64,000 nt of DNA from positions 310,001-374,000 of the forward strand of contig NZ_QLLO01000002.1 of assembly GCF_003259525.1 (NCBI RefSeq), written 5' to 3'. Numbering within the stretch: the stretch's first letter is position 1; every line of letters starts with the position of its first letter. The DNA comes from Olleya aquimaris (GTDB taxonomy: Bacteria > Bacteroidota > Bacteroidia > Flavobacteriales > Flavobacteriaceae). The notes beneath the pieces are model-generated. The model was not told where the DNA came from, searched no databases, and saw only the letters and a list, made by a program, of their open reading frames with translations. Both the position numbers and the translations under genes were made by a program. Positions 1 to 64,000 of the stretch are shown in pieces.

Positions 1-2178
1 CCCATAGTATCAGCAACTGTACAAGGATTTAAAGATGTAGCAATAACAGATGTAAATGGGTACTTTAAAATTAAAATAAGTAAGCCTTCAGAGTTAATTA
101 CCATTAGGTATTTAGGCTACAAAACAATTAATAGAGTTTACAATCAGTTTTTAACTTCAGAATGTGGTTCGGTTTTTATGCTACCAGATTTTCAATTTTT
201 ATCTGAAGTTTTAATTTCTAATTATATAACTGCAGGAATTAATAAATTTAATGATGGATCTTTTAAAGTAGATTTTAAAAATTTTGACATTCTTCCTGGA
301 CTTATAGAAAATGATGTGTTACAAGCTGTTCAGTCTTTCCCAGGTATTCAAAGCATTGATGAAACCGTCTCTAATTTAAATATTAGAGGAGGAGCACATG
401 ACCAGAATTTAATTTTATGGGATAATATTAAAATGTATCAATCAGGACATTTTTTTGGTTTAATCTCTATGTTTAATCCACAAATTACACAGCAAGTTTC
501 AATACTTAAAAATGGAAGTGATGTTAGCTATACAGATGGTGTTTCTGGTACTATAAGTATGCAAACAGACAAAAACATTAATAATGTGTTTAAAGCAAAT
601 GTGGGTGTTAATTTAACAGATGTAAACTTATTTGTAGACTTGCCTACCGGTAAAATGGGATCGTTACAAGTTGCAGGAAGAAAATCGGTTAGTGAGGTAT
701 TAAATACACCAACCTACAATAATTATTTTGAAAGAATTTCTCAGAATACCGAAGTAGATAACAATGTAGATAATACCATCAATTCGGACAAAACATTTGA
801 TTTTTATGATGCTTCTTTACGTTGGTTATATAAAATAAGTGAAAACGATGAAATTAGACTAAATTTTATAACAGTCTCTAATCAATTGCAATTTGATGAA
901 ACCGCAGAAATTAACAATACTCAGCAATCTAGGACAAGTCAACTAAATCAAAATAGTATTGCTGGAGGGTTATATTATAAACGCACTTGGAGCACCAAAG
1001 TTAAATCTACTTTTGAAGTTTACGAAACAGATTATAAATTAAAATCTGTAAACGCTAATGTATTAGAGTCTCAACGCTTTTTACAAGAAAATATAGTGTC
1101 CGAAACTAGCTTAAAACTACAAACACAATATAGTTTAAATAATACTATGAAGTTATCTGGAGGCTATCATTTTGTTGAAACTGAAATCACTAATCTAGAT
1201 GATGTTGATACACCAGTTTTTAGAATTTTAATATCAGAAGTTCTTAGGACACATGGTGCTTTTGCACAAGTAAATTATTCAACTTTAAATAAAAATACAA
1301 CCCTAGTTTTGGGTGTTAGATATAATTATTTAGATAAATTTAAAAAGCAAATTTGGGAGCCTAGATTTAATTTTAGTCAACGCTTTTTAGATTATTTTAC
1401 TGTTGAAATTTTAGGCGAGTTTAAACATCAAAACACTTCGCAAATCATAAATTTTCAAAATGATTTTTTAGGTATAGAAAAACGCAGGTGGCAATTATCA
1501 AATAATATGGATATTCCTGTTATAACAAGTCAGCAACTATCTTTAGGTGTTAATTATAGTAAAAATGAATGGCTAGTAAGTGTCGATGGATATTACAAAA
1601 ACGTAGACGGAATCACAGCACAAAGCCAAGGATTTCAAAATCAATACGAATTTGTAAAGTCTAAAGGAAGCTACAGTGTTACAGGATTGGATCTACTTTT
1701 AAGAAAACAATTTAGTCATTTCAATACTTGGCTTAGTTATTCATTAATGAATAATCTGTATGAATTTAAAGATTTGGAAGATGGTACTTTTCCTAGTAAT
1801 TTTAATATTACACATGCAGCAAACTTTGGGTTGTCCTACTCTAATAACAACTTTAAATCTTCAATAGGTGCAAATTGGCATACAGGAAAACCCATAACAA
1901 TTCCCGAAGGTATTAATCCAAATAGTGAGCAATCTATAATTTTTGGAGAGACTAACGCTGAAAAACTTGAAGATTATATTAGAGTAGATGCTTCGGTTCA
2001 ATACGATTTTAAGATTTCTAATAAGGTTAAAGCTAAAGCAGGAGTATCTATTTGGAATATATTAAATAAAGAAAACCAAGTCAATACGTTTTATAGAATT
2101 AAGAATAATGAAATAAACCAATCCGTTCAACAATCGCTAGGGATAACACCTAATGCAACTATTAGACTATATTTCTAA
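1..2178 (+). CDS. TonB-dependent receptor, 5' end cut by window edge
   Basis: The frame is open from base 1, so the gene begins upstream; 725 residues are visible. The first ~50 residues (ending in a typical RYLGYKT motif) are the tail of a carboxypeptidase-regulatory-like domain, common at the N-terminus of Bacteroidota TonB receptors. A plug domain follows (LPGLIENDVLQAVQSFPGIQ, then NLNIRGGAHDQNLILWD), then a long beta-barrel rich in aromatic and Asn/Gln residues, ending in an aromatic C-terminus (TIRLYF), as expected for an outer-membrane barrel recognised by BAM. The substrate cannot be told; no SusD partner lies downstream, which argues against a glycan SusCD pair, and FecA-like or peptide/metal uptake are open. 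The gene ends at a strong bidirectional terminator. Confidence 0.88.
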   Translation, partial: PIVSATVQGFKDVAITDVNGYFKIKISKPSELITIRYLGYKTINRVYNQFLTSECGSVFMLPDFQFLSEVLISNYITAGINKFNDGSFKVDFKNFDILPGLIENDVLQAVQSFPGIQSIDETVSNLNIRGGAHDQNLILWDNIKMYQSGHFFGLISMFNPQITQQVSILKNGSDVSYTDGVSGTISMQTDKNINNVFKANVGVNLTDVNLFVDLPTGKMGSLQVAGRKSVSEVLNTPTYNNYFERISQNTEVDNNVDNTINSDKTFDFYDASLRWLYKISENDEIRLNFITVSNQLQFDETAEINNTQQSRTSQLNQNSIAGGLYYKRTWSTKVKSTFEVYETDYKLKSVNANVLESQRFLQENIVSETSLKLQTQYSLNNTMKLSGGYHFVETEITNLDDVDTPVFRILISEVLRTHGAFAQVNYSTLNKNTTLVLGVRYNYLDKFKKQIWEPRFNFSQRFLDYFTVEILGEFKHQNTSQIINFQNDFLGIEKRRWQLSNNMDIPVITSQQLSLGVNYSKNEWLVSVDGYYKNVDGITAQSQGFQNQYEFVKSKGSYSVTGLDLLLRKQFSHFNTWLSYSLMNNLYEFKDLEDGTFPSNFNITHAANFGLSYSNNNFKSSIGANWHTGKPITIPEGINPNSEQSIIFGETNAEKLEDYIRVDASVQYDFKISNKVKAKAGVSIWNILNKENQVNTFYRIKNNEINQSVQQSLGITPNATIRLYF

Positions 2179-2200
2179 GAAAGTAATTATACCTATAAAA

Positions 2201-2232
2201 AAAAACGGTTTAGAAAAATCTAAACCGTTTTT
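2201..2232. terminator. Bidirectional terminator between TonB receptor and tRNA-Met
   Basis: Perfect inverted repeat with 14-base arms (AAAAACGGTTTAGA and TCTAAACCGTTTTT) and an AAAA loop. A-tract and T-tract flanks allow it to end transcripts from both the receptor (plus) and the tRNA gene (minus, 3' end 7 bases away). Confidence 0.85.
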
Positions 2233-2238
2233 AATTTG

Positions 2239-2312
2239 TAGCGAGAACGAGATTTGAACTCGTGACCTCCGGGTTATGAATCCGACGCTCTAACCAACTG
2301 AGCTACCTCGCC
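2239..2312 (-). tRNA. tRNA-Met (CAU anticodon, elongator type)
   Basis: On the minus strand the 74-base sequence folds as a full cloverleaf: acceptor GGCGAGG pairing with UCUCGCU (G-U at the first pair), D-arm GCUC...GAGC, anticodon loop UUCAUAA with CAU, T-arm ACGAG-UUCAAAU-CUCGU, discriminator A. The 3' CCA is not encoded. The first pair is G-U rather than the C-A mismatch of initiator tRNA, so this is an elongator Met tRNA; a CAU-type tRNA-Ile2 (lysidine modified) cannot be fully excluded. The anticodon stem has one A-C mismatch next to the loop. Confidence 0.95.
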
Positions 2313-2327
2313 ATAATTTTGAGAGTG

Positions 2328-2357
2328 CAAATATAAAAACATATTTATTGCATACAA
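2328..2357 (-). promoter_or_regulatory. Promoter of tRNA-Met, Bacteroidota type
   Basis: Read on the minus strand: TTG (2357-2355), 19 bases, TATATTTG (2335-2328), an exact match to the TTG/TAnnTTTG consensus of Bacteroidota housekeeping sigma. The -7 box ends 16 bases before the first tRNA base. The spacing equals that of the HU promoter at 4744-4773. Confidence 0.8.
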
Positions 2358-2454
2358 ACATAAATGTGAATTTAAATTTTTATTTAAAAGTATTTCTAAA
2401 CTTATTAATTAATGTATATATTGGACATCAATAAAAACACAAGACTACAATTAC

Positions 2455-2841
2455 ATGGAAGATAAAATTAAGTACGAGATGGAGTTTGTTATACATGCAT
2501 CACCATCATTACTATATCAATATATATCAACACCATCTGGACTGTCAGAATGGTTTGCAGATAATGTAAACTCTAGAGGAGAGGTATTTAAATTTATTTG
2601 GGATGGATCAGAAGAGCAAGCCAAATTAATTACAAAAAAATCTGGTGAACGTGTAAAATTTAAGTGGTTAGTGGATGAAGATGACCCTTACTATTTTGAA
2701 ATTAGAATTCAAGTAGACGAAATTACTAAAGATGTATCTGTAATGATAACCGATTTTGCGGAAGAAGATGAAGTAGATGAAGCTAAAATGCTTTGGACCA
2801 ACCAGATATCAGATTTAAAACAAGTCTTAGGTTCGGCTTAA
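2455..2841 (+). CDS. START-like domain protein (SRPBCC fold)
   Basis: A 128-residue soluble protein resembling the flavobacterial START-like family (related to AHSA1/SRPBCC helix-grip folds). Signs are the N-terminal EFVIHASPSLLYQYISTPSGLSEWFAD, the acidic-aromatic middle (FKFIWDGSEEQAKL, FKWLVDEDDPYYFEI) and a C-terminal long helix (AKMLWTNQISDLKQVLG). The family binds hydrophobic ligands or Hsp90-like partners in other lineages; the ligand here is unknown. It stands alone: its stop is followed by a hairpin plus T-run at 2867-2893, and tRNA-Met upstream points away. Confidence 0.75.
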   Translation: MEDKIKYEMEFVIHASPSLLYQYISTPSGLSEWFADNVNSRGEVFKFIWDGSEEQAKLITKKSGERVKFKWLVDEDDPYYFEIRIQVDEITKDVSVMITDFAEEDEVDEAKMLWTNQISDLKQVLGSA

Positions 2842-2859
2842 AAATACACTCAATTAAAG

Positions 2860-2867
2860 TATATTTG
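2860..2867 (+). promoter_or_regulatory. -7 promoter box of the class IV aminotransferase gene
   Basis: TATATTTG matches the TAnnTTTG consensus and lies 26 bases before the ATG at 2894. No TTG is seen at the usual -33 distance. Its last G is also the first base of the downstream hairpin. Confidence 0.45.
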
Positions 2868-2893
2868 TCCTATTGAAAAATAGGACTTTTTTT
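2867..2893 (+). terminator. Hairpin with T-run between promoter and start codon
   Basis: GTCCTATT / AATAGGAC, an 8-bp perfect stem with GAAA tetraloop, directly followed by seven T and the ATG at 2894. It is probably the terminator of the START-like gene, but its position between the -7 box and the start codon of the next gene means it may also act on the aminotransferase leader. Confidence 0.6.
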
Positions 2894-3736
2894 ATGCTAA
2901 ATTTTAACGGAATACTTCAAGAAAACACAACAATATTGTCTAATAATAATCGTGGATATGCCTATGGTGACGCACTATTTGAGACTATTAAAGCAGTACA
3001 TGGTAAATTATTGTTTTTTGAAGATCATTATTTTAGACTGATGGCATCTATGCGTATTATGCGTATGGAAATACCTATGACGTTTACTATGGAGTATTTT
3101 GAAGAAGAAATTAAAAAGACTTTAGAAGCTAATAATTTATTGACAGATTCAGCACGTGTAAAAATTCAAATAGATCGAGTAGCAGGTGGTTTATATTTAC
3201 CAGAATCTAATGATGTTAATTTTATAATTAGCGCAAAAAAAATAGATGCTGATTTTTATCTTCTAAATGAAGAAAAATATGAAGTAGATTTATACAAAGA
3301 TCATTATTTGTCACCAAGTTTGTTGTCAACTCTAAAGACAAACAATAAAGCTATTAACGTTATTGGTAGCGTATATGCAAAAGAAAATAAGTTAGACAAC
3401 TGTCTGTTACTAAATACTAATAAAAGTGTAGTAGAAGCTCTTAATGGAAACGTGTTTTTGGTTAAAGGTCAAGTGATTAAAACACCACCTTTGTCTGAAG
3501 GTTGTTTAAAAGGCATTTTGCGACAACAATTAATAGATATTATTAATTTAATTCCAGAATATAGTCTTGAAGAATCTCCAATATCTCCGTTTGAATTACA
3601 AAAAGCTAACGAATTATTTATAACTAATGTTATACAAGGTATTCAACCTATAACTAAATACAGGAAAAAACAATTTAAAAACGATGTTGCAAAATTGTTA
3701 TTGCAAAAATTAAATGTAAAGGTAAGGTTAGGCTAG
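2894..3736 (+). CDS. Class IV aminotransferase (aminodeoxychorismate lyase / branched-chain aminotransferase family)
   Basis: A 280-residue PLP enzyme of fold type IV. NRGYAYGDALFETIKAVHGKLLFFEDHYFRL is the family N-terminus; LLSTLKTNNKA carries the probable PLP lysine; VVEALNGNVFLV and a later TPPLSEGCLKGI are conserved cofactor-binding regions. Sequence alone does not separate aminodeoxychorismate lyase (PabC, folate) from branched-chain or D-amino-acid aminotransferases, though the LKTNNK lysine region looks PabC-like. An in-frame TTG at 2873 would add seven residues, but it lies inside the hairpin and close to the -7 box, so the ATG at 2894 is preferred. The stop codon shares the palindrome CTAG with the convergent YqgE gene (3733-3736). 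Confidence 0.8.
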   Translation: MLNFNGILQENTTILSNNNRGYAYGDALFETIKAVHGKLLFFEDHYFRLMASMRIMRMEIPMTFTMEYFEEEIKKTLEANNLLTDSARVKIQIDRVAGGLYLPESNDVNFIISAKKIDADFYLLNEEKYEVDLYKDHYLSPSLLSTLKTNNKAINVIGSVYAKENKLDNCLLLNTNKSVVEALNGNVFLVKGQVIKTPPLSEGCLKGILRQQLIDIINLIPEYSLEESPISPFELQKANELFITNVIQGIQPITKYRKKQFKNDVAKLLLQKLNVKVRLG

Positions 3737-4293
3737 TTATAGCTTGGGTTTTCTGGTGCATTAGACCAAATAGAATAGTCACCACCAAGTTCTACCATTT
3801 TTTCTTTCCAAAAAGATTCGTAGTTTTTTTCTATAATGTCTTTTTTGTAGTTGTTTTTGGTTACAACCCATGCATTGGACTTTAATTCTTCGTCCAATTG
3901 GTTGCTTTCCCAACCAGAATACCCTAAAAAGAATTTTATGTCGTTTGCAGTTAGCTTATTTTCTGCTATCAATTCTGCAACTACAGTAAAATCACCACCC
4001 CAAAATATTCCTAAAGATATTTCTACACTATTAGGTATTAAATCTGGACGTTTATGTATAAAGTATAAATTATCCTGCTCTACAGGACCTCCATTGTAAA
4101 CTTTAAATGAGGCGTCTAGTTCTGGTATTAAATCGCTTATAGTATAGTTTAAAGGTTTATTTAAGATAAAACCAATAGCACCCTCTTTATTGTAATCTGT
4201 TAAAAGTACAATAGATCTATTAAAAGACATATCACCAATAATAGAAGGTTCTGCTATTAATAAATCACCTTTTTTTGGTTTAGCTGTAGTCAT
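3733..4293 (-). CDS. YqgE/AlgH family protein (UPF0301)
   Basis: 186 residues, the usual length of the family. Conserved features are the N-terminal KGDLLIAEPSIIGD, SIVLL, GAIGFILNKPL, the YNGGPV motif and the late GYSGWESNQLDEEL. The family is cytoplasmic and its biochemical role is unsettled; in pseudomonads AlgH influences alginate expression, which has no bearing shown here. It is convergent with, and overlaps by four bases, the aminotransferase gene. It shares a bidirectional terminator region with HU upstream (4367-4393), so it is probably transcribed alone. Confidence 0.88.
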   Translation of the reverse strand: MTTAKPKKGDLLIAEPSIIGDMSFNRSIVLLTDYNKEGAIGFILNKPLNYTISDLIPELDASFKVYNGGPVEQDNLYFIHKRPDLIPNSVEISLGIFWGGDFTVVAELIAENKLTANDIKFFLGYSGWESNQLDEELKSNAWVVTKNNYKKDIIEKNYESFWKEKMVELGGDYSIWSNAPENPSYN

Positions 4294-4366
4294 TTTAAAA
4301 GGATTTGTTATCTAAATGTAGCATATAATTATTGAATAAACAATAATTAGTACGATATATAACAAA

Positions 4367-4393
4367 AAAAAGCCTTCAAAATGAAGGCTTTTT
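4367..4393. terminator. Terminator after HU gene
   Basis: AAAAAGCCTTCA / TGAAGGCTTTTT, a 12-bp perfect stem with an AAA loop. It lies 20 bases beyond the HU stop on the minus strand; A and T tracts on both sides make it potentially bidirectional. Confidence 0.85.
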
Positions 4394-4412
4394 AAGTTAT
4401 TTTAAACAAAAA

Positions 4413-4685
4413 CTAGTTTACAGCATTTGCTAAATCAGATCCAGCTTTAAACTTAACAACGTTTTTAGCTTTGATTTTAATAGTTTTTCCAGTTTGTGGG
4501 TTTCTTCCGTCTCTTGCAGCTCTTTTAGATACTGACCAAGAACCAAATCCTACTAAAGAAACTCTATCACCTTTTTGTAAAGCTCCTTCAATTTCGATTA
4601 ACGCACACTCTAAAGCTTTCTTTGAAGCTGCTTTAGTAATTCCTGCGTGTTCTGCCATAGCATCGATTAAATCTGTTTTGTTCAT
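4413..4685 (-). CDS. HU-family DNA-binding protein
   Basis: 90 residues, the standard HU length. MNKTDLIDAMAEHAGITKAASKKALE is the helical dimerisation part, VSLVGFGSWSVSKRAARDGRNPQTGK contains the conserved GFG turn and the DNA-intercalating arm with RNPQTG, and the tail VVKFKAGSDLANAVN is typical. It acts as a nucleoid-associated dimer that bends DNA. It is a single-gene unit with its own strong promoter (4744-4773) and terminator (4367-4393). HU and IHF subunits are hard to separate by eye; the RNPQTG arm and lack of extensions favour HU. Confidence 0.95.
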   Translation of the reverse strand: MNKTDLIDAMAEHAGITKAASKKALECALIEIEGALQKGDRVSLVGFGSWSVSKRAARDGRNPQTGKTIKIKAKNVVKFKAGSDLANAVN

Positions 4686-4743
4686 AATTTTAATTTTAAT
4701 TATTAATAAATAAGTTGATTAACAGTTTTTGTTAAATCCTTTA

Positions 4744-4773
4744 CAAATTTATACGGATTATGCTACTATGCAA
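4744..4773 (-). promoter_or_regulatory. Promoter of HU gene, Bacteroidota type
   Basis: On the minus strand: TTG (4773-4771), 19 bases, TAAATTTG (4751-4744). Both boxes and spacing match the Bacteroidota consensus. The leader to the ATG at 4685 is about 50 bases. Confidence 0.75.
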
Positions 4774-4877
4774 GTAATAGCAAGGAAAACCCATAGATTT
4801 GTTGATAACTTGCAACATTTGTTAATAAAGAAGCACATTTTTAACTAATTTATTATAATATCAGTCATACTAAGGGT

Positions 4878-5828
4878 TTAGCGTAGTTTTGCCTCTTTAT
4901 TAAAATTATATCCATTTAAAAGCGATTTTGCATCCATAGTTCGTTTTCCTGGAAGCTTAAGTTCTAATATTTTTATAAATCCCTCTTTTACAGCAACTTT
5001 AAGTGTTGTTTTATCACTTATAATAGTTCCAATTTCCAAATTGTGGGTTTCAATGTCTTTCTCAGCTTTATAAATTTTAATGTCTAAAATCTCATTATTG
5101 TTGTGTAATTCGCACCAAGCTGCAGGATATGGGCTTAATCCTCTTATTTTGTTATATATATTATCAATAGTATCTGTAAAATCAATTTTGCAATTGTCCT
5201 TATTTAATTTGTATGCAGTTTTAGAGATAGCATCTTCTGGTTGAGGTGTCGTTTTTATGTTTCCTTTTTCAATCAGTTTTATAGTGTCTATTACTAAGTG
5301 GCTTCCTATATCCATAAGTTTGTCATGTAAGCTTCCAGCATTTTCGGTTGGATCAATCTCTATTGCTTGTTGTAATAGCATTGCGCCAGTATCAATTTTT
5401 TCGTCAATAAAAAAAGTAGATACTCCTGTTTTGGTTTCACCGTTTATAATTGCCCAATTAATTGGTGCTGCACCACGATAGTTTGGTAATAAAGATGCAT
5501 GTAAATTAAAAGTTCCGTGTTTAGGCATGTCCCAAACTACTTTTGGCAGCATCCTAAAAGCTACAATTATTTGAAGATTAGCTTGTAAAGCTTTTAATTC
5601 TTTTAAAAAATCCTCATTTTTTAAATTGGTAGGTTGTAGTATGTTTAAGCCTTTGTCCTTAGCAAAAACTTTTACAGCAGATTCGTGCAGTTTGCGTCCA
5701 CGTCCTGCTGGTTTGTCTGGTGCTGTAATTACACCAACAACATTATAATTATGTTCTAAAATGGTTTTTAAGGTCGCGACAGCAAAATCTGGCGTTCCCA
5801 TAAATACAATTCTTAGGTCTTTATTCAT
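4878..5828 (-). CDS. fmt: Methionyl-tRNA formyltransferase
   Basis: 316 residues, full length. The enzyme formylates the Met on initiator tRNA using 10-formyltetrahydrofolate. RIVFMGTPDFAVATL is the start of the catalytic Rossmann-like domain, ITAPDKPAGRGRKL is the tRNA-contacting loop typical of Fmt, and NLHASLLPNYRGAAPINWAI carries the conserved Asn-His and SLLP signature. The C-terminal OB-like domain follows (LSPYPAAWCEL, later LELKLPGKRTMDAKSLLNG). It is the last gene of a minus operon, overlapping recQ by four bases (ATGA-type junction). No def gene is adjacent. Confidence 0.95.
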   Translation of the reverse strand: MNKDLRIVFMGTPDFAVATLKTILEHNYNVVGVITAPDKPAGRGRKLHESAVKVFAKDKGLNILQPTNLKNEDFLKELKALQANLQIIVAFRMLPKVVWDMPKHGTFNLHASLLPNYRGAAPINWAIINGETKTGVSTFFIDEKIDTGAMLLQQAIEIDPTENAGSLHDKLMDIGSHLVIDTIKLIEKGNIKTTPQPEDAISKTAYKLNKDNCKIDFTDTIDNIYNKIRGLSPYPAAWCELHNNNEILDIKIYKAEKDIETHNLEIGTIISDKTTLKVAVKEGFIKILELKLPGKRTMDAKSLLNGYNFNKEAKLR

Positions 5829-7726
5829 ATGTGTTTTAATTTGTAACGGTTTGTTTTGGTGACTTCAATTATATCTTCTTCTAACAACATTTTTAAAGTG
5901 TTGTTTATAGAATCTTCATTATAAGGTAACAATTTATATAATTCTTTAGATGATTTGTCGCCAGTTTCTAAAGTTTTAATAATGTTGTTTTTTACTGCTT
6001 TGGTATTAATTTTTTGTTTCGCTTTCGCTGAAATACATACAGAACAGATTCCGCAGTCATTTATATCTTTTTCACCAAAGTATGTTAGTAATTGCACACT
6101 TTTACAGGTGTCGTTATTATTAACGTATTCTAGTACTGCTTTAATTTGATTTTGCTTTAAGGTATTTTGTTGTTCTATAGTACCTGCAATTCTGTTGATA
6201 GTTTTATCGTCTTCTCTTGGTTGAATAAAGGTAACTTGAGCGTCTGTTTTATTAATTTTTAATTCTATAATAGTATCTTTTTCCAATTGTTCTAGTACCT
6301 TGATTAATTTATCTTCTTGCATTCCGGTTTTATCAGAAATTAAACTACTATTAATTTTTGTACTATGCTCAAAAATACCACCATAAGTCCTTAAAATAGA
6401 TTTGATTACTATTTCAAAACTTTTATGAGATTCTAAATAGTTAAAAAGTTGACCACTAGAAACTATAAACTGGACTTCTATACGTTTATTAAACTGTTTA
6501 CTTAAAGTTATTATACTAGATTTATCTAAAATCTGAAGCACATTAAAGGTGGTCACCGTATTAAACTTATAGGTTTTGCAAAAATCGTTAAAATTAAAAT
6601 CAAAAGTCTGGTAAACACCTTCACCATAAGAGATTTGAAAATAATTTGATAATTTTCTATACACAGTTTTTACAAAGTCTACAGTAGGTAAAACGTTTAA
6701 AAACTGGTTATTTAAAACAGTATCATCATTTTTACTTTTCAAGATTACTGCATATGCTTTAGCTTGATTACGTCCAGCACGTCCAGCTTCTTGAAAATAA
6801 CTCTCTATACTATCTGGTAAATTAATATGTATCACTGTTTTTACATCAGACTTATCAATACCCATTCCAAAAGCATTAGTAGCAACAATCACTTGTTTTT
6901 TGTTATGCATCCAATCCTGTAAATGTTGATCTTTAACAGTGTTATTTAATCCACCATGGTAATAAGTGCTACTAATATTTTTTTGTTCTAAATATTGACT
7001 TATTTCAAGGGTTAATCTTCGGTTTCTAACATAAATTATGGAAGATTGAGGGTTTTTATTAAGAATTGCTTCTAGCCTAAAATATTTATCCTCTTCTTCA
7101 AAAACCATATATGCAATATTGGGTCTGTAAAAAGATTGTTTAAATACTTTTGGAGCTATAAAATCTAGTTCTGTAATAATGTCCTCAATGACTTGTGGTG
7201 TTGCACTTGCAGTTAATGCAATAACGTTTACTGTTGGATGTAATTGACGTAAAATAGAAATGTTTTTATAAGACGGTCTAAAATCATTTCCCCATTGACT
7301 GATGCAATGGGCTTCATCAACAGCAATAAGGTTAACGTTCATTTGTTTAATTCTGTCCTGAACCAATTCTTGTTGCAAACGCTCTGGAGATAAGTATAAA
7401 AACTTATAATTACCATAGATACAATTATCCAACAAGGTGTCTATTTCAGAATTTGAAATTCCGCTAGTAAGCGCAATTGCTTTAATACCTTTATTCTGAA
7501 GTGCATTAACTTGATCTTTCATTAATGCGACTAAGGGAGAAATAACAATGCAAATTCCTTCTTTAGCCAACGCAGGAATTTGAAAACAGACACTTTTTCC
7601 ACCACCAGTTGGTAATAAAGCAAAGGTGTCTTCACCTTTTATTGCAGCATTAATTATATCTTCTTGTAAAGGTCTAAAAGAGGTGTAAGTCCAATAACGT
7701 TCTAATATGTTTATTGGATGCGCCAT
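5825..7726 (-). CDS. recQ: ATP-dependent DNA helicase, RecQ family
   Basis: 633 residues. LLPTGGGKSVCFQIPAL is Walker A, AVDEAHCISQWGNDFRPSY is the DEAH box plus the RecQ aromatic-rich loop, IALTASATPQV is motif III, and GMGIDKSDVKTVIHINLPDSIESYFQEAGRAGRNQ covers motifs V-VI with arginine finger. A zinc-binding segment (LTYFGEKDINDCGICSVC, with CKS upstream) and a winged-helix region follow. No HRDC domain is evident at the C-terminus, as in the shorter RecQ forms common in Bacteroidota. It unwinds recombination and fork intermediates. The start codon overlaps the upstream stop by one base (TAATG), so it is translationally coupled to the ATPase gene. Confidence 0.93.
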   Translation of the reverse strand: MAHPINILERYWTYTSFRPLQEDIINAAIKGEDTFALLPTGGGKSVCFQIPALAKEGICIVISPLVALMKDQVNALQNKGIKAIALTSGISNSEIDTLLDNCIYGNYKFLYLSPERLQQELVQDRIKQMNVNLIAVDEAHCISQWGNDFRPSYKNISILRQLHPTVNVIALTASATPQVIEDIITELDFIAPKVFKQSFYRPNIAYMVFEEEDKYFRLEAILNKNPQSSIIYVRNRRLTLEISQYLEQKNISSTYYHGGLNNTVKDQHLQDWMHNKKQVIVATNAFGMGIDKSDVKTVIHINLPDSIESYFQEAGRAGRNQAKAYAVILKSKNDDTVLNNQFLNVLPTVDFVKTVYRKLSNYFQISYGEGVYQTFDFNFNDFCKTYKFNTVTTFNVLQILDKSSIITLSKQFNKRIEVQFIVSSGQLFNYLESHKSFEIVIKSILRTYGGIFEHSTKINSSLISDKTGMQEDKLIKVLEQLEKDTIIELKINKTDAQVTFIQPREDDKTINRIAGTIEQQNTLKQNQIKAVLEYVNNNDTCKSVQLLTYFGEKDINDCGICSVCISAKAKQKINTKAVKNNIIKTLETGDKSSKELYKLLPYNEDSINNTLKMLLEEDIIEVTKTNRYKLKHI

Positions 7727-8268
7727 TATAGGGCTTTTACGACGTCTAAAATGTGTTGCGCTCTGGTTTCGATACTACCAAACGGAACGTCTTGTAAATT
7801 GTAATCGTATTTTTTATAGGTATTAAGTAAATGTTGGTGTATTAATTTAGCTTGCTCAAAGCTTTCATAACGCACTACATCACTTTTGTATATTTCTTGC
7901 CAAGGTGCTAAAATAAAGACATAATCATAAGTATTTAACGCACAAGATTCTGTAAAATTTTCAGGATAGTCTTCGTTTACATAATCCATATATGCCACAA
8001 CGTCAGGTATTCCTCTGTCTAAAAACACAAATTCGCTATCACTATGTTGTGCTTCAAAGTACTGTTGTTCTCTACCTTCTAGTAGTAATTTGCTAAACAG
8101 TAATGGGTCGGTTAAAAATAATTGTTCTATCCCTTTTTCTCTAGCTTCAAGGGTTACTTGCCTTGATATTTCTTCGTAGCAAGTGTATCCTCTTTTGGTT
8201 AGTTCGTTAATAATTGCCGATTTACCAGTACTTGGACCTCCTGTAATAACTATTTTTTTTGCTTTCAA
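7726..8268 (-). CDS. P-loop ATPase, NadR/Ttd14-like (AAA_28 type)
   Basis: 180 residues. KKIVITGGPSTGKSAIINELTKRGYTCYEEISRQV shows a P-loop (GGPSTGKS) and the family EE.SR motif; FVFLDRGIPDVVAYM is the conserved LDRG..D motif of the NadR-like AAA_28 ATPases/kinases. The true substrate is unknown. The start is a TTG codon (8268-8266): no in-frame ATG precedes it and the conserved N-terminus begins immediately. It is the first gene of the operon with recQ and fmt, with a one-base overlap to recQ. Confidence 0.8.
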   Translation of the reverse strand: MKAKKIVITGGPSTGKSAIINELTKRGYTCYEEISRQVTLEAREKGIEQLFLTDPLLFSKLLLEGREQQYFEAQHSDSEFVFLDRGIPDVVAYMDYVNEDYPENFTESCALNTYDYVFILAPWQEIYKSDVVRYESFEQAKLIHQHLLNTYKKYDYNLQDVPFGSIETRAQHILDVVKAL

Positions 8269-8331
8269 ATGACATAATTTAAGTGTAAAAATCCGAAATT
8301 AATTCATTAAAAAAAAATCTAAACAATTTGG

Positions 8332-8339
8332 TATATTTG
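8332..8339 (+). promoter_or_regulatory. -7 promoter box upstream of DUF493 gene
   Basis: TATATTTG, exact TAnnTTTG match, 17 bases before the ATG at 8357. No TTG at the expected -33 position. Confidence 0.4.
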
Positions 8340-8356
8340 TTGCTTATAATTTTAGT

Positions 8357-8650
8357 ATGAAAAATACACCTAATCAAGAAGAGTTTTACTCAAAATTAAA
8401 ATCTCAATTACAGGACACAGCGATGTGGCCAAACGAGTATTTATATAAATTTATTGTGATTTCTAGTCATACAAAAATTACTCAAGTAGAAACTATTTTT
8501 GATAATATGGGAGCAGTTATAAAAACAAAAGAATCTAGTAACGGAAAGTATACTAGCGTTTCTGTAAATGTGAGAATGAAAAATCCCGACCATGTTATTG
8601 AAAAGTATTTAGAAGTTACAGAAAAAGTAGAAGGAGTCATTAGCCTTTAG
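8357..8650 (+). CDS. DUF493 family protein (YbeD-like)
   Basis: 97 residues with a ferredoxin-like ACT-type composition: FYSKLKSQLQDTAMWPNEYLYKFIV, then SNGKYTSVSVNVRMKNPDHVIEKYLEVTEKVEGVISL, the family's conserved SxxGKYtSvt and VI..Y..v..v.Gv..L patterns. E. coli YbeD belongs to this fold; a regulatory ligand-binding role has been proposed but not established. It is divergent from the recQ operon and followed by DUF4290 and murA on the same strand. Confidence 0.85.
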   Translation: MKNTPNQEEFYSKLKSQLQDTAMWPNEYLYKFIVISSHTKITQVETIFDNMGAVIKTKESSNGKYTSVSVNVRMKNPDHVIEKYLEVTEKVEGVISL

Positions 8651-8721
8651 TTTTTTTTTGTATTTTGCACAAGCATTAATAACTACGATGCTACACATAT
8701 AAATTCTACACTTTTTTTATT

Positions 8722-9375
8722 TTGATAGACGACATAGAGTACAACACAGAGCGTGAACATTTAATTATTCCAGAGTATGGACGCCATATTCAAAAAATGA
8801 TTAACTACGCAAAAACACAAGAATCCAAAGAAGAACGCAATAAATTAGCTAAGTCTATAATTGCAGTCATGGGAAATATGCAACCACATTTACGTGATGT
8901 TCCAGATTTTCAGCATAAACTTTGGGATCAATTATTTATCATGTCTAATTTTGAATTAGATGCAGATTCACCATTTGGTGTCCCATCTAAAGAAGAGTTG
9001 TCTGAAAAACCAGAACCTTTAAAATACCCACAAAACTTTCCTAAGTATCGTTTTTACGGTAACAATATAAAAACCATGATAGACGTTGCTAATACATGGG
9101 AAGAAGGAGAGATGAAAGAAGCTTTGGTCTATACCATTGCTAACCACATGAAAAAATGTTTTTTAAATTGGAATAAAGATACTGTAGAGGACGACGTGAT
9201 TTACGATCATTTATATGAGTTATCTGGTGGAAAAATTAATTTAAAAAATTCTGAAGAAGATCTTACTGATGCTTCACGTTTAATGAAAGCGTCTAGCGGA
9301 AAAAAATATACAAGCAATAAAAAAGGATCTAATAAGAAAAGCAATAACCAAAACCGAAACCGAAAAAGATATTAA
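8722..9375 (+). CDS. DUF4290 family protein
   Basis: 217 residues, a family confined to Bacteroidota and commonly found just upstream of murA, as here (8 bases). The conserved N-terminus MIDDIEYNTEREHLIIPEYGRHIQKMI starts directly at a TTG codon at 8722, and no in-frame ATG lies upstream, so TTG is the probable start. The central part (LRDVPDFQHKLWDQLFIMSNFELD, YRFYGNNIKTMIDVANTWEEGEMKE) is well conserved; the last ~35 residues are a low-complexity basic tail (Lys, Asn, Ser, Arg) that may bind nucleic acid. Function unknown. Confidence 0.85.
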   Translation: MIDDIEYNTEREHLIIPEYGRHIQKMINYAKTQESKEERNKLAKSIIAVMGNMQPHLRDVPDFQHKLWDQLFIMSNFELDADSPFGVPSKEELSEKPEPLKYPQNFPKYRFYGNNIKTMIDVANTWEEGEMKEALVYTIANHMKKCFLNWNKDTVEDDVIYDHLYELSGGKINLKNSEEDLTDASRLMKASSGKKYTSNKKGSNKKSNNQNRNRKRY

Positions 9376-9383
9376 ACGTATTT

Positions 9384-10700
9384 ATGGGAACATTTAAAAT
9401 TGAAGGTGGGCACCAATTAAAAGGAAACATCCAACCTCAAGGCGCAAAAAACGAAGCATTACAAATATTATGTGCAGTTTTACTAACTCCAGAAAAAGTA
9501 ACCATAAATAATATACCTGATATTATTGATATTAATAAGCTAATAGCTTTATTAGGTAATTTAGGTGTTAAGGTTAATAAAATATCTGAAGGGACTTATA
9601 CCTTTCAGGCAGACGAAATAAATTTAGACTACATGCAAACTGCCGATTTTAAAAAAGAAGGTAGTGGTTTAAGAGGGTCTATTATGATGGTTGGTCCTTT
9701 ATTAGCACGTTTTGGTAAAGGATATATCCCAAAACCAGGTGGTGATAAAATTGGACGTCGTCGTTTAGATACGCACTTTGAAGGGTTTATAAATCTAGGT
9801 GCTAAGTTTAGATACAATCGTGAAGAGTATTTTTATGGTGTAGAAGCAGATAAGCTAATCGGTACAGATATGTTGTTAGACGAAGCATCTGTAACTGGTA
9901 CTGCAAATATTGTGATGGCTGCAGTCCTTGCAGAAGGTACAACAACCATTTACAATGCAGCATGTGAGCCTTATTTACAGCAGTTATGTAAAATGCTGAA
10001 TAGAATGGGAGCAAAAATATCTGGTGTTGGTTCTAATTTATTAACCATTGAAGGAGTAGATAGCTTAGGCGGAACAGAGCATACTATGCTACCAGATATG
10101 ATTGAAATTGGAAGTTGGATTGGTTTAGCTGCTATGACAAAATCCGAATTGACCATTAAAAATGTGAGTTGGGACGACCTAGGTCAAATCCCTAACGTGT
10201 TTAGAAAACTAGGTATTACTGTCGAAAAACAGGGAGACGATATACATATTCCTGCACACACTAATGGGTACGAGATACAAAACTACATTGATGGCTCTAT
10301 ACTAACAATTGCAGATGCACCTTGGCCAGGATTTACGCCAGATTTATTAAGCATTGTTTTGGTAGTTGCTACACAAGCTAGAGGAGAAGTGCTAGTGCAT
10401 CAAAAGATGTTTGAGAGTCGTTTATTTTTTGTAGATAAATTGATAGATATGGGAGCAAAAATAATCCTATGCGATCCACACAGAGCAACCGTTATGGGTC
10501 ACGATTTTAAATCGCAACTAAAAGCAACAACTATGGTGTCTCCAGATATTAGAGCTGGAATTAGCTTGCTAATAGCAGCTTTATCTGCAAAAGGAACAAG
10601 TACCATACATAACATCGAGCAAATAGATAGAGGTTACCAAAAAATAGTTGAGCGTCTTCAAGCGATTGGAGCAAAGATTGAACGTTTTGAAGGGAACTAA
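9384..10700 (+). CDS. murA: UDP-N-acetylglucosamine 1-carboxyvinyltransferase with Asp at the active-site Cys position
   Basis: 438 residues, full length. It catalyses the first committed step of peptidoglycan synthesis, adding enolpyruvyl from PEP to UDP-GlcNAc. GAKNEALQILCAVLL near residue 22 contains the Lys and Asn of the substrate site. The loop that in E. coli holds Cys115 reads KPGGDKIGRRRLDTH, so residue 121 is Asp (codon 9744-9746). Asp at this place is known from Mycobacterium and Chlamydia MurA and makes the enzyme insensitive to fosfomycin. It follows DUF4290 by 8 bases and ends at a strong terminator (10722-10753). Confidence 0.96.
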   Translation: MGTFKIEGGHQLKGNIQPQGAKNEALQILCAVLLTPEKVTINNIPDIIDINKLIALLGNLGVKVNKISEGTYTFQADEINLDYMQTADFKKEGSGLRGSIMMVGPLLARFGKGYIPKPGGDKIGRRRLDTHFEGFINLGAKFRYNREEYFYGVEADKLIGTDMLLDEASVTGTANIVMAAVLAEGTTTIYNAACEPYLQQLCKMLNRMGAKISGVGSNLLTIEGVDSLGGTEHTMLPDMIEIGSWIGLAAMTKSELTIKNVSWDDLGQIPNVFRKLGITVEKQGDDIHIPAHTNGYEIQNYIDGSILTIADAPWPGFTPDLLSIVLVVATQARGEVLVHQKMFESRLFFVDKLIDMGAKIILCDPHRATVMGHDFKSQLKATTMVSPDIRAGISLLIAALSAKGTSTIHNIEQIDRGYQKIVERLQAIGAKIERFEGN

Positions 10701-10721
10701 AAAACTATAAATAAAACACAT

Positions 10722-10753
10722 AAAAAAGCTTCAATTTTAATTGAAGCTTTTTT
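10722..10753. terminator. Terminator after murA
   Basis: AAAAAAGCTTCAATT / AATTGAAGCTTTTTT, a 15-base inverted repeat with a very short loop, T-run downstream. It can also serve the convergent photolyase operon, whose last gene ends at 10860. Confidence 0.85.
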
Positions 10754-10859
10754 TATATCCTTAGGCGGAATTAAGAGGTAGTATTCTCAACTTATTTCAA
10801 TTTGTTGTTTCATTCAATCTTTAAATGTACTATCACAAGTTAATTTTATTTAAAAGATT

Positions 10860-12164
10860 CTACCCAACCGCTTCCTTATAAACCTTTAAACAACGTTCTC
10901 TAGCTTCTTTGTGGTCTACTATAGGCTCTGGATAGTTTGATGTTTTGTATTCTGGAACCCACTGTTTGATGTACTTATGGTCTTTATCAAACTTGTCTAT
11001 TTGTGTAGTAGGATTAAAGATTCTAAAATATGGTGAAGCATCTACACCAGAACCAGCAACCCATTGCCAGTTTCCAACATTTGAAGCCATATCATAATCA
11101 TGCAGTTTTTCAGCAAAATAAGCTTCTCCCCATCGCCAATCAATTAATAAGTGTTTACATAAAAAACTACCCACTAACATACGCACACGATTGTGCATAA
11201 ACCCTGTTTGGTTAAGTTGTCGCATACCTGCATCTACAAGAGGGTAACCTGTTTTTCCTTCGCACCACGCTTTAAATTCGGTTTCGTTGTTACGCCAATC
11301 TATACGGTCGTATTTAGCTTTAAACGCTTCCTCTTTGGTGTGTGGAAAATGCCATAAGATCTGCATAAAAAACTCACGCCAAATTAGCTCTTGCCAAAAG
11401 ATTTCATTTTTTTCAGCTATAGCTTTTTTTACCATTTTTCGGATACTAACTGTTCCAAATCGTAAATGTGGTCCTAACCTAGACGTGTTGTCTTTAGCAG
11501 GAAAATTTCTAGTCGCTTCGTACTCTTGAATTAATGTAGGTGTAACAGTATAATCTTTAATCTGTTGAGATGATGTTTTAAATCCCATATCAGATAAACT
11601 TACATTAGGTAATCTGGTGTGTTCTATAAGGTTATCCAGATAAGAGTTGGTGTAATAAATTTCTAGATCGTGAGATTTAAATTTCTCTTTCCAAACACGC
11701 ATATAAGGTGTGTAGACTACATAAGGGTCACCATCTTTTTTTACGACTTCATCTTTTTCAAAAATAACTTGGTCTTTATAGGTCTTAAACTCAATATTAT
11801 GGTCTTCTAATAACGATTTGATAGAGTTATCTCGTTCTGTAGCGTAAGGTTCATAATCATGATTTGTAAACACAGTATTAATCTGGTAATCGTCAATTAG
11901 TTGTTTAAATGTGTTTTTTGGCGTACCATAAAACATCGCTAAACTACTGTTGTGCTGGTCTTGTAGTGTGTTACGCATGTCTTGAAGCGTTTCAAAAATA
12001 AAGGTAACACGAGCATCGTCTTCTGGTAATTTATCTAATATCTCTTTATCAAAAAAAAATATGGGTAACACTGGGTAATCAGATTTTAAAGCCTTGTAAA
12101 AGCCAAGATTATCATCTAATCTTAAATCGCGTCTAAACCAGAATATGTTTACTTGTTTTTTCAA
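10860..12164 (-). CDS. phrB: Deoxyribodipyrimidine photolyase, class I CPD type
   Basis: 434 residues. The enzyme repairs cyclobutane pyrimidine dimers using blue light, with FADH- and an antenna chromophore. NIFWFRRDLRLDDNLGF begins the antenna alpha/beta domain; the FAD domain shows SRLGPHLRFGTVSIRKM, FFMQILWHFPH, GKTGYPLVDAGMRQLNQTGFMHNRVRM and NWQWVAGSGVDASPYFRIFNP, the diagnostic class I CPD signature. The start is TTG (12164-12162), because the conserved N-terminus begins at residue 2 and no ATG is available. It is the last gene of the photoprotection island; a half-match (AATGTTTAA, plus strand, 12174-12182) to the shared element lies just upstream, but the other block is absent. Confidence 0.94.
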   Translation of the reverse strand: MKKQVNIFWFRRDLRLDDNLGFYKALKSDYPVLPIFFFDKEILDKLPEDDARVTFIFETLQDMRNTLQDQHNSSLAMFYGTPKNTFKQLIDDYQINTVFTNHDYEPYATERDNSIKSLLEDHNIEFKTYKDQVIFEKDEVVKKDGDPYVVYTPYMRVWKEKFKSHDLEIYYTNSYLDNLIEHTRLPNVSLSDMGFKTSSQQIKDYTVTPTLIQEYEATRNFPAKDNTSRLGPHLRFGTVSIRKMVKKAIAEKNEIFWQELIWREFFMQILWHFPHTKEEAFKAKYDRIDWRNNETEFKAWCEGKTGYPLVDAGMRQLNQTGFMHNRVRMLVGSFLCKHLLIDWRWGEAYFAEKLHDYDMASNVGNWQWVAGSGVDASPYFRIFNPTTQIDKFDKDHKYIKQWVPEYKTSNYPEPIVDHKEARERCLKVYKEAVG

Positions 12165-12254
12165 ATTAGTTGGAATGTTTAAAGTATTAAAGTTAATAAA
12201 GTTTTATTTGATAATAAGTTATAAAGTTCTAGACTACGCTTGAATAGACAAGAG

Positions 12255-12722
12255 TTATTTTTCATATTTACCAAACAGTTCTTCAAGCTTTTTAGTTCTG
12301 TAATTAAAGATTTCTTCTAATTTAGGTTTTACCAGAATAGGATGTACCAATTGCCCTAAAATACCCAAAGGAATTTTATAGTCTATAATATCCTCCATCT
12401 CTACACCACCTTCAATGTCTTTAATAAAATGCTTATGATGCCATAAGGCATATGGTCCAAAACGTTGCTCGTCTACAAAATATTCGCCTTCTTTGGTATG
12501 TGTAATTTCTGTAACCCATTTGGTTTTTATACCTAACACAGGTGTAACAATGTATTGTATGATTTGCCCAGCAAACATTGGTCTGTCTGCACCAGATAGA
12601 ATATTAAAACCCATATAATCTGGTGTGATAGTTTTAAGATTTTTTGGGTCTGATAAAAACTTCCAAGCTTCTGCTTTGGTTATTGGTAAGTTTTGTTTTT
12701 TATGTAATCTGTAAATTTTCAT
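12255..12722 (-). CDS. SRPBCC family protein (ligand-binding helix-grip fold)
   Basis: 155 residues. The start IYRLHKKQNLPITKAEAWKFLSDPKNLKTITPDYMGF and the later YFVDEQRFGPYALWHHKHFI are typical of SRPBCC proteins that lie next to photolyases and carotenoid or SDR genes (the type often fused to TIGR01777 epimerases). No catalytic function is known. It lies 36 bases downstream of tspO and 90 bases upstream of phrB on the same strand, so it belongs to the photoprotection island. A lipid or pigment ligand is a guess. Confidence 0.82.
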   Translation of the reverse strand: MKIYRLHKKQNLPITKAEAWKFLSDPKNLKTITPDYMGFNILSGADRPMFAGQIIQYIVTPVLGIKTKWVTEITHTKEGEYFVDEQRFGPYALWHHKHFIKDIEGGVEMEDIIDYKIPLGILGQLVHPILVKPKLEEIFNYRTKKLEELFGKYEK

Positions 12723-12758
12723 AATTCATTTTTTAATTTCCGCTTAAGTGAAAAATTT

Positions 12759-13220
12759 CTAATTATTAAATAGAATATAGGCATTAAGTGAAGTAGCTAT
12801 TAAAAGCCACACCATGTATGGAAGTAGCAGATAGCTTACATTTTTTATGACTTTTAAATTACTGAAGAAAAAAGTAAAAATAACAACGGTTAAAGCAGAT
12901 ATGACTACCAAACCTAAAGCTATTTGATGCTGATTGAAAAACACATAATTCCAAATGACATTTAAAAACACTTGAAAAGTAAAAGCTAATCTAAGTTTTA
13001 CGGAATCTGCTTTTTGAAATAAATAAACTAAATAAACTGAAAAACATATCATTATGGTTGTCCAAGCCACACCAAAGACCCAACCTGGAGGTGTCCATGG
13101 TGCTTGATTTAGGTTTGTGTACCAATTAGATTGTGGTCCATTGTCCATAAGCCAGCTTCCAAATGCCAATCCACCAAAATTAATGACTAAAAAAAGTAAT
13201 AGAGGTTTTAATAATTTCAT
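12759..13220 (-). CDS. tspO: TspO/MBR family tryptophan-rich membrane protein
   Basis: 153 residues with five predicted membrane segments. The signature SNWYTNLNQAPWTPPGWVFGVAWTTIM is the diagnostic TspO loop, and FFNQHQIALGLV plus the Trp/Asn-rich FLNVIWNYVFF are conserved. TspO binds porphyrins and has been linked to porphyrin photo-oxidation and stress responses in bacteria, which fits the light-response neighbours. Its start overlaps the glutathione peroxidase stop by one base, implying translational coupling. Confidence 0.93.
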   Translation of the reverse strand: MKLLKPLLLFLVINFGGLAFGSWLMDNGPQSNWYTNLNQAPWTPPGWVFGVAWTTIMICFSVYLVYLFQKADSVKLRLAFTFQVFLNVIWNYVFFNQHQIALGLVVISALTVVIFTFFFSNLKVIKNVSYLLLPYMVWLLIATSLNAYILFNN

Positions 13221-13753
13221 TATAAATATTTTGTGATTTTTAAACTGTTTGGATTAGTCATTGAGTAGAAATAATCTATCAATTGACCTTCTGGTCCAAC
13301 TAAATATTTTTGAAAATTCCATTTAACTTTTGAATTGCTGACTCCGTTTTTTTGCTTCTGGGTTAACCATGTATATAGAGGATGCTGCTTATTGCCTTTT
13401 ACATCTATTTTTTGAGTAATTAAAAACGATACACCATAATTAACTTGACAAAATTCTTCTATAGCATTGGCATCTCCTGGTTCTTGATTTCCGAATTGAT
13501 TACAAGGTACACCAATGATCTGAAGTTTGTCTTTATACGCTTCTTGTAGTTGTTGTAAGTCTTTGTATTGTGGTGTAAAACCACATTTTGAAGCGACATT
13601 TACAAACAATATATGTTTGCCTTTAAAGCTATTTAAGTCTATAGGTTTGCCTTGTAAACTATTGATTTTGATATCAAAAATAGAAGTAGGTTTGATGGTA
13701 TCAATATCTGATTTTGACAATAGGGTAGCAGCAAATGCTTTAAATGGGTTCAT
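13220..13753 (-). CDS. Glutathione peroxidase family thiol peroxidase
   Basis: 177 residues with the family landmarks NVASKCGFTPQYKDLQ (peroxidatic Cys), GVPCNQFGNQEPG (with the second Cys and Gln) and VKWNFQKYLVGPEG (catalytic Trp-Asn). Bacterial members of this kind use Cys and are usually reduced by thioredoxin rather than glutathione. No Sec codon is present. It removes lipid or hydrogen peroxides and suits an operon that meets singlet oxygen and UV stress. The upstream SDR gene ends four bases away and tspO overlaps downstream. Confidence 0.93.
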   Translation of the reverse strand: MNPFKAFAATLLSKSDIDTIKPTSIFDIKINSLQGKPIDLNSFKGKHILFVNVASKCGFTPQYKDLQQLQEAYKDKLQIIGVPCNQFGNQEPGDANAIEEFCQVNYGVSFLITQKIDVKGNKQHPLYTWLTQKQKNGVSNSKVKWNFQKYLVGPEGQLIDYFYSMTNPNSLKITKYL

Positions 13754-13757
13754 AATC

Positions 13758-14441
13758 TTATATTTTAAAACTTACAATTCCGCAATCCATTTCAAAAATT
13801 TGTCCTGAAATAGAAGCAGCTTTAGTGGATGTTAAAAATGCTGCCATATCTGCGACTTCCTGCGGATTTAAAAACTTTTTAAGGGGATGACGTTCAGTCA
13901 TATTTTCAACCATCTTCTCATTACGAAGTAGCTTTGAAGCCAATTCTGTATCTGTCACAGTTGGTGCTATAGCGTTTATCCTAACGGTTGGTGCTAATTC
14001 GGCTCCAACAGATTTAACTAAACCTTCAACAGCGCTTTTAGAAGCAGCAACACTTGCATGAAAAGGCATTCCTAATTTAGAAGCAACTGTACTAAATAAT
14101 ACAATAGACGGGTTTTGACCTTTTTTAAGCGGATCTATATATTTTTGTATTGCTTTTACTGCGCCAAGTACATTAATTTCAAAATCATCTCTAAAATCGT
14201 CTAATTTTAAACGTCCAATAGGTTTTAAATTAATACTTCCTGGACAATAAATTAAAGTATCTATGTGTTCTATATCTGGTAAATCTTCGGTTAAAACATC
14301 ACAAGAATGGTGAGTTAAATTTTCATGAGACATCTCAGGAGCAGAACGACTAATATTGGTAACTTTGTGTGTGTTTAGAAAGGTTTCCGTAATGGCTTTA
14401 CCGATACCTTTACTACCTCCAACAATAACTAAATGTTTCAT
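13758..14441 (-). CDS. SDR-family oxidoreductase lacking the catalytic Tyr
   Basis: 227 residues. VIVGGSKGIGKAI is the NAD(P) glycine motif, LIYCPGSI takes the place of the NNAG motif, and FSTVAS holds the catalytic Ser region. In the YxxxK site the sequence reads VAASK, with Val131 where Tyr is expected and Lys135 retained; the preceding FHAS might supply a His. The C-terminus (INAIAPTVTDTELASKLL, ISGQIFEMDCGIVS) is intact, so this looks like a natural variant group rather than a broken gene. It heads SDR-GPx-TspO, just after a terminator hairpin (14465-14511). The substrate is unknown. Confidence 0.85.
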   Translation of the reverse strand: MKHLVIVGGSKGIGKAITETFLNTHKVTNISRSAPEMSHENLTHHSCDVLTEDLPDIEHIDTLIYCPGSINLKPIGRLKLDDFRDDFEINVLGAVKAIQKYIDPLKKGQNPSIVLFSTVASKLGMPFHASVAASKSAVEGLVKSVGAELAPTVRINAIAPTVTDTELASKLLRNEKMVENMTERHPLKKFLNPQEVADMAAFLTSTKAASISGQIFEMDCGIVSFKI

Positions 14442-14464
14442 TTTTTTTTGGTTTTTAGGTATAA

Positions 14465-14511
14465 AAAAAGCGGTACTACACAGTTTTATGCGCCAAATAG
14501 TACCACTTTTT
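14465..14511 (-). terminator. Terminator after the folE-unknown operon
   Basis: On the minus strand AAAAAGTGGTACTA pairs with TAGTACCGCTTTTT (one G-U), with a 19-base loop and a T-run. It lies 32 bases after the stop of the 74-residue gene and 24 bases before the SDR start, so it splits the island into two units, perhaps with read-through. Confidence 0.7.
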
Positions 14512-14542
14512 ATAAGTGTTTATGTAATTTTTCTTTTTTTGT

Positions 14543-14767
14543 TTATGCTGCAGATGGTCTACCTTTTAGACGCTTTTCAATTTTTTGCTTGATTACCGTT
14601 AGGCGTTTCATTAGGTCCATTAATTCTTTATCTTTATTTTCTTTATAAAGTTCATTAACTCCTAAGATTAAATCTTTTACTTCTCTTGCAGCTATAATCC
14701 TGTCGCTAGTGGTTACAAATTTGTGTTTTCTGTCTGCAAACTCTAATGCTTTTTCTACAATACTCAT
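14543..14767 (-). CDS. Uncharacterised small helical protein in folE operon
   Basis: 74 residues, not recognised. The sequence is highly charged and probably all-helical (LEFADRKHKFVTTSDRIIAAREVKDLILGVNELYKENKDKELMDLMKRLTVIKQKIEKRLKGRP), with heptad-like hydrophobic spacing near the C-terminus and a basic end. No signal peptide, Cys or membrane segment. It starts four bases after the folE stop and is followed by a terminator, so it is very likely co-transcribed with folE. The close spacing and intact frame support a real gene. Confidence 0.7.
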   Translation of the reverse strand: MSIVEKALEFADRKHKFVTTSDRIIAAREVKDLILGVNELYKENKDKELMDLMKRLTVIKQKIEKRLKGRPSAA

Positions 14768-14771
14768 AATC

Positions 14772-15467
14772 TTACTCTTTTAAATAATTCTGTAATTCGG
14801 CTATTTTCTGTGGTGTATTAAATTGTCCACCATAGAAGGTTGTCACTGTTGCAGAAGATTCGTCTTTAATGCCTCGTGACGATACACATAAGTGCTTAGC
14901 ATCAATAATTACCGCAACATCGTCTGTTTGTAAAGTTGCTTTTAGGTCTTCTGCAATTTGATTTGTTAAGCGCTCTTGTACCTGAGGACGTTTAGCATAA
15001 TACTGTACAATTCTGTTTAATTTTGATAAACCTATAACTTTTCCAGAAGAAATATAGGCTACGTGAGCTTTACCTATAATGGGCACAAAGTGATGCTCAC
15101 AGTTGGAGTAGAAAGTAATGTTTTTCTCCACCAACATTTGATTGTATTGGTATTTGTTGTCAAATAACGCAATTTTTGGCTTATTTTGAGGGTTTAATCC
15201 AGAAAATATTTCATCAATATACATTTTAGCTACTCTATTTGGAGTTCCTTTAAGAGAATCATCTGTTAAATCCAATCCCATTACTTGCATAATTTCTTCA
15301 AATAAAATAGCAATTCTTTCTTTTTTTTCAATATCAGAAAGCTTGAAAGCATCTGCTCTCATAGGCGTTTCTAAACCAGTATAGAGGTGGTCATCTCCAA
15401 TCTCTTCTACATCAAATCCGTTTAAATTGTGACCGTTTGTTTTTACTAATGGTTGTCTCTTGTTCAT
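14772..15467 (-). CDS. folE: GTP cyclohydrolase I
   Basis: 231 residues. It converts GTP to dihydroneopterin triphosphate, the entry to folate and pterin synthesis. FYSNCEHHFVPIIGKAHVAYI contains the zinc Cys and catalytic His residues, GLSKLNRIVQYYAKRPQVQERLT is the signature helix, and AKHLCVSSRGIKDESS provides the second zinc Cys and substrate contacts. An N-terminal extension of ~30 residues is typical. Its location in a light-response island suggests supply of reduced folate or pterin antenna cofactors for photolyases; that link is inference. It lies 57 bases after TIGR03643 in the operon headed by the shared element at 16261. Confidence 0.96.
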   Translation of the reverse strand: MNKRQPLVKTNGHNLNGFDVEEIGDDHLYTGLETPMRADAFKLSDIEKKERIAILFEEIMQVMGLDLTDDSLKGTPNRVAKMYIDEIFSGLNPQNKPKIALFDNKYQYNQMLVEKNITFYSNCEHHFVPIIGKAHVAYISSGKVIGLSKLNRIVQYYAKRPQVQERLTNQIAEDLKATLQTDDVAVIIDAKHLCVSSRGIKDESSATVTTFYGGQFNTPQKIAELQNYLKE

Positions 15468-15488
15468 ATATTCTTTTTTAATTGCTGT

Positions 15489-15505
15489 ATTTAGTGATAC
15501 TAAAT
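15489..15505. promoter_or_regulatory. Short palindrome upstream of folE
   Basis: ATTTAGT-GAT-ACTAAAT, 7-base perfect arms, 22 bases upstream of the folE start on the minus strand. It could be an operator or a transcript hairpin that tunes folE; no T-run follows, so it is not a terminator. Confidence 0.3.
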
Positions 15506-15524
15506 CAAAGCAGTGTTTTTTTAT

Positions 15525-15803
15525 CTAACGTTTAGATATCTTATTGTGTGTAATTTGTTTTTGCCTAGTACACTTAAAGCGTCCTTCTTCAAATGGTCTT
15601 TTTTTACTGTGTTTAGTACTTCTTCCTTGTATTCTTGCTCTCCATAACCTAAAACTACTGGGTTTCATTTCGCGTCGCATGAGTTGTATAACTTCTTGCT
15701 CTTTAATACCAAATTGAAATGTTATAGCATCAAATGGAGTGCGATCTTCCCAAGCCATTTCAATAATGCGGTCTAATTCTTCAATTGTAAAATTTGTTGT
15801 CAT
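15525..15803 (-). CDS. TIGR03643/DUF2805 family protein
   Basis: 92 residues. TIEELDRIIEMAWEDRTPFDAITFQFGIKEQEVIQLMRREMKPSSFRLWRARIQGRSTKHSKKR is the conserved family core, which looks like a helix-turn-helix followed by a basic segment; this family commonly neighbours cryptochromes and photolyases in marine bacteria. The C-terminus is strongly basic. Function is unknown; DNA or RNA binding is plausible. Its ATG directly follows the stop codon (TAA-ATG) of the upstream unknown gene, so the two are tightly coupled. Confidence 0.85.
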   Translation of the reverse strand: MTTNFTIEELDRIIEMAWEDRTPFDAITFQFGIKEQEVIQLMRREMKPSSFRLWRARIQGRSTKHSKKRPFEEGRFKCTRQKQITHNKISKR

Positions 15804-16232
15804 TTATAGTGGTGAAAAATTAAACTGTTCGTCATATTTTACTTTTTCGTTTAATAGCTTATCAAAAAAACTTTTATTCTCTTTGAACGTTTTATTGTTT
15901 CTAAAATGAATAAATTTTCCGTTTGAATGAATACTAGTTCCATTAACTTTATAAATGACTAATTGATAATACGGAATAACCCAAGCAAAGTTTTTTAAGC
16001 CTTTAATGATATGAATGATGATCCCTCTTGGTCGTAACTCTATATTACCATAATTAATATCATCTATTGTGTTCAAAATTGATGCCATATTTGGACTTAC
16101 TTCATCAATTATCATTCTTTTAGATCCAACTCCTTTCATTCTTACACTTTGTAAAAAGCTAAAAGGTTTACCTACCAAATCGGTGATAAGATTTTTATTT
16201 TCCTTACTTGTATGTGTTGTATTTAAAAGCAA
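15804..16232 (-). CDS. Uncharacterised protein, first gene of the folE operon
   Basis: 142 residues, not recognised. A soluble alpha/beta pattern is seen: GKPFSFLQSVRMKGVGSKRMIIDEVSPNM, then GNIELRPRGIIIHIIKGLKNFAWVIPYYQLVIYK, then a basic NGKFIHFRNNKTFKENKSFFDKLLNEK. The middle strand-rich part ending in YYQLVIYK resembles compact PH-like or membrane-associated folds, but this is a guess. The start is a TTG (16232-16230), 18 bases after the -7 box TACATTTG and 29 bases from the shared element at 16261-16302. The stop abuts the TIGR03643 start. It is thus a probable member of the light/UV regulon. Confidence 0.72.
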   Translation of the reverse strand: MLLNTTHTSKENKNLITDLVGKPFSFLQSVRMKGVGSKRMIIDEVSPNMASILNTIDDINYGNIELRPRGIIIHIIKGLKNFAWVIPYYQLVIYKVNGTSIHSNGKFIHFRNNKTFKENKSFFDKLLNEKVKYDEQFNFSPL

Positions 16233-16249
16233 TGTTATTTGTATTTACT

Positions 16250-16302
16250 CAAATGTACAAAATGTTTAACCTTTTATAATTAATCTTAAACAAAATTTAA
16301 CA
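16250..16302 (-). promoter_or_regulatory. Shared bipartite element A with promoter (folE operon)
   Basis: Plus-strand sequence AATGTTTAAC (16261-16270), 15 bases, TTAAACAAAATTTAACA (16286-16302). The same two blocks with the same 15-base gap occur at 23476-23517. On the minus strand a -7 box TACATTTG (16257-16250) lies three bases beyond the AATG block; no TTG occurs at the -33 place, suggesting an activator-dependent promoter. The blocks contain repeated GTTAAA/TTTAAC half-sites. The binding protein is unknown. Confidence 0.7.
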
Positions 16303-16329
16303 TTTATAAATTGCTTTACATATAGAATA

Positions 16330-17862
16330 TTAGAAATTATCTGGATTTTTAATAATTTGTTGAGCTCTGTCTTTTATGCTTTTAAGTTGTTCATTATCCA
16401 TTTTATCCAACAAGCTATACATCATTCCCATTCTAAAATTATTGCTTAGTTGTGGTCGTTTGTCATCTAAAAAGTTCCAATACAAACTATTAAATGGGCA
16501 TGCTTTTTCACCTAATTTATCTTTTTTGTTATAATAGCAATTATCACAATAGTTACTCATTTTACTAATGTAGCTTCCGCTAGACACATAGGGCTTGGTG
16601 GCTATTTTACCACCATCTGCAAACTGGCTCATTCCTCGTGTATTAGGTAGTTGTACCCACTCGATCGCATCAACATAAATACCCAAATACCAAGCATCTA
16701 CATCATCTGGGTTAATTTGTGCTAATAAGGCAAAATTACCAGTTACCATCAACCGTTGGATATGGTGTGCATAACCATTATCTAAACTATTAGTAATAGC
16801 TTGTTTTAGGCAATTCATTTTGGTGTTTCCGGTCCAGAAAAATTCTGGTAACTTATTGGTGTTTTCTAGATGATTTAATGATTTGTATTCTGGCATCAAC
16901 GCCCAATACATACCACGCATATACTCACGCCAACCCAATATTTGTCTTATAAAACCTTCGACTTGAGAAATATTTATGTCTTCACCATGTTTACGCCAAT
17001 AATTTAAAACAGTATCGACTACGTTTTTGGGTGAAACAATTTTTAGATTTAAAGCAAAAGATAACCTAGAGTGAAATAAATACACTTGGTCAGTATGCAT
17101 GGCATCTTGATAATCTCCAAAATGTATGAGAAGCTCTTCACAAAAATACTTAAGTTGGTCAAGCGCTTGAGTCCTATTTATAGGATAACTAAAGGTTTTA
17201 GTGTCAAACTTACCAATGGTTTTGATATCTTCTGTTTCCAACATCTTAACAATATCTTCAACATCGTTTTTATAGTATTTATAAGTTGGTATGTCGTGCT
17301 CGCCTTTCCATTTGTTACGGTTGCTTTTATCGTAATTCCATTTGCCTCCTTCGGGTTGTCCAGCTACCATTAAAATGTCGTGTTTTTTTCGCATGTCACG
17401 ATAAAAATTCTCCATTAAAAATTGTTTTTTCCCCTTGAAGAATGTTGCTAAATCTTGTCGTTTGGTATAGAAATGTTCTGTTGAATAGACATCGGTTTCA
17501 ATATCTAAATCTTTACAAAAAGTTGATAGTTGCTGGTCTAATCGATACTCGTCTGGTAATTGGTATTCAAATTTTTGAATGTTGTGTTCTTTAATTAATA
17601 AACTTAAGTTTTCTGTTAGATTTTGCGTGTTTTTATTATCGTCTAACTTATAATAAACAACTTTACATTCTTGCTTTTCTAGGTGTTGCGCAAAATCGCG
17701 CATCGCAGCAAAAAAGCCAATGATTTTTTGGATGTGATGTGTGACATAGTCGGTTTCTTGACGCATTTCAAATAGACAATACACGTAATTATCTTGATTG
17801 TTTTTATACCAACTGTGTTTGCTGTTTAGTTGGTCTCCTAATATGAGTCTTAGTGTTTTCAA
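16330..17862 (-). CDS. FeS-type bacterial cryptochrome / (6-4) photolyase
   Basis: 510 residues, the usual length of the FeS-BCP group (Agrobacterium PhrB, Rhodobacter CryB). The start LRLILGDQLNSKHSW and the core VEGFIRQILGWREYMRGMYWAL, NGYAHHIQRLMVTGNFALLAQI are diagnostic. Four Cys at residues 351, 439, 442 and 455 sit one residue from the iron-sulfur ligands of Agrobacterium PhrB. The family repairs (6-4) photoproducts and uses a ribityllumazine antenna. It is the last gene of the TetR-ABC1-cryptochrome operon, 53 bases after cryDASH; a GC-rich repeat fills part of this gap. Confidence 0.94.
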   Translation of the reverse strand: MKTLRLILGDQLNSKHSWYKNNQDNYVYCLFEMRQETDYVTHHIQKIIGFFAAMRDFAQHLEKQECKVVYYKLDDNKNTQNLTENLSLLIKEHNIQKFEYQLPDEYRLDQQLSTFCKDLDIETDVYSTEHFYTKRQDLATFFKGKKQFLMENFYRDMRKKHDILMVAGQPEGGKWNYDKSNRNKWKGEHDIPTYKYYKNDVEDIVKMLETEDIKTIGKFDTKTFSYPINRTQALDQLKYFCEELLIHFGDYQDAMHTDQVYLFHSRLSFALNLKIVSPKNVVDTVLNYWRKHGEDINISQVEGFIRQILGWREYMRGMYWALMPEYKSLNHLENTNKLPEFFWTGNTKMNCLKQAITNSLDNGYAHHIQRLMVTGNFALLAQINPDDVDAWYLGIYVDAIEWVQLPNTRGMSQFADGGKIATKPYVSSGSYISKMSNYCDNCYYNKKDKLGEKACPFNSLYWNFLDDKRPQLSNNFRMGMMYSLLDKMDNEQLKSIKDRAQQIIKNPDNF

Positions 17863-17883
17863 TGGTTTTTTAGATTAGTGTTG

Positions 17884-17908
17884 TCTTCGACTGCGCTCAG
17901 ACTGACAA
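17884..17908. repeat. Short GC-rich intergenic repeat of the flavobacterial type
   Basis: TCTTCGACTGCGCTCAGACTGACAA-like sequence between cryDASH and the FeS photolyase, far richer in GC than its surroundings. Near-identical short words (CTTCGACTGCGCTCAGACTGAC) are known to me as dispersed intergenic repeats in flavobacterial genomes. Only one copy was found in this window. Confidence 0.5.
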
Positions 17909-17915
17909 AGTTTGA

Positions 17916-19229
17916 TTAGAATAAGGTGTTTTGAAGCCATAAGCGTTGGTAATTTCCTTTTGCATCATAACGCTCAGCTTGAAGTTTGACGTTAAATTTT
18001 CGGTCTCTTGGATCGTTGCCAACTCCAGCTACATATAGCCAATTACCATAGTTGCTATGTACATCGTAATCGATTAAAAGACTTTCAAAATAACTTGCTC
18101 CAATGCGCCAATCTAACTCTAGTTCTTTTGCAAAATAGCTGGCTACGTTTTGTCGTCCTCTATTACTCATCCAACCTGTTTTTTTTAATTCTATCATATT
18201 GGCATCTACAAAAGGCTCACCAGTAGTACCATTTATCCAGTTGTCGATTTTATTTTTATTGGTACTCCAGTCATACTCTTTATTTAAAATTCCTTCTAAT
18301 TTAAAAATTTGATTTCCATGTTTCATCGAAACATACTTGAAGTAGTCGCGCCAAATAAGCTCAAAAATGAGCCAATAGGTCGAGTCGTTTTTAACGTGTT
18401 CTTTTTCAAAATGTTTGACTTCCCAATAAATACGTTTTGCAGAAAGACTTCCATTAGCTAACCACGTTGAAAATTTGCTACTAAAGTCTATACCAATTAA
18501 ACCGTTACGTGTTTTTTTGTAAACACTTAATTTTTTGGTTTCAAAAAAATAATGATTTAAGCGTTTTAAGGCTTCAGTTTCTCCGCCTTTAAAAGGGAAA
18601 GCTGAATTTGCATGTGTATCAAACTCACAAAAACCTAAGTCTTTTAAGGAAGGAATTTGTGTATTATTTTTGATATTAAAGTTGTCTTTTTCTTCTGAAA
18701 TAGTTTCAGTTTCAGGTCTTACTTTGCTGTATTTTTCAACCTTTTTTCTAAAGTTAGTAAAGACTTGCGGAATATTTTCAACATCAATATTGATATCTTT
18801 TGGATGATATAAAAACTGATTGTAAGTGTCATGTATTTGAATGGTTTCTGGGAATATCTTTTTGACTTTAGTTGTAATATCTACTTCCTCTTGTGTCCAT
18901 TCTTTTTGTAAATAAATCGCATCAAAATTAAAGGTGTCATTTAATTTTGAGATACAAGTTTCAGTATAATCAAAATAGGTGAAAAGTTGAATGTTTAGTT
19001 TGGCTAATTGTGTTTTTAAATCTGTAATGGTTTCGATTAAAAATTGAGCTCTGAATTTTTCAGTCTTTTTAAAACCAAAAGGAGTTGTTTCAAATTGTCT
19101 TGGGTCAAAACAATAGATTGCAACCACGTGTTGACTGTTTAATATAGAATTTGTGATGGATGCATTATCATGGGTACGTAAGTCGTTTCGGAACCAGATT
19201 AAGCTATTTTTGTTTTGTTTCGTCTGCAT
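17916..19229 (-). CDS. Cryptochrome DASH
   Basis: 437 residues. [17 protein letters not shown] starts the antenna domain; [33 protein letters not shown] is characteristic of the DASH group, as are [40 protein letters not shown] and [27 protein letters not shown], and the closing [20 protein letters not shown] proteins bind FAD and MTHF, repair CPDs in single-stranded DNA and may signal blue light. The start codon lies within the end of the DUF2256 gene (31-base overlap). Confidence 0.95.
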
Positions 19230-19351
19230 TTTTCGCTACAATATTTTACGTCCTCCCAATTCTTTTCCCATTTTTTGCGCCAAGTAAATGATAAACCACA
19301 AGTGTTACAGGTTTTAGTGGGTAGATGTTGTTTTTTAATAGACTTAGGCAT
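19199..19351 (-). CDS. DUF2256 family zinc-ribbon microprotein
   Basis: 50 residues, beginning [20 protein letters not shown] and continuing with the family signature [24 protein letters not shown]. Four Cys in CxxC...CxxxC arrangement suggest one zinc site. The gene overlaps the end of the DUF2867 reductase gene by 8 bases and the start of cryDASH by 31 bases, so it is easily missed. DUF2256 proteins occur next to, or fused with, cryptochromes and photolyases in many bacteria, so a role linked to the cryptochrome is likely; the activity is unknown. Translation and frame were read directly from the sequence. Confidence 0.88.
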
Positions 19352-20768
19352 TAGCCAGTTTTTTAATCATCCCATTAAAAATTAAACCATGAAATGGTAA
19401 CACACTGTACCAATATAATCTTCCCCAAAGTCCACGCGGTCTAAAGGTTGCGCGTTGATATACTTTTCCTTTAGCAACTTGAAATTCTAACCAAGCTTCT
19501 CCAGGTAGTTTCATTTCTGCAAAAAGTATCAGTCGTTTTTCATCCTTATCTGCTAACAACACACGCCAAAAATCTAAAGCATCTCCTGTTTGAATATCTG
19601 TTTTATTGGTTCGTCCACGTCGTAATCCAATACCACCAACCAATTTATCTAAAAAGCCTCTAATTTTCCATAAGGTAGTGCCATAATACCAACCGTTTTC
19701 GCCTCCAATAGCCCAAATTTTATCAAGAGTGCGTTGTTCGTCTAAAACATGACGTTCTTTAATATCTTTAAAGCAACCATATTTGGGCACTTTTAAGTAT
19801 TTTGTTGAGGCTTGTTTTTTATAGCGACTGTTAATAAAGGCGTCTTTCCAGCTTGAAATAATCTCGTTACCTTCAATTTTTACAAAAGCAAATTTTACCG
19901 CTTCTTTGTAAGACATGGGATTGATTTCTAAAAGTGAGTTAATGTTACTTTTTTGACCAATAATTTCAATTCCCATACTATTTACTAAGGATGAAGCTAA
20001 TTTGTATGAGGTCGAAGTCACAAAATATAACCAATAGCTTGATAATTTTGGTGTCATTACTGGTACTGTCAAAATGTAGCGTTTTAACTTCCTTACTTCT
20101 GCAAATTGTAGTAACATTTGCTTGTAGGTAAGTACTTCTGGACCAAAAATATCATGAGAGGTATTGTATAATTCTGTCTTACCTAATCCCTTGGTTAAAA
20201 AAGCTAATACATCTCGCACACCAATGGGTTGCGTTTTAGTATTTAACCATTTTGGAGCAATCATAACAGGTAGTTTTTCGACTAAATCTCTTATAATTTC
20301 AAAACTTGCACTACCAGATCCTACAATGATTCCTGCTTTAAAAACAGTTAAGGCATACTGATCTGATTTTAAAGTTTCTTCAACGTTTTTTCTGGATAAT
20401 AAGTGTTTGGATAATTTGGTATCGTTAGTAATTCCGCTAAGGTAAATAACTTGCTTAACGTCTGTAGTTTCGATATAATTTTTAAAATTGATAGCACAAT
20501 CTTCTTCCATTTTATGGAATTGATCTACCGAGTTTGACATGGAGTGTATCAAATAGTAAGCAGCATCAATGTCTTTAGGAATATTTTTAAGTGTTTCAGG
20601 CTTTAAAAAATCGGCTTCAATAACATGAAGATTTTCTTCATCTGAATACTTTTTTTCAGTACGTAACTTACCGCGTACAGCACAAACTATGGTATGACCT
20701 TGCTCTAATAGTAACGGAATAATACGCTTACCAATGTAGCCTGTTGCTCCTGTTACTAGTATTCTCAT
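19344..20768 (-). CDS. NAD(P)-binding SDR with DUF2867 domain
   Basis: 474 residues. The first ~300 residues are an atypical extended SDR ([56 protein letters not shown]), and the last ~160 are a DUF2867 domain ([62 protein letters not shown]). The two-domain arrangement is common next to cryptochromes and SRPBCC proteins. DUF2867 resembles SRPBCC-like ligand-binding folds. A lipid or quinone substrate is possible but unproven. Its stop codon overlaps the DUF2256 start. Confidence 0.88.
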
Positions 20769-20813
20769 AGTTTTATTTTTTGTGTAAAGTGAAATTTATT
20801 TTTGTTCATTTCG

Positions 20814-20834
20814 CTTACTGCTTACTGCTTACTG
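20814..20834. repeat. Three tandem 7-base repeats over a stop codon
   Basis: Three exact copies of CTTACTG (plus strand). On the minus strand this is the end of the flavin reductase gene: the TAA stop (20831-20829) lies in the first unit. Slippage would alter the C-terminus only slightly, as every unit carries a TAA. Confidence 0.6.
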
Positions 20835-21461
20835 AGCACTATCAACTTGCTTCGGTCTTTGATACGCTAACCGTTTTTCTAGGTTTGGTATTGTATAACC
20901 ATCCAATCCATTTATTGAAGCAATTTTAGCTTTTGATAAATTGATAAATCCATCATCTTCTAAAATATCTTTGTTTATGTGTAAGCCTTTAATCTCTCCA
21001 ATGACTAATATAGTATCATTTTCTTTAATAGGATATTCTGTCACAAATTGCATTTCTAATTGCATAGGAGATGCTTTTACAAATGGTGCAAAGCAATCTT
21101 TTTTATATTCCGAAACTAAATTAGTCATATCAAACTCTGAAATACTCTTTTCATATTTAGCAGAGGTATGATGCGCATCTTCAAAATTATCCAAATGGAT
21201 CGCATTTAACGTGTAAACACCAGTTTCTTTAATGTTTTCATAGGTATGACGCATAACTGATGTTGGTCTACAAAAAAAGCCAAGTAGAGGAGGACTGCTA
21301 CCAATGTGTGTCACAGAGCTAAATACAGCTACATTTTCTTGACCAGATTTAGATTTAGTGCCGATTAAATTAGCACTTTTAAAACCAGAACAACTATTTA
21401 TGAGGTTAATCTTATATAGATGTTGTAATGCGTCAATATCTTTTCTGCTGAAATAAGGCAT
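20829..21461 (-). CDS. Flavin reductase family (FMN-binding split-barrel) protein
   Basis: 210 residues. NLIGTKSKSGQENVAVFSSVTHIGSSPPLLGFFCRPTS is the FMN-binding flavin-reductase-like core, followed by GVYTLNAIHLDNFEDAHHTSAKY, with the conserved N and HHTS segment of the family, and LQFVTEYPIKENDTILVIGEI. The position between an ABC1 kinase and a DUF2867 reductase, upstream of two FAD photolyases, suggests supply of reduced flavin or an oxidoreductase in the same response (inference). It begins next to the ABC1 stop (21461/21462). Confidence 0.87.
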   Translation of the reverse strand: MPYFSRKDIDALQHLYKINLINSCSGFKSANLIGTKSKSGQENVAVFSSVTHIGSSPPLLGFFCRPTSVMRHTYENIKETGVYTLNAIHLDNFEDAHHTSAKYEKSISEFDMTNLVSEYKKDCFAPFVKASPMQLEMQFVTEYPIKENDTILVIGEIKGLHINKDILEDDGFINLSKAKIASINGLDGYTIPNLEKRLAYQRPKQVDSAQ

Positions 21462-22772
21462 TTATAAATTTATGAAATTATTTATTTTAACGTCTTTTGC
21501 TTTTAAATCAAACATCAAATTATACAATCCAAAAAATGTTCTGTTGATATAGATAAAATGTTTAGACCCACGATTACCATTCATTTTACGTAGTTCTGTA
21601 CTTTTACTGTAGCGTTGTCCCATTTCTGAAATAGCATCAAAAAAATCAGGGTTTGAAAAATCAAATGATTCTTCATGAAAGGGTTTAGTAAATAAGCTTA
21701 ATAACTCATGAAACATGTCCGAGAAAAAAACTAATTCTTCTTTGCTATCATCTTTACGTAATATTTCAAGCTCGTACATTTTCTCTGTAAACGCTTTAGG
21801 ATTATCAATAACTTCTTTTTTTGCTAATTCAAAATAGGGTACATAAAAGTCGTTAGGTATTTCTTTCATACAGCCAAAATCTAAAGCTATTAAATCGCCT
21901 TCTTTAGAAATTAAAAAGTTTCCTGGATGTGGATCTGCATGTACTTTTTTAAGCACGTGCATTTGGTACATGTAAAAATCCCAAAGGGCTTGACCTAGTT
22001 TGTTGGCTTTATCTTGATCTGTGTTGTAGGCTGTAAATTCAGACAAATGTTCGCCTTCCATCCAATCCATGGTAATGATGCGTTCTGAGGATAATTCCTC
22101 ATAATACTCAGGGAATTTTAGATTAGGAATATGCTTACAAGCCTCAACTATAGCTTGACTTTGTTTAATTTCCAGTAGATAATTAGTTTCTTCAACTAGT
22201 TTGTGTTCTACTTCTTTAAAATATTTGTCAGAATCTTTTCCTTTAATATTAAACATTTTAATGGCAATGGGTTTTACCATAGCCAAATCTGAAGCAATGC
22301 TTTCTGCGACTCCAGGGTATTGAATTTTCACAGCAAGTTTTTTCCCATCCTTTTCTGCTACATGCACTTGACCAATACTGGCTGCATTTACAGAATTAAG
22401 ATTGAAAGAGTCGTAAATTTGGCTAGGTAGTTTCCCAAAATATTGTTTAAATGTTTTACTAACTAAAGGCGCAGATAGTGGTGGAACCGAGAATTGAGCT
22501 AATGAGAATTTCTCAACATAAGCTTGTGGTAAAATGCTTTTTTCCATGCTTAGCATTTGAGCCACTTTAAGTGCGCTTCCTTTTAGTTGCTTTAAGCCAT
22601 CATAGATGTCTTCTGCATTATTCTCGTCAAGTTTGGCTTTGGCTTCTGCTTCAGTTTTAGTGATTTTGTCGCCATAGTATTTAAGGTAATTGACACCTAC
22701 TTTAGCTCCAGTAGACACTAATTTTGTAGCACGTGCAATTTTTGAAGTTGGTATTTTATCTATTGTTTTCAA
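21462..22772 (-). CDS. ABC1/UbiB/AarF atypical kinase
   Basis: 436 residues. LKQLKGSALKVAQMLSMEKSILPQAYVEKF contains the KxGQ-like (KVAQMLS) N-terminal motif, SAASIGQVHVAE appears as NAASIGQVHVAEKDGKKLAVKIQYPG with the Ala-rich loop and the Lys, HADPHPGNFLI is the catalytic region and ALDFGCMKEI the DFG. The family acts on quinone or other isoprenoid lipid metabolism. No membrane tail is evident. The gene is 16 bases downstream of the TetR gene; this pairing and the photolyases further on indicate a stress-induced role. Confidence 0.93.
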   Translation of the reverse strand: MKTIDKIPTSKIARATKLVSTGAKVGVNYLKYYGDKITKTEAEAKAKLDENNAEDIYDGLKQLKGSALKVAQMLSMEKSILPQAYVEKFSLAQFSVPPLSAPLVSKTFKQYFGKLPSQIYDSFNLNSVNAASIGQVHVAEKDGKKLAVKIQYPGVAESIASDLAMVKPIAIKMFNIKGKDSDKYFKEVEHKLVEETNYLLEIKQSQAIVEACKHIPNLKFPEYYEELSSERIITMDWMEGEHLSEFTAYNTDQDKANKLGQALWDFYMYQMHVLKKVHADPHPGNFLISKEGDLIALDFGCMKEIPNDFYVPYFELAKKEVIDNPKAFTEKMYELEILRKDDSKEELVFFSDMFHELLSLFTKPFHEESFDFSNPDFFDAISEMGQRYSKSTELRKMNGNRGSKHFIYINRTFFGLYNLMFDLKAKDVKINNFINL

Positions 22773-22788
22773 TAGTTTGTGTGTTAAG

Positions 22789-23448
22789 TTAATTCATCTG
22801 AATTTTTTCTTTGAAGATGAATTTTCCAAAGTCAATTAGGCTTTTTAAAGGCGCAACATTTAATACATCAAAACTGGTATTTACAGATTTTTCAATAAAA
22901 ATGTCAGTTTTCTGAAAAGACGAAGAGGTGTCGTCCATCCAAAATTTAATGGTCAGTAACAATTGCAACCAAGCAGTTTCTTTAAGACCTCTATTTTGAA
23001 TTCGTTCTAACTGCTCTTGCTTGACATCAATCAATTCAATGTTTAAATTTTGTACATAATTTGTAAAGCTTGATTTTAATTCTGATAAGGTTTTGAAACT
23101 TTTAAGGCTGTTTTTATGATTGTGCAAAGCATACAACACATAGCTTCTATTGGCAGTTAGATTTTCAAAAAAAGTAAAGTAAAAACTTAATAATTTATTT
23201 CTTGGATTGAATGAATTATAGTCTTCACTAGCTTCTAACGCTTGATGAGTATTATCAAAAAAAGCTTTAAACACGTTTTTTTCTACTGCATCAAAACTTC
23301 CAAAATGCTCATAAAATTTACTTTCTTCAAAGTTATAGTGTTTTGCAAAAGCATAAACAGATTTAGGTTGATTGTTATGCTCCAAAACATAATCCATGTA
23401 AAATGAAATAATATCTTGGTTGTTAATGTTTTTCTTTTTTGCCATCAT
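22789..23448 (-). CDS. TetR-family transcriptional regulator, head of the cryptochrome operon
   Basis: 219 residues from the preferred start. The N-terminal helix-turn-helix is seen in SVYAFAKHYNFEESKFYEHFGSFDAVEKNVFKAFF; the remainder is a helical ligand/dimer domain (LLSFYFTFFENLTANRSYVLYALHNHK). An in-frame ATG at 23466 would add MSLNFH, but it lies within the -7-like box TATATTTA (23473-23466); starting at 23448 gives a 28-base distance to the shared element, matching the 29 bases at element A. It may regulate itself and both operons; this is not shown. The neighbouring ABC1 gene is a frequent partner of this type. Confidence 0.85.
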   Translation of the reverse strand: MMAKKKNINNQDIISFYMDYVLEHNNQPKSVYAFAKHYNFEESKFYEHFGSFDAVEKNVFKAFFDNTHQALEASEDYNSFNPRNKLLSFYFTFFENLTANRSYVLYALHNHKNSLKSFKTLSELKSSFTNYVQNLNIELIDVKQEQLERIQNRGLKETAWLQLLLTIKFWMDDTSSSFQKTDIFIEKSVNTSFDVLNVAPLKSLIDFGKFIFKEKIQMN

Positions 23449-23465
23449 GTGAAAATTTAATGACA

Positions 23466-23517
23466 TAAATATACTAATGTTTAACTATTATAGATAAAAG
23501 TTAAACAAAATTTAACA
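23466..23517 (-). promoter_or_regulatory. Shared bipartite element B with promoter (TetR-cryptochrome operon)
   Basis: Plus-strand AATGTTTAAC (23476-23485), 15 bases, TTAAACAAAATTTAACA (23501-23517); both blocks are identical to element A with identical spacing. A -7-like TATATTTA (23473-23466, minus) lies two bases beyond the AATG block. The far block covers the stop codon of the aquaporin gene (23512-23514), so the arsenic operon ends inside this control region. Confidence 0.7.
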
Positions 23518-24180
23518 AGACTTTGTGTTTAGCTTAGAAGAATTAAATACATTGTAAGAAAATATTGCAGAAATAGCACCTAAAATATGAGCTGTAATGT
23601 AAAACCAAACATGATTAAAATGACCAGTAAAAAGTGCGGGAGCAAGGGTTCTAACAGGATTCATAGACGCTTTGGTTATTGGTCCAGCAAACATGGCTTC
23701 CAGTAAAATAACACCTCCAACAGCTATACCTGCCATAACACCTACTTCTTTACTACCCGTTGAAATATTAATGATTACAATCATTAAAATAAAAGTTAAA
23801 ATAAACTCTAAAATGGCAGCTTTATAATCTGGATAACCTGTCATTGGTGTGCTTTCTCCTAAAAATTGACTATCAGGAAATAAAAAACTTAACAAAGCTA
23901 TAGCCATGACACCTCCTAAAAACTGAGCTAAGAAATAGCTAGGGACTTTTTTCCAAGAAAATTTTTTTGCAACTGCAAATCCAATAGTAACAGCTGGATT
24001 AAAATGTGCACCAGAAGTCGTTCCAAACGCATATATCATTGCCATAACTATCAATCCCCAAACAGAAGCAACACCAACGTGAGTGATGCTTCCATTAGTA
24101 ATTTCATTTATGGTCATGGCTCCACAACCACAAAATATCATAGCAAATGTACCAATAGCTTCAGCGTAATATTTTTTCAT
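23512..24180 (-). CDS. Aquaporin/MIP channel of the arsenic operon (AqpS-like)
   Basis: 222 residues, six membrane segments. The first channel motif is HFNPAVT (Asn61); the second is KASMNPVRTLAPAL, i.e. NPV instead of NPA (174-176), followed by the selectivity Arg177. It takes the place of an ArsB or Acr3 pump in this ars operon, as in Sinorhizobium aqpS, where arsenite made inside the cell leaves through the channel down its gradient. It is the last gene of the operon, its start adjoining the arsenate reductase stop (24180/24181). Substrate assignment rests on context. Confidence 0.88.
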   Translation of the reverse strand: MKKYYAEAIGTFAMIFCGCGAMTINEITNGSITHVGVASVWGLIVMAMIYAFGTTSGAHFNPAVTIGFAVAKKFSWKKVPSYFLAQFLGGVMAIALLSFLFPDSQFLGESTPMTGYPDYKAAILEFILTFILMIVIINISTGSKEVGVMAGIAVGGVILLEAMFAGPITKASMNPVRTLAPALFTGHFNHVWFYITAHILGAISAIFSYNVFNSSKLNTKSC

Positions 24181-24795
24181 TTATTTAGTAATTACCTGTT
24201 GGAACACATATTTCATTTCGGTAGCAATTTGAGTTGAGCGTTCTAAGTATTTTTCGTCTTGCAACTCTGTATTATCAAATGCTTTTGGGTCCTCATACGT
24301 TACAGGTATTCGTTGTTCTGCACCTGCAATAAAAGGACAACCTTGATCTGCACTTGAACAAGTCATTATAGCTGCAAACTCTGATTTAGGATTAAAATCA
24401 TTATCAAATGTTTTAGAAAATGCTATTATAGGATGCAAGTTATCTGAATATTTTATGCTGTACACAGGGTTTTTTCCTTCGGACAAAGCTGTAATTTTAA
24501 ATCCTGTTTTAATTAATGTTTCTCCTACTTTTGGAAACATAGCTGTAGCTTCTGTACCTCCAGAATAGGTGGTTACATTTTTAACCGAGTAATAATGAGC
24601 AATAACCTGTGCCCAAACTTGCGATAAATGACTTCGTCTAGAATTATGTGTACAAATTAAGTTTAGGTTTATAGGTTGATTGTTATTAGATTTAGTTGTT
24701 ATAAAATCGATTAGAGGTTGTAAAATAGCTTGTCTTTCTTTTGAGATAGTATCTATTTTAAGGGTATCTATATAATCTTTAATATTTTGAAACAT
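24181..24795 (-). CDS. arsC: Arsenate reductase, low-molecular-weight phosphatase family
   Basis: 204 residues. LICTHNSRRSHLSQVWAQ gives the CX5R phosphatase loop with Cys48, and MTCSSADQGCPFI gives Cys146 and Cys153 spaced by six residues, the same spacing as Cys82/Cys89 of thioredoxin-linked Staphylococcus ArsC. An N-terminal ~40-residue helical extension is present. This supports As(V) to As(III) reduction via a Cys relay. The product arsenite would leave by the adjacent aquaporin. The gene is 14 bases after the acetyltransferase gene. Related flavobacterial proteins are often labelled only protein-tyrosine phosphatase. Confidence 0.88.
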   Translation of the reverse strand: MFQNIKDYIDTLKIDTISKERQAILQPLIDFITTKSNNNQPINLNLICTHNSRRSHLSQVWAQVIAHYYSVKNVTTYSGGTEATAMFPKVGETLIKTGFKITALSEGKNPVYSIKYSDNLHPIIAFSKTFDNDFNPKSEFAAIMTCSSADQGCPFIAGAEQRIPVTYEDPKAFDNTELQDEKYLERSTQIATEMKYVFQQVITK

Positions 24796-24809
24796 AAATG
24801 GTATGGTTT

Positions 24810-25298
24810 TTAAATGCCTATAATTTTACTTCGTCTTTCTAATAATATATTGTCTAGCCAAACACCATGTAATTGGCCAATTTTTTCTTTGTATCCTATA
24901 ATCCTAAATCCATTATTAGTGTGCAGTTTTAAACTTGCTGGATTTGCTCTCATTATACTGGATTGTAAGGACCAAATATTGTTTTGTTCGCTAATTTTAA
25001 TTAATTCTTTCATTAAAAAATCTCCAATATTTTGCCCTCTAAACGCGGTTGATACATAAATACTAACTTCTGCAACTCCAGAATACACACTTCGTTTTGA
25101 TGTTGCGCTTAATGCAGCCCAACCTAGATATAGATTATCTTTTAAAGCTACTATTCTTCCAAAAGGTAAGTGGTTTGCATCCCAATAATTCCAATCTGGA
25201 ATTTGGGTTTCAAAAGTAGCAACACCAGTTTCAATTCCTTCTTTATATATACGTTGTACTTCAGGAAAATTAGTTTGATTGATGCTTATGGTTTTCAT
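24810..25298 (-). CDS. GNAT acetyltransferase, ArsN1/phosphinothricin-acetyltransferase-like
   Basis: 162 residues from the ATG at 25298, which follows the DUF6428 stop by one base (TAA-C-ATG); an upstream in-frame start at 25343 lies inside DUF6428 and is less likely. IYKEGIETGVATFETQIPDWNYWDANHLPFGRIVAL, GWAALSATSKRSVYSGVAEVSIYV, FRGQNIGDFLMKELI (acetyl-CoA loop) and IGQLHGVWLDNILLERRS are the marks of the PAT family. In ars operons this family includes ArsN1, which acetylates the organoarsenical antibiotic arsinothricin. Context and sequence fit that, but PAT-like enzymes with other substrates look alike. Confidence 0.85.
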   Translation of the reverse strand: MKTISINQTNFPEVQRIYKEGIETGVATFETQIPDWNYWDANHLPFGRIVALKDNLYLGWAALSATSKRSVYSGVAEVSIYVSTAFRGQNIGDFLMKELIKISEQNNIWSLQSSIMRANPASLKLHTNNGFRIIGYKEKIGQLHGVWLDNILLERRSKIIGI

Positions 25299-25299
25299 G

Positions 25300-25770
25300 T
25301 TAACAACAGTTACCATCTGGCGTACAACAAGGTTCTTGACCAATATCTGATAGATTAACTTTTAGTTTTTCAGTTGGAATTCCGCATTTATCTTTTGCTA
25401 AACAATCAGTTACCAATGATGTTAAATGAAAGGAATTGTTTTTAAATTCCAATCCAAATTTTTGAATGGTTAAATCCCCTTGATATTCGACTTCAATGTC
25501 TAAATCGCCTAAATTTAAGATGTCTTCAGACAATTCTATAATTTTAATTAATTTTTCAGGATGAAGTCTATGGTCATAATCATTAGCATTCCATAACTGA
25601 AAATTCACTTTTTTTTCTTGTCTTAAGGTACCACCACAATCGATAAAATGTTTTGAAGATTTACCAACTTCTGTCACATGAAAATGACTAGGTACTAAGC
25701 TACCATCTGGAAGTGTAAATGAAATGGTATCTAAATTTTTAAGTATACTTTTTATTTCTTTAAGTGTCAT
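25300..25770 (-). CDS. DUF6428 family protein with Cys-rich tail
   Basis: 156 residues. The body TISFTLPDGSLVPSHFHVTEVGKSSKHFIDCGGTLRQ, VNFQLWNANDYDHRL fits the DUF6428 family found in Bacteroidota ars operons. The C-terminus EPCCTPDGNCC carries two Cys pairs, and single Cys occur in the middle (DCGG, DCLAKDKCG), suggesting arsenite or metal binding. The function is not established; an As(III) chaperone or sequestration role is inference. It is 31 bases after arsR and one base before the acetyltransferase start. Confidence 0.8.
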   Translation of the reverse strand: MTLKEIKSILKNLDTISFTLPDGSLVPSHFHVTEVGKSSKHFIDCGGTLRQEKKVNFQLWNANDYDHRLHPEKLIKIIELSEDILNLGDLDIEVEYQGDLTIQKFGLEFKNNSFHLTSLVTDCLAKDKCGIPTEKLKVNLSDIGQEPCCTPDGNCC

Positions 25771-25801
25771 ATTGTTATGTTTTACTAGTTATAATGTACG
25801 T

Positions 25802-26131
25802 TTAGCAACACGAGTTGCTGTTTAAATCGTTATCAAAAAACGAATTAAGTAAGTCTTTCATTGCGCTCCAATTGTCTTTATGGATACAATAGCAAACACT
25901 AGTACCTTCTATGGTACCTTGAATAAGACCTAGATTTTTAAGTTCTTTTAAATGTTGAGATATTGTGGGTTGTGCTAATCCTATTTCTTCCACTAAATCA
26001 CCACATACACAAGCATTAATTTTGAATAAATGCTGAATTATAGCTACACGAGCAGGATGCCCTAAAGCTTTAGCAAAAAGTGCAATCTGGTTTTGAGAAT
26101 CTGTAAATTTTTCGGTTTTAATTAATCCCAT
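25802..26131 (-). CDS. arsR: ArsR/SmtB-family repressor
   Basis: 109 residues, winged helix. ALGHPARVAIIQHLFKINACVCGDLVEEIGLAQPTISQHLKELKNLGLIQG is the DNA-binding core; ACVCGDLV holds Cys41 and Cys43 at the place of the classical ELCVCDL metal site. Further Cys at 80 and 82 (VCYC) and the terminal CysCys pair may take part in sensing As(III)/Sb(III). It heads the five-gene operon; a palindrome at 26154-26169 lies 23 bases upstream of the start and is the likely operator. Release by arsenite is expected from the family. Confidence 0.93.
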   Translation of the reverse strand: MGLIKTEKFTDSQNQIALFAKALGHPARVAIIQHLFKINACVCGDLVEEIGLAQPTISQHLKELKNLGLIQGTIEGTSVCYCIHKDNWSAMKDLLNSFFDNDLNSNSCC

Positions 26132-26153
26132 TTAAAATATTATTAATTTGTAT

Positions 26154-26169
26154 ATCGCAATATTACGAT
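26154..26169. promoter_or_regulatory. Probable ArsR operator
   Basis: ATCGCAATATTACGAT (plus strand), an inverted repeat with ATCG/CGAT ends around AATATT, one mismatched pair. Position directly upstream of arsR and the ATCG..CGAT pattern suit ArsR-family operators. Confidence 0.65.
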
Positions 26170-26288
26170 TAATATTATTAATGAAAAAATATTTTCATCT
26201 TATTTTAAGTTTTTATTAACAAACAAGCTTGCAGATATGCTTAATTTTATAGACTTATTATTTTATTTATAATCAAAAAAACACAACC

Positions 26289-27137
26289 ATGAAAAAATTA
26301 ATGACTCTTATTATGGTGCTAGCAGTAACTTTTGCTGTTAATGCACAAGTAGAAGCGCCAGCGCCAAGCCCGTTTCAAAAAATGGAACAAAAAGTAGGTC
26401 TTACAGATATGACTGTAGAATACTCTAGACCGTCTATGAAAGGACGTAAAATCTTTGGAGATTTAGTGCCTTTTGGAAAATTATGGAGAACAGGAGCCAA
26501 TAAAAATACTATTATAACATTTAGTGATGATGTTATGATTGGAGGAAAAGAGGTAAAAGCTGGATCTTATGCAGTATTTACAACTCCTAATGAAACCAGT
26601 TGGGATGTAGTATTTTATTCTGATACAGAAAACTGGGGAACACCTCAAAATTGGGATGACTCTAAAGTAGCTGCTAAAGTAACAGCAGAAGTTTACCCTT
26701 TACCAATGGATATTGAAACATTTACAATATCTTTTGATGATATGACTAACGATTCTGCTATGTTAGGTCTAATGTGGGAGAAAGCTTATGTTGGTGTTAA
26801 AATAGAAGTGCCAACAGACAAAAAAGTTTCTGCAAGTATTGATAAAGTAATGGCAGGTCCAGGAGCTGCAGATTATTACAGTGCTGCTGTGTACTATTTA
26901 ACTGCAGGAAAAGATATTAATCAAGCAGTAAAATGGATTGATATGGCTGTAGAGATGACAAAAGATAGTCCAAGATTTTGGTATTTACGTCAGCAGTCAT
27001 TAATACATGCTAAAGCAGGAGACAAAAAAGGAGCAATTAAAGCTGCTAAAGCGTCTTTAGCTGGAGCTGAAAAAGCAGGAAACGCAGACTATGTTAAAAT
27101 GAATAAAGAGTCTTTAAAAGAATGGGGAGCAATGTAA
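26289..27137 (+). CDS. Secreted DUF2911 protein with TPR-like tail
   Basis: 282 residues. A signal peptide (KKLMTLIMVLAVTFAVNAQ) is followed by the DUF2911 domain: VGLTDMTVEYSRPSMKGRKIFGDLVPFGKLWRTGANKNT, GSYAVFTTPNETSWDVVFYSD, and FTISFDDMTNDSAMLGLMWE. The last ~75 residues (AADYYSAAVYYLTAGKDINQAVKWIDMAVEMTKDSPRFWYLRQQSLIHAKAGDKKGAIKAAKASL) form two TPR-like repeats. It is exported to the periplasm or surface; function unknown. It is a single gene, divergent from arsR and closed by a terminator. Confidence 0.88.
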   Translation: MKKLMTLIMVLAVTFAVNAQVEAPAPSPFQKMEQKVGLTDMTVEYSRPSMKGRKIFGDLVPFGKLWRTGANKNTIITFSDDVMIGGKEVKAGSYAVFTTPNETSWDVVFYSDTENWGTPQNWDDSKVAAKVTAEVYPLPMDIETFTISFDDMTNDSAMLGLMWEKAYVGVKIEVPTDKKVSASIDKVMAGPGAADYYSAAVYYLTAGKDINQAVKWIDMAVEMTKDSPRFWYLRQQSLIHAKAGDKKGAIKAAKASLAGAEKAGNADYVKMNKESLKEWGAM

Positions 27138-27180
27138 AATGGCTTCTTGCTTTTGGCTATTAGCCTTTAGTTTATAAATT

Positions 27181-27212
27181 AAAAGCGCAATCAAATTTTT
27201 GATTGTGCTTTT
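27181..27212. terminator. Bidirectional terminator between DUF2911 and GNAT
   Basis: AAAAGCGCAATCAAA / TTTGATTGTGCTTTT, 15-bp stem with one G-U, flanked by T- and A-tracts; serves two convergent genes. Confidence 0.85.
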
Positions 27213-27214
27213 TT

Positions 27215-27652
27215 TTATTGATTAGTCCAAAAGTAATGTAAGTCTTTGTCTAGTGTCCAACCTAAACGTTCATATAATTTTTGAGCTGGATTAGTAGTTT
27301 CTGTTTGTAATGCTAAGCCTTTATAATTATGATTTTTACAAAGTGTTTTTGCTTCGTTTAATAGAGCTAAACCAAATCCTTGTTTCCTATAATTCTTTTT
27401 AACATACAAATCGTTTAAAATAAACAAGGGTTGCATGCTTACACTTGAAAAACTATAAAACAACTGGGTAAATCCAACTGGCTCATGTTCTGCGTAAGCA
27501 ATTAATATAATAGAGTCTTGCTTTTCTAGGCGTTGTTTTAAAAATTGTTTTGCTGTCTCTAAATTTGATTGTTGTTTATAAAAAACACGATAAGCATCAA
27601 ATAATGGTGCTACTTGATCTAAATGTGATTGGTTGGCTTGAATGATAGTCAT
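27215..27652 (-). CDS. GNAT-family N-acetyltransferase
   Basis: 145 residues. IIQANQSHLDQVAPLFDAYRVFYKQQS, VGFTQLFYSFSS, FILNDLYVKKNYRKQGFGLALLNEAKTLCKNH (acetyl-CoA motif A, R-K-Q-G-F-G) and LQTETTNPAQKLYERLGW are the standard GNAT blocks. The acceptor is unknown; the long N-terminal helix and the LQTxxxNxxAqxLYE region resemble small-molecule or amine acetyltransferases. The gene stands alone between two terminators (27181-27212 and 27657-27687). Confidence 0.88.
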   Translation of the reverse strand: MTIIQANQSHLDQVAPLFDAYRVFYKQQSNLETAKQFLKQRLEKQDSIILIAYAEHEPVGFTQLFYSFSSVSMQPLFILNDLYVKKNYRKQGFGLALLNEAKTLCKNHNYKGLALQTETTNPAQKLYERLGWTLDKDLHYFWTNQ

Positions 27653-27656
27653 AAAA

Positions 27657-27687
27657 AAAATCTGTAAGTTTTGAATTTACAGATTTT
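27657..27687 (-). terminator. Terminator after the 208-residue membrane protein gene
   Basis: AAAATCTGTAA / TTACAGATTTT, 11-bp stem, T-run on the minus strand running up to the GNAT start codon at 27652. Confidence 0.75.
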
Positions 27688-27718
27688 AATTGAGTTTGTA
27701 ATAATTTATTAAACCGAA

Positions 27719-28345
27719 TTAACTGTTTCGGTTTTTATTGATTTCGTCTTGTAATTGACGTCTTACTTTCTGTTCTCGCTCTAATGCATTGCGTCTGTGT
27801 TCTTCAAACTCTTCTTCAGTTTCTTCTAATTTAAGTTTAGCAGCTCTAGTAACTGCATGGCTATTTTTAAATTTAAATATAAAAAACAATAAAAACGCTA
27901 ATAAGCCTGCTATAATAGACCATAACAATGCATTATATCCGGTTTTACTCATTTGCATCCCAAATAAAGACATGCTGTCTTTTTCTTGGTTTGTAGCTTC
28001 TAAATTAGATTTGGTATTAGATAAACTACTTTTTAATTGTTCTATTTCTGTGCTTTGAGCAGTAACCTTATTTTGAGTATCCAATAAGTCCTTTTTAATG
28101 GCTTTTAAAGAGTCTAAAGTGTTTGCCTTTAATTTTGCTACCCATTCGTTTCTAATCACTTCATAAGATCGTCCACGCTCATCTCTCCAATTGGTTGATT
28201 TTTTGGTTAAATATTCAAATTGACTTTCTAGTGTTCCAGAATCTAAAGATAATTTATCGTCATCAGTAGTTTGGGTTTGAGCGGTTCCTGAAAATGAAAT
28301 AGTAAAAAAGAAAATAGTAGCTAATAGATAGTTTGTTTTACACAT
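27719..28345 (-). CDS. Coiled-coil membrane protein of unknown function
   Basis: 208 residues, family not recognised with certainty. A signal peptide (YLLATIFFFTISFSGTAQ) is followed by a periplasmic helical part with a coiled coil (SLKAIKKDLLDTQNKVTAQSTEIEQLKSSLSNTKSNLEATNQEKDS), one membrane segment (ALLWSIIAGLLAFLLFFIFKF) and a charged cytoplasmic coiled coil (AAKLKLEETEEEFEEHRRNALEREQKVRRQLQDEI). Similar flavobacterial proteins have carried a misleading tRNA methyltransferase label; nothing here supports a methyltransferase. A scaffold or sensor-like role across the inner membrane is possible. Confidence 0.75.
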   Translation of the reverse strand: MCKTNYLLATIFFFTISFSGTAQTQTTDDDKLSLDSGTLESQFEYLTKKSTNWRDERGRSYEVIRNEWVAKLKANTLDSLKAIKKDLLDTQNKVTAQSTEIEQLKSSLSNTKSNLEATNQEKDSMSLFGMQMSKTGYNALLWSIIAGLLAFLLFFIFKFKNSHAVTRAAKLKLEETEEEFEEHRRNALEREQKVRRQLQDEINKNRNS

Positions 28346-28416
28346 GGTAATTTAGTTTGTTGTCTTTTGCTTTGCGAAAATATAAAAAAAGGTTTGCTTT
28401 ATGGGTTTAATATAAC

Positions 28417-28443
28417 AAAAAGCCTCACAGTTGCGAGGCTTTT
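28417..28443 (-). terminator. Terminator after the lipoprotein pair
   Basis: AAAAGCCTC ... GAGGCTTTT, 9-bp stem with an 8-base loop, T-run on the minus strand; 24 bases beyond the stop of the gene at 28467. Confidence 0.75.
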
Positions 28444-28466
28444 ATATATACGATGACAATTAAAAA

Positions 28467-29219
28467 TTAGATGTTTATGATACTTAATTCTTGTGTATTT
28501 TGAATATTGTTAGGGTCCAAACTATATTGGTAAACTCCATTATCGCCTACTAGAATTAGCAAGTTGTCTTGTATAATAACATCAAAAGCATCTCTGTTTA
28601 TACTATGTACAAAAGCACTACTTTCGGGATTTGATATGTCGAAAATTTTGACTTCATCATCACAAACTATTAAATAATCGTTATATAGTCCTAATCCAAT
28701 TGGTCTAGTTAAATTTCTTGTAGATATAAGTACAGGATTTTCTAAATCTGCAACATCATAAATTTGTAATTGATTTAAATTATTACCACAACCTACATTA
28801 GTGTGTAAGGTTACAAATGCATGAGTTAAATTAGAAACTACAGGATCACAAGCAGTAAAATGTTGGGCTTCGGACAAAAATTGTGGTTCTTCTGGATTAT
28901 CTACACTGTAAATAAACATTCCGTTTTGTGAGCCAATAAATAAGTATTCTTTGTAGTTAAATAATGTTTCAATATTAAAACCTATAGACACTTCATTTAC
29001 TTGTACAGGTTGTTCATTATTACTAATATTAAACACATTTAAATCTTGATTATCTACTGTATATAGGTAATCGTTAAAAATTGTAAATCTTGCCAAAGAG
29101 CCACCTTGACCTGTGGTATTATCAAAATTACTAGATGCTGAAGAACCAGAATCGTTATTTGAAGAACATCCAATAATTATTAAAGCTATTGGAAGAATTA
29201 AAAAATTATATTTTTTCAT
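28467..29219 (-). CDS. Surface lipoprotein with LVIVD-type repeats
   Basis: 250 residues. A lipoprotein signal (LILPIALIIIGCSSNND) with the lipobox Cys at about 18 is followed by beta-propeller-like repeats of the LVIVD kind: YLYTVDNQDLNVFNISNNEQPVQV, YLFIGSQNGMFIYSVDNPEEPQFL, LNQLQIYDVADLENPVLIS, YLIVCDDEVKIFDISNPESSAFV. The repeat motif I-D-I-S-(N/D)-P-x-x-P is clear. It is probably anchored at the outer membrane; function unknown. It follows the other lipoprotein by four bases and ends at a terminator. Confidence 0.83.
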   Translation of the reverse strand: MKKYNFLILPIALIIIGCSSNNDSGSSASSNFDNTTGQGGSLARFTIFNDYLYTVDNQDLNVFNISNNEQPVQVNEVSIGFNIETLFNYKEYLFIGSQNGMFIYSVDNPEEPQFLSEAQHFTACDPVVSNLTHAFVTLHTNVGCGNNLNQLQIYDVADLENPVLISTRNLTRPIGLGLYNDYLIVCDDEVKIFDISNPESSAFVHSINRDAFDVIIQDNLLILVGDNGVYQYSLDPNNIQNTQELSIINI

Positions 29220-29223
29220 GATT

Positions 29224-29745
29224 TTATTGTGTTAGTATCCAATCTATTATAACTTCATCAGGTTGTGTGTTGTGGTAGCTAAAACGGTCTGGAGACACAA
29301 GCTCTGGAAATGTATTAATGACACGTTTAGTAACCTCTATGGTATTAGTTGAAAAGTCTGGTTTTACAGCAATTAAATCTGTAGCATTATTAATGTATAG
29401 GATATTATTTTTTATGCTTAAATCTGTAGATCCTAATACTTTAATAAATGCCATATTTATTGGATTAGAAGGATCACTATTATTAAAAACATGAAACCCT
29501 TTATTAGGTTGATTAATAAATAAGAAATTGTCTTTAACGTAAATTTTACCAGTTTCTTCAATGGGTTTAGCCTCTTCAAGCGTAGTAGAATTTTCAAATT
29601 CTGTTCTTAACATTGTTACAGCTTCATATTGGTAAGTAGGAATAAATGGTTCTGAAATGTCATCATCAATATTATTAGTTGAATACCAGCAGGAACTTGC
29701 AAAAAGTAAAACAAAAAGAGAAAAATAGTTGGTTATTTTTTTCAT
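29224..29745 (-). CDS. Lipoprotein related to LVIVD repeat proteins
   Basis: 173 residues. A lipoprotein signal (YFSLFVLLFASSCWYSTN) is followed by an acidic stretch and two weak LVIVD-like repeats (IYVKDNFLFINQPNKGFHVFNNSDPSNPINMAFI and LSIKNNILYINNATDLIAV). It ends with a distinct segment TQPDEVIIDWILTQ. It is the first gene of a two-gene unit with the 250-residue lipoprotein; together they may have arisen by duplication, with this copy shorter. Function unknown. Confidence 0.75.
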   Translation of the reverse strand: MKKITNYFSLFVLLFASSCWYSTNNIDDDISEPFIPTYQYEAVTMLRTEFENSTTLEEAKPIEETGKIYVKDNFLFINQPNKGFHVFNNSDPSNPINMAFIKVLGSTDLSIKNNILYINNATDLIAVKPDFSTNTIEVTKRVINTFPELVSPDRFSYHNTQPDEVIIDWILTQ

Positions 29746-29797
29746 AAAAAAAGGTGTTTATTTAAAAGATGCAAAAGCTATCAAAAGGTTGCGTACA

Positions 29798-29830
29798 AAA
29801 AAGGGCGTTTTTTTTAAAAACGCCCTTTTT
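29798..29830 (-). terminator. Terminator after GAPDH gene
   Basis: AAAAAGGGCGTTTTT / AAAAACGCCCTTTTT, 15-bp perfect stem, TTT loop; lies 19 bases beyond the GAPDH stop on the minus strand. Confidence 0.85.
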
Positions 29831-29848
29831 AAATTAAAGTTATGTGTA

Positions 29849-31297
29849 TTAATAGTAAGTAAATCGTCTTACTTTAGCAATATATTTAGCTAATCTTATT
29901 ACTTGATGGCTGTAACCATACTCGTTATCATACCACACGTATAAGATGGCATTTTTTCCGTCTTTTCTTACTATTGTAGCTTTACTATCATAAATAGAAG
30001 GCGCAGAGCTACCAATAATATCGCTTGAAACTAGTTCGTCACTCATTTCATATTTAATTTGCTCTACTAAATCACCTTCTAAAGCATATTTTTTAAGAGT
30101 TGCATTAATACTATCTATACTTGCTTTTGAAGACAGCTCTAAATTTAAAATAGCTAACGATCCATTAGGTACTGGTACACGAATTGCGTTAGAAGTAAGT
30201 TTGCCCTCAAAACTAGGTAATGCTTTCGAAACCGCTTGTCCTGCTCCAGTTTCTGTAATTACCATATTTAATCCAGCAGCACGTCCACGTCTGTATTTTT
30301 TATGAAAGTTATCTACTAAATTTTGGTCGTTAGTATATGCATGAATAGTTTCTAAATGTCCAGACTTTACACCATAAGTGTCATCCATAGCTTTTAAAAC
30401 AGGTGTAATAGCATTTGTTGTACAAGAAGCAGCAGAAAAAATATCTATTTTATCTGGATTGTTTTCTAAATGGTTAACACCATATACAATATTTGGGACG
30501 CCTTTTCCTGGTGCTGTTAATAATACTTTATCTGCTCCTGGCGATTTTTTTAATCGTGTTAAAGCCTCTTTATCTCTAAATACACCAGTATTATCAATAA
30601 TTAACGCATTATTAATTCCGTACTTTGTGTAATCTATATCTTCTGGTTGATTGGCATTAATTATTTTAACTGTTGTACCATTAATTATTAACGATTGGTT
30701 TTTAATATCTGTCGTTACAGTCCCAGAAAAATCACCATGTACAGAGTCGTTACGTAATAATGCAGCACGCTTTTCTAAAACTGTTGCATCCATTGCACCA
30801 CGAGTAACTATTGCACGTAAGCGCAACTGACTACCTTTTCCTGTACGTGTCATAAGCTCTCTTGCTACCAAACGACCAATACGTCCAAAACCATATAGTA
30901 CAACATCTTTAGGTGTAATGTCTTTAGTATTACTAGCACCTTTAAGTTTGTTAGCTACAAAAGCCATAGCGTTGCTGTACTTTTTTTCTTCTAAATGATA
31001 CTCGTAAGTAAGTTTGCCAATATCTAATTTAGCAGGAGGTACGTCTAATGTTTTAATTGCTTGAGCAATTTCTACAGAATCAAAAATAGAGATTGGCTTT
31101 TGCACAAACTCGCCTGCATATTCATGTAGATTTAAAATTTCGGAAACATTTCTGTCAATTAATTGGTTTCTAAACAGGACCAGCTCTATAGATTTATCAT
31201 ACCATAAATCGCTAACAATTTTAATAAATTCAACTGTAGCTCTACGTCTGTCTGCCTGAAACGCTAATTCGTTTTCGTAAGTTTCGTTAATGGACAT
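29849..31297 (-). CDS. Glyceraldehyde-3-phosphate dehydrogenase, long form
   Basis: 482 residues, about 145 longer than usual GAPDH. The NAD-binding domain starts near residue 130 (VVLYGFGRIGRLVARELMTRTG), the active site is ASCTTNAITPVL with its Cys, and HAYTNDQNLVDNFHKKYRRGRAA and YDNEYGYSHQVIRLAKYI are conserved. The N-terminal ~125 residues (ADRRRATVEFIKIVSDLWYDKSIELVLFRNQLIDR ...) are an extra helical domain seen in a Bacteroidota/proteobacterial subgroup. Cofactor preference and direction (glycolysis or gluconeogenesis) cannot be told. A -7 box TACTTTTG is present upstream (minus, 31350-31343). Confidence 0.93.
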   Translation of the reverse strand: MSINETYENELAFQADRRRATVEFIKIVSDLWYDKSIELVLFRNQLIDRNVSEILNLHEYAGEFVQKPISIFDSVEIAQAIKTLDVPPAKLDIGKLTYEYHLEEKKYSNAMAFVANKLKGASNTKDITPKDVVLYGFGRIGRLVARELMTRTGKGSQLRLRAIVTRGAMDATVLEKRAALLRNDSVHGDFSGTVTTDIKNQSLIINGTTVKIINANQPEDIDYTKYGINNALIIDNTGVFRDKEALTRLKKSPGADKVLLTAPGKGVPNIVYGVNHLENNPDKIDIFSAASCTTNAITPVLKAMDDTYGVKSGHLETIHAYTNDQNLVDNFHKKYRRGRAAGLNMVITETGAGQAVSKALPSFEGKLTSNAIRVPVPNGSLAILNLELSSKASIDSINATLKKYALEGDLVEQIKYEMSDELVSSDIIGSSAPSIYDSKATIVRKDGKNAILYVWYDNEYGYSHQVIRLAKYIAKVRRFTYY

Positions 31298-31342
31298 TGT
31301 TTTTTGTTTAGTGTGTTGTTAAATTGGATTTGAAAATTTCGG

Positions 31343-31350
31343 CAAAAGTA
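31343..31350 (-). promoter_or_regulatory. -7 promoter box of GAPDH gene
   Basis: TACTTTTG on the minus strand, exact TAnnTTTG match, 45 bases before the start codon; a TTG lies 24 bases further upstream, slightly beyond the usual gap. Confidence 0.4.
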
Positions 31351-31393
31351 TAGATTTCAAACGATTTCGTAAAACAAATTGAACAAAAAAATT

Positions 31394-31423
31394 AAAGCAC
31401 TTAATTTAAAAATTAAGTGCTTT
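31394..31423 (-). terminator. Terminator after the HtrA protease gene
   Basis: AAAGCACTTAATTT / AAATTAAGTGCTTT, 14-bp stem with a 2-base loop; A-rich on the plus side, giving a T-run for minus transcripts. Confidence 0.7.
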
Positions 31424-31450
31424 ATCATTTTATAAAAAATATCTAGACAA

Positions 31451-32863
31451 TTATCTCAATCCATAACGATTAGTTTCGCCTTTAGAGTTAATTAATTCAA
31501 TACTTAAAGGTTGATAGGTGTCTCTAGTTTTTAAAATTCTATCAACGTCGTCAATAGATTCGATTTTTATGTTATTAATAGCAGTAATTATGTTTCCTTC
31601 TTCAATACCTTCACTTTGCAAGTATCTACCATAAGTACCATTAACTTTCATGATTTTTACACCATGCTTTGTTTTGTATTTTCTTAATTCTTCTGGTTTA
31701 GCATTTTTAATAACACCAATTACTGGTAAAACATACGTATTACTTTTTAGTAAGGTTACAGATAATTCTTTCTCTACACCATTTCTTAACAGCGTTACTG
31801 TAACAACATCATTAGGTCTTTTAGAGTCTAGGAACCCTCTTAAATCACTAAATTTCTTGATGGTTATATTGTCTATTTTTTTAATGATGTCTCCGCTTTT
31901 AATTCCAGCTTTTGCAGCTCCTGTATCTTCTTCGACATCATCTACATAAAACCCTTCGGTTTCTGCTACGCCTAATTTTTCGGCATAATTACTATTTAGC
32001 GAGCCACCAATAACACCCAAAATACCGTTTTGTACGTTACCAAACTCCATAATATCTTGTACTACTTTTTTTGCAATGTTACTAGGTACTGCAAAAGAGT
32101 AGCCAATGTAAGAACCAGTTTGTGAGGTAATTGCAGTGTTAATACCTATTAACTCTCCTGCAGTATTTACTAAGGCACCTCCAGAATTTCCTGGGTTAAC
32201 AGCAGCATCAGTCTGTATAAAAGATTGTGTACTTTGTCCACTTAAATCTCTGGATTTAGCACTTATAATTCCAGCGGTAACCGTAGAGGTTAAATTAAAC
32301 GGATTACCTACAGCTAAAACCCATTCTCCAATTTTAGCAGAATCACTATCACCAAACGTAGTATAAGGTAGCTGGTCTTCTGTTTCTACTTTTAACAACG
32401 CGATATCTGTTTTAGGATCTGTACCCACTATTTCTGCTACAAGTGTTCTGTTGTCGTTTAAGGTAATACTTAACTGCTCAGAATCTTCAATAACATGGTT
32501 ATTAGTAATAATGTAACCATCTGGCGAAATAATAACGCCACTTCCAGTACCTAACTGTCTACGCTGTGGTACACGACCATAAAACAGGTCTTGCAAGGTA
32601 GGTTGCACGTTATTTACAGCAATATTTTTTACATGCACAACAGCATCTAAAGTTTTATCTGCAGCTGTCGTAAAGTCAATACCTTCTGCAGCAGCAAGAA
32701 TGGTCTTATTTGTATTATAGCTAGTTGGTAAAAAAACAGGGTTTTCTTGTTGTGTTGTAGTTGCAATTGGCTGTTCTTCTTTTTCAAGAAAGGTTTTATA
32801 GGTTCCTAGAGTAATTGCGCCTCCTAATACCGAAACTAAAACCAAAGTTAACATCTTCTTCAT
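31451..32863 (-). CDS. Periplasmic serine protease, HtrA/Deg family
   Basis: 470 residues. An N-terminal signal anchor (MLTLVLVSVLGGAITLGTYKTFL) is followed by a trypsin-like domain with GSGVIISPDGYIITNNHVIED (His), DPKTDIALLKV (Asp) and DAAVNPGNSGGALVN (Ser), then two PDZ domains (ENDTGAAKAGIKSGDIIKKIDN-like region and SEGIEEGNIITAINNIKIESIDDVDRIL). It degrades or refolds damaged envelope proteins. DegP and DegQ cannot be told apart. It is divergent from dapF and is a single-gene unit with its own terminator. Confidence 0.93.
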   Translation of the reverse strand: MKKMLTLVLVSVLGGAITLGTYKTFLEKEEQPIATTTQQENPVFLPTSYNTNKTILAAAEGIDFTTAADKTLDAVVHVKNIAVNNVQPTLQDLFYGRVPQRRQLGTGSGVIISPDGYIITNNHVIEDSEQLSITLNDNRTLVAEIVGTDPKTDIALLKVETEDQLPYTTFGDSDSAKIGEWVLAVGNPFNLTSTVTAGIISAKSRDLSGQSTQSFIQTDAAVNPGNSGGALVNTAGELIGINTAITSQTGSYIGYSFAVPSNIAKKVVQDIMEFGNVQNGILGVIGGSLNSNYAEKLGVAETEGFYVDDVEEDTGAAKAGIKSGDIIKKIDNITIKKFSDLRGFLDSKRPNDVVTVTLLRNGVEKELSVTLLKSNTYVLPVIGVIKNAKPEELRKYKTKHGVKIMKVNGTYGRYLQSEGIEEGNIITAINNIKIESIDDVDRILKTRDTYQPLSIELINSKGETNRYGLR

Positions 32864-32962
32864 ATTAAAAACTTAGTTTAGATTATTAGACTAACGATTA
32901 AAATTAATTAATTATTGAGTGTCTATTTCAACTTTAACGACGTTTTAACAACTGAAAAAACT

Positions 32963-32970
32963 TATATTTG
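32963..32970 (+). promoter_or_regulatory. -7 promoter box of the dapF operon
   Basis: TATATTTG, exact consensus, 20 bases before the dapF start; no clear TTG at -33. Confidence 0.4.
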
Positions 32971-32990
32971 TCTTTCAATTTTCATTATTA

Positions 32991-33770
32991 ATGACTCTTA
33001 CTTTTTACAAATATCAAGGAACAGGTAACGACTTTGTTATTGTTGATAACAGACAACATATTTTCAACAAAAATAATACCAAATTGATTGCTTTTTTATG
33101 TGACCGAAAATTTGGCATAGGTGCTGATGGCTTGATATTGTTAGAAAACCATCCAGAGCATGATTTTAAAATGGTCTATTTTAATGCAGACGGAAACGAA
33201 AGCACTATGTGTGGTAATGGTGGACGTTGTATTGTCGCTTTCGCTGAATTTTTGCAGCTTATAAAATACGAAACTACTTTTGAAGCAATAGACGGATTGC
33301 ATTATGCTAAAATTGAAAATGGATTAATTCATTTACAGATGAAAGAGGTTGATACCATTCAAATTTTTGATACTCATCAGTTTTTAGATACAGGCTCACC
33401 ACATCATGTGCAGTTAGTAGATGATTTGGCGACTTTTGATGTCAAAAATCAAGGTAGAACAATACGATATGGTCAACCTTATAAAGAAGCAGGAACTAAT
33501 GTTAATTTTGTTAAACAAATAGACCAAAACACTTTTGCAGTTAGGACTTATGAAAGAGGTGTAGAAGATGAAACACTATCTTGTGGTACTGGTGTTACAG
33601 CAGTAGCAATTGCTATGCACAAAACAGGACAAACTAATGCTTCAGAAATTAATTTAAATGTAGAAGGCGGACAATTAAAAGTGGCTTTTAGCAAAGAAGA
33701 AGACACCTATAAAAATGTCATGCTAATAGGACCTGCAACTCAAGTTTTTAAAGGCGAAATAACATGTTAA
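32991..33770 (+). CDS. dapF: Diaminopimelate epimerase
   Basis: 259 residues. It interconverts LL- and meso-diaminopimelate for lysine and peptidoglycan synthesis. FYKYQGTGNDFVIVDN is the N-terminal motif; STMCGNGGRC and ETLSCGTGVTAVA hold the two catalytic Cys residues at the half-domain interface. PHHVQLVDDL and AGTNVNFV are also typical. Its last seven bases overlap the GNAT start, so dapF, GNAT and mltG form one tightly packed unit. dapA lies elsewhere in the window (50247), unlinked to this operon. Confidence 0.95.
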   Translation: MTLTFYKYQGTGNDFVIVDNRQHIFNKNNTKLIAFLCDRKFGIGADGLILLENHPEHDFKMVYFNADGNESTMCGNGGRCIVAFAEFLQLIKYETTFEAIDGLHYAKIENGLIHLQMKEVDTIQIFDTHQFLDTGSPHHVQLVDDLATFDVKNQGRTIRYGQPYKEAGTNVNFVKQIDQNTFAVRTYERGVEDETLSCGTGVTAVAIAMHKTGQTNASEINLNVEGGQLKVAFSKEEDTYKNVMLIGPATQVFKGEITC

Positions 33771-34297
33771 CATTACAAGGTAAACATATTTATTTACGTG
33801 CTTTAGAACCTGAAGATTTAGCATTTATACACGACATTGAAAATGACGAAACTATTTGGGAAATTAGTAATACCATAACGCCATATTCTAAATATTTAAT
33901 TAAGCAATATCTAGACCAGGCACACAAAGATATTTTTGAAGTCAAACAACTGCGATTAGTAATTTGTAATACTAATGATGAAGCAATTGGTTTAATAGAT
34001 GTTTTTGATTTTGATTTTAAAAATAGACGTGCAGGAATTGGTATTTTAATAAAAGACTCAGAAAACAAACAAAAAGGATTTGGTAAAGAGGCAGTACAAT
34101 TACTAACCAATTATTGTTTTACACATTTGGATTTGCATCAATTGTATTGCAATATTTCTGAAGAAAATGAAGCTAGTTTAACTTTATTTAAAAATCAAGG
34201 ATTTAAAGAGGTAGGACTAAAAAAAGACTGGAACTTTGTTAACGGTCACTATAAAAACGAATATTTATTTCAATTAATAAACACAGATGTATATTAA
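33764..34297 (+). CDS. GNAT acetyltransferase, RimJ/RimL-like
   Basis: 177 residues. LQGKHIYLRALEPEDLAFIHDIENDETIWEISNTITPYSKYLIKQYL is the typical N-terminus of RimJ/L-like GNATs; GLIDVFDFDFKNRRAGIGILIKDSENKQKGFGKEAV contains the acetyl-CoA loop, and LYCNISEENEASLTLFKNQGFKEVG is the last block. It may acetylate a protein N-terminus, a peptidoglycan precursor or a small amine. The overlaps with dapF (7 bases) and mltG (11 bases) suggest an envelope link, but the acceptor is unknown. Confidence 0.88.
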   Translation: MLTLQGKHIYLRALEPEDLAFIHDIENDETIWEISNTITPYSKYLIKQYLDQAHKDIFEVKQLRLVICNTNDEAIGLIDVFDFDFKNRRAGIGILIKDSENKQKGFGKEAVQLLTNYCFTHLDLHQLYCNISEENEASLTLFKNQGFKEVGLKKDWNFVNGHYKNEYLFQLINTDVY

Positions 34298-35330
34298 AAA
34301 AATTTTAGTGGCTATTGCCATTATAGGCCTAGTAGTAGCTGCTTACTTTGCTAATTTTGTTTATGGAGCAATGTTTAAAAAAAACACCGCTTTTAATACT
34401 GAAGTCGAATACATTTATGTACCTACTAATGCTAAATACCAAGAGGTTAGAGAGCAATTAAAACCTTTACTTAAAGATATTGATAGTTTTGATGCCTTAG
34501 CAAAACGTAAAAAGTATACTACAAACATAAAAGCTGGTCGATTTGCAATTAAAAAAGACATGAGTAATAATGATATTATTAACTCAATTAGAAGTAAAAA
34601 CATCCCTTTAAAATTAAGCTTTAATAACCAAGAACGTATCCAAGACCTTGCAGGTAGAATCGCACAACAAATAGAACCTGATAGCTTAACATTATTAAAT
34701 GTTATGACAGATAAAGCTTTTTTAAAAGACAAGGGGTTTACTAAAGAGACAGTCTTAAATATGTATATCCCAAACACCTATGAGTTTTTCTGGAACACAT
34801 CTGCAGAACTGTTTAGAGATAAAATGTTGGCTGAATATTATAGATTTTGGAATACATCAAGACAAGCCAAACGTAAAGCGTTAAACTTATCAGTTAACGA
34901 GGTGATGACCATAGCTTCAATAGTTCAAAAAGAAACTGCAAAAGTCGATGAACGACCTCGAGTAGCAGGCGTGTATTTAAATAGAATAAAAAGAGGCATG
35001 CCATTACAAGCAGACCCAACTGTTATTTTTGCCAAAAAATCTAAAGAGAATGATTTTAAGCAAGTCATTAAACGTGTGTTATATAGAGATTTAGAAATAG
35101 ATTCGCCCTATAATACATACAAATATCCAGGAATCCCACCTGGACCAATCACCATGCCAGACGTCTCTGCAATAGATGCTGTGCTAAATGCAGAGCAACA
35201 CGACTACTATTATTTTGTAGCTAATGTTAAAAACTTTGGTTACCATAAATTTGCAAAAACCTTGAGCCAGCATAATGCTAATAGACAAGAATATGTTAAT
35301 TGGATAAATCGTCAAGGTGTAAATAGATAA
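34287..35330 (+). CDS. mltG: Endolytic transglycosylase MltG
   Basis: 347 residues. An N-terminal membrane anchor (ILVAIAIIGLVVAAYFANFVYGAMF) is followed by a LysM-like part and the YceG domain. IASIVQKETAKVDERPRVAGVYLNRIKRGMPLQADPTVIFA carries the catalytic Glu (in QKET), and NTYKYPGIPPGPITMPDVSAIDAVLN and YYYFVANVKNFGYHKFAKTLSQHNANRQEYV are characteristic. It cleaves nascent glycan strands and sets their length. It overlaps the GNAT gene by 11 bases and is followed by DUF2279 four bases later. Confidence 0.95.
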   Translation: MYIKKILVAIAIIGLVVAAYFANFVYGAMFKKNTAFNTEVEYIYVPTNAKYQEVREQLKPLLKDIDSFDALAKRKKYTTNIKAGRFAIKKDMSNNDIINSIRSKNIPLKLSFNNQERIQDLAGRIAQQIEPDSLTLLNVMTDKAFLKDKGFTKETVLNMYIPNTYEFFWNTSAELFRDKMLAEYYRFWNTSRQAKRKALNLSVNEVMTIASIVQKETAKVDERPRVAGVYLNRIKRGMPLQADPTVIFAKKSKENDFKQVIKRVLYRDLEIDSPYNTYKYPGIPPGPITMPDVSAIDAVLNAEQHDYYYFVANVKNFGYHKFAKTLSQHNANRQEYVNWINRQGVNR

Positions 35331-35334
35331 TTTT

Positions 35335-36240
35335 TTGTTGAAATTAATAACGGTTGTAGTATGTTTTTTATCGGTTGTCACTGTAGCACAAACCGAAACG
35401 ACTTCTTTTTTTACACCAAGTGATACCCTTAATATAAAAAGAAGAAACGCAGTTATTATTACAGAAAGCAGTTTAGCTTCTATTTCTCTAATTGGTTTAG
35501 ATCAACTGTGGTATGCAGATTTTGAACGTTCAAAATTACATACTATTAACGATAATTCGGAGTGGTTTCAAATGGATAAGTTAGGTCATACGTTTACTGC
35601 GTATCAATTAGGTCGCTTTGGAGCTCAAACATTAGATTGGAGTGGTGTCAGTAAAAAAAACCAGTTGGTTTATGGCGCTACCTTAGGATTTTCCTTTTTA
35701 ACAGCAGTAGAAATTTTAGATGGTTTTTCAAAAGAATGGGGTTTTTCTTGGGGAGATTTTGCAGCAAATGCAGCTGGAGCTGGTCTATACATAGGGCAAG
35801 ATCTATTGTGGGAGGAGCAACGGATTCAGTTAAAGTATTCTTTTAACAGAAGTCCGTATGCAAACCAAAACCCAAATAAATTGGGACAAGGGTTTTTAGA
35901 AGAGGTTATTAAAGATTATAATGGTCAAACGTATTGGTTAAGTGCTAATGTGCATTCCTTTTTTAAAGATAGTAACTTACCTAAGTGGTTAAACATAGCA
36001 GTTGGTTATGGTGTGGATGGATTGTTATACGGAACTGATAATCTTCAAGCTATTCATTTTCCAAACCAGCAACGAAGTCAGCAATTTTATTTGAGTTTGG
36101 ATGCAGATTTAACTAAGATTAAAACTAAATCGACTTTTTTAAAGCAATTTTTCAATATAATTAATGTCATAAAAGTACCTTTTCCTACATTAGAAATTAA
36201 CGGAAATGGTAAGCTAATTGGGCACTTCATCTACTTTTAA
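35335..36240 (+). CDS. DUF2279 family protein (YfiM-like)
   Basis: 301 residues. The start is TTG at 35335 (a second TTG at 35338 is equally possible; no ATG fits). A signal peptide (LKLITVVVCFLSVVTVAQ) precedes the DUF2279 core: FQMDKLGHTFTAYQLGRFGAQTL with the conserved D-K-x-x-H, WGFSWGDFAANAAGAGLYIGQDLLWEEQRIQLKYSF. It is probably an outer-membrane or periplasmic protein; function unknown. It is the last gene of the dapF-GNAT-mltG unit. Confidence 0.85.
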   Translation: MLKLITVVVCFLSVVTVAQTETTSFFTPSDTLNIKRRNAVIITESSLASISLIGLDQLWYADFERSKLHTINDNSEWFQMDKLGHTFTAYQLGRFGAQTLDWSGVSKKNQLVYGATLGFSFLTAVEILDGFSKEWGFSWGDFAANAAGAGLYIGQDLLWEEQRIQLKYSFNRSPYANQNPNKLGQGFLEEVIKDYNGQTYWLSANVHSFFKDSNLPKWLNIAVGYGVDGLLYGTDNLQAIHFPNQQRSQQFYLSLDADLTKIKTKSTFLKQFFNIINVIKVPFPTLEINGNGKLIGHFIYF

Positions 36241-36282
36241 CACAAGTTAACATATTGATTTTCAGGTTTTAATAATTTGTTG

Positions 36283-36290
36283 TATATTTG
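36283..36290 (+). promoter_or_regulatory. -7 promoter box upstream of the lysozyme-like gene
   Basis: TATATTTG, exact consensus, 58 bases before the ATG at 36349; a TTG lies 25 bases upstream, wider than usual. Confidence 0.4.
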
Positions 36291-36348
36291 CACGTCGAAA
36301 TTTTAACCTCAATGCACTATTGTTTTAAGGTTACAAAAACTAGAAAAA

Positions 36349-36966
36349 ATGAAAAATATTGGAAAGTTTTTATCGCTAGTACTTACAATATCTATTTTAG
36401 TTGTCTTAGTTATATCTATGCAACCTGCTCCAAAGCAATTAAAACAAGAAACGGTTTCTATAGAAAATTGCTATCAACCAGAACCCTTTAGTCCGCATTT
36501 AGGAAAAACCTTCACTGGATTTAAAGAAGCTTTAGGTTTTAAAGAATCACAGAACGATTATTTTAGAGTTAATCAATATGGATATTTAGGTAAATATCAG
36601 TTTGGTAAAAGCACATTAAAAGTAATAGGGATACATCATCCTAATTTCTTTTTAAATAATCCAGAATTACAAGAAAAAGCATTTATTGCTAATGCACAGC
36701 GTAATAAATGGGTGTTACGTCGCGATATAAAAAGATTTAACGGTAAATATATTAGCGGAGTAAAAGTTACAGAATCTGGGATATTGGCTGCAGCGCATTT
36801 GGCTGGTCCAGGAAGTGTGAAAAAATTCTTAAGAAGTTATGGCGAGCAAAATTTTGCAGATGCCAATGGAGCAACTATAAGATATTATATGAAGAAATTC
36901 TCTGGTTATGATACGTCGTTAATAAAACCTTTAAAAAGGGTTAAAGTCAAGTACGATAGAGCTTAA
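36349..36966 (+). CDS. Secreted lysozyme-like (SLT-type) protein
   Basis: 205 residues. A hydrophobic N-terminal segment (FLSLVLTISILVVLVISM) serves as signal or anchor. FKESQNDYFRVNQYGYLGKYQFGKSTLKVIGI is the lysozyme-like signature with the probable catalytic Glu (KES) and the GYxGxYQFG loop; ESGILAAAHLAGPGSVKKFLRSYG closes the fold. It likely acts on peptidoglycan in the periplasm. It ends three bases before the convergent rsmI-like gene; its terminator lies inside that gene (36988-37024). Confidence 0.83.
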   Translation: MKNIGKFLSLVLTISILVVLVISMQPAPKQLKQETVSIENCYQPEPFSPHLGKTFTGFKEALGFKESQNDYFRVNQYGYLGKYQFGKSTLKVIGIHHPNFFLNNPELQEKAFIANAQRNKWVLRRDIKRFNGKYISGVKVTESGILAAAHLAGPGSVKKFLRSYGEQNFADANGATIRYYMKKFSGYDTSLIKPLKRVKVKYDRA

Positions 36967-36969
36967 TAG

Positions 36970-37680
36970 TTAGCTTTTATGAATAATAAATAGTGTTGGT
37001 CTTTTATGTAGGTCAACACTATTTTTTTTCCATTGTTGTACGGTTTTAGTTTTAATATATTCTGTTGGAAGAGTAATATCACAAGCCACACAAACTTCTG
37101 TATGATCACCTAAATAAGCACACAAATCCTCTAATAACTTATTGTTTCTGTAAGGTGTTTCAATAAAAGATTGGGTTTGATTGTGTTCAAAACTTAATCG
37201 TTCTAATCGCTTTAATTCTGCTTTTCTTTCATTTTTATCAATAGGTAAATAGCCATTAAAAGCAAAACTTTGACCATTAAAACCTGAAGCCATCATGGCT
37301 AGTAGGATAGAAGATGGACCTACTAACGGAACAACTTCTATATTATGTTTATGTGCTAAACTTACAATATCTGCTCCTGGATCTGCAATTCCTGGGCAAC
37401 CAGCATCAGATAACAACCCTAAATCTTGACCATTTAAACAAGTTTGTATAAATTTTGGTAAGTCTGTTGGTTCTGTATATTTATTTAATTCAAAAAGCGT
37501 AAGGCTTGATTGTTGCTTTTCTGGAGCAATACTTTTTATAAATTTTCTAGCTGACTTTGAGTTTTCTACAATAAAAGTATCTAATCTATCAATTACATGC
37601 TTTACCTGGATTGGTAATACGTGTAAAGGGTTAGAATCTCCTAAGGTAGATGGGATTAAATACAATTTGCCTTTGTCCAT
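36970..37680 (-). CDS. SAM-dependent tetrapyrrole-methylase-fold enzyme, RsmI-like
   Basis: 236 residues. KLYLIPSTLGD starts the fold, FIVENSKSARKFIKSI, GQDLGLLSDAGCPGIADPGADIVSLAH and VVPLVGPSSILLAMMASGFNGQSFAFNGYLP are the marks of the TP-methylase/RsmI group. RsmI methylates the 2'-OH of C1402 of 16S rRNA. This shorter form with the PSTLGD start is a divergent paralogue frequent in Bacteroidota, so the exact substrate is uncertain. It follows the phosphatase gene by 26 bases. Confidence 0.82.
   Translation of the reverse strand: MDKGKLYLIPSTLGDSNPLHVLPIQVKHVIDRLDTFIVENSKSARKFIKSIAPEKQQSSLTLFELNKYTEPTDLPKFIQTCLNGQDLGLLSDAGCPGIADPGADIVSLAHKHNIEVVPLVGPSSILLAMMASGFNGQSFAFNGYLPIDKNERKAELKRLERLSFEHNQTQSFIETPYRNNKLLEDLCAYLGDHTEVCVACDITLPTEYIKTKTVQQWKKNSVDLHKRPTLFIIHKS
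36988..37024 (+). terminator. Terminator for the lysozyme-like gene, inside the convergent rsmI-like gene
   Basis: AAATAGTGTTG / CAACACTATTT, 11-bp perfect stem followed by a T-run to 37029. It lies entirely within the 3' coding end of the rsmI-like gene and codes there for its last residues. Confidence 0.7.
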
Positions 37681-37706
37681 ATAATTTAAAGGTAGTAATT
37701 TATTGC

Positions 37707-38162
37707 TTATTTCGAAATTTTTTCAGCAATGACAGAACAAGCATTATCTAACATTTGATACACATTTTCAAACCCTTTGTCACCGCCATAATACGGATCT
37801 GGTACGTCTAGATTTTGATTTGGGAATATTGTGTTTAAAATTAATTTTACTTTAGCTTTATCGTTGTCATTAGCTGCTAAAGCAATAATGTTATTGTAAT
37901 TGGAATTATCCATTGCATAAATAATATCAAAATCCTTAAAATCTTGTTTGCTAAATTGTCTAGCACGTTGACCAGAAATATCAATACCATTTAATCTTGC
38001 AACAGCAATTGATCTTGAATCTGGTTTGCTGCCTATATGATAACTACTAGTTCCTGCAGAATCAACTGTAAATAAGTCTGCATCTAATTTAGATTTTAAA
38101 ATACCTTCTGCTAGAGGAGAACGACAAATGTTTCCTAAGCATACCATTAAAATTTTAGTCAT
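37707..38162 (-). CDS. Low-molecular-weight protein-tyrosine phosphatase
   Basis: 151 residues, full length. ILMVCLGNICRSPLAEGIL contains the CX5R phosphate loop (CLGNICRS), DSAGTSSYHIGSKPDSRSIAVA is the conserved second part, YAMDNSNY lies near the active site and VPDPYYGG is the general-acid Asp motif. It removes phosphate from phosphotyrosine, often in polysaccharide export control, or from small phosphates. It lies between dnaA and the rsmI-like gene on the same strand; a hairpin at 38169-38186 precedes it. Confidence 0.93.
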   Translation of the reverse strand: MTKILMVCLGNICRSPLAEGILKSKLDADLFTVDSAGTSSYHIGSKPDSRSIAVARLNGIDISGQRARQFSKQDFKDFDIIYAMDNSNYNNIIALAANDNDKAKVKLILNTIFPNQNLDVPDPYYGGDKGFENVYQMLDNACSVIAEKISK

Positions 38163-38168
38163 ATATTT

Positions 38169-38186
38169 TTTCCGAGAAATCGGAAA
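38169..38186. promoter_or_regulatory. Hairpin between dnaA and the phosphatase gene
   Basis: TTTCCGA-GAAA-TCGGAAA, 7-bp perfect stem with a tetraloop, 7 bases upstream of the phosphatase start (minus strand). No T-run; perhaps a transcript processing or leader structure. Confidence 0.35.
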
Positions 38187-38195
38187 TTAATTAAT

Positions 38196-39623
38196 TTAAA
38201 CCGACAGTTTTTTGGTTAAATCCTCAACATATTTTCTAAACTGCTTATCTGTAGTGGATAAGTTGTCTACAGTTTTACAAGCATGTAAAACGGTTGCATG
38301 ATCACGTTTACCAATTTGAGAACCAATACTTGCTAAAGAGGCTTTAGTGAATTTTTTAGCAAAAAACATAGCTAATTGCCTGGCTTGTACAATGTGACGT
38401 TTTCTAGTTTTAGATTGTAAGGTGTCTACATCCATTTGGAAGTAATCGGATACAATTTTTTGAATATAATCTATAGAAACCTCGCGTTTTGTGTTTTTTA
38501 CAAATTTTTCAACGACTTGCTTCGCTAATTCAATATTAATTTCTTTTTTATTGAAAGAAGACTGCGCAATTAATGAGATGATAGCACCTTCTAATTCTCT
38601 AATATTAGATTTAATGTTTTTGGCAACGTATTCAATAATATCATCTGGCATTTCTACACCATCACGATATAATTTATTCTTTAAAATAGAAACACGTGTT
38701 TCAAAATCTGGAGTTTGTAACTCGGCTGAAAGTCCCCATTTAAATCTAGATAGTAAACGTTGTTCAATATCTTGCATGTCTACAGGTGCTTTGTCACTAG
38801 TTAAAATAACTTGCTTCCCATTTTGATGTAAGTGATTAAAAATATGGAAGAAAACATCTTGAGTTCCAGATTTACCAGATAAAAATTGTACATCATCAAT
38901 AACTAATACATCAATTAATTGATAAAAATGGATAAAGTCATTTCTGTTATTCTTTTTAACAGAGTCTATATATTGCTGTGTAAATTTTTCAGCAGAAATA
39001 TATAATACTGTTTTTTCTGGATATTTATCTTTAATATCAACACCAATAGCGTGTGCTAAGTGTGTTTTACCTAATCCAACTCCTCCAAATATTAATAACG
39101 GATTAAAAGAAGTCCCTCCAGGTTTTGCAGAAACTGCTAAACCAGCACTACGTGCTAAACGGTTGGAATCACCTTCTAAAAAATTATCAAAATTGTAATT
39201 AGGATTAAGTTGAGATTCAATTTTTACGTTTCTAATACCAGGAATTACAAAAGGGTTTCTTAATTCTGGGTTTTTATTATTTAGAGGTACATCAACGTCT
39301 TGCGACTTTACAGCACTTCTATTAGAACTTGGAATTTTTTCTGTAAATGGTTGTTTGTTGCCATAAGTGTTTTCCATTTTTATAATGTACACTAGTTTGG
39401 CAGTTTCACCTAACTCTTTAGTTAATGCAACTTTTAATAATTTAACATAGTGCTCTTCTAGCCATTCGTAGAAAAATTTACTTGGTACTTGTATGCTTAA
39501 TGCATTGTCCGTTAATTTAACCGCTACAATTGGTTCAAACCATGTTTTGTATGCTTGTGGCTGGATATTATCCTTTATAAATAAGAGACAATTATTCCAT
39601 ACCGTTTGCGCAGTTACACTCAT
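38196..39623 (-). CDS. dnaA: Chromosomal replication initiator DnaA
   Basis: 475 residues, full length. Domain I is at the start (VWNNCLLFIKDNIQPQAYKTWFEPI), the AAA+ domain III starts near residue 150 (FNPLLIFGGVGLGKTHLAHAIG Walker A; VLVIDDVQFLSGKSGTQ Walker B; LLSRFKWGLSAEL sensor/arginine region), and domain IV ends with SLASIGSQIGKRDHATVLHACKTV, the DnaA-box-binding signature. It melts oriC and recruits the replisome. The surrounding spacers (39624-39766 and 38163-38195) show no cluster of DnaA boxes, so oriC is not evident here. Confidence 0.97.
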   Translation of the reverse strand: MSVTAQTVWNNCLLFIKDNIQPQAYKTWFEPIVAVKLTDNALSIQVPSKFFYEWLEEHYVKLLKVALTKELGETAKLVYIIKMENTYGNKQPFTEKIPSSNRSAVKSQDVDVPLNNKNPELRNPFVIPGIRNVKIESQLNPNYNFDNFLEGDSNRLARSAGLAVSAKPGGTSFNPLLIFGGVGLGKTHLAHAIGVDIKDKYPEKTVLYISAEKFTQQYIDSVKKNNRNDFIHFYQLIDVLVIDDVQFLSGKSGTQDVFFHIFNHLHQNGKQVILTSDKAPVDMQDIEQRLLSRFKWGLSAELQTPDFETRVSILKNKLYRDGVEMPDDIIEYVAKNIKSNIRELEGAIISLIAQSSFNKKEINIELAKQVVEKFVKNTKREVSIDYIQKIVSDYFQMDVDTLQSKTRKRHIVQARQLAMFFAKKFTKASLASIGSQIGKRDHATVLHACKTVDNLSTTDKQFRKYVEDLTKKLSV

Positions 39624-39808
39624 GTTAAATTTTAAAGGTATTTTAAGTTAGTTATTTTGTCTCTAAAATAGCGATAAGAGACTTTAGTTCGTTAGCTTGG
39701 CAAATATGTGAACAAAAAACGTAAAAAAAAAATCATTTACTATTGAATTTTTAGTTTTTTTTTCTCATGTTGGCTAACGTTCCGAAACTACAAAAAAAAA
39801 TTAAGAAA

Positions 39809-40213
39809 ATGGGTATAAAACAGGATGAAATTGAAATAAGAGTAAGATATGCAGAAACGGATCAAATGGGTGTTGTTCACCACGGAAATTACGCATTATA
39901 TCTAGAACTTGCAAGAATAGAATGGTTGAGAAAGTTAGGTATTTCTTACAAAAAAATGGAAGAAGAAGGGATTGCACTACCTGTAGTATCGTTATCTATA
40001 GATTTCAAAAAATCAGCGTATTACGACGACCTAATTAAAGTTAAAACCCAACTAAAAAAAGTGCCAACAGCTTTAGTTGAGTTTGAGTATGAAATACTGA
40101 ACGATTTGCAACAAATTCTATGTACTGCAAATGTGGTTTTAGCTTTTGTAGATATTAATACTAAAAAACCTACAAGACCACCTCAATATTTTTTAGAGGC
40201 ATTAAAAGGTTAA
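39809..40213 (+). CDS. YbgC/FadM-type acyl-CoA thioesterase
   Basis: 134 residues from the preferred ATG. EIRVRYAETDQMGVVHHGNYALYLELARIEWLRKLG is the hot-dog thioesterase signature with the catalytic Asp. An in-frame ATG at 39767 would add 14 basic residues not typical of the family. Members hydrolyse acyl-CoA or work with the Tol-Pal region; substrate unknown. The gene is divergent from dnaA and convergent with yigZ, sharing four bases at the stops (40210-40213). Confidence 0.88.
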   Translation: MGIKQDEIEIRVRYAETDQMGVVHHGNYALYLELARIEWLRKLGISYKKMEEEGIALPVVSLSIDFKKSAYYDDLIKVKTQLKKVPTALVEFEYEILNDLQQILCTANVVLAFVDINTKKPTRPPQYFLEALKG

Positions 40214-40827
40214 CTTTCTGTTTTTTTGATAGTAACTTTAAAAATTGAATCAAACATAGAGAAGATGTTAGCTGCTTCTTTTTTTCTAACAGAAATCCAA
40301 ATTTGACAATCTAGCTCTAATTTTTGATCCGTAATATTTAAGTTTTTTTCTTTAATTACTCGCATGACTTTATTAATAACATCATAATCACAAGTAATTA
40401 AATAGTCAATATTAATGGTGCGTTCCACAATGGTAGAAGCCTCTAATGCTAATTGTGCACCAGTGCGATACGCATTAATTAATCCTCCTACACCTAATTT
40501 AACGCCTCCAAAATAGCGCACAACAACTATTAATATATTGGTTACTTCAAACGATTGGATTTGCCCGTATATTGGTAATCCAGCGCTATTGCTTGGTTCG
40601 CCATCATCATTTGCTCTGTAGACCTGTTGGTCTGGTTCTTTACCTAGTTGATAAGCATAACAAAAATGTCCTGCTTTAGGGTGTTGTTGCTTTACAACTT
40701 CTAAATAAGATTTGACATCCTCCTCTGTTGTAACTGGAAAGGTGTAACTATAAAACTTAGAATTTTTGTCTTTATGCAAGACTTCTTTAGAAGGTTTTAA
40801 AATAGTTTTATAAGTGTCGTTTTCCAT
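40210..40827 (-). CDS. YigZ/IMPACT family protein
   Basis: 205 residues. SKFYSYTFPVTTEEDVKSYLEVVKQQHPKAGHFCYAYQL, DDGEPSNSAGLPIYGQI and ILIVVVRYFGGVKLGVGGLINAYRTGA are the IMPACT/UPF0029 signatures, followed by the DUF1949 C-terminal domain. Eukaryotic IMPACT modulates GCN2; the bacterial role is unclear, possibly linked to ribosome or nucleic-acid binding. It is the last gene of a minus unit LEA-like, ribD, HAD, DMT, yigZ, starting 3 bases after the transporter. Confidence 0.92.
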   Translation of the reverse strand: MENDTYKTILKPSKEVLHKDKNSKFYSYTFPVTTEEDVKSYLEVVKQQHPKAGHFCYAYQLGKEPDQQVYRANDDGEPSNSAGLPIYGQIQSFEVTNILIVVVRYFGGVKLGVGGLINAYRTGAQLALEASTIVERTINIDYLITCDYDVINKVMRVIKEKNLNITDQKLELDCQIWISVRKKEAANIFSMFDSIFKVTIKKTES

Positions 40828-40830
40828 AAT

Positions 40831-41691
40831 TTAGGCTAAAGTTACAAGAACAATTGAAACTACAGCAACACCAATTCCTATCCAGTTTTTAGTAGATAAT
40901 TTTTCTTTAAATAATACTAGTCCTATCAAAGTGGACAACATAACAATTGCTACATTGTTTACAGTAAAAATGGTTGAGCTTTCAAAATGGTCGGCATTTA
41001 AAGCTTTTAAAAGTGTGTAGATAGAGTAGTAGTTAACAACACCCAAAATAATTCCAGCAATTATGCTTTTAGCGTCAAACACTAATGTTTTTTGTATCGC
41101 TTTCGCGGAAAGTATGCCAACTCCAATTAAACCTGCTATTAAAAATATTGTAGCAGAAAACACCGGAATACCATTATCTGCTAAATAAGTAGTTTCGATA
41201 TATTTTATAGAGGTGTCAATAGTACCTGACCCTAAAAACAAAATAATAGGTAGCCATAATCCTTTAAAAGAGAAGGTTTCTGATTTTGCTTTTACAGATG
41301 CTAAATAAACTGCTACTAAAGCTAAGACAATACCAAGACCTTTTTGCCATCCTAAACTTTCGTTGTATACAAAAAGTCCAAAAATTATAGGAATAACCAC
41401 ACTCATCTTACTTGCTACTGACGCAACAGACATTCCGTTACGCTGTGCTGTCAATGCCATAACATTAAATATGGATATAAATAAAACTCCTAAACCAATT
41501 GCTCCAAAAAACCATTTAGAGGATATTATTTCAGAAACTACAATTTTAGAATCGTAACTTATTATGCCTAAGATAAAAGCGGTAAAGTAATTTACAACTA
41601 TTGTTTGAAGGGTGTTCACATTACGTTTGCCAATTGTTTTAAAAATGACAAAAATTAATGTTGAGGCAGCTATACTAAGTAATAAATACAT
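40831..41691 (-). CDS. DMT-superfamily transporter (EamA type)
   Basis: 286 residues with about ten hydrophobic helices in two EamA-like halves: YLLLSIAASTLIFVIFKTIG at the start, VVIPIIFGLFVYNESLGWQKGLGIVLALVAVYLASV at mid-length, and TVNNVAIVMLSTLIGLVLFKEKLSTKNWIGIGVAVVSIVLVTLA at the end, where the repeated Glu-Lys-Leu motif marks the family. Substrate unknown (metabolite efflux in many members). It shares one base with the HAD gene upstream. The coding sequence carries one copy (41098-41111) of a repeated GC-rich 14-base word. Confidence 0.87.
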   Translation of the reverse strand: MYLLLSIAASTLIFVIFKTIGKRNVNTLQTIVVNYFTAFILGIISYDSKIVVSEIISSKWFFGAIGLGVLFISIFNVMALTAQRNGMSVASVASKMSVVIPIIFGLFVYNESLGWQKGLGIVLALVAVYLASVKAKSETFSFKGLWLPIILFLGSGTIDTSIKYIETTYLADNGIPVFSATIFLIAGLIGVGILSAKAIQKTLVFDAKSIIAGIILGVVNYYSIYTLLKALNADHFESSTIFTVNNVAIVMLSTLIGLVLFKEKLSTKNWIGIGVAVVSIVLVTLA

Positions 41692-42302
41692 TAAAACAAT
41701 TCTTTTTTAATCGTAAACAAATCAACAATATCTTCAGTTTTCGGGTTGTTATTCCAAACATGAAAGCCTAATTTACTAGCGGTTTCGATATTTTCTGTAG
41801 TATCATCAATAAACAAACAGTCTTTTGGATTTAGTTGGTTTTCATCTAAAACAAACTTAAAAATATCTGAGTTTGGTTTACGTAGCATGATTTCATGAGA
41901 CAAATAGAAATTATCAAAACAAGCTTTAAATTCTTCGTAAAATGGAATATACTCTTTGATATGATTAATGTGCAACTCGTTGGTATTACTTAATAATATA
42001 AGCTGGTACTGTTTGTCTTTAGCTAATTGTTGTATAAACTCTAATCGTTTTGGCGGAAAATCGCAGATAATATAATTCCAAGCTTCAATAATGTCTTTTT
42101 TGGATAACTTAGGGAAGTTGCTAAGGTAAAAGTCTATAAACTCTTTGGTGTCAATCAAACCTTGTTCGTAAAAGCTATTAAAAGCTATAAGTTCTTCAGA
42201 TAATTCATCCAATTCAAATAGCTCCAATGCATTAGTCATTGCGCCTTCTTTGTCTAAATTAATAAACACATCTCCAAAATCGAAGATTAAGGTTTTAATC
42301 AT
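41691..42302 (-). CDS. HAD-family phosphatase
   Basis: 203 residues. LIFDFGDVFINLDKEGA holds the motif I Asp, LILLSNTNELHINHIKEYIPFYEEF motif II, HEIMLRKPNSDIFKFVLDENQLNPKDCLFIDDTTENIETASKLGFHVW motifs III and IV. The DFGDVF form belongs to the HAD-IA (YihX-like) phosphatases acting on sugar or nucleotide phosphates. It could dephosphorylate the riboflavin intermediate made by neighbour RibD (a step done by HAD enzymes in other bacteria); this is inference from the 8-base overlap with ribD. Confidence 0.88.
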   Translation of the reverse strand: MIKTLIFDFGDVFINLDKEGAMTNALELFELDELSEELIAFNSFYEQGLIDTKEFIDFYLSNFPKLSKKDIIEAWNYIICDFPPKRLEFIQQLAKDKQYQLILLSNTNELHINHIKEYIPFYEEFKACFDNFYLSHEIMLRKPNSDIFKFVLDENQLNPKDCLFIDDTTENIETASKLGFHVWNNNPKTEDIVDLFTIKKELF

Positions 42303-43275
42303 TTGTATATATCTTTAAAGTGTCTTTTTTAATGTGTTGTTCAGAAACCAATTTACCAGAAAACACAGGTGCTTTTATGCCTGCATTAAAAGTAATAAGT
42401 CCAGTAAATACGCGTGCTTCATCCCAAATTCCCTCGTTTATAAAAAGCTGTAAGGTTTTACTGCCACCTTCAATAATTACAGAGTTAATATTGGATTTAT
42501 AAAGCGTGTCACAGATTAGTTTGGCTGTGCTTTCTTTCAAAACTACTGTTTCGGCATCAGCGTTAAAGACTGTGTATTTAGTGTCTAAAGCATCATGTTT
42601 GTCCAAAACCACTCTAATAGGATTGTGACCCGTCCAATCTCTAACGGTCAAACTTGGGTTGTCTTCTATTACAGTGTTGGTTCCCACTAAAATGGCTTGT
42701 TCTTCTGCACGCCATTTATGGACTAACTGTCTTGAATATGGGTTGGTTATCCAAACAGGTTCTTGTTTGTTTTTAGTCTTTGGAGCAATAAAACCATCAC
42801 TGGATTCTGCCCATTTTAAAATAATATAAGGGCGTTTTTTATTATGAAACGTAAAAAATCGTTTGTGGTGCGCTTTACAGTCTGCTTCTAAAACACCCAC
42901 AGTGACATTGCAACCAGAATCTTTTAACTTTTTAATCCCTTGTCCTGCTACTTCTGGATTGTCATCCATACAACCAATAACTACATGTGGTATTTGGTGT
43001 TTAATAATTAAATCGCTACAAGGTGGTGTTTTACCATAATGACTACAAGGCTCTAGGGTCACGTAAATAGTCGCTGTTTTTAAAAGTGATTGGTCAACAA
43101 CAGATTGTATGGCATTAACCTCTGCGTGGTTACCGCCAAAAGGACTAGTAAAACCTTCTGCAATTATGGTGTTATTGTGTACTATAACACAACCAACCAT
43201 AGGATTTGGACGAGTTGTACCTAATCCATTCTTAGCTACTTGTAAACAACGTGATATGTAATATTCGTGAGACAA
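42295..43275 (-). CDS. ribD: Riboflavin biosynthesis bifunctional deaminase/reductase
   Basis: 326 residues. The N-terminal zinc deaminase shows GNHAEVNAIQSV (His-Ala-Glu) and LEPCSHYGKTPPCSDLI (two zinc Cys); the C-terminal reductase begins near residue 150 (RPYIILKWAESSDGFIAP) and includes AILVGTNTVIEDNPSLTVRDW and SVIIEGGSKTLQLFI. It carries out deamination and reduction of the pyrimidine intermediate after GTP cyclohydrolase II. Flavin supply is relevant to the photolyases elsewhere in the window. It overlaps the HAD gene by 8 bases and begins one base after the LEA-like gene. Confidence 0.96.
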   Translation of the reverse strand: MSHEYYISRCLQVAKNGLGTTRPNPMVGCVIVHNNTIIAEGFTSPFGGNHAEVNAIQSVVDQSLLKTATIYVTLEPCSHYGKTPPCSDLIIKHQIPHVVIGCMDDNPEVAGQGIKKLKDSGCNVTVGVLEADCKAHHKRFFTFHNKKRPYIILKWAESSDGFIAPKTKNKQEPVWITNPYSRQLVHKWRAEEQAILVGTNTVIEDNPSLTVRDWTGHNPIRVVLDKHDALDTKYTVFNADAETVVLKESTAKLICDTLYKSNINSVIIEGGSKTLQLFINEGIWDEARVFTGLITFNAGIKAPVFSGKLVSEQHIKKDTLKIYTND

Positions 43276-43276
43276 A

Positions 43277-43732
43277 TTATAGTTTTATTTCTACGTCTTC
43301 GGTTAAGTCTATATGGTATTTTCTAGAAAATCCAAGGACTTTATATTTAATATCACCAACGTATTGAACTTTCATTTTTTTATTTATAAAACTACCTAGT
43401 AAACTACTTAAGTTTTTATTACTTAATAAGCTATCTGTTGGGATGCTTGCTTGTAACGGGATAGAAAACTCTTTGTTGGCTGGTACTTTAAAACTTTTGG
43501 CAGTGACTAAGGTTAACTCGTTGTCATTCACTAGTACTTTAATACCATCAGTTTCTAACTGTCCACCAATATCATTGGGGTTCAAGAAAAATGCATCTGC
43601 AGTAATGGTAATAAATCGAGGTGAAGTTTCTGAAATTTTAATGTTTTCAACCTTAATAAATTCTGGAGTTTCTTTAACCTTACAGCTAAAAAAAGTGAAT
43701 AGTATTGTTAATAAGATTAGTGTGTTTTTCAT
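43277..43732 (-). CDS. LEA14-like lipoprotein
   Basis: 151 residues. A lipoprotein signal (LILLTILFTFFSCKVK) with Cys17 is followed by a LEA type 2-like immunoglobulin-type beta domain (ETSPRFITITADAFFLNPNDIGGQLETDGIKVLVNDNELTLV, FSIPLQASIP, KVQYVGDIKYKVLGFSRKYHIDLTEDVEIKL). Bacterial members of this fold are thought to bind hydrophobic surfaces or act in stress tolerance; no defined role. It is one base upstream of ribD, so transcription is shared. Confidence 0.75.
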   Translation of the reverse strand: MKNTLILLTILFTFFSCKVKETPEFIKVENIKISETSPRFITITADAFFLNPNDIGGQLETDGIKVLVNDNELTLVTAKSFKVPANKEFSIPLQASIPTDSLLSNKNLSSLLGSFINKKMKVQYVGDIKYKVLGFSRKYHIDLTEDVEIKL

Positions 43733-43797
43733 TATAACATTTTTAGATTTAATGTATCTTCATCCTCTAAAATATGGCGTAAAAATACTATTTAAAA

Positions 43798-44289
43798 GTG
43801 AGTAATACTACAATTGAAATAAGAGAAATCCAGCCACAAGACAATCCGCAAATGGAGGCTATTATTAGAGAGGTTTTTATCGAGTATGATTTGCCTTTAA
43901 TTGGTACTGCTTATACAGATCCTGAAACTCCAAAGATGTACGAATCTTATGCAAAACACAATGAGGCTTACTACGTTGTGACTATAGATGGTGTAATTGA
44001 AGGAGGAGGTGGTTTAAAACCATTAAACGGAGAGAAGGAGGACGTGTTTGAAATACAAAAAATGTATTTTTCTAATCGCTTACGCGGAAAAGGTTATGGT
44101 AAAAAATTATTCGAAAAATGTCTTGAAAAAGGCAAGTCATTAGGGTTTAAACGTGCGTATCTAGAAACCATCCCTAAATTAAAGGAAGCCATACATATTT
44201 ACGAAAGCTATGGATTTAAACATTTAAATGCACCATTGGGACAAACTGGGCATTTTAATTGTGGAGTATGGATGATAAAAACATTATGA
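43798..44289 (+). CDS. GNAT-family N-acetyltransferase
   Basis: 163 residues. Start is GTG at 43798, since the conserved EIREIQPQDNPQMEAIIREVFIEYDL begins within a few residues and no ATG precedes. VVTIDGVIEGGGGLKPL, IQKMYFSNRLRGKGYGKKLFEKCLEKGKSLGFKRAYLETIPKLKEAIHIYESYGFK carry GNAT motifs A and B. The acceptor is unknown. Its stop overlaps the prmC start (ATGA), so the two are coupled. Confidence 0.87.
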   Translation: MSNTTIEIREIQPQDNPQMEAIIREVFIEYDLPLIGTAYTDPETPKMYESYAKHNEAYYVVTIDGVIEGGGGLKPLNGEKEDVFEIQKMYFSNRLRGKGYGKKLFEKCLEKGKSLGFKRAYLETIPKLKEAIHIYESYGFKHLNAPLGQTGHFNCGVWMIKTL

Positions 44290-45158
44290 AATTAACCGAT
44301 CTTAAACATATATTTCATAACGAATTAGATGCTATTTACGGTAAAGAGGAGGTGCAATCCTTCTTTTTTATGTTAACTCAAGCTTACTATAAATACAATC
44401 GTTTGGACTTGGCTTTGCATCCTGACCTTGCAATTTCCAAACCAGAACAAGAACCTATTTTTAAAGCATTAGACCTATTAAAGCAGCATAAACCCATACA
44501 GTATATTATTGGTGAAACCGAGTTTTATGGTTTACCATTTAAAGTAAATGAGCATACACTAATACCTCGTCCTGAAACGGAAGAATTAGTAGACTTAATT
44601 ATATCTAATGTCACTTCAAACGTAGTCAAGAAGTCTCACAAGATATTAGATATTGGTACAGGAAGTGGTTGTATTGCTATTAGTTTAGCTAAACATTTAC
44701 CAACCAGCTCTGTTTGTGCGCTAGATGTTTCCGCGAAAGCGTTAGAAAAAGCAAACGAAAATGCTACTATAAATAACGTAGAAATACAATTTATAGAAGC
44801 CAATATATTAAATAAATCAAATTGGGATTTAAATTTTAAAGATCTGAAATTTGACATCATTGTATCTAATCCACCATATGTTAGACACCTTGAAAAAACA
44901 CAAATGCAACCAAATGTATTAAACAACGAGCCTCACTTAGCGTTGTTTGTAGAGGATGATAACCCTTTATTATTTTATAAAGCTATTACACAGTTTGCTG
45001 TTGCTAATTTGAATCCCAATGGTGAATTATATTTTGAAATTAATGAATATCTTGGACAGGAGATGATACAACTTTTAGAAAACCATGGTTTTAAAAATGT
45101 CCAATTAAAGCAGGATATGTTTGGAAAAGATAGAATGATACGTGGAATTAAGAATTAA
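44286..45158 (+). CDS. prmC: Release factor glutamine methyltransferase
   Basis: 290 residues from the ATG at 44286, which overlaps the GNAT stop as ATGA; a longer in-frame start at 44259 would run through the GNAT gene. LIPRPETEELVDLII, ILDIGTGSGCIAISLAKHLP (SAM-binding) and FDIIVSNPPYVRHLE (NPPY catalytic motif) are diagnostic. The enzyme methylates the GGQ glutamine of release factors 1 and 2. It precedes ligA by 9 bases. One copy of the repeated GC-rich word lies at 44728-44741. Confidence 0.95.
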   Translation: MKLTDLKHIFHNELDAIYGKEEVQSFFFMLTQAYYKYNRLDLALHPDLAISKPEQEPIFKALDLLKQHKPIQYIIGETEFYGLPFKVNEHTLIPRPETEELVDLIISNVTSNVVKKSHKILDIGTGSGCIAISLAKHLPTSSVCALDVSAKALEKANENATINNVEIQFIEANILNKSNWDLNFKDLKFDIIVSNPPYVRHLEKTQMQPNVLNNEPHLALFVEDDNPLLFYKAITQFAVANLNPNGELYFEINEYLGQEMIQLLENHGFKNVQLKQDMFGKDRMIRGIKN

Positions 45159-47162
<2,004 letters not shown>

Positions 47163-47165
47163 TTT

Positions 47166-47193
47166 TGCATTTCGTCGATTAAATGCATTTTTT
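47166..47193 (+). terminator. Terminator after ligA
   Basis: TGCATTT / AAATGCA, 7-bp stem with 8-base loop, followed by six T. Confidence 0.65.
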
Positions 47194-47216
47194 AACGTTT
47201 AATTGCAATTTAGTGT

Positions 47217-47224
47217 TATCTTTG
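47217..47224 (+). promoter_or_regulatory. -7 promoter box upstream of 240-residue membrane protein
   Basis: TATCTTTG, exact TAnnTTTG match, 19 bases before the ATG at 47244; the -33 element is unclear. Confidence 0.4.
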
Positions 47225-47243
47225 TAGTCCCAAATCTTTTATA

Positions 47244-47966
47244 ATGAAGCTTACAAAGTTTAATACTGCATCGGTATTTTTGATATTTTTAGTGGTACTA
47301 TTTATAGTTGGAAAAATATTTAGTGTTCCTGTTCTTTCAAATTATGCATGGATGTCTGTTTTTCCTGTTTTCTCCTATTTATATTATGGTCAAGCAAAAC
47401 AGAGAAATCATTTTTTTGGTTTTTTTCTTTTAAGTTTCTCGATTGCAGAAATACTTAATGTAGTATTTAAAGAAAGTACTTTTCTAGCTTATTATTGTTC
47501 AAATTTTTTAATAATTGCAGCCTATTCATCTTTAATCATATTTTTAATTAAGGACATTAACTTAAAACTTTTAATTAAAGAGTTTAAATTACATTTAATA
47601 ATACTTGCAGTATTTAATTCATATTTGATTTATGCTTTAAATCAAATGATTATGCAAGATGAAACTATAATTATTAATACTATAGATTTTGCAATGGAAG
47701 TTGTTTACAATGTCTTGATATTGTTGGTGTTGTCACTTTCTTTAGTGCATTATTTATATCACGAAACAAAACAGGGACTACTGTTGTTTTTGGCTAGTGT
47801 ATGTATAGTATTTTCAGAAATGGTACAAGTGGCTTACATATTTATTTCTTCAGAACAAGTGTTACAAATCATTTATTCGCTACTAATGGGAATAGGATTT
47901 TACTTCTTATATGTGTATATAAAAATAAAATATTTAGCTATTCAAAAGCAAACTAGATTTGTTTAA
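47244..47966 (+). CDS. Uncharacterised seven-to-eight-helix membrane protein
   Basis: 240 residues, not recognised. Hydrophobic segments run through nearly the whole length (VFLIFLVVLFIVGKIF, MSVFPVFSYLYYG, FFGFFLLSFSIAEILNVVF, FLIIAAYSSLIIFLI, LHLIILAVFNSYLIYAL, VVYNVLILLVLSLSLVHYLY, LLLFLASVCIVFSEMVQVAYIFI, IYSLLMGIGFYFLYVYI). The arrangement recalls YhhN/lysoplasmalogenase-like proteins, but the defining residues cannot be confirmed by eye. It is a single gene with its own -7 box, convergent with the metallophosphatase. Confidence 0.7.
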   Translation: MKLTKFNTASVFLIFLVVLFIVGKIFSVPVLSNYAWMSVFPVFSYLYYGQAKQRNHFFGFFLLSFSIAEILNVVFKESTFLAYYCSNFLIIAAYSSLIIFLIKDINLKLLIKEFKLHLIILAVFNSYLIYALNQMIMQDETIIINTIDFAMEVVYNVLILLVLSLSLVHYLYHETKQGLLLFLASVCIVFSEMVQVAYIFISSEQVLQIIYSLLMGIGFYFLYVYIKIKYLAIQKQTRFV

Positions 47967-47968
47967 AT

Positions 47969-48886
47969 CTATACAATTATAGAAGTGCCTTCAGCTTTTT
48001 TAGTACTATCAGGTTCAAAATAAAAATCTATTTTACCTAGATTTATTCCATAACAACCAACTTGATTTACTAATACATTTTTACCTTCTATGTTTTGTGC
48101 TACTGTAGGTTTTGGTAAAAACGTGTGGGTATGTCCACCAATAATTAAATCTATATCTTTTGTAGCTTTGGCTAAGTTTAAATCGCTAATTTTTTCTGGA
48201 AATTTACTGTAGTAATACCCTAAGTGAGATAAACAGATAATTAAGTCGCATTGTTTTTCTGTTTTTAAAATGCGAGTCATTTCTTGGGCGGTTTCTATAG
48301 GATTTAGGTACTCAGTTTCTTTATACATTTTTTTATCCACTAATCCTTGTAATTGAATCCCTAACCCAAATACGCCAATTTTAATTCCATCTTTTTTGAA
48401 AACTTGATAGGGTTTAACATGAGTATCCATAATGGTATTAGAAAAATCATAATTAGCAGATACAAAGTTAAAACTAGCATGTGGTAATTGTGCATATAAT
48501 CCGTCTATACCATTGTCAAAATCATGATTACCAATAGTTGCTACATCGTATTTAAGCTTACTCATTAATTTAAATTCCAATTCGCCACCATAATAATTAA
48601 AGTAAGGTGTCCCTTGAAAAATATCTCCTGCATCTAAAAGTAAGGTGTTAGGATTATTGGCTCTGATGTTTTCAATTAATGTAGCACGTCTTGCTACACC
48701 ACCTTGGTTTGCATTTCGACCATCATCTGGTCCAAATGCATCAATATGACTATGGACATCATTAGTATGTAGAATAGTAATTTTTTTAGTTTTTGCTGAG
48801 GTTGCAAACGATTGTAATCCATAACCACCAACCGTAATTAAAGCAGTTGCTGCTGTTGCTTGTTGTATAAAATCTCTACGTTTCAT
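47969..48886 (-). CDS. Metallophosphoesterase half of a split 5'-nucleotidase
   Basis: 305 residues. The start KRRDFIQQATAATALITVGGYGLQSFATS is a twin-arginine-like export signal. The calcineurin-like domain shows ILHTNDVHSHIDAFGP (metal His/Asp), LLLDAGDIFQGTPYF, ATIGNHDFDNGIDGL (GNHD) and LIIGGHTHTFLP (GHTH). The C-terminal substrate domain of the usual UshA-like enzyme is missing here and is encoded by the gene just upstream (48896-49654, transcribed first). A role in periplasmic nucleotide salvage is likely for the pair. Confidence 0.9.
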   Translation of the reverse strand: MKRRDFIQQATAATALITVGGYGLQSFATSAKTKKITILHTNDVHSHIDAFGPDDGRNANQGGVARRATLIENIRANNPNTLLLDAGDIFQGTPYFNYYGGELEFKLMSKLKYDVATIGNHDFDNGIDGLYAQLPHASFNFVSANYDFSNTIMDTHVKPYQVFKKDGIKIGVFGLGIQLQGLVDKKMYKETEYLNPIETAQEMTRILKTEKQCDLIICLSHLGYYYSKFPEKISDLNLAKATKDIDLIIGGHTHTFLPKPTVAQNIEGKNVLVNQVGCYGINLGKIDFYFEPDSTKKAEGTSIIV

Positions 48887-48895
48887 TTAATAAGG

Positions 48896-49654
48896 TTATT
48901 TAATTTGGATAAATCTATCGTCAATTATAGGTTTAATGGTATCTACTTTTTTAAAGTAGTCCAACAAGGCATTTCGTATTTTGTAATCTAAAACATGTAC
49001 ACTATCGTTTACCTGAAAAAATCGCATGCGATCACCTCCATTATATAGATAATCGTTTGTGGCAACATGGTATACTTTGTCTTTTTTTATTTGCTCTCCA
49101 TTAATTAAAGCTTCTTTAATATTAAAATCTTTGTCTAAAGTCAATTTTAAACCATGTATGGGATGCGCACGTTTAGCTTTACTTAAATAATAGGTTAGAC
49201 TATCTACTTGTTGTCCTTTAAGCTCTACTACTACAATACTGTTTTCAAAAGGCATAACCTCAAAAGCTGTTCTTGTAGTTATATTTCCTTTAGAGATAAT
49301 AGCTCTAATCCCACCATGGTTTAGTAAAACCATGTCTATATTATTTCCGGTTCGTTTTTTATAAATAGGATTACTTTGTTCAAAAACAGCATCAGCCATT
49401 AAATTACCTATAGCTGTATTAAACTCGCCATCTGTTTTGCTGTAAGTTTCAGGCGCATAAGATAAGACCGCTTCCATATCTTTATTTATGCTTTCTCTGT
49501 AAGGTTTGATGTAATTGTCAATAGCCTCATCTAATACTAAAGAGTCGTTTATATTAATTTGCTCACCTTCAATTTTACTTAAAGAATAAGGTTCATGCTT
49601 ACAGGATGTTATCAAAACTATACAAAGCAAGAAGGCAATGTGTTTATAATTCAT
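48896..49654 (-). CDS. 5'-nucleotidase C-terminal domain lipoprotein
   Basis: 252 residues. A lipoprotein signal (IAFLLCIVLITSCKHEP) precedes a 5'-nucleotidase C-terminal domain: EFNTAIGNLMADAVFEQSN, NIDMVLLNHGGIRAIISKGNITTRTAFEVMPFENSIVVVEL (with the substrate-binding NHGGIR), and YHVATNDYLYNGGDRM. No metal site is present, so it must work with the metallophosphoesterase encoded 9 bases downstream. Gene order is the reverse of the domain order in fused UshA-type enzymes. Confidence 0.88.
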   Translation of the reverse strand: MNYKHIAFLLCIVLITSCKHEPYSLSKIEGEQININDSLVLDEAIDNYIKPYRESINKDMEAVLSYAPETYSKTDGEFNTAIGNLMADAVFEQSNPIYKKRTGNNIDMVLLNHGGIRAIISKGNITTRTAFEVMPFENSIVVVELKGQQVDSLTYYLSKAKRAHPIHGLKLTLDKDFNIKEALINGEQIKKDKVYHVATNDYLYNGGDRMRFFQVNDSVHVLDYKIRNALLDYFKKVDTIKPIIDDRFIQIK

Positions 49655-49726
49655 ATTTAATGTTACTTATTTTAAAGTCAATATTTAGTTACAATCACTA
49701 CATTTGTAGCAAAGGAATAAAGATAA

Positions 49727-50254
49727 ATGATTTTAAAAGGATTTAAAGAAAAATCTAATAAAAAGTATATTAATAAATGTGTAAACAATAGGGTTGTAGC
49801 CACTAATAATGACGCTATAAAAAGCGTTGGTGTTTTAGTAGATAGTAATGAGTTTTCTGATTTAGAGTGGATTAATAGTTTGATAAATGAAATAAAAGTA
49901 AATCAAAACAACCTTAAAATTTTATCTCTGTTTAATAATAAAAAAGAAGAAACTTCAGTTTTTAACAATACTTTTTCTGAAAAAGAGTTAGGTTGGAAAG
50001 GTCAATTTAAAAGTCAAACGGTAAAAGATTTTTTGTCAACAAAATTTGATTTACTCATTAATTTTTATGAAACCAACACTTTAGCCTTACAAGTCGTTTC
50101 AGCGACTGCAAATGCACAATTAAAAGTTGGTATTAACAATGCTAACTTAGAGATAAACGATTTAATTATTGAAACCAAAATTAAAGACAAAGAAATATTT
50201 AAATCAGAATTAATTAAATACCTAAACATTTTAAATAAAATAAGTAATGAATAA
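49727..50254 (+). CDS. Uncharacterised protein upstream of dapA (DUF6913-like)
   Basis: 175 residues. The N-terminus GFKEKSNKKYINKCVNNR is basic and helical; the rest is alpha/beta (SVGVLVDSNEFSDLEWINSLI, LKILSLFNNKKEE, FLSTKFDLLINFYETNTLALQVVSATANAQLKVGI). I recall this kind of protein as DUF6913, found next to dapA in flavobacteria, but am not certain. The LVDSNEF and DLLINFYE strands suggest a Rossmann-like core without an obvious active site. It overlaps dapA by 8 bases, so the two are coupled. Confidence 0.72.
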   Translation: MILKGFKEKSNKKYINKCVNNRVVATNNDAIKSVGVLVDSNEFSDLEWINSLINEIKVNQNNLKILSLFNNKKEETSVFNNTFSEKELGWKGQFKSQTVKDFLSTKFDLLINFYETNTLALQVVSATANAQLKVGINNANLEINDLIIETKIKDKEIFKSELIKYLNILNKISNE

Positions 50255-51134
50255 CCCTTTTTTAGGAACAGGAATAGCAATTGTCACTCCGTTTAAAGCT
50301 GATTTAACAGTAGATTTTCAGGCGTTAGAAAACATTGTGGAGTATAACATTAATAATGGAATAGATTATATAGTCATTAGTGGTACTACTGGAGAGAGTG
50401 TAACAGTAACCAAACAAGAAAAAAAGGAGATAACAAATGTTATAATTAAAGTTAACAATGGGCGTTTGCCATTAGTTTTAGGTATAGGAGGTAATAATAC
50501 TGCTGCTGTCATTGAAGAAATTAAAACAACAGATTTATCAGGTTTTGCAGGTATATTATCGGTATCTCCTTACTACAGCAAGCCAACTCAAGAAGGGTTA
50601 TACCAACATTTTAAAGCTATTGCAGAGGTATGTCCAATTCCAATTATATTATATAACGTGCCAGGTAGAACATCCAAAAACATGTTGCCAGAGACCACTT
50701 TGCGATTAGCTAGAGACTTTAAAAATGTTGTAGCAGTTAAAGAGGCTGGTAATAATATAGCACAGTATTTAGAGTTGTTAAGAGATAAGCCAGAAGATTT
50801 TTCTGTAATATCTGGAGACGACGATTTAGCATTAGGAGTAGTATTAGCTGGTGGAGCAGGAGTCATCTCTGTGATTGGGCAAGGGTTACCAAAAGCGTTT
50901 TCAACCATGATTAATTTAGGTCTAGAAGGTAAGGCTAAAGAAGCTTATGCTCTACATTTTAAAATGATGGACATCATTAATTTAATTTTCGAAGAAAATA
51001 ACCCAGCAGGAATTAAAGCAGTGCTTAATCATTTAGGACTTTGTGATAAAACAGTTAGATTACCACTAGTTACTGCGACAGATCAATTGCAAACTAAGAT
51101 TGATAATTTTATGGCTAATTTTTCTAAAAGTTAA
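50247..51134 (+). CDS. dapA: 4-hydroxy-tetrahydrodipicolinate synthase
   Basis: 295 residues. It condenses pyruvate with aspartate semialdehyde in the lysine/diaminopimelate route. GTGIAIVTPFKADLTVDFQAL and VISGTTGESVTVT are the N-terminal signatures, PIILYNVPGRTSKNML contains the catalytic Tyr, and NVVAVKEAGNNIAQYLEL the Schiff-base Lys. A TIM-barrel plus C-terminal helices are complete. Together with dapF (32991) it points to meso-DAP peptidoglycan. It is followed 108 bases later by bamD. Confidence 0.96.
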   Translation: MNNPFLGTGIAIVTPFKADLTVDFQALENIVEYNINNGIDYIVISGTTGESVTVTKQEKKEITNVIIKVNNGRLPLVLGIGGNNTAAVIEEIKTTDLSGFAGILSVSPYYSKPTQEGLYQHFKAIAEVCPIPIILYNVPGRTSKNMLPETTLRLARDFKNVVAVKEAGNNIAQYLELLRDKPEDFSVISGDDDLALGVVLAGGAGVISVIGQGLPKAFSTMINLGLEGKAKEAYALHFKMMDIINLIFEENNPAGIKAVLNHLGLCDKTVRLPLVTATDQLQTKIDNFMANFSKS

Positions 51135-51217
51135 ATTATACTTAAACCTAAGTCAAACTTGATTTCTTCAATTAATTTAGCAATCAAATTATATTTTTAA
51201 AATCCATTTAAATAGCG

Positions 51218-51225
51218 TATTTTTG
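51218..51225 (+). promoter_or_regulatory. -7 promoter box of the bamD operon
   Basis: TATTTTTG, matches TAnnTTTG, 17 bases before the bamD ATG; the -33 element is unclear. Confidence 0.4.
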
Positions 51226-51242
51226 CGCTTCGTTTAAAATTT

Positions 51243-52043
51243 ATGAAGAATTTATTTTACATCTTAATTACTTTTTTAGTTTTCACCTCTTGTAACGAGT
51301 ACCAAAAGGCATTAAAGTCTGAGGACGTTGCAGTTAAATTTAAAATGGGAGAACAACTGTATAACGACGGTAAATACAATAAAGCTAGTCGTTTATTTAC
51401 TCAGATAGTTCCTGCTTACAGAGGAAAACCTCAGGCTGAAAAATTAATGTTTTTAGATGCAGATTGTTATTTTCAAACTAGACAACATTATCTAGCAGGA
51501 TACAGATTTGAGCGTTTTGCAACATCTTATCCAAGAAGCGAAAAATTAGAAGAAGCTTTATATAAAAGTGCCATAAGTTATGCTGCGTTATCTCCAGTAT
51601 ATTCTAAAGAACAGCATGAAACTAATCATGCTCTAGAAAAATTACAATTATTTGCCAATTTATATCCAGAGTCTCAATATATGCCAGAGATAAACCAATT
51701 GGTAAAAGATTTACAATACAAACTAGAACTTAAAGCGTATAGCATAGCAAAACAATATAATCATATTACAGATTATAAAGCAGCTATCAGCTCGTTTAAT
51801 AATTTTATTGCAGATTTTCCTGGTACAACGTTACGCGAAAAAGCTGCTTATTACAGATTTGATTCAGCTTATCAATTAGCTGTAAAAAGTGTAGAATACA
51901 AAAAAGAAGAACGCTTAAACTCAGCAATTTCATATTATAATTCTTTCAAAAAATCATATCCAGTATCAGAGTTTTCTGAAAATGCAGAGAAGATGGTTGA
52001 AGATTTAAAACAACAATTAGAACAATATAGTACCAAAAGCTAA
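51243..52043 (+). CDS. bamD: Outer-membrane assembly lipoprotein BamD
   Basis: 266 residues. A lipoprotein signal (LFYILITFLVFTSCNEYQ) with Cys17 precedes TPR-like repeats: MGEQLYNDGKYNKASRLFTQIVPAYRGKPQAEKLMF, RQHYLAGYRFERFATSYPRSEKLEEALYKSAISYAAL, IADFPGTTLREKAAYYRFDSAYQLAVKS. BamD is the essential lipoprotein partner of BamA for insertion of beta-barrels, which would include the TonB receptor of this window. It is first in bamD-rpoZ-coaBC-porD-recN, a conserved Bacteroidota order. Confidence 0.94.
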   Translation: MKNLFYILITFLVFTSCNEYQKALKSEDVAVKFKMGEQLYNDGKYNKASRLFTQIVPAYRGKPQAEKLMFLDADCYFQTRQHYLAGYRFERFATSYPRSEKLEEALYKSAISYAALSPVYSKEQHETNHALEKLQLFANLYPESQYMPEINQLVKDLQYKLELKAYSIAKQYNHITDYKAAISSFNNFIADFPGTTLREKAAYYRFDSAYQLAVKSVEYKKEERLNSAISYYNSFKKSYPVSEFSENAEKMVEDLKQQLEQYSTKS

Positions 52044-52049
52044 TATATT

Positions 52050-52379
52050 ATGGATTTAAAAAAAATCGACGCTCCGTTAACAACAACTACTTACAATAGA
52101 AATGAAATAGATGCGCCAACTAATAACATTTACGAAGCTATTTCGGTTATTTCTAGAAGAGCAGAGCAAATCAATTCTGAAATCAAAAAAGAATTAATTG
52201 AAAAGCTTGAAGAGTTTGCAACGTATAACGATAGCTTAGAAGAAATCTTTGAAAACAAAGAGCAAATTGAGGTGTCTAAATTTTACGAAAAATTACCTAA
52301 ACCTCACGCTTTAGCAGTGCAAGAATGGTTAGATGATAAAATCTACCACAGAAACACAGAGCAAGATAACCAAGACTAA
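52050..52379 (+). CDS. rpoZ: RNA polymerase omega subunit
   Basis: 109 residues. PTNNIYEAISVISRRAEQINSEIKKELIEKLEEF is the omega core (NIYEAISVISRRA), a Bacteroidota-type form without the MARVT start. The C-terminal ~50 residues (EIFENKEQIEVSKFYEKLPKPHALAVQEWLDDKIYHR) are a lineage extension. Omega assists assembly and stability of RNA polymerase. It starts 6 bases after bamD and ends 4 bases before coaBC. Confidence 0.88.
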   Translation: MDLKKIDAPLTTTTYNRNEIDAPTNNIYEAISVISRRAEQINSEIKKELIEKLEEFATYNDSLEEIFENKEQIEVSKFYEKLPKPHALAVQEWLDDKIYHRNTEQDNQD

Positions 52380-52383
52380 AACT

Positions 52384-53595
52384 ATGTCTATATTAAGTGG
52401 CAAAAATATACTATTAGGCATTAGTGCTGGTATTGCTGCTTACAAGACTGCTACATTAGTCAGAGCATTTATAAAAGCAGGTGCAAACGTCCAAGTTGTG
52501 ATGACACCTGCTTCTAAAGATTTTGTAACTCCGCTTACATTATCTACACTTTCCAAAAACCCAGTACATTCAACCTTTACAAATGATGACGATGACAACG
52601 CTATGTGGAATAACCACGTAGAGTTAGGTCTTTGGGCAGATTATTTTGTTATTGCACCAGCTACTGCAAATACCTTGTCTAAAATGGCAAACGGAACTTG
52701 CGATAATTTGCTACTAGCAACCTATTTGTCTGCAAAATGCAAAGTATATTTTGCACCAGCTATGGATTTGGATATGTATAAACATCCTTCGTCAATTGCT
52801 TCTTTTGAAAAACTAAAAAGTTTTGGCAATATTATGATTCCTGCAACTTCTGGCGAGCTAGCTAGTGGATTAGTTGGACAAGGACGTATGGCAGAGCCAG
52901 AAGATATTGTGGCTTTTATTGAGCAGGATATTTTAAATGGTTTGTCACTAAAAAATAAAACAGTATTAATAACTGCTGGTCCAACCTATGAAGCAATAGA
53001 TCCTGTCCGATTTATTGGTAACCATTCTTCAGGTAAAATGGGGTTTGAATTAGCTAAAGCAGCTGCTAATTTAGGCGCAGAAGTTATATTAATAACTGGT
53101 CCAACACACCAAACAGTCAATCATAGTTTAATTACGATTATTCCTGTGGTTAGTGCACAAGAAATGTATGAAGCTACTCATCTTCATTTTAATAATTCTG
53201 ATATTGCAATCTTATCTGCAGCAGTAGCAGATTATAAGCCAAAAAATGTTGCGACTCAGAAAATAAAAAAGAAGGATTCTACGTTAACTTTAGAACTTGA
53301 AAAAACTAAAGATATACTAGCGTCTTTAGGACAAATAAAAACAAATCAGTTTTTAGTAGGTTTTGCTTTAGAGACTAATAACGAGTTAGAACATGCTAAA
53401 TTGAAACTAAAAAAGAAGAATTTAGATTTAATTGTTTTAAATTCGTTAAACGATAAAGGTGCTGGTTTTAAATCCGACACCAATAAAGTTACTTTAATAA
53501 ACAAAGCTGAACAAATTACAGTTTTTGAGTTAAAGTCTAAAACAGAAGTAGCTACAGATATTTTTAATACCATAATTAAAACAATACATGCGTAA
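52384..53595 (+). CDS. coaBC: Phosphopantothenoylcysteine decarboxylase / phosphopantothenate-cysteine ligase
   Basis: 403 residues from the ATG at 52384 (a longer reading from 52333 overlaps rpoZ). The N-terminal FMN decarboxylase shows SGKNILLGISAGIAAYKTATLVRAF, the HxxL-like NNHVELGLWADYFVIAPATANTLSKMANGTCDNLL and FAPAMDLDMYKHPS; the C-terminal ligase starts VLITAGPTYEAIDPVRFIGNHSSGKMG. It carries out two successive steps to coenzyme A; coaE for the last step lies at 62229. It overlaps porD by 8 bases. Confidence 0.95.
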   Translation: MSILSGKNILLGISAGIAAYKTATLVRAFIKAGANVQVVMTPASKDFVTPLTLSTLSKNPVHSTFTNDDDDNAMWNNHVELGLWADYFVIAPATANTLSKMANGTCDNLLLATYLSAKCKVYFAPAMDLDMYKHPSSIASFEKLKSFGNIMIPATSGELASGLVGQGRMAEPEDIVAFIEQDILNGLSLKNKTVLITAGPTYEAIDPVRFIGNHSSGKMGFELAKAAANLGAEVILITGPTHQTVNHSLITIIPVVSAQEMYEATHLHFNNSDIAILSAAVADYKPKNVATQKIKKKDSTLTLELEKTKDILASLGQIKTNQFLVGFALETNNELEHAKLKLKKKNLDLIVLNSLNDKGAGFKSDTNKVTLINKAEQITVFELKSKTEVATDIFNTIIKTIHA

Positions 53596-54475
53596 TCTAT
53601 TATTTCTTTTTTTATTCTGTTTTTCTATGTCTATTCAGGCTCAGGAATTAAATGCAACAGTAGTAGTAAATGCACAGCAAACGGGTAATGAAAACTTACA
53701 GCAATTTAAAACCCTAGAAACACAGTTAAAAGAATTTATTTCTAGTACAAAATGGACCAACAAAACGGTTAAACCGCAAGAACGTATAGATTGTAATTTT
53801 GTAATTAACATCAGTGAGTATTCAGGAAATAATTACAAAGCAACGTTGCAAGTACAGTCGTCTAGACCAGTTTTTGGTGCTAGCTATACAACACCAATCT
53901 ATAATGTTAATGATAAGGATTTTACTTTTGAGTATGTCGAGTTCCAACAACTTATCTACAATCCTACACAGTATGCTTCTAATTTAATTTCTGTGTTGGC
54001 ATTTCATATTCATATGATATTAGGTATGGATGCAGAATCTTTTGCAAAAGAGGGTGGAAGCGATTACTTTAAACAAGCCCAGAATATTGTCAACTTTTCT
54101 CAGCAGGAAAACTACTCTGGATGGAAACTTGAAGATGGCTTGCAAAGTAGATTTGCGCTTATAGATAACTTATTGTCACCTACTTTTAAAGAGTTTAGAA
54201 CAGTGATGTATAACTACCATAGACGAGGTTTAGACATCATGAGCGAGAATCAAAAAGATGCTAAAAACGAAATTGCTATAGCATTAGGGTATTTTAAAGA
54301 CATGAATAGAAGACGCCCAAATTCTTACTTACTACGTGTGTTTTTTGATGCTAAAGCAGAAGAAATAGAACAAATTTTTTCTGATGGACCAAGTGTAGAT
54401 ATTGCAGACCTGATAGATACTTTAAACAAAGTAGCACCAATGCATTCTTCTAAATGGAGAAACATAAAATTTTAG
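53588..54475 (+). CDS. DUF4835 family protein, PorD-like (type IX secretion)
   Basis: 295 residues. A signal peptide (LLFLFLFCFSMSIQAQ) precedes the DUF4835 body: QELNATVVVNAQQTGNENLQQFKTLETQLKEFISSTKWTN, FVINISEYSGNNYKATLQVQSSRPVFGASY, FEYVEFQQLIYNP, YNYHRRGLDIMSEN. The family includes Porphyromonas PorD, linked to type IX secretion. A T9SS cargo is encoded nearby (57313), though not in the same operon. It overlaps coaBC by 8 bases. Confidence 0.86.
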   Translation: MRNLLFLFLFCFSMSIQAQELNATVVVNAQQTGNENLQQFKTLETQLKEFISSTKWTNKTVKPQERIDCNFVINISEYSGNNYKATLQVQSSRPVFGASYTTPIYNVNDKDFTFEYVEFQQLIYNPTQYASNLISVLAFHIHMILGMDAESFAKEGGSDYFKQAQNIVNFSQQENYSGWKLEDGLQSRFALIDNLLSPTFKEFRTVMYNYHRRGLDIMSENQKDAKNEIAIALGYFKDMNRRRPNSYLLRVFFDAKAEEIEQIFSDGPSVDIADLIDTLNKVAPMHSSKWRNIKF

Positions 54476-54514
54476 AACTATATTTTTTTAGTGATTCACT
54501 AACTAATCAAACTA

Positions 54515-56167
54515 ATGCTTACTGGACTAACCATAAAAAACTACGCGTTAATAGATCAGCTTCAAGTTAATTTTAATGATGGTTTTACCATTATTACAGG
54601 AGAAACTGGAGCAGGTAAGTCTATTTTATTAGGCGGATTATCTTTAATATTAGGTAAACGTGCAGATTTATCAAGCTTGCGTAATCCAGACACAAAGTGT
54701 ATTATAGAAGCTACCTTTGATATTGCTAAATACAAATTACAACCGTTATTTAAGTCGGAAGACTTAGATTACGAATCCCAAACAATTATTAGACGCGAGA
54801 TCTTACCGTCTGGAAAATCTAGAGCTTTTGTTAATGATTCGCCAGTCAATTTATCTAGTCTTCAATTATTAGGAGCACAACTTATAGATATCCACTCTCA
54901 AAACGAAACGTTACAATTAGTGGATGATGCGTTTCAGTTTCAGGTGATTGATGCATTAGCAAATACCGAAACTAATTTAGAGACGTACACCCTTCATTTA
55001 AAACAGTATAAAACGCTTCAAAAACAGCTAAAAGAATTAAAACATTTTCAAGCTGAAGCCATTAAAGAACATGATTATAATTCATTTTTATTAAACGAAT
55101 TAGAAACTGCTAATTTAAAAGCAGGAGAGCTCCAAGATTTAGAAGAAGAGTATGAGGTTTTAAATAATGTAGAAGCTATACAGCAAAAGTTAGAAGAAGC
55201 CAATGCTTTGTTAAGCGAGGAGCAAATAGGTGTATTAACTAACTTAAGAACCATTAAATTAGCTTTACAAAAGCTATCAACTATTTCTATTAATTATCAA
55301 CCTATTTTAGACCGAGTAACCAGTAGTTTAATAGAGTTAGATGATGTTTTGGTAGATATAGAGCGTTTTCAAGACGCATTAGATGCAGATCCCAACAGGT
55401 TAGAAGTAGTAAACACCAAAATATCTACGTTAAATAATTTAATGCAAAAGCATTTAGTTAATTCTGTAGACGAGTTGCTAGAAATAAAAGAAGCGCTTTC
55501 TAAAAAAGTAGAAGCAACAGAAAATGTAGAGCAAGATATTTTAGAAAAAGAAAAAGAAATTAATGCAGTTAAACTACTTTTAAATACAGAAGCTAATAGC
55601 ATTACAGAAAAACGCCATAAAGCTATACCAGATTTAAAAAAGCAATTAGAAGCTATTTTAAGTCAATTAGGTATGCCTAATGCGCAGTTTAATATTAGTT
55701 TAAACCCTTCAGAAGAGTTTCTGTATAACGGAAAAGATAATTTAAGCTTCCTATTTTCAGCAAATAAAGGTGGACAATTTAATCAGCTTAAAAAGGCTGC
55801 ATCTGGTGGAGAGTTATCTAGAATTATGTTAGCCATAAAATTTATTCTTTCTAAATATGTCAAGCTACCTACTATTATGTTTGACGAAATTGATACAGGA
55901 GTCTCTGGTGAAATCTCCAACAAAATGGCAGACATCATGTCACAAATGAGCACTAATATGCAAGTGTTTAGTATTACACATTTACCGCAAATTGCTGCCA
56001 AAGGAAATACGCATTTTAAAGTTTACAAAGAAGATGTCAATGAAGTAACCACTACTAATTTAGTGAAATTAAATTACGACGAGCGCGTAGTGGAACTAGC
56101 TCAAATGCTTGGAGGTTCTCAATTATCAGATTCTGCAATAGCACATGCTAAACAATTATTGAATTAA
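54515..56167 (+). CDS. recN: DNA repair protein RecN
   Basis: 550 residues. LTGLTIKNYALIDQLQVNF, FTIITGETGAGKSILLGGLSLILGKRAD (Walker A), a long coiled coil from about 150 to 360 (KQLKELKHFQAEAIKEHDYNSF ... KEKEINAVKLLL), AASGGELSRIMLAIKFIL (ABC signature) and PTIMFDEIDTGVSGEISNKMADIM (Walker B) are all present. It is an SMC-like protein for double-strand break repair. It lies 39 bases after porD and is the last gene of the bamD unit. Confidence 0.95.
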   Translation: MLTGLTIKNYALIDQLQVNFNDGFTIITGETGAGKSILLGGLSLILGKRADLSSLRNPDTKCIIEATFDIAKYKLQPLFKSEDLDYESQTIIRREILPSGKSRAFVNDSPVNLSSLQLLGAQLIDIHSQNETLQLVDDAFQFQVIDALANTETNLETYTLHLKQYKTLQKQLKELKHFQAEAIKEHDYNSFLLNELETANLKAGELQDLEEEYEVLNNVEAIQQKLEEANALLSEEQIGVLTNLRTIKLALQKLSTISINYQPILDRVTSSLIELDDVLVDIERFQDALDADPNRLEVVNTKISTLNNLMQKHLVNSVDELLEIKEALSKKVEATENVEQDILEKEKEINAVKLLLNTEANSITEKRHKAIPDLKKQLEAILSQLGMPNAQFNISLNPSEEFLYNGKDNLSFLFSANKGGQFNQLKKAASGGELSRIMLAIKFILSKYVKLPTIMFDEIDTGVSGEISNKMADIMSQMSTNMQVFSITHLPQIAAKGNTHFKVYKEDVNEVTTTNLVKLNYDERVVELAQMLGGSQLSDSAIAHAKQLLN

Positions 56168-56232
56168 TAGTATCTTTGAAAAATTAATAAACAAATCAAC
56201 TAATTTTCAAATAACAAATCAACTACAAGATT

Positions 56233-57057
56233 ATGTCATACAACTTATTAAAAGGAAAAAGAGGAATCATATTTGGCGCATTAGACGAAAACTCTATAGC
56301 TTGGAAAACTGCAGAACGTGTCCATGAAGAAGGCGGAACATTTGTACTAACTAATGCACCAGTTGCTATGCGTATGGGACAAATAAATGCATTAGCAGAA
56401 AAAACGGGATCTCAAATAATTCCTGCGGACGCAACGTCTTTAGAAGATTTAGAAAATTTGGTATCCCAAGCTACAGAAATTTTAGGCGGTAAATTAGATT
56501 TTGTATTACACTCAATTGGGATGTCGATAAATGTTAGAAAAGGAAGACATTATACAGACCAAAATTATGATTGGACACAAAAAGGAACTGATGTGTCTGC
56601 AATGTCATTTCATAAAACCATGCAAACCCTTTACAAGCAAGATGCTATGAATGAGTGGGGAAGTATTGTTGCTTTAACTTACATGGCTGCACAACGTGTG
56701 TTTCCTGACTATAATGATATGGCAGATAATAAAGCGTATTTAGAAAGTATTGCACGCAGTTTTGGGTACTTCTTTGGAAGAGATAAAAAAGTTAGAGTAA
56801 ATACTATTTCTCAATCTCCAACACCAACCACAGCAGGAAGTGGAGTTAAAGGATTTGATGGTTTTATTGCTTACGCTGAAAAAATGTCGCCACTAGGTAA
56901 TGCAACTGCATTAGATTGTGCTAACTACACCGTATCCTTGTTTAGCGATTTAACTAAACGTGTTACCTTGCAAAATCTATTTAATGATGGAGGCTTCAGT
57001 AATATGGGAGTAAGTGATGCAGTTATGGATGCTTTTGTAGAGTCAAATAACAAATAA
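56233..57057 (+). CDS. fabI: Enoyl-ACP reductase (NADH)
   Basis: 274 residues. LLKGKRGIIFGALDENSIAWKTAERVHEEGG is the FabI nucleotide motif; LHSIGMSINVRKGRHY and SIVALTYMAAQRVFPDYNDMADNKAYLESIARSFGYFFG contain the catalytic Tyr and Lys with spacing Y-x6-K, and QSPTPTTAGSGVKGFDGF is the substrate loop. It does the last reduction of fatty-acid elongation; triclosan-type inhibitors act on this family. It is alone, between recN and a strong terminator (57079-57110). Confidence 0.95.
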   Translation: MSYNLLKGKRGIIFGALDENSIAWKTAERVHEEGGTFVLTNAPVAMRMGQINALAEKTGSQIIPADATSLEDLENLVSQATEILGGKLDFVLHSIGMSINVRKGRHYTDQNYDWTQKGTDVSAMSFHKTMQTLYKQDAMNEWGSIVALTYMAAQRVFPDYNDMADNKAYLESIARSFGYFFGRDKKVRVNTISQSPTPTTAGSGVKGFDGFIAYAEKMSPLGNATALDCANYTVSLFSDLTKRVTLQNLFNDGGFSNMGVSDAVMDAFVESNNK

Positions 57058-57078
57058 CAATTCGGTAACAAATATCAC

Positions 57079-57110
57079 AAAGCCTTACGAATATCGTAAG
57101 GCTTTTTTTT
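57079..57110 (+). terminator. Terminator after fabI
   Basis: AAAGCCTTACGA / TCGTAAGGCTTT, 12-bp stem, ATA loop, then a T-run. Confidence 0.88.
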
Positions 57111-57312
57111 ATGTTTAAAAAGTAGTGCCATGTATAATGAAATTAGGAAAAGTCTTACTCTCAAATAGTTGTGGTTTTTTGTTAAATAAATTAACACTTT
57201 AACTTGTTTATTTGTGCTTTATCGATTTGGTAATAGTTAGACTTTGTAGTTAGGAATTAATCAATATTTTTAGAGAATGATTAATTAATTAATAACTAAT
57301 ACTAAATTTAAT

Positions 57313-60189
57313 ATGAAAAAAATTACTTTATTAATTTTTATGTTGTTTACTTCATTTTCTTTTGCACAATTGCAAGTAGGAACTGGAAACAACCAATTAC
57401 AGAATATGCCATTTGAACCATTTTATGGCTACACTTACAGTCAGAGTATTTATACTGCTGCTGAAATTAACACATCTGGTACAATTACTGGATTACAGTA
57501 CTACTTTAGTGGTACATCATTATTACCAAATAGTCAAGATATAACTATTTATATTGGTCATACAACAAAGACTGCTTTTGCTAGTACAACAGACTGGGAA
57601 CCAGTTTCAGGTCTTACTGCATCTTACACAGGAGGAATAGATGTGTCTGGTGGTGTTGGATGGGTAACATTAACTTTAGATACCCCTTTTGTATATAACG
57701 GTACAGATAACCTGATTATAGCATTTGATGAGAACTTGGCTGGATATGATGGTTCAGGTGACGATTTTTGGAATACTGCTACCTCAGAAGTAAGAAGTAT
57801 TACTTACAGAAGTGATAGTGTAAATCCAGATCCAACTGCACCTCCTACAGCTACTGGAACTTACTCTTTTTCACCAACAATTATTTTTAATGGTCTTGTA
57901 GCTTCATCTCCTCCAAATTGTGATTCAACTTTAACGGATATTAATGTCACTGGAGATGTAACATGGACAGCAGCTACAGGTTCTGCAACTGGTTATAAAT
58001 TATCAGTAGGTACTTCTACAGGAGCTACTGATGTTGCTAACGCAGTAGATGTAGGTGACGTATTAACATATAATGTTGGTGCTTTAAGTGCTGGAACAAC
58101 ATACTATGTAACTATAGTATCTTATAATGCTAATGGTGATGCAACGGGATGTGTAGAACAAACTTTTACAGTTCCTTGTGTAGATCCTTCAGCAGGAACA
58201 ATAACAAATATTACAACTTCTAGTGCAGATCTTGGTTGGACAGAAAATGGTACAGCAACATTATGGAATGTTGAAGTCGTTGATGTAACAGGTGGAGGTA
58301 CTGCAACTGGAGTTGCTACTGCAACTGGAGTTGCAAATCCTTATGAACTTACTGGATTAGAACAAAACAATAGCTACGAATTTTACGTTCAAGCAGATTG
58401 TGGAGGAGCATTATCTTCATGGGTAGGACCTTTTGCATTTACTACGCAATGTAGTGCTATTGTAGCTCCTTATTCAGAAGATTTTGAGACATTTACAACT
58501 TCTGCTAGTGCTTTTACTAATGAAAATTGCTGGACTGGAACAAATCTTGGAGGATATTTATGGGAAGTAGCAGCAACTACAGATACATCTTCGACCGGAA
58601 CAGGTCCTGGATCTGGAGTAAGTAGTGGTAATTACCTGTTTACAGAAGCTTCATCAGGAACTGTTGGTGATGCAATAGACCTTGTAAGTCCTTTAATAGA
58701 TTTAAGTGGTTTAACTGCACCAGCTTTGATATTTGATTATCATATGTTTGGTGTAAATATGGGAACGCTAGAAGTATTAGTTAATGGAACAACAAGTGTT
58801 TTTACATTAATTGGACAACAACAAACTTCTGAAACTGACCCTTTTCAAACAGCAATCGTAGATTTGAATGCCTTTACAGGACAAACAATTCAAGTAACAT
58901 TTAGAGGGATTAGAGGCAATGGATTTGAAAGCGATATGGCTATAGACAATGTTTCTTTTAATGAATTACCAGCATGTGATGCTCCAATGGCTACATTTAC
59001 AGTTGTTGAAGATTGTACAAATGGTTTTACAGTAGATATTAATGTTACAGATCTAGGTAGCGCAACCTCTTACGATGTTCAAAATGGTGGTGTAAGTGTT
59101 GGTACTATTACTTCGACTGGAACAACAAATGTTGGACCTTTTACAAATGGTACTTCAATAGACTTAGTTATAATTCATCCAGATGATTCGATATGTAATG
59201 TGTCTGAAAATGGTTTAGTAAATACTACACTTTGTCCAATTGAAGTGACCTGTGGTACTCCATCAAACATTAGTGGAGTATGTTATACTAGTGGAGTTAA
59301 TGAAGAATGGTTATTCACTAGTTTAGATGGTACTAGTTTATTAGATATTACTGTAAATGCAGGTCAAGTAGAGTCTTGTTGTGATGAATTTATTGTGTAT
59401 GATGGAGCTGATGCTACAGCACCAGAATTATTTAATGGAACTAATGGTGGTGATTTAACAGGATTATCGTTTACATCAACAGGAACTTCTTTATATATAT
59501 TATTGACACCAGATGGATCAATAGATTGTGGTTCTAGTGGATATGTTCAATTAGATTTTGATGTAAATTGTGCAGTAACGTCAATACCAAACGACGAGTG
59601 TGCAAATGCTGAAGCCTTAACATTAGGAACAGAAGTTTCTGCAGATAATACTGGAGCAACAGATTCTATGATTACTCCAGACTGTTTTACAGGTGCTATC
59701 GCAGATTTATGGTACTCTTTTGTAGCGACGTCTACTGGAGAAGTAACTATTACTACAACAGCAGCTCAATATGGTGTATATAGCGATTGTGCTGGTACCC
59801 AAGTTGGTGCTTGTAATACATCTGTGGTTAGTGGTTTAACAGATGGTGCTACTTACTATGTGAGAGTTAGTGATGATGGTACTACTAGAGCTCAAGCTCC
59901 AGGTGCATTTACATTAACTGTAGCAGAATCATCATTAGGTGTTGATGACTTTAATACAGAATCTTTATTCTCTTACTATCCAAACCCAGTAAACGATAAC
60001 TTAACATTACAAGCTCAAAAAGAGATTACTAATGTTTCTGTTTACAATATGATTGGACAAGAAGTGTACAGAAACGCACCAAATACTTTAACTAACGAAG
60101 TAAACATGTCTAATTTACAATCAGGCGCTTACTTTGTAAAAGTTACTGTTGGTAACGCTACTGAAACAATTAAAGTTATTAAGAACTAA
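57313..60189 (+). CDS. Secreted multidomain protein with type IX sorting signal
   Basis: 958 residues. A signal peptide (ITLLIFMLFTSFSFAQ) is followed by a beta-sandwich (to ~195), two fibronectin type III-like domains (~195-380; PCVDPSAGTITNITTSSADLGWTENGTATLWNVEVVDV), a MAM-like domain (PYSEDFETFTTSASAFTNENCW to AIDNVSFNEL), a CUB-like Cys-containing domain (EVTCGTPSNISGVCYTSG, ESCCDEFIVYDGADATAPELF), a PPC-like domain (IPNDECANAEALTLGTEV) and the type A T9SS sorting domain (YYPNPVNDNLTLQAQKEITNVSVYNMIGQEVY ... GAYFVKVTVGN). It is exported and surface-attached or released; role may be adhesion. A tandem 18-base repeat lies at 58299-58334. Confidence 0.92.
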   Translation: MKKITLLIFMLFTSFSFAQLQVGTGNNQLQNMPFEPFYGYTYSQSIYTAAEINTSGTITGLQYYFSGTSLLPNSQDITIYIGHTTKTAFASTTDWEPVSGLTASYTGGIDVSGGVGWVTLTLDTPFVYNGTDNLIIAFDENLAGYDGSGDDFWNTATSEVRSITYRSDSVNPDPTAPPTATGTYSFSPTIIFNGLVASSPPNCDSTLTDINVTGDVTWTAATGSATGYKLSVGTSTGATDVANAVDVGDVLTYNVGALSAGTTYYVTIVSYNANGDATGCVEQTFTVPCVDPSAGTITNITTSSADLGWTENGTATLWNVEVVDVTGGGTATGVATATGVANPYELTGLEQNNSYEFYVQADCGGALSSWVGPFAFTTQCSAIVAPYSEDFETFTTSASAFTNENCWTGTNLGGYLWEVAATTDTSSTGTGPGSGVSSGNYLFTEASSGTVGDAIDLVSPLIDLSGLTAPALIFDYHMFGVNMGTLEVLVNGTTSVFTLIGQQQTSETDPFQTAIVDLNAFTGQTIQVTFRGIRGNGFESDMAIDNVSFNELPACDAPMATFTVVEDCTNGFTVDINVTDLGSATSYDVQNGGVSVGTITSTGTTNVGPFTNGTSIDLVIIHPDDSICNVSENGLVNTTLCPIEVTCGTPSNISGVCYTSGVNEEWLFTSLDGTSLLDITVNAGQVESCCDEFIVYDGADATAPELFNGTNGGDLTGLSFTSTGTSLYILLTPDGSIDCGSSGYVQLDFDVNCAVTSIPNDECANAEALTLGTEVSADNTGATDSMITPDCFTGAIADLWYSFVATSTGEVTITTTAAQYGVYSDCAGTQVGACNTSVVSGLTDGATYYVRVSDDGTTRAQAPGAFTLTVAESSLGVDDFNTESLFSYYPNPVNDNLTLQAQKEITNVSVYNMIGQEVYRNAPNTLTNEVNMSNLQSGAYFVKVTVGNATETIKVIKN
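58299..58334 (+). repeat. Two exact 18-base tandem copies in the T9SS protein gene
   Basis: TACTGCAACTGGAGTTGC occurs twice head to tail, coding the repeated residues TATGVA in a loop of a fibronectin-like domain. It is in frame (18 bases), so copy change would only lengthen the loop. Confidence 0.8.
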
Positions 60190-60211
60190 TCTTAGACTTT
60201 TAATTCTATAT

Positions 60212-60243
60212 AAAAGCCACCTTTTTAAGGTGGCTTTTTTTAT
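60212..60243 (+). terminator. Terminator after the T9SS protein gene
   Basis: AAAAGCCACCTT / AAGGTGGCTTTT, 12-bp stem, TTT loop, T-run to 60243. Confidence 0.88.
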
Positions 60244-60253
60244 TTGTTTAACT

Positions 60254-60261
60254 TACATTTG
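60254..60261 (+). promoter_or_regulatory. -7 promoter box just before the glycosyltransferase
   Basis: TACATTTG, exact consensus, only 4 bases before the ATG at 60266, which would make the transcript nearly leaderless. No TTG at -33. Confidence 0.35.
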
Positions 60262-60265
60262 TTAC

Positions 60266-61273
60266 ATGAAATTAAGCATCTCTTTTATAATACCTGTTTA
60301 TAATCGTCCTAATGAAATTGAAGAGCTATTAGAAAGCTTTTCAAAATTAGAGGGTACTCATGATTATGAAATTGTTATTGTTGAAGATGGTTCTTCCTTA
60401 ACTTCTAAAGCTGTAATAGATAAGTATAACAAACAGTTAAACATTTCCTATTATTACAAGTCAAATTCAGGTCCAGGAGATTCAAGAAATTACGGAATGT
60501 CCAAAGCAAAAGGTAATTACTTTATTATTTTAGATAGTGATTGTTTGTTACCAAGTCAATATTTAAATACAGTCATTGATAGTTTACATTCAGAATATGT
60601 AGATTGTTTTGGTGGACCAGATAAATCACATCACTCTTTCTCAAACATTCAAAAAGCTATAGATTTTAGTATGACCTCATTTATTACTACAGGAGGTATT
60701 AGAGGAGGCAAAAGAAGTGTCAATCAATTTCAACCAAGAAGCTTTAATATGGGTTTGTCTAAAACTGCTTTTGAAGCGACTCATGGTTTTGGTAATATTC
60801 ATCCTGGAGAAGATCCAGATTTATCAATTCGACTTTGGAGTTTAGGTTTTAAAACTAAACTAATACCAGAAGCTTATGTGTACCATAAACGTCGTATTTC
60901 TTGGTCTAAATTTTACAAACAAGTCTATAAGTTTGGTTCTGTAAGACCTATTTTAAATTCATGGCATCCACAAACTAAAAAGTTGACCTATTGGTTTCCT
61001 ACTTTGTTTTGTTTAGCAGTACTTGTTGCCATAATTTTTACTTTTTTTAATATAAATTTGCCAATTTACTTGTTGCTATTATATTATGTTGCAGTTTTTA
61101 TATTGGCTTTAATCAAAACTAAAAGCTTAGTCATTGCACTTCAAGCATGGTTAGCTTTAAGTATTCAATTTATAGGTTATGGTTATGGATTTTTAAAATC
61201 GACACTTTTGTTATATTTTAAAAACAGTAAGCCAGAAATTATTTTTCCAGATTTATTTTTCAAAACCAAATAA
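60266..61273 (+). CDS. Family 2 glycosyltransferase with membrane tail
   Basis: 335 residues from the ATG at 60266; a longer reading from 60149 would run through the terminator and is rejected. LSISFIIPVYNRPNEIEELLESF and EIVIVEDGSS form the nucleotide-sugar site, YFIILDSDCLLP is the DxD-like motif and NMGLSKTAFEATHGFGNIHPGEDPDLSIRLWSLGFKTKLI the acceptor/base region. Two or three membrane helices follow (LFCLAVLVAIIFTFFNINLPIYLLLLYYVAVFILAL, LAWLALSIQFIGYGYGFL). Sugar and acceptor are unknown. It is five bases before the YbbR gene. Confidence 0.9.
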   Translation: MKLSISFIIPVYNRPNEIEELLESFSKLEGTHDYEIVIVEDGSSLTSKAVIDKYNKQLNISYYYKSNSGPGDSRNYGMSKAKGNYFIILDSDCLLPSQYLNTVIDSLHSEYVDCFGGPDKSHHSFSNIQKAIDFSMTSFITTGGIRGGKRSVNQFQPRSFNMGLSKTAFEATHGFGNIHPGEDPDLSIRLWSLGFKTKLIPEAYVYHKRRISWSKFYKQVYKFGSVRPILNSWHPQTKKLTYWFPTLFCLAVLVAIIFTFFNINLPIYLLLLYYVAVFILALIKTKSLVIALQAWLALSIQFIGYGYGFLKSTLLLYFKNSKPEIIFPDLFFKTK

Positions 61274-61278
61274 AAGAT

Positions 61279-62232
61279 ATGCTAAAATCTAAAATATTAG
61301 GGCTATTCAAAAGCAAGAAACTAAACATGTTTTTATTGTTTTTAATATTAGCTTTTTCAATTTTAATTTTAACTAAGCTATCAAAAACTTATACAGCAAC
61401 CATAGCGTTTAAAGTACATGCTAAACATGTTAACGATACGCATGTTATAGTAAATTCTAATGCAACTAATTTAAACATTACTTTAGAAACTTTCGGATTT
61501 AAATGGGTTAAGTATGCATTTAAGCGACCAGAATTAGACATAAGTTTAAAAAATGAAATCTCAAAACAAGACTCTACAATAGTTTGGTCTGCTTCAAAAG
61601 ACTTTTCAACAATTAATAATCAATTTGATAAAGACGTAAAGATTATAAGTATACAACCAGAAACATTAGTCTTTAAATTTGATATTAACGCTGTTAAGTA
61701 CGTCCCAATTAAATTAGATGCCAATATCCAATATGCACAAGGTTATAATACTTTAGATGAGGTTAAAACTAATCCAGATAGTATTAAACTAATAGGTCCA
61801 AGTTCGGTTTTAAATCAAATAAAACACATTCAAACTCAAAAAATAAGCTTAGAGAGTGTAAAAAACAACATCAATCAAAACCTACTTTTAAAATTAGATA
61901 GCTTAAATAGGACGGTTAAAACAGATTTGGACCGTGTTAATTTATCCATTAAAGTATCCAAATTCTCGGAAGATATTGTAAGCTTGCCCATAGAAATTAT
62001 TAATATCCCAAATGGTAAATCAATTAACTATTTTCCTAAACAAGTATCTTTAAGCTATACTACTAGTTTAGAAAACTATAAAAATATTACTAATCAAGAT
62101 TTTAAAGTAGTTTGTAATTTTGAAGAAGCAATTGACAATTCTTATCTTACACCTTATATAGTAAAACAGCCTAAGGATGTTAAAAATGCAAGACTCCTAC
62201 AACAAAAAATAGAATTTATTATAACAGAATGA
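61279..62232 (+). CDS. YbbR-like domain membrane protein
   Basis: 317 residues. One membrane anchor ([18 protein letters not shown]) precedes extracytoplasmic YbbR-type beta repeats: [59 protein letters not shown] and [27 protein letters not shown]. The third-position repeat pattern P-x-x-V-x-L/V-x-G-P is clear. In Firmicutes YbbR/CdaR controls c-di-AMP synthase; no cdaA is adjacent here. It overlaps coaE by four bases. Confidence 0.85.
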
Positions 62233-62828
62233 CGCCAAAAATAATAGGATTGACAGGTGGAATTGGTAGCGGTAAAACTACTGTAGCTAATTTTTTTAAA
62301 CAATTAGGTGTGCCTGTATACATAGCAGATGCAGAAGCTAAAGCCTTGATGAGTCGTTCTAAAATTATAAAACGAAAACTATTACAACTTTTTGGGAACC
62401 AGGCATACCTTGACAATAAACTAAATAAACCTTTTATTGCTAAGCAAATTTTTAATAATGAAGATTTATTAAAAAAAATGAATGCTATTGTACATCCAAA
62501 AGTTGCTAAGCATTTTGAAAGATGGGTAAATAAACAAAACACAGATTATGTTATAAGTGAAGCAGCTATTTTATTTGAAAACGGTAGCTATAAAAAATAT
62601 GACTATATTGTAACTGTTGTAGCACCTAAAGACATTAGATTAAAAAGAGTGATGGCACGAGATAAAACTACTGTAAAAAAAGTTGAAGCTATTATGAATA
62701 ATCAATGGGACGATGATAAAAAAATAGCACTTTCGGATTTTGTAATTAATAATACAGACTTAGAAAACACAAAATTACAAGTTGGTAATATCCACGAAAA
62801 ACTCTTAAAATCAATTACTAAACCTTAA
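62229..62828 (+). CDS. coaE: Dephospho-CoA kinase
   Basis: 199 residues. [33 protein letters not shown] has the P-loop and the conserved D-x-D/A-E motif; [50 protein letters not shown] (lid and CoA site) are diagnostic. It phosphorylates dephospho-CoA in the last step of CoA synthesis, complementing coaBC at 52384. Overlap with YbbR is four bases (ATGA). The sensor kinase follows after 67 bases with its own promoter. Confidence 0.95.
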
Positions 62829-62867
62829 ATTTTAACATTTTTGTTAATGTAAGGTTAAATGGTAAGA

Positions 62868-62894
62868 TTGGTAAATGTTAAAATCTTAATTTTG
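62868..62894 (+). promoter_or_regulatory. Probable promoter of the sensor kinase
   Basis: TTG (62868-62870), 16 bases, TAATTTTG (62887-62894). The -7 box is exact; the gap is slightly short. The first ATG is one base beyond the -7 box, so the leader would be very short or the second ATG is used. Confidence 0.4.
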
Positions 62895-62895
62895 A

Positions 62896-64000
62896 ATGAT
62901 GAATAAAAGGATTTTTCTTGTATTGGTCATTTTAATGAGCTGTTCTTTAATAGGAATTATTTTAGTACAGGCATACTACATTAACAATTCGCTTCAAAAT
63001 ACAGAGAAGCAATTTAACTTTAATGTAAAAAAAGCATTAAGTTATGTGTCCAATACCATTGAAAACGATGAGAAGGAAGAATACCTAATTAAGTTTACAG
63101 AGTTATTAAATCAAGGCGAAATTAATGATACTACTGCTATTATTAATATTTATATTAAAGAAGATAATAGTGACTCTAACGAAACGGTAATCTACAGAAA
63201 CGGAATTTTAGAAGAAAATTTTAAAGTTTCATCAGCGCTCTTTGACATAGGTTTAGATAGTTTAAACGTTAAAAGAATTTTACAAAAACGTGAAACTGAA
63301 ATTATAGAAAACAATACCATTGATGGAAGTAAAAACTTATCAGCAATGTTATCTAGATTAAGTAAACTAAACGAAAGTACTCAAATAGCACTTGAAACAG
63401 TCTATAAAGATAAAGCCTATTTAAAACCTATACACAAACGTGTTAGTATAGATAAAATAGATAGATTGTTAGCTTTAAAATTGTTGGAAGATGACATTGA
63501 TATTGGTTACGAGTTTGCAATTTATAGTAACGATTTAGCGACTAAAATTAAAACACAAGATTTTCAGTATGAAAAAGCATCCACGTTTAGTGTACCCTTT
63601 TTTTACAATGAAAATGATAAAAGCAACTACAGGTTGTTAGTTAATTTTCCAGAACGTAAAAAGTTTATTTTCTCGTCTATATTAACCATGCTAGTTTTAT
63701 CAATAGTGTTTACGTTAATTATCATAATTGCTTACTCTAGTGCTTTATACCAATTAATTAGACAGCGTCAAATTTCGCAAATCAAAACAGATTTTATAAA
63801 TAATATGACGCACGAATTTAAAACACCAATTGCCACCATCAATTTGGCTTTAGATTCTATTAAAAACCCTAAAATAATTGACGATAAAGAAAAAGTACTG
63901 CGTTATTTAGGCATGATTAAAGAAGAGAATAAACGTATGCATGCACAAGTAGAAAACGTGCTTAGAATATCTAAACTTGAAAAAAACGAACTAAATATTA
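62896..64000 (+). CDS. Sensor histidine kinase, 3' end cut by window edge
   Basis: About 368 residues visible from the ATG at 62896 (a second ATG at 62899 is equally possible); the frame is open to the last base. A first membrane helix (FLVLVILMSCSLIGIILVQAYYI) and a second near 250-270 (FIFSSILTMLVLSIVFTLIIIIAYSSALY) frame a ~225-residue periplasmic sensor region. The HisKA box follows: FINNMTHEFKTPIATINLAL with His at codon 63811-63813. The ATPase domain lies beyond the window. It resembles the RprX-type kinases usual beside coaE in flavobacteria; its response regulator should follow. Confidence 0.92.
   Translation, partial: MMNKRIFLVLVILMSCSLIGIILVQAYYINNSLQNTEKQFNFNVKKALSYVSNTIENDEKEEYLIKFTELLNQGEINDTTAIINIYIKEDNSDSNETVIYRNGILEENFKVSSALFDIGLDSLNVKRILQKRETEIIENNTIDGSKNLSAMLSRLSKLNESTQIALETVYKDKAYLKPIHKRVSIDKIDRLLALKLLEDDIDIGYEFAIYSNDLATKIKTQDFQYEKASTFSVPFFYNENDKSNYRLLVNFPERKKFIFSSILTMLVLSIVFTLIIIIAYSSALYQLIRQRQISQIKTDFINNMTHEFKTPIATINLALDSIKNPKIIDDKEKVLRYLGMIKEENKRMHAQVENVLRISKLEKNELNI

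Follow-up and report, generated by a model that had tools for sequence, protein, structure and literature searches.

Two gene runs with photolyase genes lie on the minus strand of the window, by which we mean the whole stretch of 64,000 nucleotides of Olleya aquimaris DNA analyzed here, and each run is preceded by a copy of the same bipartite DNA element. We call these runs operons A and B, their limits having been drawn from strand and short gaps, and the features are as follows.

10860-14767, minus strand: rest of operon A, namely a small ORF, SDR, glutathione peroxidase, TspO/MBR, a 155-aa SRPBCC-like protein and a DNA photolyase
14772-15467, minus strand: folE, GTP cyclohydrolase I (family search)
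15525-15803, minus strand: TIGR03643/DUF2805 protein (family search)
15804-16232, minus strand: gene 1 of operon A, 142-aa protein (no Pfam or NCBIfam match; orthologues known)
16250-16257, minus strand: -7 box of operon A, TACATTTG, starting 35 bp from the first base of the operator in gene direction
16261-16302: copy A, operator plus third half-site (exact match)
16263-16292: operator core of copy A, TGTTTAAC-N14-CTTAAACA, one base off TGTTTAAY-N14-RTTAAACA
16296-16302, plus strand: third half-site of copy A, TTTAACA, 10 bp after the second half-site and containing TnnACA
16330-22772, minus strand: rest of operon B, namely ABC1 kinase-like, flavin reductase, NAD-binding plus DUF2867, a 50-aa ORF, cryptochrome DASH and DPRP photolyase-related protein
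22789-23445, minus strand: gene 1 of operon B, TetR_C_23 protein (Pfam: TetR_C_23 only; start MAKKKN)
23466-23473, minus strand: -7 box of operon B, TATATTTA, read by eye, 34 bp from the first base of the operator
23476-23517: copy B (exact match), the last 6 bases overlapping the 3' end of a MIP channel ORF
23478-23507: operator core of copy B, TGTTTAAC-N14-GTTAAACA, perfect consensus match
23511-23517, plus strand: third half-site of copy B, TTTAACA (from the sequence)

The 155-aa protein of operon A has neither a Pfam nor an NCBIfam match, and SRPBCC-like is the name that we assume for it; similarly, we take the TetR_C_23 protein of operon B to be COQ9-like. The gene of the latter adjoins that of the ABC1 kinase-like protein (window 21462-23445) inside the candidate light regulon, and these neighbours presumably resemble the COQ9-COQ8 pair. 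On the other side, the MIP channel ORF whose end is overlapped by copy B (23512-24180) has upstream of it, on the same strand (window 23512-26131), an ORF without a Pfam match, which we take to be arsenate-reductase-like, and an ArsR-family regulator; these genes may form an arsenic operon, whose transcription could continue into the photolyase operon.

As originally predicted, AATGTTTAAC-N15-TTAAACAAAATTTAACA occurs exactly in both copies of the 64-kb window, with 27 of the 27 block bases and the length of the gap alike and the gap bases different. A mismatch scan of the whole window revealed no third place at up to three mismatches, the pattern appeared in none of 100 dinucleotide-preserving shuffles, and exact matches to the 17-base right block in the genome of the organism (2.95 Mb, 21 contigs) are the two window copies only. 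Between copy A and the TTG start at 16232, where orthologues have ATG, lie 28 bases, in accord with the predicted start distance of 29 bases; copy B is separated by 30 bases from the MAKKKN start of the first gene of operon B, which is the same in orthologues. The -7 box beside copy A was also predicted correctly, and the exact scan for TAnnTTTG gave no match at copy B, where TATATTTA is one base off. The TTG at the left of the element was considered as a -33 box and dropped, since its distance to the -7 box is too short in the crtI-type sites described below; this judgment uses the usual spacing of flavobacterial promoters.

The operator unit

Loci were collected through the TIGR03643 protein, as the best 80 of at least 575 relatives (among at least 593 stretches, in named genomes), and a further 30 came from the 68 TIGR03643-positive genomes among 120 of the same family. 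In many of the fetched Flavobacteriaceae loci, matches with up to six mismatches to the 42-mer recur before orthologous genes, so that the predicted conserved regulator site survives the objection that it might not be conserved in relatives. A profile from 76 of 103 rows (rows with no near gene start or a short flank were dropped, and both strands of a palindrome can enter) reads TTTTGTTTAAY-N14-RTTAAACAT followed by a TAnnTTTG-like box, and its gap shows no conserved G at the centre.

The spacing was counted in 166 protein-selected loci (1.71 Mb), which were fetched without use of the motif. TGTTTAA facing TTAAACA at a gap of 16 was found in 80 cases, which include repeats of the same stretch and correspond to 77 distinct contexts, and the 40 other gaps between 0 and 40 gave five cases in all; direct and everted orders of the half-sites occurred 0-2 times per gap. 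Because the gap of 16 far exceeds all other gaps and the direct and everted orders are this rare, the unit is a strict inverted repeat, TGTTTAAY-N14-RTTAAACA, of 30 bp and 22 bp from centre to centre. The 42-base element of the original prediction is accordingly replaced as a unit by the 30-bp palindrome; its two copies are real, but the TTTAACA tail is an optional third half-site. Indeed, T[TA]AACA at 10 bp beyond the second half-site is present in 17 of the 77 distinct sites and in both window copies. Copy A deviates from the palindrome by a single base, C at 16285.

The repeat core of CarH operators is TnnACA, and the known CarH operators consist of three or four tandem 11-bp direct repeats, according to the open text of PMC9304148 and PMC8156234. 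TnnACA is present in GTTAAACA, in TTTAACA and in the ATGAACA of litR. A tandem arrangement of 11-bp direct repeats was not found: the inverted order at gap 16 counts 80 cases, against 0-2 direct TTAAACA pairs per gap over gaps of 0-40, and among degenerate TnnACA tandems the scan covered the third half-site at 10 bp.

Co-occurrence with a CarH-type protein

Genomes were scanned for exact TTGTTTAAY-N14-RTTAAACA, in which a palindromic site can count twice (strand counts). The motif occurs in 81 of 120 genomes of the family, with 317 strand counts versus nine for a reversed control, and in 51 of 149 genomes of a class-wide sample, where the reversed control gave a single count. Within the family, it is present in 79 of 87 genomes with a strong LitR (E about 1e-59 or better) and in two of 33 without one (Fisher 5.5e-19); the two are one of nine genomes with a distant LitR and one of 24 without LitR, of which four were scored negative by absence from the match table rather than listed individually. 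Class-wide, the motif is found in 51 of 87 LitR-positive and 0 of 62 LitR-negative genomes (Fisher 1.5e-16; 2.1e-15 without the own family), 42 of the 62 being counted as negative and not listed individually; all 51 motif-bearing genomes thus have LitR. These Fisher values overstate independence, since the genomes share ancestry. Eight of the 87 strong-LitR genomes of the family and 36 of the 87 LitR genomes class-wide have no exact site, and one assembly (G079; 81% complete, 610 contigs) has sites with LitR not found. Among TIGR03643-positive genomes without strong LitR, the exact motif is absent in seven of nine.

The genome of O. aquimaris has two MerR-type genes (PF13411). One of them encodes LitR, a 300-aa protein with MerR and B12-cap parts, on contig C8 directly before crtI-crtB-crtZ-crtY (phytoene-synthase, hydroxylase-like and lycopene-cyclase genes), where we take the hydroxylase-like gene to be crtZ. 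The N-terminal MerR helix-turn-helix (PF13411, 2.5e-14; PF00376, 4.2e-8) and the helical B12 cap with Wx9EH (PF02607, 5e-10) are present, and W143, E153 and H154 as well as E192, the axial H194 and G197 of the Rossmann part are conserved in 30 of 30 LitR sequences, while the Rossmann B12-binding domain was not reported in a Pfam search at 1e-3. The nearest solved relative by sequence is TtCarH (3whp, 5c8d; 3e-11). Also, a structural model of LitR (mean pLDDT 89.5) had TtCarH with DNA, 5c8e, as its first Foldseek match (E 1e-13, TM about 0.53-0.58, ~300 columns), and its full-chain TM-scores to 5c8e, 5c8d and 5c8f are modest (0.47-0.62). The best of nine NCBIfam models is the CarH equivalog NF052513 (E 7.7e-18), with 64.7 bits versus a cut-off of 400; judged by this score, LitR is thus a CarH-type protein and not a CarH equivalog.

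The position of CarH His132 is Gln in 30 of 30 LitR and, class-wide, in 18 of 19 among the matches listed, the other being Leu. Of the light signature given as GxxW, EH, GxxH and GxxxP in the open text of PMC11796333, GxxW, EH and GxxxP are present in 30 of 30; in GxxH, the His is kept in 30 of 30 and the Gly position is Gly in one, Asn in 25, His in three and Ser in one. The DNA-binding region of LitR is nearly invariant, as is the operator. A MerR protein of the CarH/LitR type that carries a B12 domain is the likely binder of the site. The COQ9-like TetR_C_23 protein was also considered as the regulator and is not favoured, Pfam giving the TetR_C_23 domain alone.

Promoter geometry and target genes

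In the best 30 litR matches, the left half-site (0-1 mismatch) stands at a fixed distance before the start in 29, L224 being the exception, and the right half-site is the litR start itself, ATGAACA in 28 and GTGAACA in one, which reads TnnACA. The litR site of O. aquimaris has three mismatches to the 18-letter consensus. LitR is hence predicted to be autoregulated through a site that overlaps its own start codon.

Counting the operator from 0 to +29, TAnnTTTG begins at -6 in 25 of these 30 litR promoters; among the matches listed, it stands at +15 in 13 of 14 crtI and 8 of 23 fasciclin promoters, at +35 in nine of nine TIGR03643-run and 5 of 18 COQ9-like promoters, and at +40 in four of six SRPBCC-like promoters. 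In the remaining promoters, the exact scan gave no TAnnTTTG at these positions, the COQ9-like and fasciclin classes being positive only in the 5 of 18 and 8 of 23 above. In the +15 class the box is overlapped by the operator. At -6 it touches the operator start, and at +35 its first base lies 5 bp beyond the operator end. Overlap with the promoter, as at CarH operators, is thus seen for crtI and litR; in the TIGR03643 runs, what the operator overlaps is the sequence upstream of the -7 box. Since the three main -7 positions are 20-21 bp apart (two helical turns), they would keep helical phase. The original prediction had named no regulator and had left activator and repressor open; because the operator is placed over or next to the -7 box, the start region or the start codon, the arrangement favours a repressor. 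In crtI-type sites (L193, L201, L202, L213 and similar), the operator ends ~10 bases or less from the start codon with the -7 box inside, which suggests that crtI messages are very short-leader or leaderless.

For the target genes, 97 loci were examined (among the matches listed, duplicates merged by hand, plus one stretch of the own genome), giving 99 exact sites. None of the 99 lies inside an ORF of at least 150 aa, in line with the prediction of a regulator site and not of a dispersed repeat, and 64 of them precede fasciclin, COQ9-like, crtI or TIGR03643-run genes. The first genes among the matches listed are fasciclin (23), COQ9-like (18), crtI (14), the 142-aa gene of the TIGR03643 run (9), genes without a Pfam match that are presumably SRPBCC-like (6), litR (2) and others (27). 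Among these others are folE, the TIGR03643 gene, a pterin synthase gene, blh/proteorhodopsin, flavin reductase and CIA30, as well as a crtW-like gene (below the NCBIfam cut-off), sites beside htpG and several sites without a clear gene. In several loci of other flavobacteria (L095, L107, L112, L203 and others), htpG (HSP90) and the COQ9-like operon are transcribed divergently from either side of the operator, and htpG may come under its control as well.

In the genome of O. aquimaris, sites with 0-1 mismatch are at five distinct places, namely before the two window operons, before two fasciclin genes and in the proteorhodopsin/blh gap. The proposal that the folE/pterin operon and the photolyase operon form one regulon is therefore supported by the same operator before both, while its extent was underestimated, given the fasciclins and proteorhodopsin/blh. 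At up to two mismatches, 24+21 strand counts compare with 18+19 in the control; as these are not clearly above control, the two-mismatch sites, including one at superoxide dismutase (C1:12275), are only candidates.

Proteorhodopsin was followed in 26 loci; L270 was excluded, as were L272, which has an internal stop, and L273, which scores below the rhodopsin cut-off. The motif with up to two mismatches lies within 150 bases upstream in 8 of 18 LitR-positive cases, leaving 10 without, and in one of five from genomes called LitR-negative (G079, which has other sites too). Control of proteorhodopsin by this operator is thus likely in some lineages, O. aquimaris included, and not general. Outside the family, eight class-level loci were read, with sites before folE (L347), litR (L348), an SRPBCC-like gene (L343), ECF-type sigma genes (L344-L346) and two secreted-protein-like genes (L341, L342). 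In the three sigma loci, which are from other Bacteroidia, the operator stands ~34-42 bases before the ECF-type sigma genes (assigned by Pfam), and in their genomes (G265, G147 and G224) litR adjoins an ECF-type sigma gene by coordinates. In some other families, regulation by LitR may run through a sigma factor instead of being direct.

A proposed light-released repressor and its alternatives

We consider it quite probable that both copies are operators of a CarH/LitR-type regulator, with repression in the dark by the adenosyl-B12 form, release by light and joint expression of photoprotection and light-use genes. The operator, its spacing and conservation, the targets, the tie to LitR and the overlap with or nearness to promoter elements were computed here. 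In the dark, adenosyl-B12 LitR would bind the inverted repeat TGTTTAAY-N14-RTTAAACA and keep RNA polymerase from the promoters of litR and of the photolyase/folE, COQ9-like/cryptochrome, carotenoid, fasciclin and proteorhodopsin/blh genes; on illumination the B12 cofactor would be cleaved and LitR would let go, so that photoprotection and light-use genes would be expressed together. Physical binding, dependence on B12 and on light, and repression as the direction are what we infer; release by light, in particular, is proposed because Wx9EH and the axial His are invariant. Since His132 is replaced by Gln in all 30 LitR, and TtCarH H132A stays mostly tetrameric in light according to the open text of PMC10442372 (disassembly had been observed in an earlier report), the way in which LitR is released must differ from that of CarH, or release may be absent. 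The open text of PMC11796333 describes the Gln-bearing photocobilin SasPcob as light-responsive and the residue at the His132 position as variable among light-responsive relatives.

The same Gln would also suit a LitR that binds the operator but is switched by B12 or stress, or acts as an activator, and is not a light-released repressor. No -33 TTG accompanies copy A, as originally noted, and a conserved mid-gap G is missing from the profile (76 of 103 rows), so that an activator might be needed; CarA of Myxococcus xanthus, moreover, works independently of B12 as far as the open text of PMC8156234 describes it. Of the B12-light signature, however, W, EH, the axial His and GxxxP do not vary in 30 of 30, SasPcob responds to light with its Gln (open text of PMC11796333), many targets are light-related, and an activator would hardly sit over the crtI -7 box or the litR start region and start codon. 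We consider such a switch or activator unlikely.

Co-occurrence alone cannot name the binder, and another DNA-binding protein of the same regulon might bind while LitR merely travels along; the second MerR protein of the genome (L018), which is like the MliR described in the open text of PMC9478572, would be at hand. Such a bystander LitR is nevertheless very improbable, given the fusion of the site to the litR start in 29 of the best 30 matches, the TnnACA half-site as in CarH (PMC9304148, open text), the absence of the exact motif in seven of the nine TIGR03643-positive genomes without strong LitR, the near-invariance of the LitR DNA-binding region in parallel with the operator and the COQ9-like protein having only a TetR_C_23 domain in Pfam. 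A dispersed repeat or chance AT-rich similarity is barely conceivable: the sites are AT-rich and similar short palindromes occur at contig ends (L024-L027), but the gap bases differ between the window copies, and a repeat was rejected on the right block occurring only twice in the genome, the 317 versus nine counts in 120 genomes and the 0 of 99 sites in a long ORF among the matches listed; the strict gap of 16 between the half-sites contradicts it as well. The stretch at the contig ends (contigs C7, C8, C15 and C17) is a repeated palindrome-like TGTTTAAATAAACTCCTAGAG... with a loose likeness to the motif, and may mark a multi-copy element.

The proposed light-released repressor resembles CarH of Thermus thermophilus and CarH (LitR) of Bacillus megaterium in its MerR and B12-binding parts, the nearest solved structure, the TnnACA half-site, an operator at the promoter and adjacent carotenoid genes. 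Unlike the tandem 11-bp repeats of CarH, the operator here is an inverted pair with a strict N14 and sometimes a direct half-site 10 bp on; Gln replaces His132, LitR scores far below the NCBIfam CarH equivalog cut-off, and the regulon reaches photolyases, folE, fasciclins and, in some genomes, proteorhodopsin, in contrast to the CarH cases in the open text of the papers cited. The site of CarA in M. xanthus/Cystobacter likewise consists of a pair of inverted repeats, of which one extends over the -35 region (PMC9304148, open text), but that operator is ~55 bp long, takes two dimers, serves a carotenoid operon with the CarS antirepressor, and differs in sequence and spacing. CtMerR and photocobilins such as SasPcob are likewise B12 photoreceptors without His at 132, although photocobilins also carry biliverdin (PMC11796333, open text); the text describes neither an operator nor a regulon for these proteins. 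In terms of geometry, sensor residue and breadth of targets, therefore, the system is, on the sequences compared, unlike the CarH cases described in the accessible parts of these sources.

In Bacteroidota, Chryseobacterium lacus is similar in that its crt genes go up in light, but its authors identify neither a regulator nor a site and describe the mechanism as unknown (PMC7064467, open text). MliR of Bizionia is a 109-aa MerR protein (PMC9478572, open text) and resembles the second MerR protein of O. aquimaris, not LitR. In the open-access literature searched, no description of a LitR/CarH operator or regulon in Bacteroidota was found. Photolyase-cluster genes are enriched in proteorhodopsin-bearing marine Flavobacteriia, with no control named in the open part of PMC5932025.

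For the class Bacteroidia as a whole, we lean slightly towards a Gln-type CarH without the bis-His light state that would directly repress, in the dark, a sunlight regulon of photolyases, pterin, carotenoids and, in some, proteorhodopsin plus the retinal enzyme, through an inverted-repeat operator with three main settings of the -7 box, 20-21 bp from one to the next; the target of this CarH in some other families seems to be an ECF sigma factor encoded beside litR. For sunlight induction in non-photosynthetic marine bacteria, these results name a candidate regulator with an exactly defined target of 30 bp and list the genes that could be turned on, which serve DNA repair, pigment formation and, in some bacteria, proteorhodopsin. 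Photochemistry and optogenetics could profit from a CarH-type variant that lacks His132 and has another operator geometry. DUF2805/TIGR03643, the pair of COQ9-like and ABC1 proteins and the fasciclin lipoproteins are hereby tied to a predicted light response.
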